Assembly: GCA_030295235.1 (NCBI GenBank)
Contig: AP026151.1
Span: 62,001 to 126,000 of the forward strand
From: Fistulifera solaris
Lineage: Eukaryota; Bacillariophyta; Bacillariophyceae; Naviculales; Stauroneidaceae
Length of the DNA: 64,000 nucleotides
Reading direction: 5' to 3'
Part shown: positions 1 to 64,000 of the stretch, one piece after another
Position numbering within the stretch: the stretch's first letter is position 1
How the letters are laid out: the number at the start of each line of letters is the position of its first letter
Position numbers and translations under genes: made by a program
The notes under the pieces: generated by a model
Databases searched by the model: none
Seen by the model: the letters and a program-made list of their open reading frames with translations, nothing else
Told to the model about the DNA's origin: nothing

Positions 1-3000
1 TATCGTTTCCCCGACAATCCTATCGTACCTTGACGATCCAGCTCGGATTTCCATCCGCGTTTGTGTCTTGTTGCACATTGGACACGTGAATGCGGTCGCC
101 GATATCGTACGGACGCTGCAAAGAATAAAGAGCCAGCCTTCGAACATTTTGCTCATAGCTGGGCCGATAATAAAGGCGAACGCCACTATGTTCGTCGACA
201 TGGCCACAAAGAGTGCTGTTGGGTTTACTCCCAACTGACTCAACACGGCAAACCCCAATATGAAATAAAAGGCAATGTTAATGACGTTCTCAAACGCACG
301 ATCCACTTTTTCACTGTTCTGTACGGCCGCTCGTAACAGTCGCGCTTCTTTGTAGACAACATCCACGCTCTTTTGAATTTGATTTTAATGTTGAAGTAAA
401 GCTGAGTGAACGCTTAAACAGACAAACAGAGTTCTCAAATATTGAATTTACCTTGACGAATTCAAGTAGCGTCAAATTGCCATCTCGATCGGGGCGAACT
501 AGTCGAATTAATTCCTTCAATTGCTTGGTATTGATTTCACCGTCTTCATCGACCGCCGCTAGTGTCATAATGTCAAAACGGAGTGTACTGGAGTCGGGAG
601 ACATAATGTTCAGCTTGTGAAAAACGTTTTGGGAAGCCATGATTGTGCTCTCTCGGGTTGATGTATCGCCCCAAGCAATGCTGAACAAGAAGCGATTGTC
701 CAAGAAACTGAGACTTTGACGGAACTGCAATATGGAGTCAATGGAAATATCTTCAGCAATGCCCATCTCCTTCTCCGGTTCTTCCCAGGCGCCAAGATAT
801 TCGTCGATACGGTTCCGCTCAGCTTGTGTTAACTGTAAAGGATCTTCGCTGTCAATGAGTTGTCCCGAGAATTCATTCAGATCTTCATGCACTGTTTCAT
901 CAGAGCTATGTTTAACCAGGTCGTCATCGGAATTGCTACGAAGTAAGCCATAGTATTGCTCCTCGCTGAATCCATATTTGTTGATGGAAAGACTTTTCAC
1001 GAGCTGTGCGTTGTGATAGGATGCCCGGCGAGCGACATCGCGTGCTACGAAGGCAACCTTTCCCAGTAAAAGTAGTTTCTTCATTAGTTTAGCCAAATCC
1101 TCCGAGTAGTTTCTGTAGATTTTCTTTCCCAACAAAAAGCCCAACCAAACACGTTTGATGGCTACCACCAATCCGACGACCATCATCAGAATTAAAACAC
1201 GTCTGTACAGCGGTTCATCCGGAATACCGCCGCTTGGATTGTGATAAGTGAATAGCGTCAAGTATGACTGCCAATAACCCCAGTGGTTGACAAACTCTGA
1301 ATCGCCTTGCAGCAAACCAAAATCTAGTGACGCCCATGTGAACATGAGAAAGGGCCATCCACGTGACTGAATCACAAATAAGGTGAACATTTGTCCAAAT
1401 ACATTGACAAACGTCCGATTACTGACACAGAAGAAATCAATGATAATGACTTGTAGCATTTTTGCCATGCTGAATGTTATGACGTGCCGCACACAAAGAA
1501 AAAAGAATCCACCAACTAGCTGATGCTTGGTTTGCGGCAAATTCTTCTCCATCCTCATTGATCAAGACGGTCGTATTTGTTTCGAAATCAAAAATCAGTT
1601 TCGTGGAGCTATTGATACGTCCCGTTGGTGGATTGTCGGCCCAATAAAATAATATAGCAGCAATGGTAATCGCTGGAGCGATCCAGAGTGCCACAGCGTA
1701 CAAATAACCCCGGAAGACTGACCAACGTTGTCGGGTGAATGCCCTTGCATCGCTGATAAGTCCCTGCCTCACTTGCGCCTGGAGAGAACGTCGCCGTCTA
1801 CGCATTTTGTTCCACCGACTCTGACGGAGACTCCCATTTTGCCTTGCCGATGGTGTTTTCTCATCCTCGCATTGGACAGCTATTTTCACCTTTCCTTCTT
1901 CCATTTCCGTGATAGGTGTATTCGCGCCAACGCTTGGCGTCGTCGCTTCCTCTGGATGCACGCCATGATCTTCATCGTCTTTACTATGTGTTCGGCCACT
2001 CGCTTTAATAGTCGTTGCTGTTTGTACTGTTTGTTTTAGAGCATTCCAGTTCTTCTGCGCCGAGACCTTTGCTGCAACGAGTTCGGCCGCTGTTTTCCCA
2101 CAATACACGGCATTGGCCGTTGCATCAAACACAGGATTAGTCGCAATAGGCGGATGTTCTTTTTCGTTCTCGTTGTCGCTGTCACTTGACATGTAGTTGT
2201 CATCTCCGTCTCGTCCTTCCTGGTGCATGGCGTTCATGGCTTGTGTCAAATCGAAGAGAGTATTGTCCATAGTTTTCGTATGCCGATGCTTATTGGCGTG
2301 AGATGCCGTGCTCATTTGTGGTATACTAATCATGGCTGGTCGTGCCACATTGGCGTTCGTCGCGGTACTTTTTTGTGGCTTGTTCATCATGGCGGGCCGG
2401 GCAATATGGTTCGAGTTGGTCGCCGTACTCTTTTGCGGCTTATTAATAATGGCGGGTCTGCCGAGAGGATTGGATTGCGTTGCAGTACTTTTTTGAGGCT
2501 TGCTGATCACATCTGGTTTGGAAGCGTCTGGCTTGGAAACATTTGTAGTGCTCGAAGTTGCTTTGGAATTCACTGACACGCCTTCAGCGACCGAAATATG
2601 ATCGGGGATATCTTTCCCGGCCAGCGCCCCGTCCCCTTTTTCATCATCATCGTCCTCATCATCGCTCAAAAATACATCGGTATCGGGAACATGCCGCAAA
2701 ATCGTGGAACCACTCCGACTGACATTATCAAAGGATTTCGTGCGTGCCCGTTGCTGCTGCTGCTGTTGTTGTTTCGCCAATCGTCGTTCGACGGCGACAA
2801 GAATTGCGTTTTCCGCTTCACTTTCCATACTACTCGGTCCGGTGACATCCTGCAATGTCACCAACATTGGTTGTAGATTTTTACTGGGTGGTAATAGTTG
2901 TGGCATGGCCAAGGACTCGGGTGCAGGAGCGCCAGCAAATTCATTTTCTTCCATCGAACCCGTAGTGAGCGGACTATAGGCAACACTATTTGTTGAATCA

Positions 3001-3747
3001 GCCACCATTGCCATCCACTTCTCGACGTCTGCATTCGAAAAGGCAGGTCGGCTGGTTTTGTTGGATGTCATAGGAACGGGTGGTCGAGGAGGTGAAAATG
3101 TGGGAGGAGGCAATCGATTGGCAGTTGGAAGACTCGTGGGCGGAGAATTCTGCGTTGGATTACTTTGCGTTGCTAAATCTTTACCGACCTGGTCACTCCA
3201 AGATAATTGTCGATTGGCTGCTTTGGGTTTAGGAAGCATCATTTTGTTGCTCGACAAGTCACTGATAGTGCTTTCTTCCTTCACAGAAGCAAGAGGAGGA
3301 GTGGATGGCGGAGTGGCATCGCGTGGTTGATTTTGTGTCGCGAGATCTTTTCCGAAATGATCACTCCATGAAAGTTGCCGATTCGCAGGCTTCGGTTTCG
3401 AAAGAGAAGGCTTACTCATGCTACTCGCAGCAGGCAACTCGCTTAACGTGTCGTAGACTGGCTGAATCGAAGTAGGCGTCGGAGGATGAAGAGGAGGGGG
3501 GCGAAGAAGGGACAGGAGGAGAATTTTGTGTTTGATCGGATGTTGTGAGACTATTTCCTAGCTGATCACTCCAAGACAGCTGTCTATCTTTCGCTGGTTT
3601 TGGTTTTAACAGGATCGGCGCGCTTGAATTATAGCTCGAAGTCAAATCGCTCGCAGTTTCGTCCTCATTATTTGAATTTGTTTCTTCTTTTTTAGGTTGC
3701 GCGGTCGGCGGCTTTCCGCTATTCGAAAGAGATTCGTCGCTATTCAT
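1..3747 (-). CDS. MscS-like mechanosensitive ion channel with EF hand, partial at left edge
   Basis: The N-terminal ~550 residues are low complexity and hydrophilic, with three copies of a KPKPANRQLSWSD-type repeat (3747-3190) and four KPQKSTATxSN-type repeats (about 2300-2520). Several hydrophobic segments follow (about 1715-1640, 1530-1330, 1200-1120), then an acidic stretch and an EF-hand pair (DEDGEIN and DRDGNLTLLEF, 560-455). An 82-base GT-AG intron (370-451) leads into a pore-type segment (about 300-125) and the MscS beta-domain start RPYDIGDRI (about 118-92). A donor at 28 opens another intron that leaves the window. This order matches eukaryotic MscS homologues with EF hands (MSY1/2 type): tension-gated channels modulated by calcium. 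One-base frame changes lie near A6 1499-1504 and near 121. A third frame change near G6 3496-3501 could instead be a 52-base intron. The start at 3747 is the first Met of the open frame. Confidence 0.85.
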
Positions 3748-4218
3748 TTTAATAATACTCGAAGCTCAATTCAATGTGCATATCTTGAAAGTGTTGGAAG
3801 TGTTATTGGATGCAATCGTTCGAAAGAAGCGACTGTTTATTGTTGTCGTCGTTATTTTTTGCCGTGAGCGGTTTGCGTGGGGCGGAAAAGTGACGTGACG
3901 TTCGCCTCGTGAATCAAGACCGAACAATGCAGTCGTGAAACGCAATACTTTGTATCTATAGTAATTCATTTTCCTAGATCTTCTTGCGTTTAGGTCAAAA
4001 AAAAATAACGTGGACTTGAGTCTCGGTCATTAGATGACATTTATCTAGATTAAAAGCTAACGAAATGGAATGGGAGCTTAGATTTTAAACTAAGTCTTCT
4101 ACAAATTTCTGCCTTGATCAATGGAAAATGCGGCAGAGGCTTGAATAAATTGTTCAAAAGATTCGACGGTCCTTCACGCAGAAGCAACCGTGGTGCTATC
4201 TCAGCGATGCCTTCATGT
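3748..4218. other. Intergenic, upstream of the MscS-like gene
   Basis: This 471-base gap lies between the channel start and the stop of the first fasciclin gene, which share a strand. It must hold the channel promoter and the fasciclin 3' end. Short open frames here (for example 3766-3969) have no recognisable content. I see no repeat or RNA gene. Confidence 0.5.
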
Positions 4219-5360
4219 TTAAGGCAACATGACCTCATCAATTGAATGCAAAATTCCATTGCACGCGGATCCGTTAACGGTCAATATTTTTGGCATATTG
4301 CTTCGAGGGTTGCCAGCTCCCTTCTGGAAGACGGAAGCCCCACGACACACCGTTCTGCTGTCCTTCCCGTTGGCCATCTTCAATCGCTTCTTACACTTCA
4401 ATTCCGTCGAAAGAACTTCACCAGCCACGGCGTGGAAGAGAAGAATGTCCATCAACAATTCCTTGTCGGCCAAGACAGCATCTAGAGTATCACCAAGATT
4501 AGCGAACGCCTCGTTAGTTGGGGCAAACACGGTCCACGAGCCGCTGCTCAGGGCTTCACCGAGTCCAGCTTCAGTGACGGCAGTGCAGAGCGTTGAAAAA
4601 TCCTCTGTGCTGCAAGCAATTTCGGCTGCCAAAGGACGTGAGTGTTTTGTAATTACGAGCATCATCTAGCAATTAGTGTTGTCGTACCGATGGACATGCA
4701 ATCATCCGTAGGTGTGGCAATAGGTGTAGGAGCTGGAACCGGAGCCGGAACCGAAGCAGGAGCAGGAGCCGGAACTGAAACGGGAACAGAAGCTGGAGCT
4801 GAATTGAAAAGCATCACGCCACTAATTTCGTGCAGTACACTATTACATGCCTTGATATCTTTTGTTAAGATTTCCGGCATAGCGTCGCGGCTATTGCCTG
4901 CTCCCTTTTGAAAGATGGAATCGCCACGGCAGACAGTTCTACTGTCGGCACGGTTAGCCATTGTCACCGTTTCTCTGCATTTCAGATCTTTTGAGTAAAC
5001 TTCCCCCTCGACGGCATGAAAGAGCAAGATACTGGTCAACAAATCTTTGTCAGCCAATACAGCATCCAAGGTGTCCCCTAACTTTTCGAAAGCAGCGTTA
5101 TTCGGCGCAAATACAGTCCAAGATCCTTCGCTCAAAGCCTCCGCAAGCCCAGCTTCAGTAACGGCAGTACAAAGAGTCGAGAAATCTTCCGTACTGCAAG
5201 CGATCTCAGCTACAAGTCACAAGACTTGGTTAGGTTTCAAGCCTCGTACATGGGTTCGCAATTAGTTCATCAGAGAACACGTACCGATAGAGGAGCACTG
5301 AGCTCGCGCCGATTCAAGGATAGCGGCGACCAAGACGAGTTTCGAGAAACGTAGGAACAT
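4219..5360 (-). CDS. Secreted protein with two fasciclin (FAS1) domains
   Basis: There are three exons, joining without frame breaks into about 334 residues. Exon 1 (5285-5360) encodes a signal peptide (MFLRFSKLVLVAAIL...ARAQ) ending in CSSI. Exon 2 (4688-5209) encodes FAS1 domain 1 with the hallmark WTVFAPNNAAFEKL and LLFHAVEGEV, then a Pro/Ala/Val linker and CMSI. Exon 3 (4219-4625) encodes FAS1 domain 2 ([14 protein letters not shown], ending HSIDEVMLP). Both introns (75 and 62 bases) interrupt the same codon after a CxSI motif in the same phase, so the second domain arose by exon duplication. FAS1 proteins are extracellular or membrane adhesion proteins; a role in cell-cell or substrate adhesion is inferred. 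No C-terminal anchor is seen, so the product is probably released or wall associated. Confidence 0.88.
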
Positions 5361-5862
5361 GTTAGATGTGTTTGTTTTCGGGCTTGTAAAAGATTCTTTT
5401 TCTTTTATGAAGTAAGGTGATTGCGATGGAAATGCAAAGACGTCGTGTGTTGTGCTTTTTTGTGCCTTGTTTTTTTTTGTGCTCTGATGCACATGACGTA
5501 TTGAGTACTTTAGAGTATCATTCCATAAGAGGTAAGACGTTTTGCAAATATGAAAAAGGTAATTTACAACGCCGGTTGGCAGAAAACATCTATCTAAATT
5601 CGAAATTTGGCGCGACACGAAGTAATTAGCGAAAGGCGAAAGGAGAAAGGAGGGCGAAAGTGTCGTTGGTTGGAGGTTGGAGGTACGTAGTAGAAGTTGT
5701 CGAGAGCCGTTCGGATGTCGCTGTCTACAGGTTAACACGAGTCTCGGAAGTACTATATGCTACAGACGTGGCGTCGTGATTGACAAGCAGTCGTGGAAAA
5801 AACTATGTTGAGCATTTTTTCAGACATCATCAAACTATTACGGTCTAACATGAATTGAAACT

Positions 5863-6603
5863 CTAAGGCAGCATCACTTCGCTAATAACGTGGATATAGC
5901 CGTTGCAAGCCTCAATATCCACGTCTGGGAGCCATTAACGTTAGAGAAAAATTGATTTGAATACTCAGTATTCAAACAATTGACTCACCTACAATCGCCG
6001 GCATGTCGCTACGCGGGTTGCCAGCTCCCTTTGATAGATGGTGTCCCCACGACACACTGTGCGACTATCTTTTTATTGGCCATTTCAACACGTTCCGTGC
6101 ACTTCAAATCCGTCGAAAGGACCTCCCCAGAAACGGCGTGGAAGAGGAGAACATCCGTCAACAAATCTTTGTCTGCCAAGACAGCATCCAAGGTGTCACC
6201 TAGGTTGGCGAACGCCTCATTGGTAGGCGCGAAAACCGTCCATGATCCTTCGCTGAGAGCTTCAGCGAGCCCAGCCTCGGTAACGGCAGTGCAGAGCGTC
6301 GAGAAATCGTCCGTGCTGCAAGCAATCTCGGCTGTAAAATGCAAAGACAAGTTTTAGAGTGAACTATCTCCAAAAGATGTCAACACTCCGGCGTCTTTGG
6401 CGCGAGCGCGGATCGTCGTTCGACCCTGGGCCCGGAATTCACCCAAGACACTGGTCGCTTGGGATGTCAATCCGACGCGTCCCATGACGGCGACACCGTC
6501 TTCTCATCCTTCACCACAAAAACTTACCGATAGAAGAGCACTGAGCACGCACCGATTCAACAAGGGCAGCAGCCAAAATGAGTTTTGAAAAGCGAAAGAA
6601 CAT
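5863..6603 (-). CDS. Secreted protein with one fasciclin (FAS1) domain
   Basis: This is a close paralogue of the neighbouring two-domain gene. Exon 1 (6528-6603) is a signal peptide nearly identical to the neighbour's ([20 protein letters not shown]) ending QCSSI. A 196-base intron precedes exon 2 (5989-6331), which carries [14 protein letters not shown] and [11 protein letters not shown] 64-base intron with a GTGAGT donor leads to exon 3 (5863-5924), ending HVISEVMLP. Exon 2 changes frame at an A run (6070-6074) and again near 6030; after each, the frame matching the paralogue (DSRTVCRG, then [10 protein letters not shown]) resumes. I read these as assembly indels because exons, splice sites and the C terminus are otherwise intact. 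Expected length is about 160 residues. Function is inferred as adhesion, as for the neighbour. Confidence 0.78.
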
Positions 6604-7408
6604 CTTTGATAGTGTATTGAGTGCTTTATGAAGAAGATTCTCGTCTGATCCAGTTTTTATGAAAGAATGATGATGGGTGGCAAAATTTTGGCATCATAAA
6701 AATTATTTGATCTCGTGCTTCTCGCGTGTTCGCAGAAACGATGAATGATGACGAATTACTGACTCAGATCTCGTTTCTGAGACTACTATGATATTTTGTG
6801 TATAGGCTTATTGAGAAATAAGGCCAAAAGGCGTTTCCGCCGCCTAAGTATCTTCGAATTTTGGCGTCTTTTCTTTTCTGCGAGCTGTGAAGTTGGAAGT
6901 GGACAAGACTTTGTTGTGGGTTGGGGGCATTTTCAATATTTACACACGATTGAACATTGAACACGTAAGCCGTGGCGAAGTGCATCATTATTTGGACAAG
7001 CCATCCTGGATCCTGGCTCCTGGATCCTCTAGATCCTGGAAGATTTTTCCTTCGCATCATGTAGACTAGAGACTACCATTGTGGATCTATACGAAGTGCC
7101 AAGGAGTGTATAGTACAAGTTTAGGCTCTTGGCTATCAAGCTAGAGGTATCATCATTCAAGTCTTAGACCTCGGTACCTTCATTTGATTGCTCTTCAAAT
7201 TCATTGAAGACCTTCGCGTTTAGTCTCTAGCGTTTGGGGTTGGAATTCTCGTCGACAATTACTCAAACTCGATTGAAAGAACGTGAGCTAGGCTAAAAAT
7301 AGAGCAAAGCAACAAATTAGAAAAACCAAGTATTATGCACCTGTTGTAGGCGTATGCTTGTACTTTTGCAGATCATGAGAGCGGGTCAGTAAAGTCATGA
7401 ATGAGCGG
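6604..7408. other. Intergenic
   Basis: About 800 bases between two genes on the minus strand, with the fasciclin promoter on the left side. A short cluster of GGATCC/TCCTGG words lies at 7000-7040. I see no gene, RNA or tandem array; an open frame at 6764-7060 has no protein-like features. Confidence 0.5.
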
Positions 7409-10400
7409 CTATTCTCTCTTCTCTGCGCTGCGAACAATCTTTTGGGCAATCTCAACAGCAACCGGCAACAATGACTTTTCTTCGGGAGGAAAATCCAGCT
7501 CGTCTTCAGATTGAGAGTGAAAATTGTCGCAAAAGCTTGGCAAAAGACAATCAGTCGGCTCAACTTCTCGATACTGGGTAAAGTCAGCGTCAGATTCAAC
7601 AACAAGGCTAGACCACGATACATGATCTCCAACCGTCCGGATTCTAAGATGGACTCCATGTGTTGCTCAAAGTGTTCCAGCTCAACAATTGATGGATTGA
7701 GTTTGTCCACGCTAAAGTCTTCTTGCGTTGCCATTGCCAGGCATCCCGCCGCGGCACGCGCACACTCGTACTTCTCGGGATCTTCGTAATCGGCAGCGAG
7801 CGCTAGCCATAAATTCGCATTTTCCTGTAAATGCTCCAACATCTTTTCGTGGGGGACCAGGTTACACAGCGCTTCGGTTGCGGCTCGTTGAACCATTGTA
7901 TGATCCGAGAATTGTGCGTAATGCAATGCAGCCAATCCCTTTTCTGAAACTACTCGATTCTGGGCATCTTGTCCAGAAGAAGCCAAATTTGTCAAGCTCA
8001 ACAAGGCTTCAAACTGTTGTAAATCTTTCGCATGAATGTCCCGAACGAGCGTAAGGAGAGGCTTGATGCTTCCAAGGCGTTGGGCAGCTGTCAACAGCGA
8101 AGGGTTGGTGGTGATCAGTAACTTAGCAATAACATGACGAGCTTTGCGAAGCGTGTTGATTAGCGTGGGTGATGGTTGATCGTTTGTTTTATCGAGAGCG
8201 ATGCACCGAGATAGTACGCCTTGCTGAATTAATAAGCCACGGACTGACGCTTCGTCTGCCATCCGCATCCATGTAGTCACAATTTGTTCCATCGTTGCTT
8301 CTGATGTGAGACTAGATTCGGATAAGCCAACTAGCGCGCGAGGCACTTGGGCCGAGGCACATTTGCGAATGCGTTCACGGCATGCCTCCGGTGTATCTGT
8401 ATCTTTCTGCATTTCTAATAAATCTTTCTCTTCTTCTGTCTTCCCCATTTTCTGTAATTCATCGTACTGCTCCATTGTCACCTCTTTACCTTCGAATGCT
8501 TCTTTGCGCATTTGTACTTGCGTCACACACACCAGCTGGAATAAGTTTGCCATGGCGAATGCGCTTGTTGTGTTCGTCGTATTCACGTTCTTATTGTTCG
8601 AAGCGAGCTGGTCGCAAAGTTGTACTAATCGTTCCAATGCAGGGCGCGATGCACCTGATGACTGAAAACCTGCAGCCAGTTCTTCTTTCATATCCGTGTG
8701 AGCCACTAGGTAAGAGATCATTTCAATGCCACGTTCCATTGTGGCAGTGGTCGGGGAAGCAGCTGTAGTCAAGGCCGTCAACGACTTTTTTCTTGTCGTT
8801 CCCGCTCTTTTCTTCCGCCTTCGTTCTTTCGTCCGGAATGTCTTCTAATAAATCGCACGCAGCCACAAGCAGTCCCATTCGTTCAAAATCTCCCGTTTCC
8901 TTATCACTCAGTCCCAATTTGGCTATGCACGCTGCTGCCCCTCCTTTGATTTCACGATACGGTGATTGCATGAGGATTGTCATCGTTCCTCCGTCGACCC
9001 ACTGCGCGATTTGGCCTCTTGCTGTTTCAATTGTCGATGCGCCACTGAGAACTTCGCTGGCGCAATGCATTGCCGCAACATGTTCTGACCGAATCATTGC
9101 CGGTATTTCTACATCCATCGCTTGCCAGGTGGACAGAGCCCAGGCACTTAGCTCTTTTATATTGACCATCAATATGGCGGCAGTCAATAACGCGTGCTGC
9201 ATGGCGAGATGCAAATCCTGAGTCGAGAAACTGTACGTATCGTCAACCTTTTCGTCTTCGACTACTTCTGTAATGGCTTGATTCTTTGGTGATTCTAGTA
9301 GCGGTGCCAAAATTTGTTGTGTGTTCTCGGTTTCAACCGCTTCCACAGCACGAATCCAGCGACCCACTACTACAATCAATTCTCGACGCAACGGAAATGC
9401 TGCCGGTTCGCAACACTCACGAAACAGCATTTGTCGCAATGGACTGTTCACATTTAGTAATTGACGACTGCGTTCATACGCCCACGCCTGATCACGTGTC
9501 TTGCGCTCCATTTCATGTTTACGATGGACCGCTAACTCTTGGGCGGTCATCGAGCGAGTATCTGGTTGTAAATTGGGAAGTGTTGGATCCGTATGATGAT
9601 CCAAAGATGATCGAATCCAAACATACCGCTCTGTTCCGCATGTCCAAATACTCAGTACATCCAACACCGCACGAACAATCAACTCGTGAGTTTCATCTGA
9701 CTTATTACTTTCCAACGATTCCAGCACGGCACGACAAGACTGTTCCAACAGATCTCGCTGAACATACGAATCCTTCAAAACAACTCGATTCGCTTCATCG
9801 TCCCGATCGACATGCAAACAAATACGTGACCATAACGCCAGACAACTGATCATGACGTCCGTTTGCTGAGCTGCCGCCGCTTCTTGCACACGTGCCTTCA
9901 ACCATTCCTGCGCGTCGGCTTCACGAAAGTGCTTTTGACAGAAGGCGGGATACTGTGCGGCACGACTGAGTACAAGAATGACACCATGACTGTCGTAATC
10001 GAGTTGTCGAAAGACATCGAACGGCAGTTCCATACTGACATGGACCAAATCGTCGTTGAGAAGAGCGAGTAGCTTTTGAAAGAGTACCGTCGCTTCCTTT
10101 TGCGAAGGTCGCTGTTGCAGTTCCTTCATAATCTTTGCCACTGGACTGTTGTTTTGATTCGCATTTTGTGTTTTGTGAATCATCCGTATGGTTTGAAGCA
10201 AATCCTGTGCCTGTTTGTTCGTCGACTCATACTGCAAAAGACGAAGCAAATCTTTCGCTGCATCTTGCAACAAATCGTGTTTCTTGCTGTCATCACTGGA
10301 ATCCTTCTGCTGGTCTTGTGTTGCAGATTGAATTGTAAAGGTCATCCAGAGCGCTTTAGCTCGTCGAAACCACAATTTGCACAAAAGAGACGTCGGCAGA

Positions 10401-10681
10401 TCTGCTTGAGGGTTCTCTTCGGTGATGCGAAATGCTTTCGTGCAATCGTCAATACAATTCTGATACTGCATTACATTAAGACAGCACATGGCTCGATTCG
10501 AAAGCAGAGTAGCTTGGATTGTGAAAGCATCTTTCGGTAAGCCGCCGACACATCGATCGAGTGCGACGAGACCTTGACCGTACGACGCGATGGCCGACGA
10601 CCAATCCTTGCTTTGAAAGTGCGCATTTCCGGTCGTTTTGGCTTGTTCGGCTTGCTCGATGTAACTTTGATCCGACGGCAT
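7409..10681 (-). CDS. UNC-45/CRO1/She4-type myosin chaperone
   Basis: The N terminus (MPSDQSYIEQAEQAKTTGNA) begins a three-unit TPR domain (about residues 5-125). Such domains dock Hsp90 or Hsp70. A long helical armadillo-like region follows, as in UNC-45/CRO1 proteins (for example LVPHEKMLEHLQENANLWLA). The family folds and stabilises myosin motor domains in the cytosol, and a myosin gene lies 8 kb away. I chose ATG 10681 over 10732 because TPR homology starts there and the upstream residues look like untranslated sequence. A one-base frame change lies at T6 8786-8791. A second seems to occur near 7590: below it the acidic frame ending FPPEEKSLLPVAVEIAQKIV...AEKRE with a stop at 7409 looks coding, whereas the alternative, running to 7333, looks random. 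Total about 1090 residues. Confidence 0.8.
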
Positions 10682-12050
10682 GAGTAAGGTGGAGAAGATT
10701 AATACTCGAGAGAATAATAACAGGGATACCAAGCAACTTCTTCGTGACTTTTGTGAAGTCTTCTAAAATGGCGCGAACGAGTGAGTCTTGAGTCTTGACA
10801 ACAAAAATGTCCCGATGACAAATGACCCGACGGACGGGAGTACGGACGAAACTGAAAAAATCATGACGTCATTACATTCCACGTGGACCCATTGACAGAC
10901 GTCCGATCGCGCGAAGTCTTCTTTCTGCACGACTGTGCTGGCATGCGCGAGTACATTTTACGATAGAGTAAAAGAAAGGTACGAGTGACAGGCCTTTTCG
11001 GCAAGATCGAGCCAATCAGAACCTTCGAATGAGCAATGACGCACTTGATTGGGTTCTGGGTGTCAACCAATGACTCTGTAAAAGTGTATAGCTAATTTTT
11101 TCTACTTTCTTTCGATTCTGGATCGCTTTCTGTACATCTCGTAGGAAAGTCTACGAGAAGATCCAAACCCACGCAGAGCCATCCAACGAAATCCTTTTTG
11201 TGACTCTTGCAAGGACGCTCGCTCTTTTTTCGGGGGAGTTTTGTGTGGCCTTCATTTTCTTTTCGGTGGTGCTCCGCACACCCTCGCGCACAAGATCAAA
11301 ATCATGGCGCCGCCGGAATTCCGTTCCACTTTATCACTCTAAAAATGTAAGTACTTTTCTATCTTTTACGCTTTATCAGAGTGAATTTCCTCGTCCACCA
11401 GTACCGTATCGCGTCCGCCGTATCAACCAGCGAGATCACCATGGCGGCTCGGAGGGAAACTGGGGCGGCGTGTTTTCTCGTTTCGTCGAAAGACAGCGTT
11501 TTAACAGTCCTCCAGCCACAACAGTGATGTCCTGTTGAAAAGGAAACTCGCAAATGTTTGTGCAAATCTGCCTCTTGGAGATGTTGCAAAAAGGGCGGGA
11601 ACTCTCGTCGAGCTCGTTTGACTGCTCCACACGATTGAATTGTATGTGCTCTAGAAAGGAAAGACATGCTTTATTTTTGTTGCGGTTGCTGTATTATTGT
11701 ATATTACGTTGCAGAGGAAGCTTTGGGACGCCATGGTGTCTTGATAGGAAGGATCGAGTCAGACAAATTCATTTGGAGACTTTTCTCGTTTGCTTTTGTA
11801 CTGCAAGGCACGTAGGGCTCCGATTGTCATCATTATGAGGATTATCGAGTGTTGGAGAGCGAAGATCGAAAGAATCGTGTTCTATTCCCTCTTCAAAAGC
11901 TATCGGTGGTCGACTTGTTCACTTTGTGAGCGATCTTTTCAATCTTTTACTCACGCTTTTTATTCTTCTCTTTCGACCTACACGATCTTTTATTAACAGA
12001 AACCATTCAATTAACTATTGATATAGATTCCCTACTTTCAAATAATCACC
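10682..12050. promoter_or_regulatory. Divergent intergenic region with probable 5'UTR intron of the acetyltransferase
   Basis: This region separates two divergently transcribed genes, so it holds both promoters. A strong donor (GTAAGTAC at 11347) and a pyrimidine-rich stretch ending in an acceptor near 12000, 50 bases before the acetyltransferase ATG, suggest an intron of about 650 bases in its 5'UTR. A perfect inverted repeat, CTCGTAG-6-CTACGAG, lies at 11138-11157. Short open frames here look non-coding. Confidence 0.4.
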
Positions 12051-15000
12051 ATGACGGTGGGAACCGCTTCTGGTGGTCCTTCTGCGACTGCCGACGTTCG
12101 TATTACACGAAGAGTATCTTCGATTGTTTCTCATGGAGATGCCGATCCAGAGGACGATTCGAAGAACGAATATAAGCATGTTGCTCGTCCTGTACAACAA
12201 CAAGCACTCCGTCGACAAGTATCGAATGAGGCGCTCTCTTCTTGCGGAAGCGACGATGACAGTGTTACACTCAAGAAACCTCCTTCCCATAACTCCGCTT
12301 CCTCTTCTCCCGTGCACTGCTGTCATCCCGCGAACACGGAAAATGAATTCTTACCGCGCAAGCGTCTTTTCACCAATCCTCTTCATGATACGAAGATGTT
12401 TGAGCACCATAAGCGAGCCCTGCAGCTTGAGGCCGAACTGCAGCCTCTTCGTCTCATTCTTTCACGACTCATGGCTCATCCCATTCACAATCGGAAAGGG
12501 CTGTTTAATACACCAGTAGATCCTGTAGCTTTGGGTCTGCTGGACTATCACACGATCATAACAAGGCCCATGGACTTTGGGACGATTAAGGCGCGGTTGC
12601 ATGCTCTGGCCTTTTCGTCGCGCGAGCAAGTTGTACAAGATATTCGTCTCGTTCTTCAAAATGCGATGACATACAATCCTCCTCATCACATCGTGCATGC
12701 GTCTGCGATGAAGCTGATGGCCTTTTTCGAAGAGCAGTTGAGTGCCTTTTGTCCAGATATGGCGCTCGATCCGGATGCGGTGGGTGGAGCCGCTTCCGTT
12801 GCAGCGGTGGAACCCTCTGTATATAGTAATCAAGCCACCCGCTGCAATAGGGCTTCCGAAGAATTGTTGCGTGATGTACCGAGCAAACGCAAGAAACGAG
12901 GCACTCGTGTCATCACAGGACATGACTGTTTTTCTTGTCAAGGGCGCACGTGCGCTGTATGTCAACAAGGCTGCCTTCATCTGGAACCGACGCTCCTCAT
13001 TTGCAACGGTTTCGCCTGTGCCGGTGCTCGCATTCGCAAAGCTGCAACCTATTACATTGCACCGGACGGGAACCGACAGTATTGTCAGAAGTGTTACATC
13101 GGATTGCCGGCTGTTCTTCCCGATAACCGTTACAAGGCGGACTTACTTAAGCGGAAAAACGACGAAGAAACGGTGGAGCGTTGGTTGACATGTGTCAAGT
13201 GTCAACGGGGTGTTCACGCCGTGTGTGTCTTGCACAACGAGTATGTAGATGCTGCGGATACCTTCGAGTGTCCCGAGTGCGCATCGATGGAAGTTATTCA
13301 CGAGCCGTCAATCAAGTGCGTCGAATCATCGGATACAAGTTACACGTTTGCGAGTGGCGAGGATTTGCCAGTTCGAATGTCAGACCTCATGTATTCGTCG
13401 ATGCACAATTCCTCGTATAATGCCGACAGTTTGCCCGAAACGAGTGAATCCGTGTTCCTTCAGTCCAAAGTCCGAGAACGTATGATTCTTCCGGATTACC
13501 CGAACGCCGAGAAGACTGTAACGGTTCGCGTCATTTCAGATTGCGCCCGTGCCTTCAATGTCCCGGACGTGATCCGCAAGCACTTTTGCATGCCCACAAC
13601 GCAAGGAATGCCACCGCAACGTGTCCACTACCGATCGAAAGCCCTCGTCTTGTTCCAAAAGATTGACGGATTGGATGTCTGTATCTTTTGCATGTACGTT
13701 CAAGAATATGACGGCCGGGACGAGTACGAAGAAGCTTCGAGTCCAGTGGATACTAAGAAGCGCGTCTACATTGCTTACATTGATTCGGTTGAGCACTTCC
13801 AGCCTCGCTCTTGTCGCACCAAAGTTTACCAAGAACTGCTTGTGAGTTACCTTGCTTCAGCTCGCAAGCGCGGTTACGATACCGCTCATATCTGGGCGTG
13901 CCCGCCGTCTCGAGGAAACTCTTTTGTTTTCTGGAATCATCCTGCTTCTCAAAGAACACCTACACGTGAACGCCTGGTTGCGTGGTATCATGATGCGCTG
14001 AGTCGCGCTGTTGAGTGCGGCGTTGTCACTGATATTCAGAGCTTGTATGAAAGTGAGTTTCAGGGACGCTTGGAACCTTTGGAAAGCACCGATGCAGTCC
14101 TTGGCTCAAAAATGGAGTGTCCTCCGCTGCTAGACGGTGACTTTTGGGTCGAAGAAGCTGTGCGCGTACATCAACTTCATTCCCAACGCGTCCTCAGAAT
14201 CACCAAGATTGATTCTTGCGACAAGCGGCTTTGTCCAGCGACCGAAGTCGCTAATGTTTTGCGAGACAAGATTTTGGCCCATCCAGTCTCGACTTTCTTC
14301 CGCCGACCCGTGAACGCAGCGGCGCTCAAGTTGAAAGACTATCATGACATTATTTCGCGGCCCATGGATTTGGGCACGGTGTATTCTCAGCTTGTCCTTG
14401 GTGAATACATCACGCTGCGAGATGTTGTCCGAGATGTTGAACTTGTCGTATCAAATGCTACTACATACAATCCATCCGGTAATGTGGTGCATGCGAACGC
14501 TCTTGAGCTACATCAGCTATTTTTCACCGAGCTCGAATCACTTGTTTCTCAGTGGTCGGCAACGACTGTAACTTGGGAAGTATTTGCGTCGATGAGCATG
14601 AACTTGGATCACACCATGACCCTGCCGTGCACAAGTACGGAACCATTATTCAACGCAGTGGCACCGGATTCTCATGCTGAAAAGACAGAAAAGTGTTTGG
14701 AAAAGCCTCAAGTGCATCTTCTCTCCGGCGGCGCTGACGCTGTTCAGAGAAGGATGGTTGGCAACGACGTTTGGCTTTTAGACAAGCGCAACCAACTCAA
14801 GAATCCCCAGCCGAAGAGCAATCCTCGTCGAAGGAAGTCGGAACCTAATGAAATTAACGACGAGCCCTCGGCAAAGCGAAGGCGACAGTCCTGGCTAGCG
14901 GAAGAGGTCGGCGCTTCTGTTCGCTTGCATCGCACTTGCTTCTTCAGCTGTTCCCTCACACCTACAATTGAGCAAGAAACAACCTACGAACAATATACTC

Positions 15001-15403
15001 AAATCTACACACCTTCTACTATCGATCATCATGTCTCCTCGTCAACGATTGCAGACATGAGACATGCCTACTTGAATTCTCTCAATTTCGCAACTTGGAG
15101 TTTGACACTCTCCGCCACGCCAAATATAGCTCCGCGATTTTGCTGTTTCATCTTCACCACGATCGAGCACCTGGAACGATCCCTGAGTGCTCCTCGTGTT
15201 CGAAGCCCATTGTTGATGTCCGTTGGCATCGTCTGTCACGTGTCACGGAACGCCGATTGTTTCAGGCAGCGCGCCATCCTATTGGTCGGCGACCGAAACG
15301 CACGAAACCATATGAGCCGGAAGAACTGTGCGAGGCTTGCCACACCACGTGCTCCGATCCGGACGAGTTCATTCCAATACCGGTGTCGTTTCACGCGGCG
15401 TAG
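12051..15403 (+). CDS. p300/CBP-type histone acetyltransferase with two bromodomains
   Basis: Domain order by residue: Ser-rich N terminus; bromodomain 1 (about 123-230, with DYHTIITRPMDFGTIKARL and TYNPPHHIVHA); a Cys-rich RING/PHD-like block (about 289-415, CFSCQGRTCAVCQQGC, then CVKCQRGVHAVC and CPEC); KAT11 acetyltransferase core (about 477-700, including VYIAYIDSVEHFQPR and HIWACPPSRGNSFVFWNHP); bromodomain 2 (about 720-833, DYHDIISRPMDLGTVYSQL); a basic nuclear signal (KRRRQ); and a ZZ-type tail (LEFDTLRHAKYSS, CSSC, CEAC) like that of plant HAC proteins. It would acetylate histones using acetyl-CoA in the nucleus. A one-base frame change near 15086-15088 precedes the ZZ region, and the matching frame stops at 15403. 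The first frame stays open to 15497 but loses the ZZ motif. TAZ and KIX domains are not seen. Confidence 0.88.
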
Positions 15404-15528
15404 CTTACGACACGCGTGCATTAGTTTAGAATTACTATTTAGCGAGTTGCGTCATAAATTTTTGATTTTCCAAGGGTGTCTCAGGAAATTATGTTAGGGC
15501 CTCTTCATCAGAGCAACGTATTCTTGAC

Positions 15529-17490
15529 ACAGAGATAAATTTCCTACGGCGGCTACGTAAAATACGCGTAGAAACTGGAAGCGTTGTATCTTTTTACAGT
15601 TGCATGTTTCATTGTCAAATGAAAGTCGATTATTGTTTCATGGCATGCATAAGCGATGTTGGGCAAAGCATGGTTGTCATTGGTGTCCAAAAGACGCGAA
15701 AAATGGTGTGATCGAAATTTACACAATATCCGGGTTTCCCCTCTGTCGATAAATTTCCCTACGAGAGCTACGTGAAATCACGTAGACTTTCGAAGCGTTG
15801 CATCATTCGTTCCATCAACGTTTTGTTTTCAAATAGAGGGCGGCTATTGCTTCCTGATACGAATCGGACACGGTGGATAGGGAAACGTTGACATATGTGC
15901 ACTGTAGATCGAAGAATTGGATGCTGGCGAAAAACATAATCTCCGGGTCCCCCTACAGAGATAAATTTCCCACGGCGGCTACGTAAAATACGCGTAGAAA
16001 CTGGAAGCGTTGTATCTTTTTACAGTTGCATGTTTCATTGTCAAATGAAAGTCGATTATTGTTTCATGGCATGCATAAGCGATGTTGGGCAAAGCATGGT
16101 TGTCATTGGTGTCCAAAAGACGCGAAAAATGGTGTGATCGAAATTTACACAATATCCGGGTTTCCCCTCTGTCGATAAATTTCCCTACGAGAGCTACGTG
16201 AAATCACGTAGACTTTCGAAGGGTTGCATCATTCGTTCCATCAACGTTTTGTTTTCAAATAGAGGGCGACTATTGCTTCCTGATACGAATCAGACACGGT
16301 GGATAAGGAAACGTTGACATATGTTCACTGTAGATCGAAGCATTGGATGCTGGCGAAAAACATAATCTCCGGGTCCCCCTACAGAGATAAATTTCCCACG
16401 GCGGCTACGTAAAATACGCGTAGAAACTGGAAGCGTTGTATCTTTTTACAGTTGCATGTTTCATTGTCAAATGAAAGTCGATTATTGTTTCATGGCATGC
16501 ATAAGCGATGTTGGGCAAAGCATGGTTGTCATTGGTGTCCAAAAGACGCGAAAAATGGTGTGATCGAAATTTACACAATATCCGGGTTTCCCCTCTGTCG
16601 ATAAATTTCCCTACGAGAGCTACGTGAAATCACGTAGACTTTCGAAGGGTTGCATCATTCGTTCCATCAACGTTTTGTTTTCAAATAGAGGGCGACTATT
16701 GCTTCCTGATACGAATCGGACACGGTGGATAGGGAAACGTTGACATATGTGCACTGTAGATCGAAGAATTGGATGCTGGCGAAAAACATAATCTCCGGGT
16801 CCCCCTACAGAGATAAATTTCGCACGGCGGCTACGTAAAATACGCGTAGAAACTGGAAGCGTTGTATCTTTTTACAGTTGCATGTTTCATTGTCAAATGA
16901 AAGTCGATTATTGTTTCATGGCATGCATAAGCGATGTTGGGCAAAGCATGGTTGTCATTGGTGTCCAAAAGACGCGAAAAATGGTGTGATCGAAATTTAC
17001 ACAATATCCGGGTTTCCCCTCTGTCGATAAATTTCCCTACGAGAGCTACGTGAAATCACGTAGACTTTCGAAGCGTTGCATCATTCGTTCCATCAACGTT
17101 TTGTTTTCAAATAGAGGGCGGCTATTGCTTCCTGATACGAATCGGACACGGTGGATAGGGAAACGTTGACATATGTGCACTGTAGATCGAAGAATTGGAT
17201 GCTGGCGAAAAACATAATCTCCGGGTCCCCCTACAGAGATAAATTTCGCACGGCGGCTACGTAAAATACGCGTAGAAACTGGAAGCGTTGTATCTTTTTA
17301 CAGTTGCATGTTTCATTGTCAAATGATTGTCGATTACTGTTTCATGGCATGCATAAGCGATGTTGGGCAAAGCATGGTTGTCATTGGTGTCCAAAAGACG
17401 CGAAAAATGGTGTGATCGAAATTACACAATATCCGGGTTTCCCCTCTGTCGATAAATTTCCCTACGAGAGCTACGTGAAATCACGTAGCC
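15529..17490. repeat. 426-bp tandem satellite, about 4.6 copies
   Basis: Units start at the word ACAGAGATAAAT at 15529, 15955, 16381, 16807 and 17233: an exact 426-base period with only a few substitutions between copies. The last copy is partial and ends near 17487. Each unit contains two related half-units, each with a GATAAATTTCC word followed by a TACGT/ACGTAG inverted repeat (for example CTACGTGAAATCACGTAG, 15768-15785). There is no long open frame. Near identity implies recent amplification or gene-conversion-like homogenisation. Confidence 0.95.
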
Positions 17491-17827
17491 ATTCGTATCG
17501 CTGCATTTGGTCATGCGTTTCACGTATTGCAGTCTATCTTTGCAAATGATGCGAGCGTTGCTTGCCAATGAGAGATGGTCTCACCCATTTGATCATCATC
17601 ACGTCGGTTATACTTTTCGTTACTACGAGTTTTAATTCATTCGGTCATGAGTCATGAATCTTTTACCGTCTGTTTGGCGTCAGTCGCCGCCACAGTTTAT
17701 TCACCACGAAGAAAAGCAGCATTATTTTCATCCAACCGTCACAACAATATTCGATTGACAAAACATCAAGAAGGACACGAAGAAAAGGACATTAGCATCA
17801 ATTATCTTTTCTTCGATCACCATTACG
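17491..17827. promoter_or_regulatory. Promoter region of the IGPS-like gene
   Basis: These 337 bases lie between the satellite and the start codon at 17828. They are not repetitive and hold no recognisable gene. The promoter and 5'UTR of the downstream gene must lie here; no specific element can be named. Confidence 0.4.
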
Positions 17828-18916
17828 ATGAGAGGCACATTATTTCCATTACTAATAAGTCTATTCTCGTTGGAAAGCGCCAATGGTTTTGTTGGGTTGA
17901 CGCCTTCTTCGCAAATAATCAAGAATAGTATTTCGCGTCCTGTGACATCACTGGGAGCCATTGCCGCTTTAGCCAAGAAAGCCAAACAAAATGAACTTCG
18001 ACATTATGTAGAAGCTGGTGTTCCTGATTCTGTCATGAAAATATATCAGGAAATGCAAAGCAAATACAAGACGATTGATTTGCTCGCAAACGACTTACCC
18101 AACAAACTGCAACAAGAACTGACACGCCGTCGAGGAACTCTGACGATCATCGCAGAATACAATCGTAAAACCCGATTCACAGATTCAGGGATCATTAAAG
18201 ATCTCTACGACCCAGAAATCGTCAGTCCTATTTTTCGGGAATACCTCGCGAGTGCGATTGCCGTGACGGCCGATGAACGCATGGGAGCTTGTGATTATTC
18301 GACCTTGGAAGCTTTTGTAAAAGAACAAAAACGAGCGCATATGGAAGTTCCTGGTCCAATCATGATTATTAATAATGATTTGATTTTGGATGAATTGCAA
18401 ATTGCGCGGACGGTTCATGTTGGAGCTGATGCGGTTGTTTTATCGGCGGCCGTCCTCGAAAAGGATGAACTTGAAAAGTTGCTCAAATGCACTGCCGCAG
18501 TCGACTTGGAAGCCATTGTTGCGGTCACGTCGGCGGAACAAGCTCAACAAGCCATTGATATGGGGGCACGCATGATCTCAGTGCAAGGAATTGGTGATAA
18601 TGAGGAGCGTGCGGCGTTATTGCAAAGCTTGAAAATGCCCGAGGGACGAATTGTCACCACCATCTGCAACTTGGGCGCAGCAAAAGGTAAAGGGGATTTA
18701 CAAGAAATTGAAGATGCCTGGTTTCTTAGAGACAAGGGTTACAACTCGATTATTGTGGGGGAAACTTTATATAAATCGGGTTCGCTAGAGATTGAACACC
18801 CCGGAGTCATCATTCGAAGTATGAAATCGAAGAGCAGTCTCAAGTTTGCATCGCCTAAAGCATCAAATGGCCGTGGAGAGGGTGCAAGAGAATATCTTGG
18901 TGATATTTTAATGTAA
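17828..18916 (+). CDS. Indole-3-glycerol-phosphate-synthase-like protein, plastid targeted, active site not conserved
   Basis: This is an unbroken 362-residue frame. The N terminus has a signal peptide (residues 1-20) followed by SANGF-VG, which resembles the diatom ASAF plastid-import motif, then a Ser-containing basic stretch. From about residue 100 it aligns with the (beta/alpha)8 barrel of TrpC: IIAEYNRK, DPEIVSPIFREYLASAIAVTADE, GADAVVLSAAVL, IVGETLY. Residues essential in IGPS are replaced. The SPS phosphate-site motif is TRF. The KDF lysine is Asn (INNDLI). The catalytic Glu of the VEV strand is Ala (IVAVTS). The Asn of GINNRD is Gln (SVQGIG). The SESGI strand reads TTICNLG. The first Glu (IAEY) remains. 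It is homologous to the tryptophan-pathway enzyme but probably does not do the same reaction; a regulatory or altered-substrate role is inference. Confidence 0.85.
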   Translation: MRGTLFPLLISLFSLESANGFVGLTPSSQIIKNSISRPVTSLGAIAALAKKAKQNELRHYVEAGVPDSVMKIYQEMQSKYKTIDLLANDLPNKLQQELTRRRGTLTIIAEYNRKTRFTDSGIIKDLYDPEIVSPIFREYLASAIAVTADERMGACDYSTLEAFVKEQKRAHMEVPGPIMIINNDLILDELQIARTVHVGADAVVLSAAVLEKDELEKLLKCTAAVDLEAIVAVTSAEQAQQAIDMGARMISVQGIGDNEERAALLQSLKMPEGRIVTTICNLGAAKGKGDLQEIEDAWFLRDKGYNSIIVGETLYKSGSLEIEHPGVIIRSMKSKSSLKFASPKASNGRGEGAREYLGDILM

Positions 18917-19067
18917 TGCGCAGTGCGTTGATGCAGTTATGACGGCATACGAATTTAGTAATCGTAGCATGTTGTCTATTGCTAATTGTTGAAGAGAACT
19001 TTGGAGCATAATTACTCTAGTATATCCACGTGAATGAGTTAATTTTGAATATTCTAATTACGTGTTA

Positions 19068-22000
19068 TTAATCGGAGTCGCTGTCGGAACTATCGTCGTC
19101 CGCGGTTGCAGCAGTCTTCTTTGCAGCTGGCGCCGACTTCGAAGGAGGTGATGATGCTGCTGCCGCTTTCTCTTTGGCGGCCTTGGCTTTCTTGGAAGCA
19201 CTTTCCAAAGCAGCACGTTCGGCCTTGGCTTCCGCCTCGCATTCAAGTGCCAGAATAACGACATCCTCCACCAGCTGAGCATCTCTGGATTTGTCTTGAA
19301 TGGCTCCAACAATTTGGGCCATGGTCTTCTGATACGCTAGACGAGCTTCTGCTTCCGCTAAGTAGTAAGCCTGGCGCGTTTTCAAGTCGTCTTTCAATTT
19401 CTCAAGCTGTGCCTTGTATGCTTCGACATTCTTGATCAGTTTCGCGTTGGTGGCATTTAACTGTTTAGCGTGATCGTTCAGAGCCTGGAATGATTGACCA
19501 GCTGAGGCATTGGCTTCCATGAGTCTTTGGTTATTCTCTTTCAACGCCTTGAAATCCTTTCGCATTGTGTCGTTTTGATTACGAAGCTTCTGATTTTCAC
19601 GACGCAAGTACTCGATAATCTTTCCACTCTCTTCGATCAACGACTGTTGCTGAGCGGCCTTCTTCTGCTTATCCTTATCGTTTGCCAGCTCCTCCTTAAT
19701 CTTCTTTCGGTACTCTTCCATTTCTTTCTCAGCTGCTTCGCGTGCATCTTGGACCTCTTTCATTCGCTTCATTTCGGCTTCGTGAACCGCGCTTTCGAGA
19801 GATTTGATCTTGTTCTTCAAAGCATCCTTTTCTCTCTGTGCCTTCAGCATCTCCTTGAATTTTGGACGCCACAAGAAAGTACGCACGTGCGCTTGGATTT
19901 TAATGGCGGCCTTAAGTTGCTTCTTCGCCTTCTTCTTGGCTCCTTTCTTTGCTTTTCTTCTCCTGTTAAGCTCTTTTCTGGCCATGTAGCATCGCCACGC
20001 ACACTGAATTGGAATGGCCAACTTGCCTCGAGACTGCATTTTCCTGCCTTGCGTTTTTCTTACGCACGAGCCAACCTCGTGACGTACGCTGCAAGTCCAA
20101 TGCCCACTGTTCCCAAGCTTCCATGCGCTTTCCCTCCAAAAATTCGAGGGCGCCCGTCTTGAAGTAAGCGCGCGTCTTACCGACAACAAAAGCCGGCTTT
20201 CCTGTTTCGTCCTGAAGTGGCGTCAACGCGGCCGTCAAAAGCTTAGTAACTTCATCTTTGTAGTCGACTTTGGACTTGTCTTTCTTATTCCCTTTCGTTT
20301 TATTGATGACCTTGAAACGCTCGACGCATGCTCGATGATCAAGTCGATTTGGGAAGGCGGAACGTGAAATCGTTACGGCTGCCACCACACCTGCACATCG
20401 AAGCTGTTCAACGGTTGTCATGTGGTACATGATATTGGGCTTCTTGATAGGATTTGGCTTGATGCATCGAATGTAACGTGATTGTGTCTCGTTGAGCTGC
20501 TTCATCAACGATGTCAACTGATTCTTGAACTTGTTCCACAGAGTGTCAGAAGCCATGTTACTTTTGCCGCGTTTAGGGCCAGCACGAACGGCAGCAGCAT
20601 CACCGTTTCCATCGTCTTTCGTCATACTATCGTTTTGCATATGGTTAGCAATGATGTCGTTGCTCGACTGCTTGGCGATCTCGATCAAGTCGGGAGCGAT
20701 AGTGTCTTGATTCACCTGCAAGAAACCATTGGCATGGTAAACAACCTTGCCAGCGTAGTGATGAATACCAAAGTCAAGCGGTCCGAGAAGTCGATCTTGG
20801 ACAAGACATGGGGATGTTTTGTTCGTATTACAAGCCTTGTAAACGAACTCTTTGTCACTACCCTTGGGTCGAACACATTCTTCGTTGAGCATGGCCAATA
20901 AACCGGTGCGGCCTTCAATTAGATCAAGCACGTCACTATTGTCGTCGTAAAGAATGTCATCCAAAGCAATGCCTTCGAATTTGTATTCCTCCTGAACCGC
21001 CTTGAAGATATCTTTCGTGAACTTTTGCTGCAGTTTCTCGTTCGCGTAGTTGATGGCCAACTGTTCGAACCCGTTTACAGGAAACGATTCGAAACCGAAA
21101 ATATCCAAAAGACCAATGGTGCAGAAATCAGATTTGCGCGCGCCCTTGTAGTTCTTTTCCGCCATAGTCGCATCGTTGATTTCTCGAACAAGCCAAAGGA
21201 AAATCTTGGAATAAATTTCTTTTCCAAAAGCTTCGCACGAGTCTTTGGCGGCATCGGGCTTCAAGGGAACTTTGAAGACTTCACCACGCGCGTTCATGGT
21301 TCGTTCCACCAAAGCCTTTTCAAGCTCGGTGGGGTTAATACCGATAAGCTCCGCGAGACTGTCGAACTCCGATTTGCTCGTCACACACGATTTCTCCGTA
21401 TCTCCTCCCGGCGGTCCGAATGTAATGTTTCCTAGTTGGAGCACACATGCGATAGCCCTCCACAGTGTCATTAATGAATCGCCTGTAACACCGACTTTGG
21501 CCAGACCTTCCACGGTTTCGTAGAAGTGATCACCATCACTCTTCCCTTCAATCGAGGTAGTGTCCGTATGACCGATAACTTTGAACGAGGCATTGGTAGT
21601 CCCCTTGAGTCCTTTCCAAATCTTTACCTTGTCGGCTTCCTTAGCGGCAATCATTTGGTAAAAGATGTGGTATGTTCGTTCGGACTCGTCGTGTGTCATG
21701 ATACGACTCTTTTCGAGAAGGTAAACCTCGCATTTACTTCCCGCGATTTTGCAGTGCGGGACGCGCTGACCTGGCGCAACATTCGCGTCACGATCGAACT
21801 GCAACATGATGTATTTTCCGAAACGCGAGGAGTTGTCGTTACGACGGGTCTTGGCGTTACCGAAGGCCTCCAAAAGAGGGTTGGACTCGACGACACGCTT
21901 GACGACCTCGTTGAGACCATCGCCCCCTTTCTCGCCCGTGGGTCCTTTTTGAACGGAGGCCATGTGGTTCATACAGATCTTGACAGTTTCCGTCTTACCA

Positions 22001-22718
22001 GCACCGGACTCACCGGACACGAGAATTGACTGGTTGCAGTCATCGACGGCGAGACCTTTGTAGGAAAGTGCCGATGTCTCGTAAATGTGCGGTTCGAGTT
22101 CTTTGCGAGGATCCGAATCGCCAGCCTTCCACACCATCTTGTTCGCATACTGATCTTGCATCTTATCGGTGTAGAGATGCGTCAACCATTGGTAAGGGTT
22201 AATTGCGATGACAATATCACCCGTACGAGTGTAAGGGAAACCTTGTCGATGACGTTCTTTTAAGTTATAGAGAATGGCAGCCTACGAGAAAGAGACGATG
22301 TGTGAGTAATATGCGTATGAATAAGAAACACAAGAGAGGCGTGTTAACGCCTTTGTATCGTCCTTGATATCTTCAAGCATACTTCTTTTCCGAGTGAACC
22401 GGCTAAATATGTACTCACCTCGTGCAAGAAAGGCAAGTCTACCATGTCTTCTTTGAGCGTGAGAACTCCTGCCTTGTCAACGTTCGCCATCGGCAAAGTT
22501 CCTCCTTCATATTCTTTGAGTTTCACGACCTTATCGGTCCATTTATTGGCATTCTTGCCTCCATCGTTGGCAATTGCCGCTTCGTCATCGTACGTCGGAA
22601 TCGATACCACCGCTTCTTTGTCGGTTTGCGATTTCAGACGCGCCGGCAACCACGCAAGGTCTTTGTCTTTCACGTAGACATTGTTACTTGTGGCTGCAGA
22701 GCCACCATCTTTGCCCAT
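19068..22718 (-). CDS. Myosin heavy chain (stramenopile-type unconventional myosin)
   Basis: Exon 1 (22419-22718) encodes an N-terminal SH3-like region (WLPARL...VVSIPTYDDE). After a GT-AG intron (22282-22418), exon 2 carries the motor: P-loop GESGAGKTE (about residue 185), switch I NAKTRRNDNSSRFGKY, switch II DIFGFESF, and the actin-binding and SH1-helix region (RYIRCIKPN, LRCAGVVAAVTISRSAFPNRL). Light-chain-binding IQ-like segments follow (about 830-880), then a long coiled coil (about 880-1100) and a Ser/Asp tail ending DDDSSDSDSD. It moves on actin using ATP; the coiled coil suggests dimerisation and the absence of a named globular tail leaves cargo unknown. A one-base frame change at T4 20039-20042 falls in the neck, with homology continuing. 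Total about 1170 residues. Confidence 0.93.
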
Positions 22719-23651
22719 TTTTCAAAAGATCTTCTTCTTTTGTGAAGGAACAACAAGACTTTTGTGTTGGAATGATGTTGTGAGAGATTTGAAGGCAAGA
22801 AAATAATAAAATGCCTTTTTTCCGTTTCAAGATCTCCCCGCACACGGCGCAAGAGCAGGTTTGTGACGATGACCCACTCTCTGTGGCTATAGTCTGCTTT
22901 ACAGAGTGTACAAGATGACGTGATCGAAATCAATTCACTAATGACTAATGACCCCCAGACTCAATGAGCTCACGGTGCGCCGAATGACCCTTCGCTACAC
23001 TCTTGTCTATAATAATGTGCGGCGTCTGTGCTTCTCCGACTTATTCTTTATTCCGTTCCCTACTGCAGTTCGTTGTGTGTTCTAGTGTCAAGTCTCTCTA
23101 GTCGCACCTTATTATTAGGTTCATTTTGCGCAAACATCGCAAGAAATCTCACCAACATCTATATTTCTCCAGCTTGAAAACGATATTGGAGAGGGTTAAT
23201 GAACGAAACGACGGAAAACTAAACAATTACTACATGGCTTCGATTTTCTACGTCATTTTTTAGTACCCGCAGTAGGAATTTTATCGATGAAGGTGTTCTT
23301 AACCTTTAGATGATTTGTCAGGTCCTTTTCGGGCCCGGATTTGCATAATCGTGCTGCCCACATCACCCAGAATTGGATTAACAGCTTATAGGCAGTATTC
23401 AACATTTTTCTTTTACTACAAACGTAAGATAAAGAAGAAAGAGGCGACGTTTCGAAAGTCTACGTAGCTTGCACGTAGGGCCACGTGGGGAATTTATCGA
23501 CAGAGGGGGTACCAGGATGAAAATGGATATTTTCTTGGACAATTTGAAATTCTATTAAAACTAGATAAGGCAAGGAATGAGGGATGTTAAACTATGTAAT
23601 GTGGAATTAACATTTTTCATGGAAAAGTATGTGAATCATTTAGGTTTCTCT
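22719..23651. other. Intergenic with a copy of the dispersed hairpin module
   Basis: This holds the myosin promoter. At 23447-23509, in inverted orientation, is a diverged relative of the 426-bp satellite core: TTTCGAAAGTCTACGT, a TACGT/ACGTA dyad, then GGGGAATTTATCGACAGAGG. A weaker piece (GGAATTTTATCGATG) lies near 23275. No gene is seen. Confidence 0.6.
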
Positions 23652-24101
23652 TTAGCCATCAAACATTCTCCATTGCAACCGCAGAAGCAAGAACGATATC
23701 GCTGATAAAATTGCGCTTCCAGTAAGCCATCCTGTAGTAAATGGTCTTCCCGCTTCATCGCGAATTTCTCGAGAGGTCTCTCCTTCGTTCTCGAGAGAGA
23801 TTGTCATGATGGCGACAACAATCTCCAATACACCTGTCGACAACAGAATAAGTAGTCCTTCGAGAACAGTGACCGACCAAAATCCCATGACGTAAAGGTG
23901 CTGCAGCTGAAGGATGATGCCGATGGAAGACACTTGAGAATATGCGCCAACGACAAATCCCAGAACAAACATAAGCTTGCGAATCGCACGATAGCGTCTC
24001 TTGTCGCTCCGATCCATTTCGCCATCTCCCCAAGGGATTGAATTTCGAGACTTCTCTGTCGTCGAAGAGCCATCGTGAAGCATATTTAGGAAGTGAAGCA
24101 T
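23652..24101 (-). CDS. Small multi-pass membrane protein, function unknown
   Basis: This is a 149-residue frame. The first 40 residues are hydrophilic (GDGEMDRSDKRRYRAIRK). About four hydrophobic helices follow: LMFVLGFVVGAYSQVSSIGI, a segment around YVMGFWSVTVLEGLLILL, the adjoining VLEIVVAIMTISL, and TGWLTGSAILSAISFLLLRL. A charged loop (ENEGETSREIRDEAGR) separates the last two. The layout is typical of a real membrane protein rather than a chance frame, but I do not recognise the family. An upstream exon cannot be excluded because no strong leader is visible. Confidence 0.55.
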   Translation of the reverse strand: MLHFLNMLHDGSSTTEKSRNSIPWGDGEMDRSDKRRYRAIRKLMFVLGFVVGAYSQVSSIGIILQLQHLYVMGFWSVTVLEGLLILLSTGVLEIVVAIMTISLENEGETSREIRDEAGRPFTTGWLTGSAILSAISFLLLRLQWRMFDG

Positions 24102-24901
24102 CTTGTGCAGCGGATGTTTAACAGGAGGAAAGAGGATGAATGAACTGATTCTGGTTGCGAATCTGAAAATAATGAGAGCGCTAGAAATCGCCTTTTATAT
24201 CAATCGAACTCCAAAAAACTTGTATTTATCAAGCTTGCACCGAATGCTCCTTTGACTAGCAGATAAATGATTCGAAGTCAAAACGTGCACGTTATTGAAC
24301 AAGATCGATCTTGCCAATCGAATTTATGCCTCATTCATCCTTCATGCCGTCTCTTCTCCTCTTCTCCGTGTGTCGCACGCCGTTCGTGGTTTGCTCTTTC
24401 CTTAAAATCTTCCACCCAAAGTTGTCACTGAAAAGCGAAATGCAGACGTTTCACGTAGCCCGCCCGTAGTACCTGGTACTTATACCGGAAGAATTCGGAA
24501 GTACAATAAGATCCATTTTAAAGTTCTGTGCTATTCAAATCTATCAACAGCTGCCATGGCTATAGCTATAATAGTAGGTAACGGACTAATGAAGCAAGCA
24601 TGGAGAAACCATTGACGAATTTTTTAGCACTTAACTTAGTATACTAAAGACAAATGACAATATTCATACGTGTTCTTCACTTCACTGTACTTCTTATCTG
24701 ACAACCGAACGTCACGGGTCACGGTCTCGGTCGCGGCAAAAAGTAAGTCGCGGGTCAGCTTCACATCTAAGTCTCTCTCTAGAGAGACTAAAGAGGATGA
24801 AAAACTAGACTGCAAACTAAGCCTGAACATCTCAAATACCTATTACTGTTAATTTTTAGAATGAAAAACATTTCTGCAAACAGGTGATGTCTTCTGCCCT
24901 T
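24102..24901. other. Intergenic
   Basis: About 800 bases between two minus-strand genes. It contains a faint ACGTAG-type module fragment near 24446-24472 and otherwise nothing recognisable. Confidence 0.45.
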
Positions 24902-26201
24902 TCAGACAAATTGGGGGTCTTGGTGAGTGTGTTGAAAGCAATATTTTCCTTGCATCTCACAGCGCCGACAAGGTTGTCCATCGGCGCGGGTACCCAAACG
25001 AGAACAATTCTGATTTGGTGCTTTCCTTGCATTTTTATGCCCATTCATGCTCTCACCGTGCTCTTCTTTCTTATCATGAAAAGTCGGATCCTGATGAGCA
25101 TGTTGAAAGCAGAACTTGCCCTGCACCTGACAACGCTTGCACTGCTGTCCATCGGCGCGCGTACCAAAGACGTGTTGCTTACGAGCATTATTGGTGAAGG
25201 GCGATGCTTTTGATTTCTTGTTTGTAGATTCCTTTGCTCCTTTGTCTGCAAATTGCGGATCCTGATGCACATGTTGAAAACAAAACTTGCCTTGCATCTG
25301 ACATCGCTTGCACGGCTGCCCATCGGCGCGAGTGCCGAATGTGTGACGTTTACAAGATCCATAGCCAGCACTAGAGGGCGACGATTTGGAACGTTCCTTT
25401 TCGTTGCAGCGGGGAAAATCATCACGGCTCTCTTTTTGAAAACGCGAATCCTGATGGACATGTTGGAAGCAGAACTTTCCTTGTAACTGACAACGCTTAC
25501 ACGGCTGTCCATCGGCACGCTTACCAAACGCGTGTTCTTCGCTAGAATCACTGTCGGCGCCGGAGGGCGACGGTTTCTCGCGTTCCTTTTCGTCTTTGTT
25601 GCTTTCAGAATCCTTCGGACTTCTATTATAAAATCGCGGATCCTGATACTGGTGTTGGAAGCAAAATTTACCATACATCTGACAGCGCTTACAAGGCTGG
25701 CCATCCGCGCGAGTACCAAATGCGGGCTCTTGATCTCGCGAGCGCGGCGGTGTTTTCGGAGTCTTCTGTGGTTTTGCCCTCGATTGTTGCTTGCTGTCCG
25801 TCTTCTTGGCCCGAGCATTTGCATTTCTAGCATTCTCTTCTTTTTGAGTGTTTCCAGACGATGAGGCTTTTCTTTTTTGCGGATGAAGGCTGACTATCTT
25901 CCTTCTTTGCCTTACTGTAGTATGGGAAACCGGATTCTTGACGTGGTGTTTCTGAATGCGATTTAGCCCCGTAGAATCTTCGTTCGTAGTCGTAATCTTC
26001 TCGATGATCACGAAGAATCTCGTAGGCTTGATTAATGCGTTGAAACGCTTCCGTGAATTCCTTCTTTTCGGCAGGAGATGCCTGAGGATGTTTGTCGGGG
26101 TGAAACTTTCGCGACCACTCTAGGAACGCCCGGCGAATTTCCGATGCCGTAGCATCCTCGTCCACTCCCAGGATATCATAATAACTCTCTTCGTTCAACA
26201 T
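24902..26201 (-). CDS. J-domain protein with five Cys3His 'RADGQPC' repeats
   Basis: The N-terminal J domain (residues 1-70) has SYYDILGVDEDATASEIRRA and the Hsp70-activating HPDKHP loop. A charged linker follows, then five copies of a motif of about 30 residues, (F/L)GxRADGQxCxRCxxxGKxCFQHxxQDxxF, at about 25725-24905. The spacing C-x2-C-x6-C-x2-H suggests each copy binds one zinc ion, rather like the small GxxC...GxxC..H (DUF5763-type) fingers; that link is tentative. A J domain recruits Hsp70 to clients, so the repeats are probably the client- or nucleic-acid-binding part. A one-base frame change at T6 25873-25878 separates J domain and repeats; the paralogue at 28126-29958 shows they belong together. 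No signal peptide is present, so it is probably cytosolic or nuclear. Confidence 0.82.
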
Positions 26202-26489
26202 GGTAATGAGCGTGTCAAATGGGGAGATTGTGATCGTTTCAAGCTCGGGGAACGACGCACGGAAAAGTTATGCAACCTTGTATGACCCTTTTCTTTTGTT
26301 CCACCTCATCCGTTTGTTCCGTTTTTGTCGCTCTTCGCTTTCGTTTAAAACAGCTTCGATCCGTCAATCGCGAAGTATAAAACATGATAGAGGACAAAAC
26401 ACGTTGAAGGTTCCCCTAAAAACCAACGCAATAACATTCAGCGTGTCGCAGAATAAATTTCGGTCGACTTCATTCATTTCCGTGAAATA
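26202..26489. promoter_or_regulatory. Proximal promoter of the first J-domain gene, conserved in the paralogue
   Basis: About 65 bases just upstream of the ATG (a GAGGAGATTGTGATCG-like word and GGGAACGAC) are conserved at the same position upstream of the paralogue (29959-30025). Either the 5'UTR/promoter was duplicated with the gene or it is constrained. Confidence 0.5.
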
Positions 26490-27660
26490 ATGTAGATGAA
26501 AACACACCTGGTCCAGAATTTCTGGACCAAAACAGAATTTCTGTATGAACACAACGCGTCTTCCAGAATTTCTGGAATTTATTCGGAGGCGCTGTTTGGT
26601 GAAAAAGACCGTTTCCAAATTTGCTGGAAATTGCACAGTTGTCGGCTGGGAATTATAACAACGAGGTCAAAAGGTTATTGTAGGTGCACATAATTTTTGT
26701 GAGATGAAAGCACCATGGTCCTGAATTTCTGGACCAAAACAGAATTTCTGTACGATGACAACGCGTCACCCAGAATTTCTGGAATTTACTCAGAGACGCT
26801 GTTTGGTGAAAAGACCGTTTCCAAATTAGCTGGAAAATGCACGGATGTCGGCTGGGATATATAACATCGAGGTCAGAAGGTTATTGTAGGTGCACATAAT
26901 ATCTGTGAGATGAAAGCACCTGGTCCAGAATTTTTTGGACTAAACCAGAATTTCTGTATGACGACATCGCGTCTTCCAGAATTTCTGGAATTTACTCGGA
27001 GACGCTGTTTGGTGAAAAGACCGTTTCCAAATTTGCTGAAAATAGCACAGATGTCGGCTGGGATCTATAACAACGAGGTCAGAAGGTTATTGTAGTTGCA
27101 CATAATTTCTGTGAGATGAAAGCACCTGGTCCAGGGAGACACGGGAACGCACCTCTGCTTGGTACATTTTTCTACGCAAGCCTACGTGAGTGTACACTTT
27201 TTCCCGAACCTTCCAGAATTTCTGGACCAAAACAGAATTTCTGTATGACGACAACGCGTCTTCCAGAATTTCTGGAATTTATTCGGAGGCGCTGTTTGGT
27301 GAAAAGACCGTTTCCAAATTAGCTGGAAATTGCACAGTTGTCGGCTGGGAATTATAACAACGAGGTCAAAAGGTTATTGTAGGTGCACATAATTTTTGTG
27401 AGATGAAAGCACCATGGTCCTGAATATCTGGACCAAAACAGAATCTCTGTATGACGACATCGCGTCTTCCAGAATTTCTGGAATTTACTCGGAGACGCTG
27501 TTTGGTGAAAAAGACCGTTTCCAAATTTCCTGGAAATTGCACGAATGTTGGATGTGATCTATAACAACGAGGTCAAAAGGTTTCTGGGCCAAAATAGTAT
27601 TTCTGTTTGATTATATCGCGTTTTCCAGAATTTCTGGAATTTTCTCGGAGACGATTGCGA
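26490..27660. repeat. 206-bp tandem repeat rich in TTCnnGAA dyads, about 5.5 copies
   Basis: Units begin with GATGAAA(A/G)CAC near 26493, 26701, 26907, 27113 and 27401; the fourth carries about 80 extra bases. Each unit holds several inverted repeats around AGAATTTCT, for example GGTCCAGAATTTCTGGACC at about 26508-26526, and one TTCCAGAATTTCTGGAA block. Those contain TTC-2-GAA dyads like half of a heat-shock element, with 1 instead of 2 bases between adjacent dyads. The array lies 0.3 to 1.5 kb upstream of the first J-domain gene. Confidence 0.85.
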
Positions 27661-28125
27661 AACATTTGGATGCGTTCTCTAGTCTCATTGCACAAATGTG
27701 ACCTTCACTTTATCACCCACGTAGCAACCTTGTACCAATAAACAGTGAGTGACCGACATCAACTTGATCAAAAGCATAAACATGAGGAGAGGTACATCGC
27801 ATCGAAAGTCTACGTCTATTTCACGTAGGCCTCTTGGGAATTTTATCGATTTTCGTCCCAGACTACAGTATTTGTTATAGTAGATAGCGATTCTCGCTGC
27901 GATGATGCGACGATCTCGTCGTCGCGTCTGGTTTCATCTTTGCGCTTCTCATAAATCATTTTGATGTTGATGATAATGATGTTGTTTTTTATATATAAAT
28001 TTGTATTTTGATCCTACCTTGTTTTAGTCATCAATCCCGGTTTTGTCGGAGAGGCAAATGCGCCTGCAACGCATGCAATCCGTTCTGCGCCCTCATTCTT
28101 CCCATCTTCAGAAACAATGGGGATT
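27661..28125. other. Intergenic, 3' of the second J-domain gene
   Basis: It contains a diverged copy of the dispersed module at 27800-27856 (ATCGAAAGTCTACGTC, TTCACGTAGG, GGGAATTTTATCGAT) in the same orientation as the 23447 copy. No gene is seen. Confidence 0.5.
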
Positions 28126-29958
28126 TTAATTTATGTGTTGAAAGCAAAGTTTGCCTTGCTTTTCGCACCGCCGACAAGGTTGTCCATCGGCGCGAGTACC
28201 AAAACGAGCATGACTCTGTGACTTCTTTGCACTTTGGCGGCAGGACGCGCTCGCATCGTACTTCGTTTCCTGGGCACAAAAACTCGGAATTTGATTCACA
28301 TGTTGAAAGCAGAACGTGCCTTGCATTAGGCAACGCTGACACGGCTGTCCATCGGCGCGCGTACCAAACGAGCGTTCTTTACGAAAAGCATGACTAGTGT
28401 TGGAGGGTGACGGTCTCGAATGTTCCTTTTTGTTGGTAGTATGAGACTTGTTCAGGTTCTCCTTGTGAAATTGCGGATCCTGATCCGTATGCTGAAAACA
28501 AAATTTACCATACATCAAACAACGCTGACAAGGCTGACCATCAGCGCGCTTCCCAAAGACGGGTATTTGCCAGCACGGTGGTGTTTTCGCACTCTTCTGT
28601 GGTTTCTCACTCCATTGGCTGAAAGTCGGCTCATTCTGTGGTTTCTCAGTCCAACTCCACTGACTGTAAGTCGGCTCATTCTGTTGTTTTTGTGTCCGCT
28701 GGCCGAAGGTGAAAGTCGGCTCATTCTGTGGTTTCTCAGTCCAACTCCACTGACTGTAAGTCGTCTCATTCTGTTGTTTTTGTGTCCGCTGGCCGAAAGT
28801 GAAAGTCGGCTCATTCTGTGGTTTCTCAGTCCAACTCCACTGACTGTAAGTCGTCTCATTCTGTTGTTTTTGTGTCCGCTGGCCGAAAGTGAAAGTCGGC
28901 TCATTCTGTGGTTTCTCAGTCCAACTCCACTGACTGTAAGTCGGCTCATTCTGTTGTTTCTGTGTCCGCTGACCGAAAGTGAAAGTCGGCTCATTCTGTG
29001 GTTTCTCAGTCCAACTCCACTGACTGTAAGTCGGCTCATTCTGTTGTTTTTGTGTCCGCTGGCCGAAGGTGAAAGTCGGCTCATTCTGTGGTTTCTCAGT
29101 CCAACTCCACTGACTGTAAGTCGGCTCATTCTGTTGTTTTTGTGTCCGCTGGCCGAAAGTGAAAGTCGGCTCATTCTGTGGTTTCTCAGTCCAACTCCAC
29201 TGACTGTAAGTCGGCTCATTCTGTTGTTTTTGTGTCCGCTGGCCGAAGGTGAAAGTCGGCTCATTCTGTGGTTTCTCAGTCCAACTCCACTGACTGTAAG
29301 TCGGCTCATTCTGTTGTTTCTGTGTCCGCTGACCGAAAGTGAAAGTCGGCTCATTCTGTGGTTTCTCAGTCCAACTCCACTGACTGTAAGTCGGCTCATT
29401 CTGTTGTTTTTGTGTCCGCTGGCCGAAGGTGAAAGTCGGCTCATTCTGTGGTTTCTCAGTCCGGCTCCACTGGCTGTCAGTCTTCTGATTCTGCGGTTTC
29501 TCACTCGACTGGCTGCCAGTCTTCTCGTTGTGTGCTTGCTCACTCGACTGGCTCTCAGCTTTTTCAGCCCGAGCACTTGCATTTGCACTTGTCGAATTGT
29601 CGCTCGCTTTGGTACTATCTGATGAGGCATCTTTTGCAGACGAAGGCTGGCTGCTTTCCTTGTTTGCCTCATTGTAGAATGGGAAACTTGATTCTTGCGT
29701 TGGTGATTCTGAATGCGATTTAGCCCCGTGAAACTTTCGTTTCTCATCATATTCTGCTCGATGATCACGAAGATTTTGGTAGGCTTGATAGAAGCGCTGA
29801 AAGGCTTTCTCACGTTCTTTCTTTTCGGCAGGAGTTGCGTGAGGATGTTTGTCAGGATGCAATTTTCGCGACCCTTCTAAGAACGCTCGTCGAATTACCG
29901 ATGCCGTAGCATCTTCATCCACTCCCAAGATATCGTAATAACTCTCTTTGTTCAGCAT
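28126..29958 (-). CDS. J-domain protein with nine 30-residue repeats and three Cys3His repeats
   Basis: This is an unbroken paralogue of the gene at 24902-26201. The J domain begins MLNKESYYDILGVDEDATAS and has HPDKHP. I chose ATG 29958 because it matches the paralogue start; the frame continues 24 residues upstream without J homology. A Ser/Ala/Lys-rich linker leads into nine 30-residue repeats of the type TEKPQNEPTFTFGQRTQKQQ plus NEPTYSQWSW. Three RADGQPC(Q/R)RC...GxxCFQH motifs follow, with the stop at 28126. The paralogue has five finger repeats and lacks the 30-residue array, so both parts vary by repeat gain and loss. Role inferred as an Hsp70 co-chaperone; the Gln/Asn/Thr-rich repeats may be disordered or drive assembly. 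Confidence 0.85.
   Translation of the reverse strand: MLNKESYYDILGVDEDATASVIRRAFLEGSRKLHPDKHPHATPAEKKEREKAFQRFYQAYQNLRDHRAEYDEKRKFHGAKSHSESPTQESSFPFYNEANKESSQPSSAKDASSDSTKASDNSTSANASARAEKAESQSSEQAHNEKTGSQSSEKPQNQKTDSQWSRTEKPQNEPTFTFGQRTQKQQNEPTYSQWSWTEKPQNEPTFTFGQRTQKQQNEPTYSQWSWTEKPQNEPTFTFGQRTQKQQNEPTYSQWSWTEKPQNEPTFTFGQRTQKQQNEPTYSQWSWTEKPQNEPTFTFGQRTQKQQNEPTYSQWSWTEKPQNEPTFTFGQRTQKQQNEPTYSQWSWTEKPQNEPTFTFGQRTQKQQNETTYSQWSWTEKPQNEPTFTFGQRTQKQQNETTYSQWSWTEKPQNEPTFTFGQRTQKQQNEPTYSQWSWTEKPQNEPTFSQWSEKPQKSAKTPPCWQIPVFGKRADGQPCQRCLMYGKFCFQHTDQDPQFHKENLNKSHTTNKKEHSRPSPSNTSHAFRKERSFGTRADGQPCQRCLMQGTFCFQHVNQIPSFCAQETKYDASASCRQSAKKSQSHARFGTRADGQPCRRCEKQGKLCFQHIN
28630..29485 (-). repeat. 90-bp in-frame coding minisatellite, nine copies
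   Basis: The word CTGTTGTTT recurs at 28681, 28771, 28861 and every 90 bases to 29401. Copies differ at only a few positions, including a Pro/Thr codon switch. Ninety bases encode 30 residues, so copy number can change without breaking the frame. Confidence 0.95.
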
Positions 29959-30776
29959 GGTAATGTTTATGACAAATGAGGAGATTGTGATCGCTTCAAG
30001 CACAGGGAACGACTTTTTGAAAAAAAGCATTCAACAACACGAATGAAACGCAAAAGGATTTTTTCTCCTAAAAACTCACAGTTGTTCGTAATTGGTCCCA
30101 AGCTATTTCAAAAACGATAAGATGCTTATGGGACGCTTCCAACGTTTAGTCTTGGAGATCATCGTTAGGGCCCATTTATGGTAGATTACTAGTGACACAC
30201 TCCGTACTTGGACCTATTTTAGAATTCACTTACTCACTTCACTAACTCAATACGAGCGCAGATTTCAGATTATTTCATTTCCTCTCAAGCACCATGAATA
30301 ATCATGAGTGATGAGATCAACAATCATCAAGAGCTTTACGGTCTTTGATTTGTTGTAAAATGAAAAACGAAAGCCCAACTAGGTCTATCTAGTCAAGATC
30401 GATCATTCGATGTGTTTGCCTTTCTCATTTTGCTTTTTGTATCACATCAGTATTCTTAAGACCTACTCCGTACAAGAAAGCCTACGTAGCCACCCCCGAC
30501 TGAAAGAGCTTCAGTCACGATAGTGTGGTAATAAGAAAAAAGTCGTCTACACTTGAAACCATACATTATACCGGTGCGATAGGACGGGGACGCGGAGTCT
30601 CATCGAGACGCGTCCCCATCGCGAGCCGCATTGAAAAAAGAGAACACGAGAGTGCAAACAAATAATAAATGATTGCATGTCAAGTTGTTGAAAAAGCTAT
30701 AATTACTATCTTCACTCTCTCTTCCTTCTAAACAACACTACACTCTCTTCGTCGCTGTTTTTGCATTGACAAGAGA
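29959..30776. promoter_or_regulatory. Divergent promoter region with a GC-rich hairpin
   Basis: It lies between the divergent J-domain and fucokinase genes. A perfect inverted repeat, GGGGACGCG (30586-30594) and CGCGTCCCC (30609-30617) with a 14-base loop, sits 160 bases before the fucokinase ATG. CT-rich sequence (30710-30750) precedes the start codon. Confidence 0.45.
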
Positions 30777-33700
30777 ATGCAAGAAAGCTTTCCGTTCGAT
30801 CATGTGGTGATTACATTTCCAGATACACGAGCCGCCGAAGCGGCCCGACAAGGTCCTTTTCTACACATTCGTCGAAAGTATCCTCATACACGTCTCGTTG
30901 CGACGACCGATCCTCACGATGCGCGCGTCGGGAGTGGAGGAGGTACGCTGGCTGCTTTGCCTGCGGAAGGAAGCACCGTTTTAATGTTGCATGCAGGAGG
31001 ACAGTCGAGTCGGTGTCCGACACAAATGGTGTTGGGAAAGGCCTGGACGTCACTGCCGACACGAGAACACCAGTTAATTACTCCTATCGAAGTCTGGATA
31101 CAACAATGTCATGATCTGTTTCAGGGAATACCGAAAGGAACGTTAGTTGTTGTGTCTTCTGATACTTTGTTGCAATTGCCGCATTCAATACGACCCCAAT
31201 GGTCATCGTACGAAGGCGTTCTGGGCTTAGCGGTACCAGCTCCTCTACACACGGCTCAGAATCATGGTGTTTTCTCTTTATCGATACAAGGCAACAATCA
31301 TCAGCACAACGGCGACGACAGCGAACCGTTTGTAGCGTCGTGTCAGGCTATCTATCAAAAACCATCTCTGGAGGTACTGGAAACTATTGCAGTTCGACGA
31401 CACGCCTGGATTGATACAGGGCTCATTGTTTTCTATCCATCCGTCGCACAATCCTTACGACGACTCGCACAAAGTACTTTGGCGGCTTGTACAGCCTCGG
31501 GTTTGGAGACCCTGTGGAAACGAGAATCGTCGGGAGAATCGCTAGTCCACTTTGCACGACGAGCGGCGCTTCCAGTGGATCTGTATACTCATTTCTTACA
31601 AGCATTTCGGTTAAAAGAAGGATATTCTACCATGTCGGAGAAGAAGCGGCGGTATTGCGAGAAATATCGTGCCGATGGAATCTCTTTGGGGACGTTAGCA
31701 TCCATCTTTGATACGCTTCATCGGCATACGTTGCGCGTTCTGGCATTTCCGAAGGGTCAATTTTTGCATTTGGGGACAACGCGTGAATTAGTGGAATTTT
31801 ACGCCATGGCACATCCCGCTTACGCGGGAAAAACGGAGAAAGGAGGACCACCTGCAGTTGTGCGCTAGTTTTTGCGAACATCTGGGGCTTACCCATCGTT
31901 TGCATGCACTGACAATTCTTCCGGAAGGAAGCGATTCGGACAGTAATGCAGTGGATCCGTCGGCTATTATTTACCATACTATCATTGAGAGCGCTTGTGA
32001 GGAGAGTTTCATTGGTGCCAACACAATCATTGAACATTGCTCCATCGAAACCGATCACGCCCTCAGAATAGGACGAAACTGTCTGATATCGGGGCTACGA
32101 TACTCTGCGAAAAACTCAACTGGTAACGGTGATATACCGTTCACGGTCCCCGATGGAACCATGATCCAAACACTTCCGTTGCGAGACAACAAGGGGAAGA
32201 CGATTCAGTTTGTTCATATGGTTTTAGGCATTGACGACGCGATTAAGCATAGAAGAATTCTCTATGGACTCGCATTTGAGCGATTTCTATCTTGGGCTTT
32301 CCTTTCGGACGAAGACGTGTGGCCAGACGAGGAAACAGAATCGAAGCAGACGTTATGGACAGCAGAGCTGCATCCCATGGTTGAAAGCGGTCTCTCTTGT
32401 GCCTCTGTTTTCTCCTGGCTATCTGCATACTCACAAGGAAAGAAAACGTCAGATTTGTTGGATTGGGAAAAGTAAGCTTGAGCCGATGGAAGTCGTGTCG
32501 ACGGCTTTCCTTAGCTCAAATTCGGGATATGGCAGACGCTTCCAAAGAGTTTTCTTACCGCCAGAACCTGATTGGGAGGGATCTCCCGAACGCCAAAAGA
32601 CTTTTGATCTCAAACATACGTAGTGCCTTGATGAACCGCGAACTCAGCCCTCTTAATCTGCAATTCATTTTGAATGATTTTGCCGCAAACGGGAAATTTG
32701 ACGACGTACAAAGGGTGCTATTAGTCTTAATTGAAGTCATCTCCAGATCTTTGCGAAATGAGGCTTACGATATTTGCGGACAAGCATGCGCAGTATCGAG
32801 CTCCTTTTTCAGTGACTTTAGCGTAATCGCTCCTTCCTGTGTCCAACAGCTGAATGAAACTTTTGGTCAAGTCACCTGGGAGGGTACGTCATTTCTTGAT
32901 ATTGTCCGAAAGGTCATCGAGGAATGCGACACAATTGAATTAAGCAAGGATTCTTTCAATGTTTTATCATTATCAACTGTATTGGAGCAAGTAAGTTTTG
33001 CGATGACCCGAAAATGCATTTGCGATGTGGCTAGTCAATGGCAACTCTCTTCTCCCTCAGAATCGATACAGGATCAGTGGGTTTTGGCAACTGCTCCTGC
33101 TCGGATCGATTTTGCGGGAGGCTGGTCAGATACTGCGCCGATTTGTTACCATGGTAGTTCGGTTGTGGGGGCCGCAGTGACACTAGGTGATAATGTTTTG
33201 CCACTCTCTTGTCGCTGCAGAATCGTGACGGGAGGCAGAGGGGTGTTCTTGTGCACGGAGCAAAGAAATCTCGTGTCGGGAGCACTTGAAACGTGCACCA
33301 GCCAAACCTTATTTTGCTTTAACGACCTACAAGATTTTCGCAACCCAGAGGCTTCATGTGCATTGCTCAAGTGTGCGCTCTATACACTGGGGATGATGCT
33401 TCCAGCAAATAATCTCGAAGATCTCCAGTTCAATACGAATGTATTTCAAGAGGCACTAAACTCATTTTGTGGCAGCAGCAAAGGCGACGTGATGCTCGAA
33501 ATTGTTTCTACTTCTCTTCTTCCTCATGGATCGGGGATGGGTACTTCAAGTATTCTTGGAGGTTGCGTTCTTGCTGCTATACTACGTTGCGTTGGAAAAG
33601 ACATCATTGACACTTGCGACTATCAACAATATTTGATTGAGCATGTATTTAGATTAGAGCAGCACCTTTCGACAGGAGGTGGTTTTCAGGATCAAGTGAA

Positions 33701-34325
33701 CGGGCTCGTCGGCGGTGTCAAGATCGTTCGATGTGAACCGCAAACCTTCCCTCCGCGTTTAAACATCGAACAGCTAGCCTTACCAGATGATTTCGAGGCA
33801 ACAATCAACAATCGGCTACACATCGCTTTCACGGGGCAAACAAGACTTGCAAAGAATATTCTTCAAGACGTTCTGCGACGTTGGTCAAAAAGAACGAGAG
33901 AGATCACAGAGACAGTCGAAAAGCTTATTCTTGGTGCTGAAAGCGTGCAAGAGGCTTTTCTTGACGGAGACATCGAGACAGTGGCGGATTGTGTCAACGA
34001 TTATTGGAATCTCAAGAAAGTAATGGCTGGGCCGGCAAGTGGTGTCGCCCCTCCTCAGGTGGAAAATGCCATCGACAAATTAATGGAAAAGGGACTAATA
34101 GCTGCGGCTAGCCTTTGCGGTGCCGGTGGCGGGGGATTTTTGGTTGCTTTAAGTACAGAAGGAAATGTGACAAAGGATGAGCTAGATGCAGCTTCCAATA
34201 GCCAAAACGGATGCAATTTCGTGTGGCATGATTGCAACATATGCTCACAAGGCCTATCAGTCCAAGTACTTGACAACAACGAGCGAGACTTCTTCGATAT
34301 CAAGTGGCTCAAAGTCGGATTGTGA
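30777..34325 (+). CDS. FKGP: Bifunctional L-fucokinase / GDP-L-fucose pyrophosphorylase
   Basis: The N-terminal part (30777-about 31850) has GSGGGTLAAL and the nucleotidyltransferase-type signature HAGGQSSRCPTQMVLGK, as in plant FKGP and Bacteroides FKP. The middle part (to about 32475) looks like a left-handed beta-helix region (SAIIYHTIIESACEESFIGANTII). The C-terminal part is a GHMP kinase: APARIDFAGGWSDTAPICY (about 33090), HGSGMGTSSILGG (about 33527), GGGFQDQVNGLVGG (about 33680) and CGAGGGGF (about 34118). It would phosphorylate L-fucose and convert fucose-1-phosphate to GDP-fucose for glycan synthesis, in the cytosol. One-base frame changes near 31844 and at A4 32468-32471 split one continuous protein of about 1180 residues; all domain motifs remain. 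The gene seems to have no intron. Confidence 0.88.
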
Positions 34326-34489
34326 AATTCTATAATTAGTTTAAGCACTGACACTCTCAAAAGAGATTTCACCGCGTAATAATTCAATCTAAACTAGGCA
34401 GCTTGATTTTTTTGGTCGCGCACATGGCGTCTCCAGTATCATTTCATAAATCCGGAGAGTGTTAGGAAAGCACCGACCATGCCAATAAA

Positions 34490-36927
34490 TTAAGTGGCAA
34501 AGGGATTCGTTGTCGGTGGAGGCGGATCGTCTTTGAAGATGCTCATCCAGAGTCCAGAGTCTAGTAATGAGGCTTCGTGAGCCCCGAAACCATCGTCATG
34601 ACCAAACAAATCATCACCAAGAATCATCGAATGTTTGGTTGTTTCAACATGGGCTGCTTCATGCGACACAGAAGTGCTAGGATGGTAAGTATCGGCAAAT
34701 GGATTTGTTGTCTGCATAAAGGCATCTCCAAACAAGCGATAAAGTGGCGGTTGTTGAACCGAATGGGCACGGGACGGTACCGAGTCATACAGCGGGTGCG
34801 ACGATCCATAGGCATCGGTATTCTGATTGAAACTCAGTGCATTCCGTTGGGTTGTAAGACCATCAAATCCGGGAGGAGGGTTCACTACAGCAACTCGCAA
34901 ACTGGACGACGCGAGAGGGTCCACGCGCTCTAGTTGACGAAGTGGTGGCCGGGGAACGTTCCTTGGCTTTTCGATGACTGGATCTGCATCGGACGTATCC
35001 ATGGGCGCAATTCGAGAGACTGAACCGTGCCCCTTTGCTCCAAGACATAACTAGGGAGAAGTAATTCCGGACCATCGTCAGACGACTTGTGATAGACCAC
35101 AGGGGCATTCGAAGCTTCCAGGGCAAGGGGAGCAGCATGATTATCGACACCATTGGCAGTATTGTCGAAGTCATCGTCATTACATAGTAGCATACCATCA
35201 TCAGAACTGCTATCTCCAACGTTTGATTCGGTATGAATGTAAACATTACGCCCTGCGTCAAACTGAATCGGCCGCGCGAAAGCAAAATCATGGTTATCAG
35301 CCCATTTGCGTCCTAGAGCGAGAAAGCGAAGCACCTTGATGCGATTTTGGTCAGCATTATCGGCGTTCGACTGCACACTAGCACCACTAGTAAGTGTAGA
35401 CGCTGACTCCTGAGCTTTCGCTTTTCCTTTTCGAAGCGAACAAAGCTCTCTGATCGCATCCTCGTCCGAAAGGCGCCCGCACGATGAAATTTCAGGCACA
35501 AACATAGCAAACGGAAGAAATCCACGCAACTCTAAATATTCTTTCAATAAAAGAGCAGTCTCAGTCATCGACTCCTGCCCCGAGTAGGTTGACAGCGTAT
35601 GAATATGGTTCAGAACATCCACAATAGCTATCCAAAATTCCTTTTCAGCTTCCGTATGTAAAGCAACGAGATTGGGCCCGGGGAGGTCATCCTCAAAGCT
35701 CTTCCACTCCGGAATAGGTCGTGTGGAAACGTATTCCGCGACAAGCATCATGGGAACCAAGCAGCGGTAAGACGAGTTCGTTTTCTTCTGCTCTTGACCC
35801 TTGTTTGCGAAGGTTCCCAAAACGCGTTGCACTAAAGCCGTCCCCAACCACAATGTAGACACACGACAGGCCCAAGCCGTTGCTTGCATCATTCGATGGC
35901 TATTCGCTACCGATCCGGAGCGTGCTCGCTCGGCGAGAGTTTCGGAAAATGCATGAATAGTGACCAGTTTACACAGCAGACTGTCACCCAAGGCGGAGTT
36001 TTGAAGGATCTTTGTGAAAAACGTACGGCAATCCTCCATGTGCTGTAAAATGCCAACTTCAGGAATTTCTTCGGGCAAAAAACCATTAAAAAAGATGGAG
36101 TGTAACTCACAAAATTTGGCTAGGAAGTACTTGCTGCTGGCGGACTTGGGATTCGATGAAGCTGACAGCTGCTGCTGCGTTTCATGCTGGTTAAGCCATT
36201 CCTGATTGCTTTCAAATAATCGCGCCAAGTTTTTCGCCGATGTCATGAACGGATCGGTCGTGACCGAGATACTGCGCGCATACCAGTAGAGAGTAACTAA
36301 GCACTGCCCTGTTGGATCTGCTTGTGATAGGACAACAGCCAGCTGATTCATGGCGTGTCCTATACCTGGTCCTAACTGAATGGCCCGATAGTAGGCTTCT
36401 TGAGCTTTTCTGGTGTCCCCATTGTATCGATACAAGTCACCAAGCTGTACGATCATCGGTATCAAGCATTTCATGACCCCTGCCGGTGATTTCGACGCAC
36501 GTGGACGATCTGTTTCATCATCATCGGGCTCATCTTCAGAAGCTTGCGTACCGGAAACTGCAGGGTACGCTTTCATCAACTTGTCCTCCAAAGATTCCAT
36601 CATGAATTTGTATAGACTGATCGCTTCTGACAAAGTCTTGATCAATGCTTTTTCAGCTGTCTCAAAATTTTCTCCTCTGCGCTTTAATTTGTCTCGCGAT
36701 GCACGGAGCGCTCGGATTCGATCGTAAAAACACAGACGCCACAAGCGATCGACAATACCATGCTCACAGGCGAAACTCGAGTCTGTGAGAATCAAATCGG
36801 TAAGATATTCACACACTTTTATACGAAGTTGCATTGCAGCTTTATCATTCGATTTTAGCTGTTTGAGATGGGCCTCAAATTTGAGGGAATCTTCGTGCCG
36901 CTTGGCCAGGTAATCTTCCCGCTGCAT
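34490..36927 (-). CDS. EST1/SMG5-7-like protein
   Basis: The N terminus (about residues 1-190) is helical, with a TPR-like GDLYRYNGDTRKAQEAYYRA block and the family signature LGPGIGHAMNQLAVVLSQAD, then LYWYARSISVTTDPF and NLARLFE. This matches the EST1 14-3-3-like plus helical-hairpin region of SMG7/EST1 proteins, which bind phosphorylated UPF1 in nonsense-mediated decay, or telomerase in yeast. The C terminus is low complexity, with a PPPGFDG motif and two NPFA motifs. A PIN domain is not seen, so SMG7 is closer than SMG6. A one-base frame change at G3 35004-35006 joins the two open segments. Length about 810 residues. Telomere versus mRNA-decay role cannot be decided here. Confidence 0.78.
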
Positions 36928-38199
36928 CGTTCTTGCACGCTCCGGCAGTACTATCTAACTTCAGTGTCTCAGCTCCTTTCAAAAATAAAATCGCTTGATG
37001 TTTGGATACGTATAAAAGGATCTAATCTCATGAGCCGGCGAAGAAGGAATCAAGATTCGAAGGCGCTTTCCGGAATAGAAAAAATGCGACGCGTTCAACT
37101 CTCCCTTAAAACAATCCTCGTAGCTTTTCGATCCACAACCAAATAAAGCAAGAACTCAAAGCAAATTGATAATAGATAAAGGAAACGGCGCCTCAAGGCA
37201 ATGACATGAGAATCACCTAATAATCGCATCATGGAGCGCGAACGAAGCGAAAACAAAAGGGAGAGAAAACGGTGTTGCGTCTTGCATCGTCTCTTATTCC
37301 CCATCGATGCAACGTCATGAAAGTCATCTACATAAACATTGACTCGAAAAAGCCACTGTAATGTGTTTAGTAATGAGCGGCTGGCAGCTGAAGAGTAAAG
37401 TCTACTACTCAGTAGTACGGGTGAAGGACAAACGAATAGGCAGCTTAACCTTAACCCTTAACGCTTGTCAAATAGGATTGACGCCGTAATAACAACTAAC
37501 TTGCGTTGTGCGTGTGTGTGTGGGAGTGGGAGGTCGGAGCATGAATGGTCGGAGTGTCGCAGGTACGGAGTATTTCTTTCTCAGTACTTACTGTAGACCT
37601 ACTTCTGTCTAAATTCGTAGAACAAATAAGACTAAACTACGTAGGCGTTGACTTTCAGAAAAATCGGAATAATGCAATAAATACAACGCGGTTATCCCGT
37701 TATCCCATATCCCATCGGAGATTGTATGCTTACGCCTTACGCCAGTGACAAGTGACTCAACCATTGTATTTTGTATTTTCCATTTTCCCGACAGAGACTA
37801 CTACGTACAGACATTATCAAGTCATCGAATGCTGTAAATACAGTAGTATTCAGACATTTACAAAGTTGCCTTCCTTAAGTCTATTGCCCCCAGATTACCG
37901 GGGTCACAGGTCACAGATCAGTTTCCGACAGTAAATTCTTCCTCCCAAGTCCTAAGGTCCTAAGGTTACATTCGACTTCGACCTTATACACGAGCGACAT
38001 GAGACAAAGGCATTAGTCTAGCCTTTCGCCTTTCGCATTCTGCCCTTTGCCGATCTACTGGTCTCCGCTTTCCGCTTTCCGCTTTCCGCTCCTTTGCTCG
38101 CACTTTTCACTTTTCACGCGGACCCCTCCAAAACTGAGAAAACAAAGCTTCTCAAAAGTCCGCATTTGTTTATTTGCATGTTTTACAACAAGTTGGTCG
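36928..38199. other. Intergenic, divergent promoter region
   Basis: About 1.27 kb between divergent genes. It holds a short GT run (37510-37523) and a CTTTCCG microsatellite (38068-38092). No gene, RNA or large repeat is evident. Confidence 0.45.
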
Positions 38200-38580
38200 A
38201 TGAGTGAATCACTGTGTGCATGCACGAGTCCTTTCGTAATCCCCGCTGATGCTCAAATGGAACAAGAAATTAATTCTTTAAAAGGATCTGAACCGTCCTT
38301 GGCGAAACAATTCCGTGGGTCTTCGAACGATAATGATCGAAATGGTCTTTCATACACTTATGACCAAAGCAATGATGTTGAGCCACTTTCTCGTTCTCGT
38401 TGGAGCGTCCCGAGCAGCGACTTCTTGCCTCCCTTGTATGTTACACTTACTCGATGCGACTCACGAGCAAAGGGAAATCCGAATTGGAAACCCATGGCGT
38501 CACTAGATGTACCGCCTCTCAAGATCAACCGATCTATTTCAGTAGAAAAACCTGAGCGAAGCTCTCAGACCACAATGTAA
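38200..38580 (+). CDS. Small protein of an unrecognised family (copy A)
   Basis: About 126 residues from ATG 38200 (MSESLCACTSPFVIP). The body is hydrophilic and probably disordered. The C terminus, GNPNWKPMASLDVPPL followed by KINRSISVEK, is shared with the protein encoded 1.2 kb downstream. The frame is open upstream to 38047 but without conserved features. No signal peptide, membrane helix or known domain is seen. Conservation confined to the last ~28 residues suggests a short linear binding motif; RSIS could be a phosphorylation site. Function unknown. Confidence 0.6.
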   Translation: MSESLCACTSPFVIPADAQMEQEINSLKGSEPSLAKQFRGSSNDNDRNGLSYTYDQSNDVEPLSRSRWSVPSSDFLPPLYVTLTRCDSRAKGNPNWKPMASLDVPPLKINRSISVEKPERSSQTTM

Positions 38581-39385
38581 TGACTAATTAACTAAAGATA
38601 TCACTACTCCGTATTTCTCGTTCCACTGATTTTGTTAGGCTGTCAATCATCATTTGTCAAGGAGTCATGCCAAGTCAAAAATGAAGTGCCCCTATCTTTG
38701 GTCGTAAGTATATGGCGGAAAAATGAAGGAGCACTTCTTTTCAGTCAAACTTACAAACGTAGAAGATTTTGTTTGACGGCCAAACAGAGATAGGAAAACC
38801 GAAGGTCACAACAGTCAAGACAAAACCACCATAGGATTGCGCATCATTTTGCTGCCGTCAAGCGTTATCATGCGAACGGACGAGTTATTCTCTAAACTGC
38901 TTGAAAGCTAGCTAGTTTAGCGGTCCTCGCTCATCGCTCTCTCTAGTGTCTCGGTCTCGAAAGCTAAACATTTCACACGTTGTCACGAAGAAAGCGCTAT
39001 CATTCTGAAAAGTATAGAAGAGTGTTACTCCGTATTGCTTAACTTCATGACTACAGGCTGCTTTTCATTGGGTCGTAAAAACTTACACCACTTTAGGCCC
39101 AAAGAGATTTTTTTTTATTTAACAATTTTAACAGACTAAATATTTAATTCCTAATTTTCCTAAAATGCGGATGCATTTTTGACACTCAAGTGAATTTTCC
39201 ACTCCACAACCGTTAACTTCCGAGTATTCTGAGTTCCGAGTTTAAAGTTGGAAGTGTGCAGTGTGCAGTAGTGAAAGTTGAACATCGTCTTTCCCTTCCC
39301 AAAGATTGCATGGCCAATAAAGTCGATTTCGCTTCGAGCTCATTCCAAAAGTGACGAGGCAAATGGCAAACAAAAAAGTCCAACA
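38581..39385. other. Intergenic between the two small paralogues
   Basis: About 800 bases, AT-rich in places (T run 39108-39120). It should hold the promoter of copy B. No other feature is recognised. Confidence 0.45.
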
Positions 39386-39754
39386 ATGAATCCAACGCTG
39401 AACGAATATTCACGACCTTTCCCGATCATTTTGTCTCTCCACAATGATCGACAAATGAGTTCGCTCACACAGTTTTCGGATTTGTCGTTATCGGAGGAAT
39501 TTGAGGAGGTTTTCGAGAACGATGGACGACAGGGCCGTAACCGATGTGCATTGGGAGAACATTCGCAAGATAAGATTTCGACACGCTGGAATGTCGGACC
39601 AAAAAATTCTTTGCCTAGAGTTGTTGTAAAGCCAAGAGTTGCCGATCATACCTTGCAAGGAAAAAGCAATCCAAATTGGAAACCTATGGCATCGCTTGAC
39701 ATTCCTCCTCTTCGAATCAATCGCACTATTTCTGTCGAAAAATCCAAGAATTAA
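39386..39754 (+). CDS. Small protein of an unrecognised family (copy B)
   Basis: About 122 residues from ATG 39386 (MNPTLNEYSRPFPIILSL). An acidic stretch (SDLSLSEEFEEVFEND) is followed by a basic middle and the C-terminal block SNPNWKPMASLDIPPL then RINRTISVEK, which matches copy A in order and spacing. The rest of the two proteins has diverged. Same strand and close spacing indicate tandem duplication. Function unknown. Confidence 0.6.
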   Translation: MNPTLNEYSRPFPIILSLHNDRQMSSLTQFSDLSLSEEFEEVFENDGRQGRNRCALGEHSQDKISTRWNVGPKNSLPRVVVKPRVADHTLQGKSNPNWKPMASLDIPPLRINRTISVEKSKN

Positions 39755-40576
39755 AAGATAGGAACCAATAGCCGATACTGAGATACTAGGTAACCTTCAC
39801 TCATCCGCTCATTCTTTCTACTCTGCGTGCGTATGAACGTTCGACTCGAGATTTATTTGAAACATGAGAAGTGCGACACAAAGAGGTGCGAGACACTCAT
39901 CTTCGCACTTCGAATCATCGTTGGCGTTGGCAATCCAAAGCAACTCGGAAGCACAATGACACTGGGCTTGTCACATCCTCTAGCTAACGTCTTAGCTTCA
40001 GTCGGTCGTAATTTGCAAGTTTCTCTTTCGTTAGCGAGTGAGTTGACGGTTGAAAGCAAGGGGCAAGATTTTTCGGCAATCGAAAATCGAAACGTGCCCC
40101 TGATATCATTCGTTCAGACATGGTTGAGAGTCATTTGTTTCTAAATATTGAATATTGATTTCGCAATTAATGTAGGAATCTATGGTAAACTTCGTACTAT
40201 TCGTGTCATAGCCCCATGAGGAATATGTGCACGTTTGAAATTTCCGTACTGTAAGTGTGACGTTCGCGGGGAGCGCGTCTCGCGTTCCATCGTAGAAATT
40301 CTAAAGAACGTGGTAGACAAAGATCCGACAGAAATATTCGCTATTTGCGTACAACAACAGCTTATAGATACGAACGATCGTGGGAAGTTGTCGCTGCTCT
40401 TCGTTCGCAAAATGCAAAACTTGTGAGTTTTGTTTGTTGATGTTATAAAAACAAAACGAGAAAATCAAATCAACTGATAAGACTGTTTAAAACATTAAGA
40501 GGGTAAGAATGAAGACACGGGAAAGCGAGAACATGGGAATGTTCCGCTTTGAACTGAATTTTATCCGCTAAGTCTA
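39755..40576. other. Intergenic with a doubtful open frame
   Basis: An open frame at 39827-40144 (+) contains IIVGVGNPKQLGSTMT, faintly like the start of peptidyl-tRNA hydrolase, but no later motif of that family follows. Another at 40235-40426 shows some protein-like composition. They could be exons of one gene, but no splice model is convincing. Confidence 0.3.
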
Positions 40577-43310
40577 ATGAAATCTTTTTCTATCAGTCAT
40601 AACAGAACTAACAGAACAACAGCGATGACTACTCGAGACAAAGACTTGGACGTAGAGAAAGGAGGAAGTGATGTTCTTCCCGAAGGGCCTACAACAGCTT
40701 CCAGAGCTAGCCACAAATCCTTTCCGCTTTGGAAGATCGCAGCCGCCATTCTCGCGCTTGGACTCGTTGTCTTTGCGATTGCGTTCCCCGTGGCTCGTTC
40801 TCGCGATGATGACAATAACAACACGAACGGTATTTCCGGTACGATTGACACGGACAAGGAAGAGAATTCTCCCTCGACCAGCCAAGCGCGCGAATACACA
40901 TCCAATGGAGGTCCTTTCAATGTAACATTGGGTCTTTTCAGCAAAGAAATTGTCGGTGGATATAGTGATTCGGAGTCCTTGGAGAATGATTTGTCGAATG
41001 CTGCAATGTTTCTTCTCAATGGTCTCATCAAACGAAACACGGGGCAGATGGGAAGCGACAGCGGAACGGATATGCCAGTGGAAAGTGAGGGAGGTCCCAA
41101 GGAGGAATTTGCTGAAGGAGCTCCTGTAGCAGCAGATGGAGGAGCTGGAGATGATACCGCAGTCGGTGACTTGAACGACTTTGGTCAAAACAACCAAGAA
41201 GATGATGTGGAAGAAGGTGACATGATGGTCTCCAACGGCGCGGTCGGTACGTTCATTGAATCGAATTGAGAGCCGGCTTGCAAATCAACTCTCACTTGAT
41301 TGTATCGTGTAGTGTTTGCTGCGTACGGTGGCGAGATTGTGGCATGGGATGCAGCCGCTGGTACATTGTTGACACGTATTGAAATGCCGCCTGTTGAAGT
41401 AGAAGACACGACGGGTGCTGGTGCCGAACCAACAGATGGCACAGTCTCTTCAACAGCAAGATCATCCATGTTGCCAGGATACATGAGCTACACGCCATCG
41501 GTCCGTCACCTGCTGATTGAAGAAGGCAGATTGATGGTGATTGTTGAAGGCTACGGGCAAATGTTCCGCGATGAAATGTTGAAAGCGGACGGCGGATCTC
41601 CGGTCATGTATGACTACAAGGCCACCAACATTCGACTCTACGATATTGTTACACCGGAAGAAGGAGTCCTCAAGTTACACAGCGAAAAGCATGTCAACGG
41701 TCGCTTCATGAGCGTGCGCTCGATCAACGGCAACGCCCATATTGTAACACACTCTGGTTTGGATACTTACACGCACTTGATTGATCCGTACGAGAGTTAC
41801 CAATATCCGGAATTGACCACGGAAGAGTACGTTGCCTTGGTGAAAGAGAAAGCTGGAGAGGAAGCAATTCCGAAGTTCGTCTCTAGCCTGATGACAGAAT
41901 TGAAGGAACCGACTGGAACAATGCCTAGTCTCTTTCGTCTTGCTATGATGCAGTCAGAAGCATCCGATAGCAATGTCGAAGAGCAAATCTTTTCGAATGG
42001 TGTGGTCAACTCTGTGGCATTAGTCTATTCCTTCAACATGCTCGGCGACGATCCGCTCGGTGAACTTGCCATGACGTCTTCGGGGTCCTTTATGGACTCG
42101 TGGTACATTCGCGTGTATTCTTCGGACACCACCATGATCTTGGCGGGTGATGGATGGGAATATGATGCCGAGACTGGCGGATCCACGACATCAACTCATC
42201 TTCTCGGCATCAATCTCAATGGCGCTACTTCGAGTCCTGGTTCCATCGGAACGGTCGAGGGATACTTTTTGAACTCTCATTCGCTTGATGTCGTCAATAA
42301 CGTTCTTCGCATTGCCACGACGGTACAAGACATGATGTTCATTGAGCCGATGCCCTTGGTCATTGAGGAACCCGCTGTAGAAGAACCCGCTGTGGCAGAA
42401 TCGGAGAGCGGCAGTGACGGCAGTGCTAGACGTGTACAGAGTGACGAATCCAGCACCGAAAATTACATTATCAATCTTGATTTGACGGCCACCGACGGAG
42501 AAATGAAAGAACTCGGCCGCGTTCAATTGGGAAAGCCCAATGAAGTATTCACATCCGTGCGCTTTTTTTGACAATGTTGCCTACGCCGTCACCTTTGAGC
42601 AGAAAGATCCGCTGTACGCCCTGGACTTGTCGGACCCCAGCAATCCTTCCATTCTCTCGGAATTGAATGTGACGGGTTTCTCGAGCTACTTGCATTCGTT
42701 GAATCCTCCGGAAAATACTCTTTTGCTCGGCATGGGACAGGAAGCCAACGAAACCGGTTCGATTATAGGCTTTCAAATTTCCATCTTTGACTTGTCCGAC
42801 ACGAACGCGCCGAAACTTCTCCAGCGTCATGTTGTGGAGAATGAGGAGAACACGTATTCGTCCAGTGCTTCTGAATGGGATTTCATGGCGACTCGTGTTG
42901 TCAATGGCCGTCTCATCATTCCGCTCGACATTGATAATTGGGAAGACGAGACCAAGGCTTTCCACGGCTTTGCTGTCTTTACTGTCAGTGAGAATGGCAT
43001 TCAGGAAGAGTGCCGTATTGCTCATAAAGTTCAAACGATGATTTACCCCATGGTGGATGTAGCACCTGACAGCAGTGTTGCGGGTGACAGCGGAACAGGT
43101 GATGCGATCGCAGGTGATGTTATGCCGGGAATGTGCTTTTGTGGTTCTGAACTTCCGCGCCGTTCGATGATCTTTAACGGTAATTTGATGACAACGCAAG
43201 GATCGACCGTAAAGTCGACGGATATGGATACTTGCGCTGGAGTTTGGGAACTCGACGTCTCGAATGAAAATGCAACCAACACAAACTGCTGCGGTTACAT
43301 TGCTTATTAA
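40577..43310 (+). CDS. Membrane-anchored extracellular beta-propeller protein
   Basis: A short basic/acidic N terminus precedes one hydrophobic helix (WKIAAAILALGLVVFAIAF, about residues 52-72), which makes a type II signal anchor. A Ser/Asp/Glu-rich stalk follows, and after a 66-base GT-AG intron (41247-41312) a repeated beta-rich region: VFAAYGGEIVAWD, LPGYMSYTPSVRHLL, HVNGRFMSVRSINGNAHIVT, VRFFDNVAYAVTFEQKDPLYALDLSD. This resembles the 'secreted protein with C-terminal beta-propeller' family (PF09826), frequent in diatoms. The C terminus has clustered cysteines (MCFCG, CAGVWELD, NCCGYIAY). A one-base frame change lies at T7 42563-42569, with homology continuing. An ATG at 40625 is an alternative start. 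Length about 890 residues; molecular function unknown. Confidence 0.8.
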
Positions 43311-43902
43311 GCACGGATAGCCCGGCTCAAAACATTTCTTTCTTTTATATCTTGCATGCATCCTTTTACATTCAATTACATGTGTCATTATCAAAAGATT
43401 AAGCTGTATCCTAGACTAATTCTTTTCAAAATTATTACGGAGTATTCAAGAACTTTTATTATTTGCAATGCGTTTTGCGCACCGACTCATGACTCATTCT
43501 CATTGCAGTCATGACAAAAGTAATCTTCACTTTGGCTCTATAGTGAAACGGAAACATATCTCTTTGTAAAGATTTTTCGGCTTAAAGAATCGAAGCATGC
43601 AACACAAATGATGATGAAAGCATGTAACATCGTGATTGCGACAATCAGTGCTTACAAAATGCAGATTAGATGATTAAATACGTAGGAGGTTAGCGAGAAT
43701 GAAATATTATTCATGACTGAAATGCAGTCGTGGTAGACTTGAAGAATCACTTTGAGCTTTTTGCAGGCATTTTCGAAGTAGTACAAGTAAAGCAGTTGCG
43801 AGACCTAGATCTGATTATAATGATAGACAACGAGACAAATTGGTGAAAAAGCAGATTAACTAGCGTTGCGGCAAAATTTGTTTAGGACTATTAATTCAAG
43901 AG
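43311..43902. other. Convergent intergenic region
   Basis: About 590 AT-rich bases between the convergent 3' ends of the beta-propeller gene and protease 1. It must hold both polyadenylation regions. No other feature is seen. Confidence 0.5.
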
Positions 43903-45511
43903 CTAAGGTCGCGATGCGTTCTGTCGCGCGACGCGAATACACCCTTGAATGTTGAGAAACCAACAAATAATTTGATTCCATGGATTTCCACCGCTAGGAC
44001 ACGGACAGTCCTTCTCCGACACATTATCGATTGGTCGACAGCCTACTTGCGATTGTGTCCCTAGACCAGCCCAGGTATAAACCGCATCAAACATATCTTT
44101 GCTCATGACTGGGCCGACATTGGCTCCACCAGATCCCCCGGCGTGATTTCCCAATGCTATATTTTCTTTAGTCAACAATGCACTCCCGGACATGCCTCCC
44201 GCAGTATCGCAGTAATATCGCAGGTAATGCGCACCATTTGAGCGAGCTGAGAAAAAGATTAAAAAAATAAAATCTGGTTAGTCGGAGAGCTCATCCAAAA
44301 GATTTTTAAGGCAGCTGCACTTACCAGGTGGAGAGCATGGCCCGGAAGTCGTCATTTCACCTCGTCTAAAGTCGTATGGGTATCCGGTGATTGTAATATC
44401 GGCTATTCGAGGGTCAATGACACCGTTAGATGAGCTAACGATACTATCGATTGCAACGTAGCCCACAATATCCCCTGGCTTTGTTGGGAGAGAAATAATA
44501 GAGTTAGACGATGTCGAGATTCGCAACATATCTGTAAGGATCAAATGAAGAGATACGTACGTAAACTTCATCACAGCCCAAATCCGGTCGACTGATTGGC
44601 TTGTATGTGACCACCGCCATATCAAAATATCTGTTTCGCGTCTCTCTATACTCTCCAAAAGCCGTAGCATAATCCACCTCCCACATTCCGAATGGTTCGA
44701 GATGTTGATTAGACTCCGAGTCAAAGTACCGCCCCGGCGCTATCCGGGTGATGGGCATAGGTCTTCCTTCGTTGTAATTCCATACACAGTGCGCCGCCGT
44801 TAAAGCAGAAGTCCGTGAAATCATGGTTGCGGTGCACGAGTTGTTGCCCCACCTATAGTCGCTAGCACCAATGGCTCGAAAAGGGTAGAGAGTCGTATCG
44901 GGGACGGCTGAGCGTGTATCGTTCCCTATGATAATCAGGTTTCGGTTTTTGACAATAAACTCGTATCCATCCGCAAGACCTTTGTATAATGTGGTGGGTC
45001 CCAAAGTTTCGTTGAGTAAGGAATAGCGCGACGCATATTCATAGCCGTCGCTGGTAATCCGAACGTAATGCCGATCGATGCCCGTCTCCTCCACTTCGTA
45101 TTCGTCATCGAAAGCAGACATATTCTCCAAATTCTCTATCTTTTTGGCGTATCGTGTACGCTTTGTAACGAATCGAAACTCTTCATCGGCAAATCGGGTA
45201 ATAGTAGCTTCATCGATGACTTCCGAGTTCATGACAAAAGCCGATTCTTCCAAGAGACTTTCGCAAGGCCCCAGACTATCCAATTCGATGCCCTAAAAGC
45301 CGATGAGTAAGACGAAAAGGTGTGAAAGGCGAACTTCTGCTCGTGAACCTACCTGACACCAGGCCAAACATTCATTTGCGTACGTTAATCCGTCAGATCC
45401 GCAGACGGCCGGTCCCATTACAAGGGCGTCCAAACTACAACCGGCACTACAATTGTAGTCGGCTCGAGCGAGTGTGAATGAAGCGGCGAGTAATGACCCA
45501 ATTCGAATCAT
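43903..45511 (-). CDS. Secreted Kazal-V8-like serine protease 1
   Basis: Four exons (45353-45511, 44561-45292, 44325-44478, 43903-44246) join without a frame break into 462 residues. After the signal peptide (MIRIGSLLAASFTLARA) comes a Kazal-like module: CSAGC, then PAVCGSDGLTYANECLAWC and the sixth Cys after intron 1. A pro-region (TRFADEEFRFVTK; TSDGYEY) precedes the likely mature start IIIGNDTR, which resembles the N terminus of S. aureus V8 protease. The triad is His in TAAHCVWN, Asp in FDMAVVTYKP and Ser in GGMSGSA. ITGYPYD and the later pocket His (LGNHAGG) also match V8, suggesting cleavage after Glu. The Cys-rich C terminus (CPCPSGG...CWFLNIQGC) is shared with its neighbours. Introns follow CQ (phase 0), VY (phase 0) and PG (phase 1). 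Confidence 0.9.
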
Positions 45512-46436
45512 GGCTTTCGTTTGTGTGTTGATTATGAGCAAGAGATTTATAAAAGATTAGATAATGAACGAGAAAAGGTTTCTTTCTTCTTTGCTTGTGA
45601 AAATAATGAGGACTTTCATTCCATTTTTGTTATATCTTATTGTCGTGTTTGTCAAGAATTGGCGACTGTCACTTGTTTAGTACACCATCGATATTTTTAG
45701 GTAGAAGGCGAATGTCGCAGACTCTCGCAGATCGCCAAAACCGTGTCGATCTTTTGTGTTGATCACAAAATAATCGGCCAAGGAAGAATACGACCATAAC
45801 AAACAAAATTTGAGATAGCAATGATATGTCATCGCGTCTCTCCGTATGACAGTGGCGTTTTCGTTGTATTTGCATCGTAGCGTCGCTCCTGTGACTTGGA
45901 GCAGAGAGGAATGGCAAACGCAAACCTCCGTATAGTTCTTTCCGAGTTGCACGCCTCATGAGCCAAAGTCATACGATGACGAGTCGTCCATCCTGTGGAC
46001 TGCACTCGTTATGAAATTGAGTCTCCCATACTGTGTTATCTCATTTTTGGAAGCTCGGAACCGCTGAAGGGCGCAGCATTGTGTTGACGTTGAGAGCTTG
46101 GAGTGAATGTGCGAATTAGAAGAATCGACGGACGACGTCGAGTTCTTGACTGACTCCTCGTCTGCTCAAACACAAAAGCAAGCCATCTCCCAGGCAACTA
46201 TTTTTTGGTTAATTTTCGTTATCATACTCAGTAAAAAAGGAGTAGAACTCTATTCGACGTCAACGAGTAATGGAGGAAAGAGCATGTTTTGGCGTCGACA
46301 AAAATTTCGCTTTACTGGTAAAACATCTCGTCAAAGCGACCAGTCTGTTTTCTGTTTCGGAAAATTCTAATCCGCTGGTATAAACACCGTTGTGAGAGTC
46401 ATCCCGGTGACTCAGCACGGTTCGCAATTCAGCACG
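45512..46436. other. Intergenic between proteases 1 and 2
   Basis: About 925 bases holding the protease 1 promoter. Open frames at 45669-45959 (-) and 46107-46370 (+) lack recognisable features and are not called. No repeat is seen. Confidence 0.45.
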
Positions 46437-48077
46437 CTACACCCTCGCTTGAAGGGACGCCAAACACGTTGCAAGGTTGCGGATCCAGCAACGAACGCGA
46501 CTTCTTCGATTGTTGGTGTATTGCGCGCAAGGACAGGAGGTGGGTCGCAACTGGCAATTGAGTGGTTCTTGATTGGCTAGTCCGGCAGTTTGATAAACAA
46601 AATCAAAGTTGATTCGGCTGAACATCACCGCACCATTGGAACTACCAAACCCCATATTGTGAACGCCTAAAATTTGATTTTTGAGTCGAAAGCACTGCAG
46701 ATCCGCTGCTCCCTCCTTCTGTATCACAGTAGTGGAGAATGTAGTTGGGACCATAGCTTTGAGCTTTGAAAAGTAACAAAGAACGTAAGCGAAAACAGCA
46801 GAGCGAGCTAAAAGCGAAGCGATGCTGTACGTACGGGGAGCCGAGCAAAGACCCGAAGTGACCATCTGTTGATTGAAATCGTAAGGATAACCCGTTAAAG
46901 TCATGGTTTGTAATCGCGTATCGGTTACTGATGTATCGGTTCCTGCAACTAGGTCAATGCCCAGGTAGCCGACAATGTCACCCGGCTGTCGTATCAACGA
47001 AAGATACAGTGGAAAAAGCGTCCAAGTGAGAAGAGGCGTTCCATTTAGTCATCCATCACTTGTGCTCAGGAGCAATTGATACTTACGTAAACCTGGGTAT
47101 TGTCACGGCAGGTATAACGTGTGTCGGTGCGCGGCTTGAAAGTAACGACGGCGAGATCCGCCGTCCTGGTCCTGCCATCGATGTATTCTTGCTTCACGGT
47201 GACGTAGTCGACGTCCCAGGTGCCAAACGGTTCCGCAGTGTTGTCGGCCTGCGTAGGATCGATGTAACGAGCCGGTGCTATCCGTGTCATGGGTCTCCAG
47301 CTCCTGGTACTATAATTGTAGGTACAGTGCCCTGCTGTGAGAGCCGATCGGCGCGAGATCATGGTTCCTGTGCATGACGATGGTTGGATGAGATCCAATG
47401 CTCCAATGGTGCGATAGGGAAAAACTGTAGTGTTTGTTATCACAGAGCGAGTGTCATCCCCGATGACGTCCAATGCCCTGTGTCGAAGATTGGTTGAAGT
47501 TTCTTGTGCAATACCCTGATATGGCTGAGTTGATGTCACCTTCGTAGGGGTGCTCGCCTTGGAAATAAATTTGTAGCCCTCGTGAGTCAAACGCACAAGA
47601 ATCTCTGTGGCGGGTACTTGAAGGGGAGAAAAGATATTGGACTCGTCCTCTTCCGATCCTTCTTCTATGATCGGTTCTGTCGAAAATTCGATTTCCTTTG
47701 TAACGAAACGAAAGTTTTCTTTCGCAAACCGATTCATTATTGCACGCGTAATAACTTCCGCGTTTCCAGAGAAATCAGGCATTGTTAATCTATCGGCATC
47801 TCCCGAGCACGGTCCAGAGGTAAATTTTTTGATGCCCTGAAGTTGACGACACGAGTGTTAGGACCGCTAACGACCGCATAGCCGTCACGAGACCACTTAC
47901 TTGACACGAGGCAACGCACCCGTTTACATAAGTAAGCAGGTCTTCGCCACACACTGGACCTCCCATAATAGCAGTATCCAAAGAGCATCCAGCATCGCAG
48001 TTGTATTGTGCAGCAACGCTGGCAAAACAAGAAGCGACGATAAGATATGATGCAATTATGTTCGAGAGTTTCAACAT
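46437..48077 (-). CDS. Secreted Kazal-V8-like serine protease 2
   Basis: Exons are 47901-48077, 47087-47836, 46835-46985 and 46437-46763, with the same three intron sites and phases as protease 1. Signal peptide: MLKLSNIIASYLIVASCFASVAAQ. The Kazal-like module has YNCDAGCSLD, GGPVCGEDLLTYVNGC, ASC and a sixth Cys in SGPCSGD. The pro-region reads MNRFAKENFRFVTKEIEF. The mature start is VIGDDTR. Triad: TAGHCTYN, ADLAVVTFKP and GGSSGSA; pocket His in LGVHNMG. A one-base frame change lies in an A5 run (plus-strand T5 46678-46682) just after the Ser; the paralogues confirm that LGVHNMG belongs in frame. Inferred to be an extracellular, Glu-specific, zymogen-type enzyme. About 467 residues. Confidence 0.87.
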
Positions 48078-49003
48078 CTTCGGCGTTTCCTTTATGTTTC
48101 GAACTTTCTTTTGACTGAATTGTTGGCTTTCACTTTGCGGACAAAGCGCGTCCAAATCTTACGACAAGTACTCCGTAGTTCAAATGAGTGTTTTCGAGCG
48201 CCAATGACATGGCCTCGATAATGAGGACGAGAAAATTCACATTTTTGGTTTTTCCGTTGCGCTGTCATCACGAATAGATAGAAAATTTTGTACAGAAAGT
48301 CTTCCGAAGAATAATGATCCGGCATTCCAACGGCTTTCAAATAGAGAGAAACAGCGTTAAATATTGAATTACATAAAGTGTCTAATTGCTAAGTACACCA
48401 AGGAAATTACTCTAAGAGAGTTCGTGGTAAATAATGACTCAAAGTGACCCACAAAGTGGAACATCGGGTCACATCGTAATAACACAGGTGTCCAATCAGA
48501 TGCAACGTTTGCCTTTTCGTGCACCTTTTGATTTTTGATTTCGCGAACGCAAAAACATAATGAGAGAATTCATTCGGTCGTCTTTTGTTATTCAAGTGAG
48601 TCGGGAGAGGATAATAATCGTTTGAAATTCTCTAATAAAGCATTTGTAGGTTTGATGTCTCCTAGATGCGCTGCTGGCGTGACTTTTGCTAACGGTAGAA
48701 TCATCAAGACATCGATCACTTGTTGCTGTTGCCCAAGCTGAAGCTAGCAAGGGCCGATCCATACAAAAGTGACAGCTTTACTAAAGCGCAAAGCTATGGG
48801 AAGCAAAGCAGATAAAGCCAATTGACCACAGCATGTCTTTTTTGTTTCCATTACCCAGATACGGACTCAGAAGCGCAGGTCCGTGGTGTAGATTAAAAAT
48901 GTACCTACATTGTGGAGATTGCAAAGTATATTTTAAACGGGCTTAATGATGCTGATTATGAGTTATACACAAGCCTCGTTGGCCAGACGCATAAAGTTGA
49001 CTA
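48078..49003. other. Intergenic between proteases 2 and 3
   Basis: About 925 bases, AT-rich, with the protease 2 promoter at the left. No gene, RNA or repeat array is recognised. Confidence 0.45.
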
Positions 49004-50593
49004 CTAACGGGCCAAACAAGCACCAAAGTTGCGTAGATTACATAGCAGTCGTGCAATTCTTCTGCTGCCGAACTCTGAACATGTGCAAGTTTGGGGCGCT
49101 TGACTCGTTAGCCCAGCCCAACTGGAAACAATGTCGAAATATTCGGGAGTCAGAACCGTGGCTCCATTGATTGTGCCTGATTGTGTTATCGGATTGTTAT
49201 GCGCTCCATTGTGGACGCCCAACACTATGTTGTCACTCGTCAAAGTTACGGCGCCACTCATCCCGGGTGTCGTGTCACTTTAGAGGTTTCATAGGAACGG
49301 CAGTTGTGCTTTAATGAGAAGCCAGAAATAATCAAAGCTGTTTGGTCGAACCACCACTCCTCACTTACCATGTGTGATAGATATACTTTGGCTTGGTGGA
49401 AAATGCTGCGATAAGAACGAGTCAAAGTCTGAGTAACTTGGAAAATGACCAAGTAATGATGAATACCCTCTCAAAACTTACGTGCAGTGGAACAGAGGCC
49501 TGTTGTGATCATCTTATGTTTCATATCGTATGGGTATCCTGTGATGGTCATGGTCGAGAATCGCGCATCGGTGACGTTTGCATTATCTTCCCCTACACGG
49601 TCAATGGACAAGTATCCGACAAAATCCCCAGGATAGACCGAAAAAATACCCAGAAAACGTCTCCTTCGCTTCTTGAACGTAACCACTCCCATGTCATAAA
49701 TTTCATCGCCTGATTCCTCATATCCCTTAAAGTAATTTGTGTAGTCGACGTCCCAAGTCCCAAAGGGTTCCGTGGTGTTATCACTCTGCTCAGGATTATA
49801 ATAACGACCTGGTGCGAACCGAATAACGTCATAAGGCTTTTTGGCCGCTCTATCGTAAAGGCAATGCGCCGCGGTGATACCAGAGGTCGGACTAATCATG
49901 GTAATCGTGCACCCAGATTCCGAGAAATCGAAATCTAAGCCTCCCATGGTCCGATAGGGAAAGATCGTCGAGTCCGGAACCATCGTCCTCGTGTCTTCTC
50001 CAACCACCACTAATTTTCGCTTGCGAAGACCCGGTTGATTCTCCGCAATACGGCCCTCGTAAGAAGGCGTGGGGCCCTGGATTTTGGCAAATGACTTGAC
50101 TTGGGAAATGAATTTGTATCCCTCACTGGTGACGCGTACGGTATCGAATCCATCCGGCGATAGAGACGATGAAAAGACATTCGAGTTGTGTACGAAATCG
50201 CGAATTGGATTTCTTGAAAAATCGATCTCTTTTGTGACGAATCGGAAACTTTCTTTCGCAAATCGACTCATAATTTCTCGCGTAATTACTTCGGTTTGAC
50301 CCGTAAGGTCCATCTGCTCAACGCGGTCTCCTTCACCCCCACAAGAGCCCGCAGTAAATTTGATGCCCTACACGAACGCGTTAGTACTCGCACGGAAGAA
50401 GCCATGTAACGGCAATGACACTTACTTGACAAAGCGCGAGACATCCGTTGGCGTAACTGATTCCATCGGCTCCGCAAACAGGTTGCCCCATGACGGTTGG
50501 ATCGAGACTGCAACCCGCATCGCAATTGTATTGTGCCGCTGCACGAGCGATCGCAAGGAGGAGAAGAAGTAAAGCGTTCCACATGTTGCGCAT
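49004..50593 (-). CDS. Secreted Kazal-V8-like serine protease 3, with a 37-base micro-exon
   Basis: Four exons: 50426-50593, 49482-50367, 49369-49405 and 49004-49277; together 1365 bases, one clean frame of 454 residues. Signal peptide MRNMWNALLLLLLAIARAAAQ. Kazal-like module YNCDAGCSLD, GQPVCGADGISYANGC, ALC, and a sixth Cys in AGSCGGE. Pro-region MSRFAKESFRFVTKEIDF; mature start VVVGEDTR. Triad TAAHCLYD, YDMGVVTFKK and GMSGAV; pocket His in LGVHNGA. The intron after VY in its siblings is absent (VYPGDFVGYL is continuous). The intron after CS(A/P) is replaced by two introns flanking a 37-base exon encoding FSTKPKYIYHT. The micro-exon restores the CDTTPGMSG reading, which otherwise runs into a stop. 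Alternative start: Met at 50584. Confidence 0.87.
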
Positions 50594-51295
50594 TCGATTG
50601 GAAGATCTTGGCTTTCGAAAACGCAAACGCCTTTTGGAAATGACAGCACCTTCCGATGCAACGCTGAAGAACATTTCCAACTGAAGTCATTCGGCGGGGC
50701 GGGCTCGGAGCAATTCCGAGGGCTTTATACAAAACACGTCTAAAAAAATTCGTGTGGTCTTGTCTGTACTTGACCTTGTTATCTAAAAAGTCCGCAAAGA
50801 CACTAAACCATTTTTGGCAAGATCCGTAAGTACTAAGTACCTAAAATTATAGTAAATATAAAACGCGCTAACCGACCATTTCCCTTTAATAAAATGATCA
50901 ACGGCTGCAAAGTATCGAGCGGGGAGAGAGAAGCTTTTTTTCGCTATGACCTCATTTCATTTTTTTTCTGTTTTCAAACTGGAAACTAAAACCTCGTTCT
51001 ACTCCTCCGAAATCCATGTTCCGAGAAAAAAAATAGCCGTTACTTGGATCGATCATCATTCGAGCTTCGAACGCGTGCTTTGTATGTGCAATATGTGATG
51101 ACGGAGGAAAGGTTTGTTTGTCTCATGTGAAGAGGCGTGCAAAGGAGCCATTTGAAATCGACGATGTAAAACCAAAGATACGCTAAAGTTTTGAAGGTCT
51201 TTATTAAACGTGTACTTGTTAATTGGAAAACAAAAACAATGATGACGTTACTATAACACTCTCTACAATCGCGGATGTGAGACACACACACTAGC
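50594..51295. other. Intergenic, upstream of protease 3
   Basis: About 700 bases with the protease 3 promoter. No gene or repeat is recognised before the minisatellite that begins at 51296. Confidence 0.45.
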
Positions 51296-51927
51296 TATGC
51301 CCACAATTTTCTGGACACGTGAAAAAAGCACCTCCCCACATTTTCTGGACACGTGAAAAAGCACCTCCCCACATTTTCTGGACACGTGAAAAAAGCACTT
51401 GCCCACATTTTCTGGAGAAGTGAAAAAAGCACATCCCCACATTTTCTGGACACGTGAAAAATCATTTCCCCACATTTTCTAGACACGTGAAAAAGCGCAT
51501 CTCCACATTTTTTGGCCACGTCAAACATGTACTTGCCCACATTTTCTGGAAAGTCAACAATGCACATGCCCACCTTTTTCTGGAGACGTGAAAAAAGCAC
51601 ATGCCCACATTTTCTGGACTCGTGAAAAACACATTCCCACATTTTCTGGAGAAGTGAAAAAGCACTTGCCCACATTTCCTGGACACGTGAAAATAACGCT
51701 TCCCCACATTTTCTGGAGACGTGAAAAAACACATCCCCACATTTTCTGGACACGTGAAAAACACCTCCCCACATTTTCTGGAAACGTGAAAACAACCCAC
51801 CCCCACATTTTCTAAAAGTGAAAAAAAACGCTCGCCCACATTTCCTGGACAAGTGAAAGTAACGCTTGCCCATATTTTCTGGATACGTGAAATAACCCTC
51901 GCCCACATTTTCTGGAGACGTGAAAAT
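51296..51927. repeat. Minisatellite of 31-33 bases, about 19 copies
   Basis: The unit is CCCACATTTTCTGG followed by ACACGTGAAAAA and a variable GCACxTxC spacer. Copies are degenerate and vary by 1-3 bases. Most hold a CACGTG palindrome or a one-base variant. Because the unit is not a multiple of three and lacks stops in its reverse complement, long open frames appear in all three minus frames (up to 203 codons). These are by-products of the repeat. It lies between proteases 3 and 4. Confidence 0.93.
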
Positions 51928-52165
51928 AAAACATTGTTAAGAATAGTCCTTTTCGTAAATTTTTTAGAAAAAAGTGTCTAATTCTGCTTCAAACGCTAGA
52001 GTAGAAGGTCGTTAGGTGCATATTGCAAATACGCTTTCTAGTTTTGATAGATGTTTTGGTGAATTAACGCGCGAATATCTCATGTGAGTCTAGTGTACTT
52101 GTACAGTTGCCACTTGAGGCTAGAGCTTCGAAGGGCATGATATGCAGCAAGATTTAGCGGATTTA
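51928..52165. other. 3' flank of protease 4
   Basis: Unique AT-rich sequence between the minisatellite and the protease 4 stop codon. No feature is recognised. Confidence 0.4.
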
Positions 52166-53792
52166 TCAAATTCGGTTCGCGCTTTCCAGTGCCAGCCGCA
52201 AACAACCTCGAAAGTTTATAAACCAACAAATTGCTCGCTGTGACGGATTGGTTTGTGATGAACAGGGACACGCGTTTGATGCTGAGCATACGAATGCCCG
52301 TTGGTCTGCTAGTCCTGCCCAAGTATATACGGAATCAAAGAGTTGGTCCTTTAGAACAGCACCTCCATTGCGACTGGATACCCAATTTCCATGAGCATGG
52401 ACACCGACAGCAACATTGTTCGGGAGTAAGAAGCTACTTCCGCTCATCCCCGCAACCGTATCGCAAAAATGCCAAATATAGTGTGAACCGCCTGACAATG
52501 CTATCATATAATATGAAAGGATGAGCGTCATATATTCCGACATTATCTCGCATCTTGTCGCTAGCTTCCCACTTACCTTCGCGAGAACACGCGTTAGAGG
52601 TGACCATCTTTCCAAAATAGTCGTTCGGATAGCCAGTAACAGTGAGAGAGGCCAAGCGCGGATCATTCACGGCAGAACTTGTTCCTAAGACTCGATCGAT
52701 TCCAACAAATCCAACGACGTCGCCCGGCTTTTACCAGGAAGACAGAGCCAAATTGAGGCGACAGCACTTCATTGAATTGCGAAAGCACAGAGATATACTT
52801 ACGTAGACGTTGGAGCAACCGAGATCGGGGCGATTGGATGGCTTAAACGTGACGACAGCCATGTCAAACTGTTCGTCTTTTTCTTTGTAATTCTGGAATG
52901 TTGTCGTATAATCCACATCCCACGTTCCATAAGGATCTATCATACTACCAGTCGAAGCATCCACGTATCGTCCTGGAGCCACCTTCATCATCGGAAGCGG
53001 CTCGTTGGTGCTCGTTCGCCAAACACAATGACCGGCTGTTAACGCTGAAGTCCGAGAAATCATTGTAACTGTGCAGATGCTGGTCCCTTTGGTATAATTA
53101 TAGTCCGCGGAACCGATGGCACGAAAGGGAAAAGCGGTCGTATCTGGAACAATGCTACGAGTGTCTGTTCCGATGACAATTAAATTTCGATCACGAAGAA
53201 GCTTTCGGTCAACTTGACCAGCAAGACCCTCGTTCGCAGCACTGGAACCTGGAGTACCAGTTGATTGTGTGGATTCCAACGGAGCCATGAACTCGTAACC
53301 TTCGCTAGTAATACGCAAAAAGTGGGAACGAAGAGGGACGCCGAGACGATCCACCAAGTCGGATTCTACGACATCTTCGTAATCATCGAGCTGTGTAGCA
53401 AATTTGACTCGCTTTGTCACAAAACGAAAGCTCTCGTGCGCGAACCGATTCATCACATCCATTGTTATCACATCAGCACTTCCTGGAAAATCAAACCCAG
53501 ATAATCGGCTTTCATTCATTCCGTCACATGACCCGTAATTGAATTTAGTGACGCCCTGTACAACAGTCAGATCAACCAGTCGTTAGTCTCTTTGTCTGCT
53601 GCATCATGCAATGCAACACTTTTGTGCACTTACTTGACACCACGCCACACACGCATTTTGATAAGTAAAGCCCTCGTCGTCGCATACCGATGGACCCATT
53701 ATGCTTCCATCGAGAGAACATCCTACGTTACAATCATACTGCGACGCCACGCAGGTAAAGGACGACAGAATTAACACTAGTGTCTTTCGCAT
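52166..53792 (-). CDS. Secreted Kazal-V8-like serine protease 4
   Basis: Exons 53634-53792, 52803-53555, 52577-52727 and 52166-52491 give a clean 462-residue frame with the same intron sites as proteases 1 and 2. Signal peptide MRKTLVLILSSFTCVAS. Kazal-like module YDCNVGCSLD, GPSVCDDEGFTYQNAC, AWC and a sixth Cys in YGSCDG. Pro-region MNRFAHESFRFVTKRVKF; mature start VIGTDTR. Triad TAGHCVWR, FDMAVVTFKP and AGMSGSS; pocket His in VGVHAHG. ITGYP is VTGYPND here, as in V8 (VTGYPGD). The C terminus repeats the CPC...CWFINFRGCLRLA pattern of protease 1, its closest relative. Confidence 0.9.
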
Positions 53793-55002
53793 TTGTCTCT
53801 TCAGGATTTTTGAACGTTAAATGAAATCAATATAGACACAAAGTTGTTTCACCGATCGGCGGATGATAATGACGGCATTGTTGCGTACTGGTAGGGAATA
53901 AAGGTCTTTGCTTCCGCTTTTGAGACGTCGGCGCGGGCCGAAAATTTCTATTTATTGGTGACACGTCTTAAATACCCAAAATTACGAAATACAAAAGTGT
54001 TGAGTTATTTCGTTCGCGGTTCATCAACTTGTTTCCCAATTAAATTGTTCTGTGAAAATTGTGGACAGTATACTTTTTATTGTAGTCAATGTCCTTATTT
54101 ACTTTATTTATCTTTGTCGTCCGTCGTCCTGTCGTCCATCATCCATCATCCGTCATCCGTCATCCGCATTGAACATGGAGGATGGAGGGAGAATTTGACG
54201 TGCACCTTCCAATCCCAACGGAAATCTATCGGATGTCGTTCTAGAGCGGAGAACGAATGAAAGTCCACCATCATTGGTGGAGAAATTTTCAGGAACTGCA
54301 ATCCACTAGGGTGGCGTCCGTCATCAATCAGACAGCAAACATTTGAAAGACGAGAACGTTGCTTGCCGATTACAACGTCTAGATCGGCAAATGCACTTCT
54401 CTCGTGGCGAACTGCGCATTTTCCGATGATGACGGCAATAACAACAGAATCTAATCTCTAGAGAATCATAGACAAAAAGTCGAGTTCCACCTTCCTTGGG
54501 ATCGCATTTACCTCTCTGTGAGCCTTTATGAGAAAAATATTTCGTGAGAGGGAGAATCGAATCAAGTTTATTGGACGAACACACCAATGATAGTCGAAAG
54601 GTCTTTTCGCAAATTTAAGGAGAACAAAAGATACAGCTAAAATGATGTTGGTGGACCTTCACTTGTGTTTTTCTTCTTAAACATAAGGTATCACTTGCGA
54701 AGATGATGGCAACGAGGGCGACAACCATCGAGCATTCATAAAAGGTGCAGAAAATGCCCTTCAACGCAGTGGAAGTCGATGTAACAATTGAAATCAGTTG
54801 CTGTTATCTAAAATGTGCAAGTAGGTAAATGCTACTGAGAAGAGTTTAGGCTTTCCAGTTTAACTTTTTTTGATTGCGATGCGAGGTGGTAGGCATCTCT
54901 CGGGTAAGCTACTGGTCAATAGATATCCATGAAGTGAAAACACTTACCAGTATCGTTTGTGCGATAAAACGACACAAAAGTATCTTAGTTCGCAGATTAT
55001 TT
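53793..55002. other. Intergenic between proteases 4 and 5
   Basis: About 1.2 kb with a small CGTCATC/CATCATC microsatellite at 54116-54170. No gene is recognised; several short open frames lack protein-like features. Confidence 0.45.
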
Positions 55003-57189
55003 TTACATCAGTCGTCTCTTCTTGCCACCTTTCCCACTTGAGCTTTTCTTGGAGCTACTACTATACTTTTTCTGTTTCTTCTTTTTGCCGCCCTTGCCTT
55101 TACCGGAATACGGTTGTGATACCGGAGCTGCGACTGGATTTGTCGGATTCCTGACAGGTTGGGTCGGAAGAATATCCGCAGTCGGCCCAACAAAAGTGGG
55201 TGATGTCACGGGGCTGCCGACGGGCAATGCTTGAGGCACTGTTGCAGGCGGCACAACGGGTCTCGGAACGGGGATGATCTCAGGCACGGGAGCAGGTAGA
55301 GCAACGGGAATGGCGACGGGCGCCGCCTGAGGCACTGGTGCGGGAGGCACAACGGGTCTGGGAACGGGCACGATCTCTGACACAGGAGGAGGAAGCAGAA
55401 CCGGGCTAGGAACGGGCACGATCTGAGGAACCGGAGCCGGGAGCACAATGGGGCTGATGACTTTCACTGGCTGGGCCACTGGAGCGGGCTGTGGCGCTGC
55501 GACTGGTAGAACGATAGGGCTGATGACTTTCACTGGCTGAGACACTGGAGCGGGTTCTGTTTCACGTGTTGGACCAGTAACCTGCGAAGGGGTTGGCGCC
55601 TGCAGAACAATTGGAGACAGTCCTGGTGAAGGTTGTCTTTGCGGAGCTGATACAGGTTTTTTGAACCGGAGGGGCAACTGGTTGTACAACCGGTGATAAT
55701 ACCTCAGTTCGAGAACACAAGCTTTGACCTTTCCCATGTCCAGCCCATTCATAGATAGATGCATACAAGCGAGTCGTCATCATCACAGCCCCATTCATGC
55801 TTGTTGTTGCGGTCTGAACTCCATGGGTATGAACTCCTAAAGCGATGTTTCCCTCCACGATGACACTAGATCCGGAATTTCCTCCGACGGTGTCACAGTA
55901 GTGATTTATATAGTTAGCCCTGCGACTTTCAGGAGCTAGAATGGAAATCGGAGGGTGTTTTTGTGAGTTTGTGGCGACAAGGAATAATTATAGTACATAG
56001 AGTTAGCGTTATTCGACTTACCTCGATCGCACGGACCGGAGGTCGCCATTTGTCGATTATAGTCGTACGGATAGCCGGTGATCACCATCGTGTTCAAGCG
56101 GCTATCCACAACTCGTCCATCCACTTCAGCCGGACGATCAAGTCCGATATGGCCTAAAGCGTCTCCGGGCTAAGATAGAAAGAGAGTCTGAGTGAGAGAG
56201 TGGTTTTGGACGTCCTTTGATAATCCAGAGGTACTTACGTATAGCTCCTTACAGGTAGAAAGATTGTTGCGGATACGTGGTTTATAGGTCACAACCGCAA
56301 TGTCGAAATTAGTTTGTCCAAGCTGCTGAAAGTTCCCAAACAACGAAACGTAATCCACTTCCCACGTTCCAAAGGGTTCCGCCGTCCCGTCTCTCTTTGT
56401 TGCATCACGAAATCTTGCCGGAGCAATCGCAGTCATATTCATAGGCCCCTTCCTGTTCGTATTCCAGACACAATGTCCTGCCGTCAGTGCCGAGGTTCGG
56501 CTGATGAGCGTTAGAGTACAGCCTCCTTCTCCCCACCAATAATCAGCATTAGCTATAGTACGGAACGGGTAACGAGTTGTATCCGCAACGGGAACTCTCG
56601 AGTCTTGTCCGATCAAGACCAACTCTCTACGAGTCGCATTGCCCTCGCCGTCGTCATCCAGTCCGTTTTCGCCTAAAAGCCCTAGTTGCGGCGCTACTGG
56701 CTGGAGGAGCGACTCCTCTTCAAACATCAATGTCGTTCGATACTCGTATCCTTCGGGCGTGAATCGATAATTGGGAATAAACTGGTCATCCATTTCCTCC
56801 AGGAAACCATCGTCCGTTTCATTGATCATTTGCTCCTCGAGCAGGTAGCGGATATCTTCTTCGAAATTAGTCGATGGTAGACGCTTTCCAACGAAACGAT
56901 AATCCGAAAAACGTGTCATGGTACTCATGGGAATAACTTGCGGATCCGACGAGACGAAGGACTCTTGGAAAGGATCTTCTCCTTCGCAGACACCCAAACT
57001 AGCAACGGTAATGTTTTGACATACCGCCAAACATTCGTTTAGATACGTGAGATTGTCATCTCCACACACTGGAGGTCCCATAAGGCTAGCATCCAAGCTG
57101 CAGCCGACGTTGCAATCATATGTTGTCTGTGACGCAACGATCGAAAGAACAGAGGCCAACGCCACGAGATGTAGGAGAGCTTCTTTCAT
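55003..57189 (-). CDS. Secreted Kazal-V8-like serine protease 5 with Pro-rich repeats and silaffin-like tail
   Basis: Exons 56239-57189, 56022-56169 and 55003-55935; the intron after CQ is absent (AVCQNITVASLGVCEG is continuous). Signal peptide MKEALLHLVALASVLSIVAS. Kazal-like module YDCNVGCSLD, GPPVCGDDNLTYLNEC. Triad TAGHCVWN, FDIAVVTYKP and GGNSGSS; pocket His in LGVHTHG. The catalytic domain is followed by about 170 residues of PAPVPQ/PVVPP/PVKVISPIVLP repeats (about 55640-55150). The protein ends YSGKGKGGKKKKQKKYS, then SSSKKSSSGKGGKKRRLM. This tail resembles silaffin-1 R5 (SSKKSGSYSGSKGSKRRIL) in its SSKKS, GxK and terminal RR-I/L order, suggesting attachment to biosilica or acidic wall polymers. 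A one-base frame change at T6 55657-55662 separates the domain from the repeats. About 676 residues. Confidence 0.85.
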
Positions 57190-57672
57190 GATGCTCTTCA
57201 CTGGAATTCTGATTGTTCTTTTGCGTCTTTGCTTTTCTTGATGGTTGCTTTGGTTTATGTCTGTATTGTTGGAAATTGCTGACACTTCTTTCGAACGATC
57301 GGAGAAAGCATTTTCGAAAATGTGGACTTGAAATCTTTCTTTCGCACCGCCTAACGCTCCAAATTCTCGCCTCCATAAATGTGTATCCTATCAATTCAGT
57401 ACAAGTTAATCAGCATTTAGGAGATTTCCTTCAACCGCGAATATTCTTTTACGCAGTTAGCGATAAGCGTCTTCCGTTGTGTACCGCATGAGACATTTGT
57501 CTGTCCGTTGGCTCGATGGGAGGGTGAAAAAGCTCCGCCAAGGCGCCAAGGCTCGTCCGCCGTCGCGCGTGTGCACGAAAAGAACAACAACAACAACACG
57601 CAGCGACGAAAGGGCAACAATCCTTGGCAATCGTCCCATTCTTTAATTCTTCTTTCTATTATCGAGACTATA
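57190..57672. promoter_or_regulatory. Divergent promoter of proteases 5 and 6
   Basis: These 483 bases separate two head-to-head protease start codons and must hold both promoters. There is an AAC microsatellite at 57583-57598. Shared control of the two genes is possible. No motif is assigned. Confidence 0.5.
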
Positions 57673-59138
57673 ATGCCTTTAAAAATCTTTCTGTCGATCT
57701 ATAGGCATTCAATTGTACTGCTTGTCTTCTTTCTGGCGCTCTCCAGCAGTCAATCTTCATCTTCTTATGACTGTGAAAACGAGGGATGCCCATGGACTGT
57801 TGCTCCTCCTGTTTGCGGTGTGAACGGCGTAACCTATGCAAATGAGTGTTTAGCTTTTGCCAAGTGAGTAGTTCCGCTTCCTTCACTAAGCCTGTCATGA
57901 TGCTCTTGCTGTATCGTGTGGAGGATGCTTTGTCATCGAAACAAGGATTTGCAGTTTTTTCTTTCTCTGCCCGTACTTAATCTTACTTCTTTTCCTCGCA
58001 GAATATACCAATTGCTTCCATCGGCCCTTGTTCCGGCGATGGCGATATTGCTTCTATTCCTTATGACGATGGCACGAATGCGACTATATCAATCATGCAG
58101 CGGTTTCGTAACGAGAATTTTATGCTGACAGGAAGAAGGAATCTAGATGATCTCGCACTTCCAGAAAACAATCCAACGTTTCATTTAGAGGAGCGAAAAG
58201 ACGATTCGATTCTCGAACAACAACCCTTGTTGTGGAGTCGTTTTACGTCAGATGGTTATGTCTATACGGCGGTTGTGACAGACGAGGATAACAGACGATT
58301 CTTACAAGAGTTGCAAAACATTTACGAGTCACGTAGCAATCGCTCCTTGATTGTCATAGGTCCTGACACACGAAAGGTTGTCACCGACAACCAGGATCGC
58401 TTGCCTTACTCTCCCATTGTTGAACTAGACTACGGGTTTGGGAATTCAGAGGGTGGATGTACTGGGACATTAATTGGGAAAAGTTCGGTTCTCACGGCGG
58501 CCCATTGTTTGTACAATTTCGTGGAGAAACAATTCACTAATCCCTTACGCATGGCTCCTGGTCGGTATCGTCAAGGAACCAATACAATTGAGCCTCACGG
58601 ACTCTTCGGCTTTCGCTATTCGACCTTTTTCACTACGTATCAATCGACAGGAGACGCACGCTACGATATGGGCGTCGCTACGTACAATGCAAACAGCCAA
58701 GGCAAATTTCCAGGTCAACTCGCAGGTACGCTTTGCTTGGCAGAAGCCGCGACACAAAAGCTTACGGCAGAAACTATTTTAGCTGGCTATCCGATGGATT
58801 TTCTTGACGGAAATCTAGCGGAATCTCGGGGTTGCAAGTGGAGTCTTGAGACTGGGATCATTTCACATGACTGTGATACAACAGGTGGACAATCCGGGGC
58901 CCCTATCGTCTCCTCGATGTCCGAAATGCTGGGAATTCACATCGGATATAATCCCAATACTTTTATCAACATTGCGCTCGGTTGGAACAATGCTACTTAC
59001 AGTTCGGTGTATGCATGGGCTCCCGATGCCAGGAGTTGTCCGGATCGAAGATTTTGTAGCAACTGCCCTGCCCTCGAGGGTCCTTTGAGGCGTACACTGT
59101 GTTCTCTGGTGTGCCTCTTGTTCGGTAATGCGGAATGA
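57673..59138 (+). CDS. Secreted Kazal-V8-like serine protease 6 (divergent member)
   Basis: Exon 1 (57673-57863/4) encodes a signal peptide (MPLKIFLSIYRHSIVLLVFFLALSSS) and most of a Kazal-like module (YDCENEGCPWTVAPPVCG, then VTYANEC). Its inhibitory loop is shorter than in the siblings and carries Trp where they have Leu. Exon 2 (58002-59138) holds the sixth Cys (IGPCSGDG), a pro-region (MQRFRNENFMLTGRRN), the mature start VIGPDTR and the protease: TAAHCLYN, YDMGVATYN, GGQSGAP, pocket His in LGIHIGY. The only intron lies after the Kazal exon; at its donor the frame fits only if one G is missing (AAGTGAG for AAGGTGAG), a likely assembly indel. No later introns. The C terminus keeps two Cys pairs (CPDRRFCSNC). 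About 442 residues. Confidence 0.86.
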
Positions 59139-59323
59139 TACTTCGAGTATGCTGTTGCATTCTTAACAACCTTGGATGAAGGAAATCAACGCACACCAGT
59201 AGAGAAACGCCGAATCAGTGGTCGTTTTATCGCGTGTTGAAGACTTTATTGATTACGCTAAACGCATCCTAGTGTTTAATCTCAAGAGAGATGATGGTGC
59301 AATAGATGGTTCACTGGAGCTGA

Positions 59324-60097
59324 TCATGCCAAGTCGTCACGATCTTTTCGCGTATCCTTTGGCTGAATCTTTTCGAGTAACTTGCTACAAAATTTCCAGG
59401 CTTGAACTGAGGCTGTTTGTAAGGAACCCACGGCTCGTTGTAGTTGCTGCTGCTGTCGGAGAGACTGGTCGTGTGAATAAAGCAATTGACGCAACGTATG
59501 TTGAAGTCGTTGCATCTCATGCTGCAGCATCATAACATGATTGTCTTGACGGTGCAACCGATCGTGTAGCAAGGCGATTTGGCTTTCCTGAGTATGATGA
59601 AGTTGAAGATATAGTTCGCGAAGCTGTGACTGAATGAGCTCCATTGCTTGAGCTTGACTTGCAGATGCAGCGTTGTTCAACGGCGCGAATCGATTCCCGG
59701 ACTCGTCGTGGCCCTGAGACCCATAGAATGGTTCAGCGATCCCTGTGCACATGCGACTTTGGTTTGAGATACTCTGGGACGGCACAGCGTATCTATGATG
59801 CGTGAACCTTTGCTGCAGTGGAATCGGACTGACAGTCACTTCTTCTTCAAGTTTGCTTTTGGGTGCATCAATACTTGCCGCGGAGTCTTTGTTCTTTGAT
59901 TCGCGGTTGACAATCTTTGCGCGGGAACGTTTGCCGGCTATCGCCGTTGCCCCTTGCGGCTCCTCATCGGATGATTCCAAGAGGTAAATTGTCGCTTTGC
60001 GCTTTCGTTGATTGTTCTCCGTCTCGTTCGCCTTTTTCTGCTCGGAAATGAAATCCAGATCTTTCTTGTTGTCAGCAATGCTGCGTGAAGTATTCAT
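59324..60097 (-). CDS. Coiled-coil protein, probably nuclear, unknown function
   Basis: This is an unbroken 257-residue frame. The N-terminal half is charged and disordered, with basic clusters (NQRKRKATIYLLES; GKRSRAKIVNRESK) that could be nuclear signals and an ESSDEEP casein-kinase-2-like acidic site. The C-terminal half (about 145-235) is Gln/His/Leu rich with heptad spacing (LRELYLQLHHTQESQIALL; MQRLQHTLRQLLYSHDQSL), predicting a coiled coil. There is no signal peptide, so it is unrelated to the flanking secreted proteases. I do not recognise the family. Confidence 0.6.
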   Translation of the reverse strand: MNTSRSIADNKKDLDFISEQKKANETENNQRKRKATIYLLESSDEEPQGATAIAGKRSRAKIVNRESKNKDSAASIDAPKSKLEEEVTVSPIPLQQRFTHHRYAVPSQSISNQSRMCTGIAEPFYGSQGHDESGNRFAPLNNAASASQAQAMELIQSQLRELYLQLHHTQESQIALLHDRLHRQDNHVMMLQHEMQRLQHTLRQLLYSHDQSLRQQQQLQRAVGSLQTASVQAWKFCSKLLEKIQPKDTRKDRDDLA

Positions 60098-61264
60098 GAT
60101 CGGCTTGTGCGGGTTTAATCAAATGACAGTGAGGAGATGTTATGCTGCAAACAAAAACTATTACGTAGCAACAAAAGTGAGGGAAAGGACACATGAGAAG
60201 CCCCCTGCAAGAATACACCGGATCGTATCATTCTTTTTTGCGCACGGAGGATTCTTCGACGCGATGTTGCAGAGAGGGTGATTGATTCGCCGAGTGTCAC
60301 GCAATCCCGCACGTATCAACATACCTGGACGTTTCGTCTCTTATTTCCTTTTCCTCTGTTTTGAAAAGGTATGTTAATATGAGTAACGGCGATATGGAAT
60401 GCAACAAACTTTTGTCGAGCGATCGTAGCGAACGAATAAAGATGACAATGAAAGAAGAAGGCGATCGAACTGATTGCGTACCAGGTATCCCGTTGACATG
60501 CATGCGTGTATGAACAAACTCGGTGCGACGATGATCTCGTTCCGTTATATCGGTTACCAGTACCATGCGCGACACACAAAGGTACTACGCACGCAAAAGA
60601 GCAACTAGAGAGGTCTCTAGAGTATGTAAACGCAAATGCTAGGCGTCATTGGGGAATAATTCGTTAAAAATTCTACTGTTTAATCTCTACAGAGGGACAG
60701 CGCGATGGACGATTAGGCCTATAATGCCTTCTCTTTCTCTGTGTCAAAGAGGCTTGCAGAAGGGAAAAATGATTTGTACCTGGTAGGGGACCTACGGATG
60801 TCCCCACTCATGACGATACGTGATCTGTCCTCCCATCGGTTATTTCTGTCCGTCCCACCGTCCGTACGCGCCAGCAGGACCATGAAACCGTTAACAACAG
60901 TACACAAAAAAGCACTGTTCTATCTTCATAGGTTTACCGCGAGAGTCATTCCAAGTCGGAGAACTCAAATTCTTTCGCATTATCGTATGTGGCAACTTTA
61001 TTAATCGTTCCTTTTCGCGAAAAATATGATGCAACACCCAACTTTCAATTCGACAAACAAAGTTAAGTATGTTTGAAGATCTTTCGATGGATCGCAAGTT
61101 TCGAAAACGACATCACAAAGCGGAAAACAGCGGTGGCAGACGTTCCTTCACGGTCGTTTAGACTGACTCTGGATGATTTATCTACAAAGTCATGTAATTC
61201 TGATCACCGTAAAGTCTAAACAATCACTTTTTCCCTTTCAATTTGGTCCTTTCCCAAGGAAGGA
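60098..61264. other. Intergenic, with one arm of a 35-bp inverted repeat
   Basis: No gene is recognised. The left arm of a perfect inverted repeat lies at 60785-60819; its partner is at 62211-62245. A word AACTCGGTGCGACG at about 60517 recurs near 62292 in direct orientation. Confidence 0.5.
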
Positions 61265-62245
61265 CTCGTCGTTTACTAAGATAATTTTATTGAGAAATTA
61301 GCGTTCGTGACCGGACTCGTCCTTTACGTAGGGAAGATGTAGGGAAAATTTATTGAGAAAACCAGCGTTCGTGACCGGACTCGTCCTTTACGAAGGGAAA
61401 ATGTAGGGAAAAGTAATTGAGAAAACTAGCGTTCGTGACCGGACTCGTCCGTTACGAAGGGAAAATGTAGGGAAAATTAATTGAGAAATTAGCGTTCGTG
61501 ACCGGACTCGTCCTTTACGAAGGGTAAATAATGATTAAGGACGTATAAAAATGTAGGGAAAGTTTATTGAGAAAACTAGACTACTTGTACGTACATCGAA
61601 AAATAGTGAGAGAAGTAACTTTCGTTGTTGGATTCCTTAGAGTTTGGTCTCGTTACCGAAGCGAATATTGTTGCAAGCATCTCCTATAACAATTAAATAA
61701 CAATATCACTTTCATGAAGAAACGAGACTAATCCTCATCAACTTATTGCAACGAAATTATGTCGCTATATAAACTATTCTTTATTACCTCGCTCGCCTTG
61801 TTTCGTCGTCGGCAAGCCCGATTTGTTGCGCTTGACTGGGACGGCTTCCTAAAAGTACCAAGATTGATTTGGACTTTGAGATAAAGGCACATCGTAATTT
61901 GCGGTGTAATTAATTGAACGACTGACTACTCTTTTTTCGTTTTCGACGATGACAGAAATTGTGACATCATCTGGTAGCTTCATTGCTGCTTCAATATATG
62001 CTGGAACCGTTGCTTTTGGACTCTGATTAATTCCTTTTCGTGTTGCCCATACCGTCACGTTGGGCGGAGCATTGTCTCCGACTTCGCAAAAAAAAAAAGA
62101 TGTGTGCTATTGCACGGTGTGAAGGGAGAGCCGTTGAGAGGCCGGCTGGCGTGGCCGGCAGGCGTTTGCTTATTCGCTTTCGAGTTACACGTGGAAGTGA
62201 CGTCATGGGGGTATCGTCATGAGTGGGGACATCCGTAGGTCCCCT
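60785..62245. repeat. Perfect 35-bp inverted repeat, arms 1.4 kb apart
   Basis: The left arm (60785-60819) begins AGGGGACCTACGGATGTCCC and the right arm (62211-62245) is its exact reverse complement. Each arm itself holds a GGGGAC-8-GTCCCC hairpin. Identity ends sharply on both sides. The interior has no transposase-like frame. It may be the ends of a non-autonomous element or two copies of a short dispersed repeat. Confidence 0.75.
61265..61580. repeat. Tandem repeat of about 60-65 bases, about 4-5 copies
   Basis: The word GCGTTCGTGACCGGACTCGT recurs at about 61302, 61364, 61429 and 61492, each followed by a TTTACG(A/T)AGGG / ATGTAGGGAAAA / TTGAGAAA block. The copies are imperfect and the array fades at both ends. 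It has no coding potential. Confidence 0.88.
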
Positions 62246-62699
62246 AAAGTCGTTGCACGGTTGAGTGCTATTTGTTTGAAGAAAAATGAATGAACTCGGT
62301 GCGACGGTCATTCCTACGATGTGACACACACATTGTGGGCGTATGCGAAAAACTTAGACGTGGATACTGAAAGCCCAATGACAACACGAAAGAACACAAC
62401 TACGTACAGTATTTCTATATTTATCAATACCGTTTGACGCTGGATCGCTACTGGAAAATTGAAGTTTGATAAAGAAATAATAGGAAATAGTATCAGGTTT
62501 TTATCGGAAGAGTTTTCGTCACAGTAGACAGTTGTCGTGCGAATTTGTCCGAAGTCCGAAATTTTGAAACTCAACGGTCACAACGGCGCACCTCGGGGAC
62601 AAAAAGAAAAACGAAAAAATATTGCCACCCAAGAAGGAAAACACAACAACAATAGGATTCGAGAGCCTTGCTTTGCTAACAACCACTTCCTCAATCAAC
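61581..62699. other. Intergenic, upstream of protease 7, with the second arm of the inverted repeat
   Basis: No gene is recognised. It contains the right arm of the 35-bp inverted repeat (62211-62245) and an A run at 62088-62098. The protease 7 promoter must lie at the right end. Confidence 0.45.
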
Positions 62700-64000
62700 A
62701 TGACTTGGTATTCGTTTCTCAGTATATCAATAGCTATAATAGCAGTGAGTTTGCTCGCACCAAGCAGTCTCACTGTGGTCGTTTCAGCACAAGAAGTACA
62801 ACAACCGACCTACGATTGTCGAACCGGCTGTAGTTTGGATGCCAACATCAATGGACCTCCTGTGTGCGGCATCGATCAACTGACTTATTTGAATGAATGT
62901 TTAGCGGTGTGTCAAAACGTGGCGATCGTACATTACGGTCCGTGCAATCAAGATGGTTCGATTTCCGAAAGTGAGCTCTCCACCGATTCAGAGGTAGTTA
63001 CGATGGAGCTCATGACACGATTTATATCACGAGGATATCGTTTCGTGTCGAAAAACACCAGATTTCTGAGTCAGCCGGAGAATATAGAAGAGTCGGTTGT
63101 TGTGAGTGCGGCCGAAAGCGCGAGTGTTGGGGCTGTGGAAGACATTGAGCCGTATTTCGTTTTATTCACTCCCGATGGATATGAATACGCTTATCGTGCC
63201 ACCGACTCGTTGCCTTCGTATCCTGGACCGACACCGTTGTATATGGGAATGCAACAGCTACGGGAACGTAACTTAGCTATCATCGGTGCCGACACGCGAA
63301 CGGCCATCACGAATACTCGAGCCTATCCGTATCGGACGATCGGCGAGGCCGACTTTGGTACGCTCGAAGGCGGCTGCACGTTAACCATGATTTCGCGCAA
63401 TGCAGCAATCACAGCTGGGCACTGTGTTTACAATTTTCAAAACAAAGTTCCTATTCAAATGAAACGCATTGCGCCAGGGAGATATAGAGACAGTTCCGGA
63501 AACACGGTAGAACCCTTTGGTACCTGGGAAGTGGAAACGATGCAAACTTTTGGGCAATTCAAAGCACAGGGAAATATGACATTCGATTTGGCAGTAGTGA
63601 CGTTTGCACCAGAGACACGCGACAACATGCAGAATTGTCCATACGTCTATCCTGGAGATGTCGTTGGGTTCCTTTCATTAGATAGAGCTCAAACCAGCGG
63701 AGGGCGCGTCAGTGATAGTCGACTCGCGTCTTCCACTATTACCGGATACCCTGCAGACTTTCCGAATGGTGTAATGGCAACATCAGGAACGTGCTCCAAA
63801 GGTAGGTCATATTTTCGGGGACGAGTACGTTTAGCTTTGACCGTAATACCGATATCCTCATTCTTCGCATTCTCTCAAGCATGGCATTCTGATCACGAAC
63901 ATTTTGCCTACCATTACTGCGATACGTTTGGTGGGAATTCCGGGTCAGCAGTGATCACGAGTGGAAATGTTGTAATAGGAGAGCACGCGTATGGCTTCTA
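62700..64000 (+). CDS. Secreted Kazal-V8-like serine protease 7, partial at right edge
   Basis: Exon 1 (62700-63801) runs from the signal peptide (MTWYSFLSISIAIIAVSLLA...VVVSAQ) through a Kazal-like module (YDCRTGCSLD, GPPVCGIDQLTYLNEC, VAIVHYGPC), a pro-region (MTRFISRGYRFVSKNTRF), the mature start IIGADTR, His (TAGHCVYN), Asp (FDLAVVTF) and ITGYPAD. The introns after CQ and VY seen in proteases 1, 2 and 4 are both absent. A 78-base intron (63802-63879) sits at the third, phase-1 site. Exon 2 gives YHYCDTFGGNSGSA with the catalytic Ser and IGEHAYG with the pocket His, then the window ends. The Kazal module is most like that of protease 5. Confidence 0.88.
   Translation, partial: MTWYSFLSISIAIIAVSLLAPSSLTVVVSAQEVQQPTYDCRTGCSLDANINGPPVCGIDQLTYLNECLAVCQNVAIVHYGPCNQDGSISESELSTDSEVVTMELMTRFISRGYRFVSKNTRFLSQPENIEESVVVSAAESASVGAVEDIEPYFVLFTPDGYEYAYRATDSLPSYPGPTPLYMGMQQLRERNLAIIGADTRTAITNTRAYPYRTIGEADFGTLEGGCTLTMISRNAAITAGHCVYNFQNKVPIQMKRIAPGRYRDSSGNTVEPFGTWEVETMQTFGQFKAQGNMTFDLAVVTFAPETRDNMQNCPYVYPGDVVGFLSLDRAQTSGGRVSDSRLASSTITGYPADFPNGVMATSGTCSKGRSYFRGRVRLALTVIPISSFFAFSQAWHSDHEHFAYHYCDTFGGNSGSAVITSGNVVIGEHAYGF

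What the first reader, a model, noticed from the sequence alone, without database searches (positions are those of the whole stretch)
43903..64000. Array of seven secreted proteases, each fused to its own Kazal-like inhibitor module
All seven genes encode signal peptide, six-cysteine Kazal-like module (C-x6-Y-x3-C-x3-C core), conserved pro-region and S1B/V8-like protease. Kazal domains are canonical serine-protease inhibitors, so each product may carry its own inhibitor in cis, as a latency device or a trans inhibitor released on activation. In six members the stretch between the second and third Cys is about 4 residues longer than in classical Kazal domains and keeps SLD just after the Cys, which may mark a distinct subfamily. 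The architecture is read directly; self-inhibition is inference.
Basis: partly seen in the sequence, partly recalled or inferred. Interest (0 to 1): 0.8.

Follow-up and report, generated by a model that had tools for sequence, protein, structure and literature searches.

The report
Seven proteases with Kazal-like front modules
A eukaryotic genome carries a row of seven related genes for secreted protein-cutting enzymes, each with a small front module that appears to have the fold of a known protease inhibitor, but whose loop is changed so that it probably does something other than simply plug its own enzyme.

Summary
The array is real. Seven paralogous genes (43903-64000; five on -, two on +) encode a hydrophobic N-terminus, a Kazal-like module, a variable pro-region, and a serine protease closest to Bacillus intermedius glutamyl endopeptidase (1p3c). 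Catalytic His, Asp and Ser are present in 7 of 7. Corrections: the six-cysteine module is complete in 6 of 7; three genes show a frame break at a homopolymer; the last gene leaves the window. Sequence and predicted structure support a Kazal fold. In six members the C2-C3 stretch has 11 residues, not the classical 7, and in the one module modelled part of it forms a helical turn. SLD is invariant in those six, and the putative P1 (Leu, or Trp) does not suit a protease whose pocket residues match an acid-specific enzyme. Self-inhibition is thus not supported, though not excluded: AlphaFold did not place the module. R-x-L stands directly before the mature first residue in 7 of 7, which suggests that module and pro-region leave together. 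Verdict: a tandem zymogen family with an unusual Kazal-protease fusion; new variant of a known kind, moderate interest.

The parts
43903..45511 (-). g1: complete gene, 462 aa, 4 exons (45511-45353, 45292-44561, 44478-44325, 44246-43903); Kazal module 45457-45353 + 45292-45263; predicted mature protease from 44935
   Evidence: spliced model, GT-AG introns of 60, 82, 78 bp; module Kazal_2 29.1 bits against a cut-off of 22.8, 22.6 when the whole protein is scanned; Trypsin_2 28.6 against 27.6
46437..48077 (-). g2: gene with one frame break near 46683 (A-run); Kazal module 48005-47901 + 47836-47807; predicted mature protease from 47470
   Evidence: six Kazal Cys and H/D/S present before the break; the GVH motif lies after it, in the other frame
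49004..50593 (-). g3: complete gene, 454 aa, 4 exons (50593-50426, 50367-49482, 49405-49369, 49277-49004); Kazal module 50530-50426 + 50367-50341; predicted mature protease from 50010
   Evidence: Kazal_1 21.7 against 21
52166..53792 (-). g4: complete gene, 462 aa, 4 exons (53792-53634, 53555-52803, 52727-52577, 52491-52166); Kazal module 53738-53634 + 53555-53526; predicted mature protease from 53180
   Evidence: Kazal_1 15 bits, below its cut-off
55003..57189 (-). g5: exons 57189-56239, 56169-56022, 55935-; Kazal module 57120-56986 without intron; predicted mature protease from 56619; frame change at an A6 run near 55660, then a Pro-rich repeat and Lys/Ser-rich tail to 55003
   Evidence: Kazal_2 22.2 against 22.8
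57673..59138 (+). g6: divergent member; Kazal module 57766-57855 and 58002-58031 with a frame break at 57856-57862 that removes C5 in the literal reading; C2-C3 of 8 residues; no intron after 58002; predicted mature protease from 58350
   Evidence: Kazal_2 31.6 bits against 22.8 for the first-exon ORF, Trypsin 32.2 against 20.6 for the second
62700..64000 (+). g7: cut by the window end after the catalytic Ser and the GEH motif; Kazal module 62811-62945 without intron; intron 63802-63879; predicted mature protease from 63276
   Evidence: modelled as a whole, module alone; Kazal_2 18.1 bits, below its cut-off

Best explanation
A tandemly duplicated family of secreted zymogens. Shown by sequence: each precursor is N-terminal hydrophobic segment, Kazal-like module, variable pro-region, glutamyl-endopeptidase-like (S1B) protease. 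Inferred: the enzyme is made inactive, as its bacterial relatives are, because its mature N-terminus is not free; one cut at the conserved R-x-L directly before mature residue 1 removes module and pro-region together and switches the enzyme on; the active enzyme prefers acidic residues at P1. Inferred: the Kazal-like module is not a canonical plug for its own active site. Its lengthened, invariant loop makes it more likely a conserved folding, docking or partner-binding element of the prosegment, as the Kazal-like parts of HtrA1 and agrin are thought to be (recalled).
For: Protease family: profile best hit 1p3c, E 2.6e-25, aligned from 1p3c residue 1; Foldseek best hit 1p3c, E 2.8e-13. Acid-pocket residues: CDT and GxH, the Thr and His aligned with those of 1p3c, in 7 of 7. 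R-x-L before mature residue 1: 7 of 7 (6 by script; g5, whose VLIG the pattern missed, by eye). Module at least as conserved as the protease: mean pairwise identity 56.8% (59.0% without g6; 52.6% without g6 and without Cys columns) against 44.4% (48.3% without g6); pro-region 28.1% (31.0%). Loop: helix at residues 16-19 of the g7 module model, just after SLD; pLDDT of the block 11-20 is 85. Putative P1 (second residue after C2) Leu in 6, Trp in 1.
Against: Invariant loop residues would equally suit a fixed target in cis. The relation of loop to cleft is unknown: module block pLDDT 44-52 in the whole-precursor model. Much of the module's lead in conservation comes from its cysteines. R-x-L cleavage is inferred, and the Arg alone could be the site. 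Acid specificity is inferred from two residues, and the His is present in only 11 of 20 bacterial relatives aligned (read). The loop helix rests on one model built from 10 rows, 7 of them from this window.
Confidence: 0.5

Rival explanations
1. Self-inhibition: the Kazal module binds its own active site in cis, keeps the zymogen latent, and may stay on as an inhibitor after cleavage.
For: Kazal fold supported; one module per protease in 7 of 7; the module is the segment with the highest mean identity and SLD is invariant in 6, as a fixed cis target would require.
Against: Putative P1 Leu or Trp against pocket residues typical of acid specificity; if the loop register shifted so that the Asp of SLD were P1, g3 would have Pro at P1' and g6 no Asp at all; helical turn predicted in the loop of g7; no confident placement at the cleft.
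Confidence: 0.2
2. Trans-inhibition: the module inhibits other, Leu-accepting proteases (subtilisin- or chymotrypsin-like), protecting the precursor from outside proteases or being released with the pro-region.
For: Leu at the classical P1 position in 6 of 7; the R-x-L site would release module and pro-region as one fragment; the nearest solved structures include free inhibitors (LDTI, silk protease inhibitor 2).
Against: Contact residues of Kazal trans-inhibitors usually vary fast (recalled), here SLD is invariant in 6 paralogues; the loop is 4 residues longer than classical and predicted partly helical.
Confidence: 0.22
3. The array is decaying: frame breaks show pseudogenes and the modules have no present function.
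For: Frame breaks in 3 of 7 genes.
Against: Triad intact in 7 of 7; the 15 introns printed for the models all have GT-AG ends; frames otherwise open at 29.6-49.4% pairwise identity. What looks like a fourth homopolymer break (T7 near 42565) lies in the unrelated neighbouring beta-propeller gene, which fits base-calling errors (continuity of that gene read by eye).
Confidence: 0.08

Closest known systems
Bacillus intermedius glutamyl endopeptidase (1p3c) and the S1B / V8-like family
   Same: Best sequence and fold match; similar start of the mature chain (I-G-x-D-x-R), triad, and the aligned Thr and His of the acid pocket
   Different: Extra cysteines and Cys-rich C-tails here
Leech-derived tryptase inhibitor (LDTI) and other short non-classical Kazal domains
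   Same: Among the nearest solved domains by sequence and first by predicted fold; the same C4-x3-C5-x10-C6 spacing (alignment)
   Different: C2-C3 has 11 residues in 6 members instead of 7 (LDTI length recalled); invariant SLD; fused to a protease
HtrA1/3/4 (IGFBP-Kazal module, trypsin-like protease, PDZ) and complement factor I (recalled)
   Same: A Kazal-like domain and a chymotrypsin-fold protease in one secreted chain; the role of the HtrA N-terminal domains is called elusive (PMC5823240, abstract start, passages)
   Different: Different protease subfamily (S1B), no IGFBP part seen; probably an independent fusion, since that paper found no HtrA with Mac25 or Kazal domains outside vertebrates
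Oomycete secreted Kazal proteins (EPI type)
   Same: Secreted Kazal-type inhibitors in stramenopiles (PMC3790786, passages seen)
   Different: Known as inhibitors of host proteases without a protease domain (recalled)
Glutamyl endopeptidase family protein of Gephyrocapsa oceanica coccoliths
   Same: An algal protein of the coccolith proteome named for the same enzyme family (PMC11685980, passages seen)
   Different: No Kazal module mentioned in the passages seen; its sequence was not compared

Membership tests
Kazal family (MEROPS I1) | Six-Cys pattern with C-x6-Y-x3-C core | tested here: met
   6 of 7 complete, core in 7 of 7; g6 lacks C5 as written
Kazal family (MEROPS I1) | Pfam curated cut-off | tested here: inconclusive
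   3 of 7 module ORFs above a Kazal cut-off (g1, g3, g6), 4 below (g2, g4, g5, g7); spliced modules of all but g6: Kazal_1 in 6 of 6 and Kazal_2 in 5 of 6 at E up to 0.1
Kazal family (MEROPS I1) | Kazal fold | tested here: met
   Predicted for g7; nearest LDTI TM 0.62/0.77, prob 1.00, but E only 0.025
Canonical Kazal inhibitors | Extended reactive-site loop of 7 residues between C2 and C3 (length recalled) | tested here: not met
   11 residues in 6 of 7, 8 in g6; helical turn predicted in g7
Canonical Kazal inhibitors | Inhibits a serine protease | not testable with these tools
   needs an assay
Glutamyl endopeptidases (S1B) | His-Asp-Ser triad in chymotrypsin fold | tested here: met
   triad 7 of 7; fold predicted for g7, 13 of the 16 ten-residue blocks from 201 to 360 at pLDDT 90 or more, best hit 1p3c
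Glutamyl endopeptidases (S1B) | Thr190 and His213 equivalents of the acid pocket | tested here: met
   7 of 7, aligned to 1p3c; numbering and role recalled
Glutamyl endopeptidases (S1B) | Cleavage after Glu/Asp | not testable with these tools
   needs an assay
HtrA1-type Kazal proteases | PDZ domain and IGFBP part | tested here: not met
   no PDZ or IGFBP match at E up to 0.1 in the Pfam scan of the 6 rows of A1; g5, g6 and g7 are partial there and g2 is not included

The most novel reading that the evidence does not exclude
A protist lineage evolved, apart from animals, a zymogen family in which a Kazal fold with a remodelled, helix-bearing loop is a built-in cis regulator of a glutamyl endopeptidase: a 'latch' that holds the enzyme by a non-canonical contact until one R-x-L cut removes module and pro-region at once.
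Probability: 0.2. Interest if true: 0.65.

Novelty: new variant of a known kind. Interest (0 to 1): 0.4.

Why it matters
Kazal domains are usually read as inhibitors. A row of seven proteases that keep an altered Kazal module at least as conserved as the enzyme itself is a natural test of whether such modules can be zymogen or docking parts. The one-to-one pairing, short length and conserved R-x-L site make the question directly testable by expression.

Tried and rejected
Rejected: a non-Kazal fold. Rejected: chance Cys pattern. Not supported: inheritance of the fusion from bacteria, as far as 80 bacterial loci and 1 viral locus go; this does not reach other eukaryotes. Led nowhere: whole-precursor placement; viral-contig scan with the module (11 stretches, 0 relatives); Kazal_2 in 3 and then 398 prokaryote genomes (0 hits, but the 14 controls were also silent, so uninformative); NCBIfam (5 of 6 rows touch the OAT transporter model, best 1.4e-05, far under its cut-off where shown (11.7 against 280 bits); solved organic anion transporter chains also match the module weakly). 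Papers: of the rows listed (25 of 28; 15 of 15; 3 of 3; 1 of 1), none is by title or abstract start about a diatom or stramenopile Kazal-protease fusion; one search was too loose to tell (15 of 503 listed, none holding 'kazal'). The library lacks most subscription journals. HtrA1, autoinhibition and propeptide searches. [quoted passage not shown] R-x-L processing: PMC11754927 passages say the oomycete protease is not settled; the analogy stays a guess.
Full report
What was checked. g1-g5 lie on the minus strand and g6-g7 on the plus strand; gaps between coding parts are 925, 926, 1572, 1210, 483 and 3561 bp. g1, g3 and g4 are complete (462, 454, 462 aa). g2, g5 and g6 each show one frame break at an A or T run (in g5 an unmodelled intron is possible); g7 leaves the window after the catalytic Ser. 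What looks like a fourth homopolymer break (T7, near 42565) sits in the neighbouring beta-propeller gene, so base-calling errors are a simple cause; pseudogenes are not excluded. Pairwise identity is 29.6 to 49.4%.

The module. Cys spacing is C-x3-C-x11-C-x10-C-x3-C-x10-C in five genes, with x9 at the end in g3; g6 has C-x4-C-x8-C-x10-C and no C5 as written. A profile of six modules matches solved Kazal domains: leech tryptase inhibitor 1.7e-9, rhodniin 2.1e-8, and the many-domain chain of agrin 1e-15 (best single stretch 0.0093). Against Pfam, 3 of 7 module ORFs pass a curated cut-off and 4 do not. The module of g7 alone, with 9 further rows (6 of this window, 3 viral Kazal domains), folds at mean pLDDT 82.1. 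Its Foldseek list (50 shown of 91) holds, by title, only Kazal and Kazal-like entries (follistatin and IGFBP7 included), led by LDTI, though no E-value is below 0.001. I take it as a Kazal fold.

The loop. In classical Kazal inhibitors the seven residues between C2 and C3 form the extended reactive-site loop with P1 two residues after C2 (recalled). Six members have 11 residues, C-S-L-D-x-x-[ILV]-[MN]-G-x-x-V-C, and SLD is invariant. In the g7 model residues 16-19, just after SLD, are helical, so the Asp may act as a helix cap (inference). The residue at P1 is Leu in six and Trp in g6. Were the Asp itself P1, g3 would have Pro at P1' and g6 would lack it.

The protease. The profile of the family (6 rows) hits Bacillus intermedius glutamyl endopeptidase 1p3c at E 2.6e-25, aligned from its residue 1; the fold search gives the same first hit, E 2.8e-13. 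The triad is present in 7 of 7. So are the Thr (CDT) and His (GxH) that align with those of 1p3c (in g2 the His lies beyond the frame break); in Glu-specific enzymes these line the S1 pocket (recalled). Among the 20 bacterial rows the His is present in 11. The seven window proteins form one clade apart from these 20 (support 99/99; midpoint-rooted); g5 and g7 pair (94/89).

Latency and processing. Every precursor has R-x-L directly before the residue that aligns with residue 1 of mature 1p3c. A cut there would free the mature N-terminus in the register of the bacterial enzyme and remove module and pro-region together. In this protease family a free mature N-terminus is needed for activity (recalled), so latency does not require a Kazal plug. 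Which protease would cut is open; R-x-L is also the core of the oomycete RXLR site, whose protease is unsettled (PMC11754927, passages seen).

Does the module inhibit its own enzyme? For: one per enzyme, the highest mean identity of the segments (59.0% against 48.3% for the protease and 31.0% for the pro-region, without g6; the lead shrinks to 52.6% against 48.3% when Cys columns are left out of the module), and an invariant loop. Against: loop length and predicted helix, and P1 mismatch with an acid-type pocket. Undecided: AlphaFold on the whole g7 precursor (40 rows) gave block pLDDT of 84-97 through residues 201-360 of the protease, 44-52 in the module and 31-62 in the pro-region (mean 65.9, pTM 0.54), so the distance of loop and cleft is not known.

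Origin. The phase-0 intron after C5-Gln lies inside the module in g1-g4, and g6 has an intron at the same place; g5 and g7 lack it. The fusion thus predates the duplications (inference).

Known or new. Kazal-like domains joined to chymotrypsin-fold proteases are known in HtrA1/3/4 (PMC5823240, passages) and complement factor I (recalled). A fusion to an S1B glutamyl-endopeptidase-like enzyme with this loop was not seen in the listings of the paper searches made, which cover open-licence papers only. I file it as a new variant of a known kind, interest 0.4.

Noticed in passing
55003-55660 (-): C-terminal part of g5: Pro-rich repeat (48/96-bp periods) ending in a Lys/Ser-rich tail, unlike its paralogues; might bind it to an extracellular matrix or cell wall.
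   Followed up: no
42560-42575 (+): T7 run at an apparent frame break in a Beta_propel (PF09826) gene beside the array.
   Followed up: partly
51300-51926: 33-bp tandem repeat, 18.7 copies, between g3 and g4.
   Followed up: no
61289-61529: 64-bp tandem repeat, 3.8 copies, between g6 and g7.
   Followed up: no
24902-25678 and 28126-30030 (-): ORFs with a repeated short Cys motif (FGTRADGQPCxRC..GKFCFQH); the second begins with a DnaJ-like stretch and holds a long repeat array (read by eye).
   Followed up: no
30777-34325 (+): Fucose pyrophosphorylase domain followed by GHMP kinase domains in a second ORF, probably one bifunctional fucose-salvage gene.
   Followed up: partly
57190-57672: g5 and g6 are divergent with 483 bp between their start codons, perhaps a shared promoter.
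   Followed up: no
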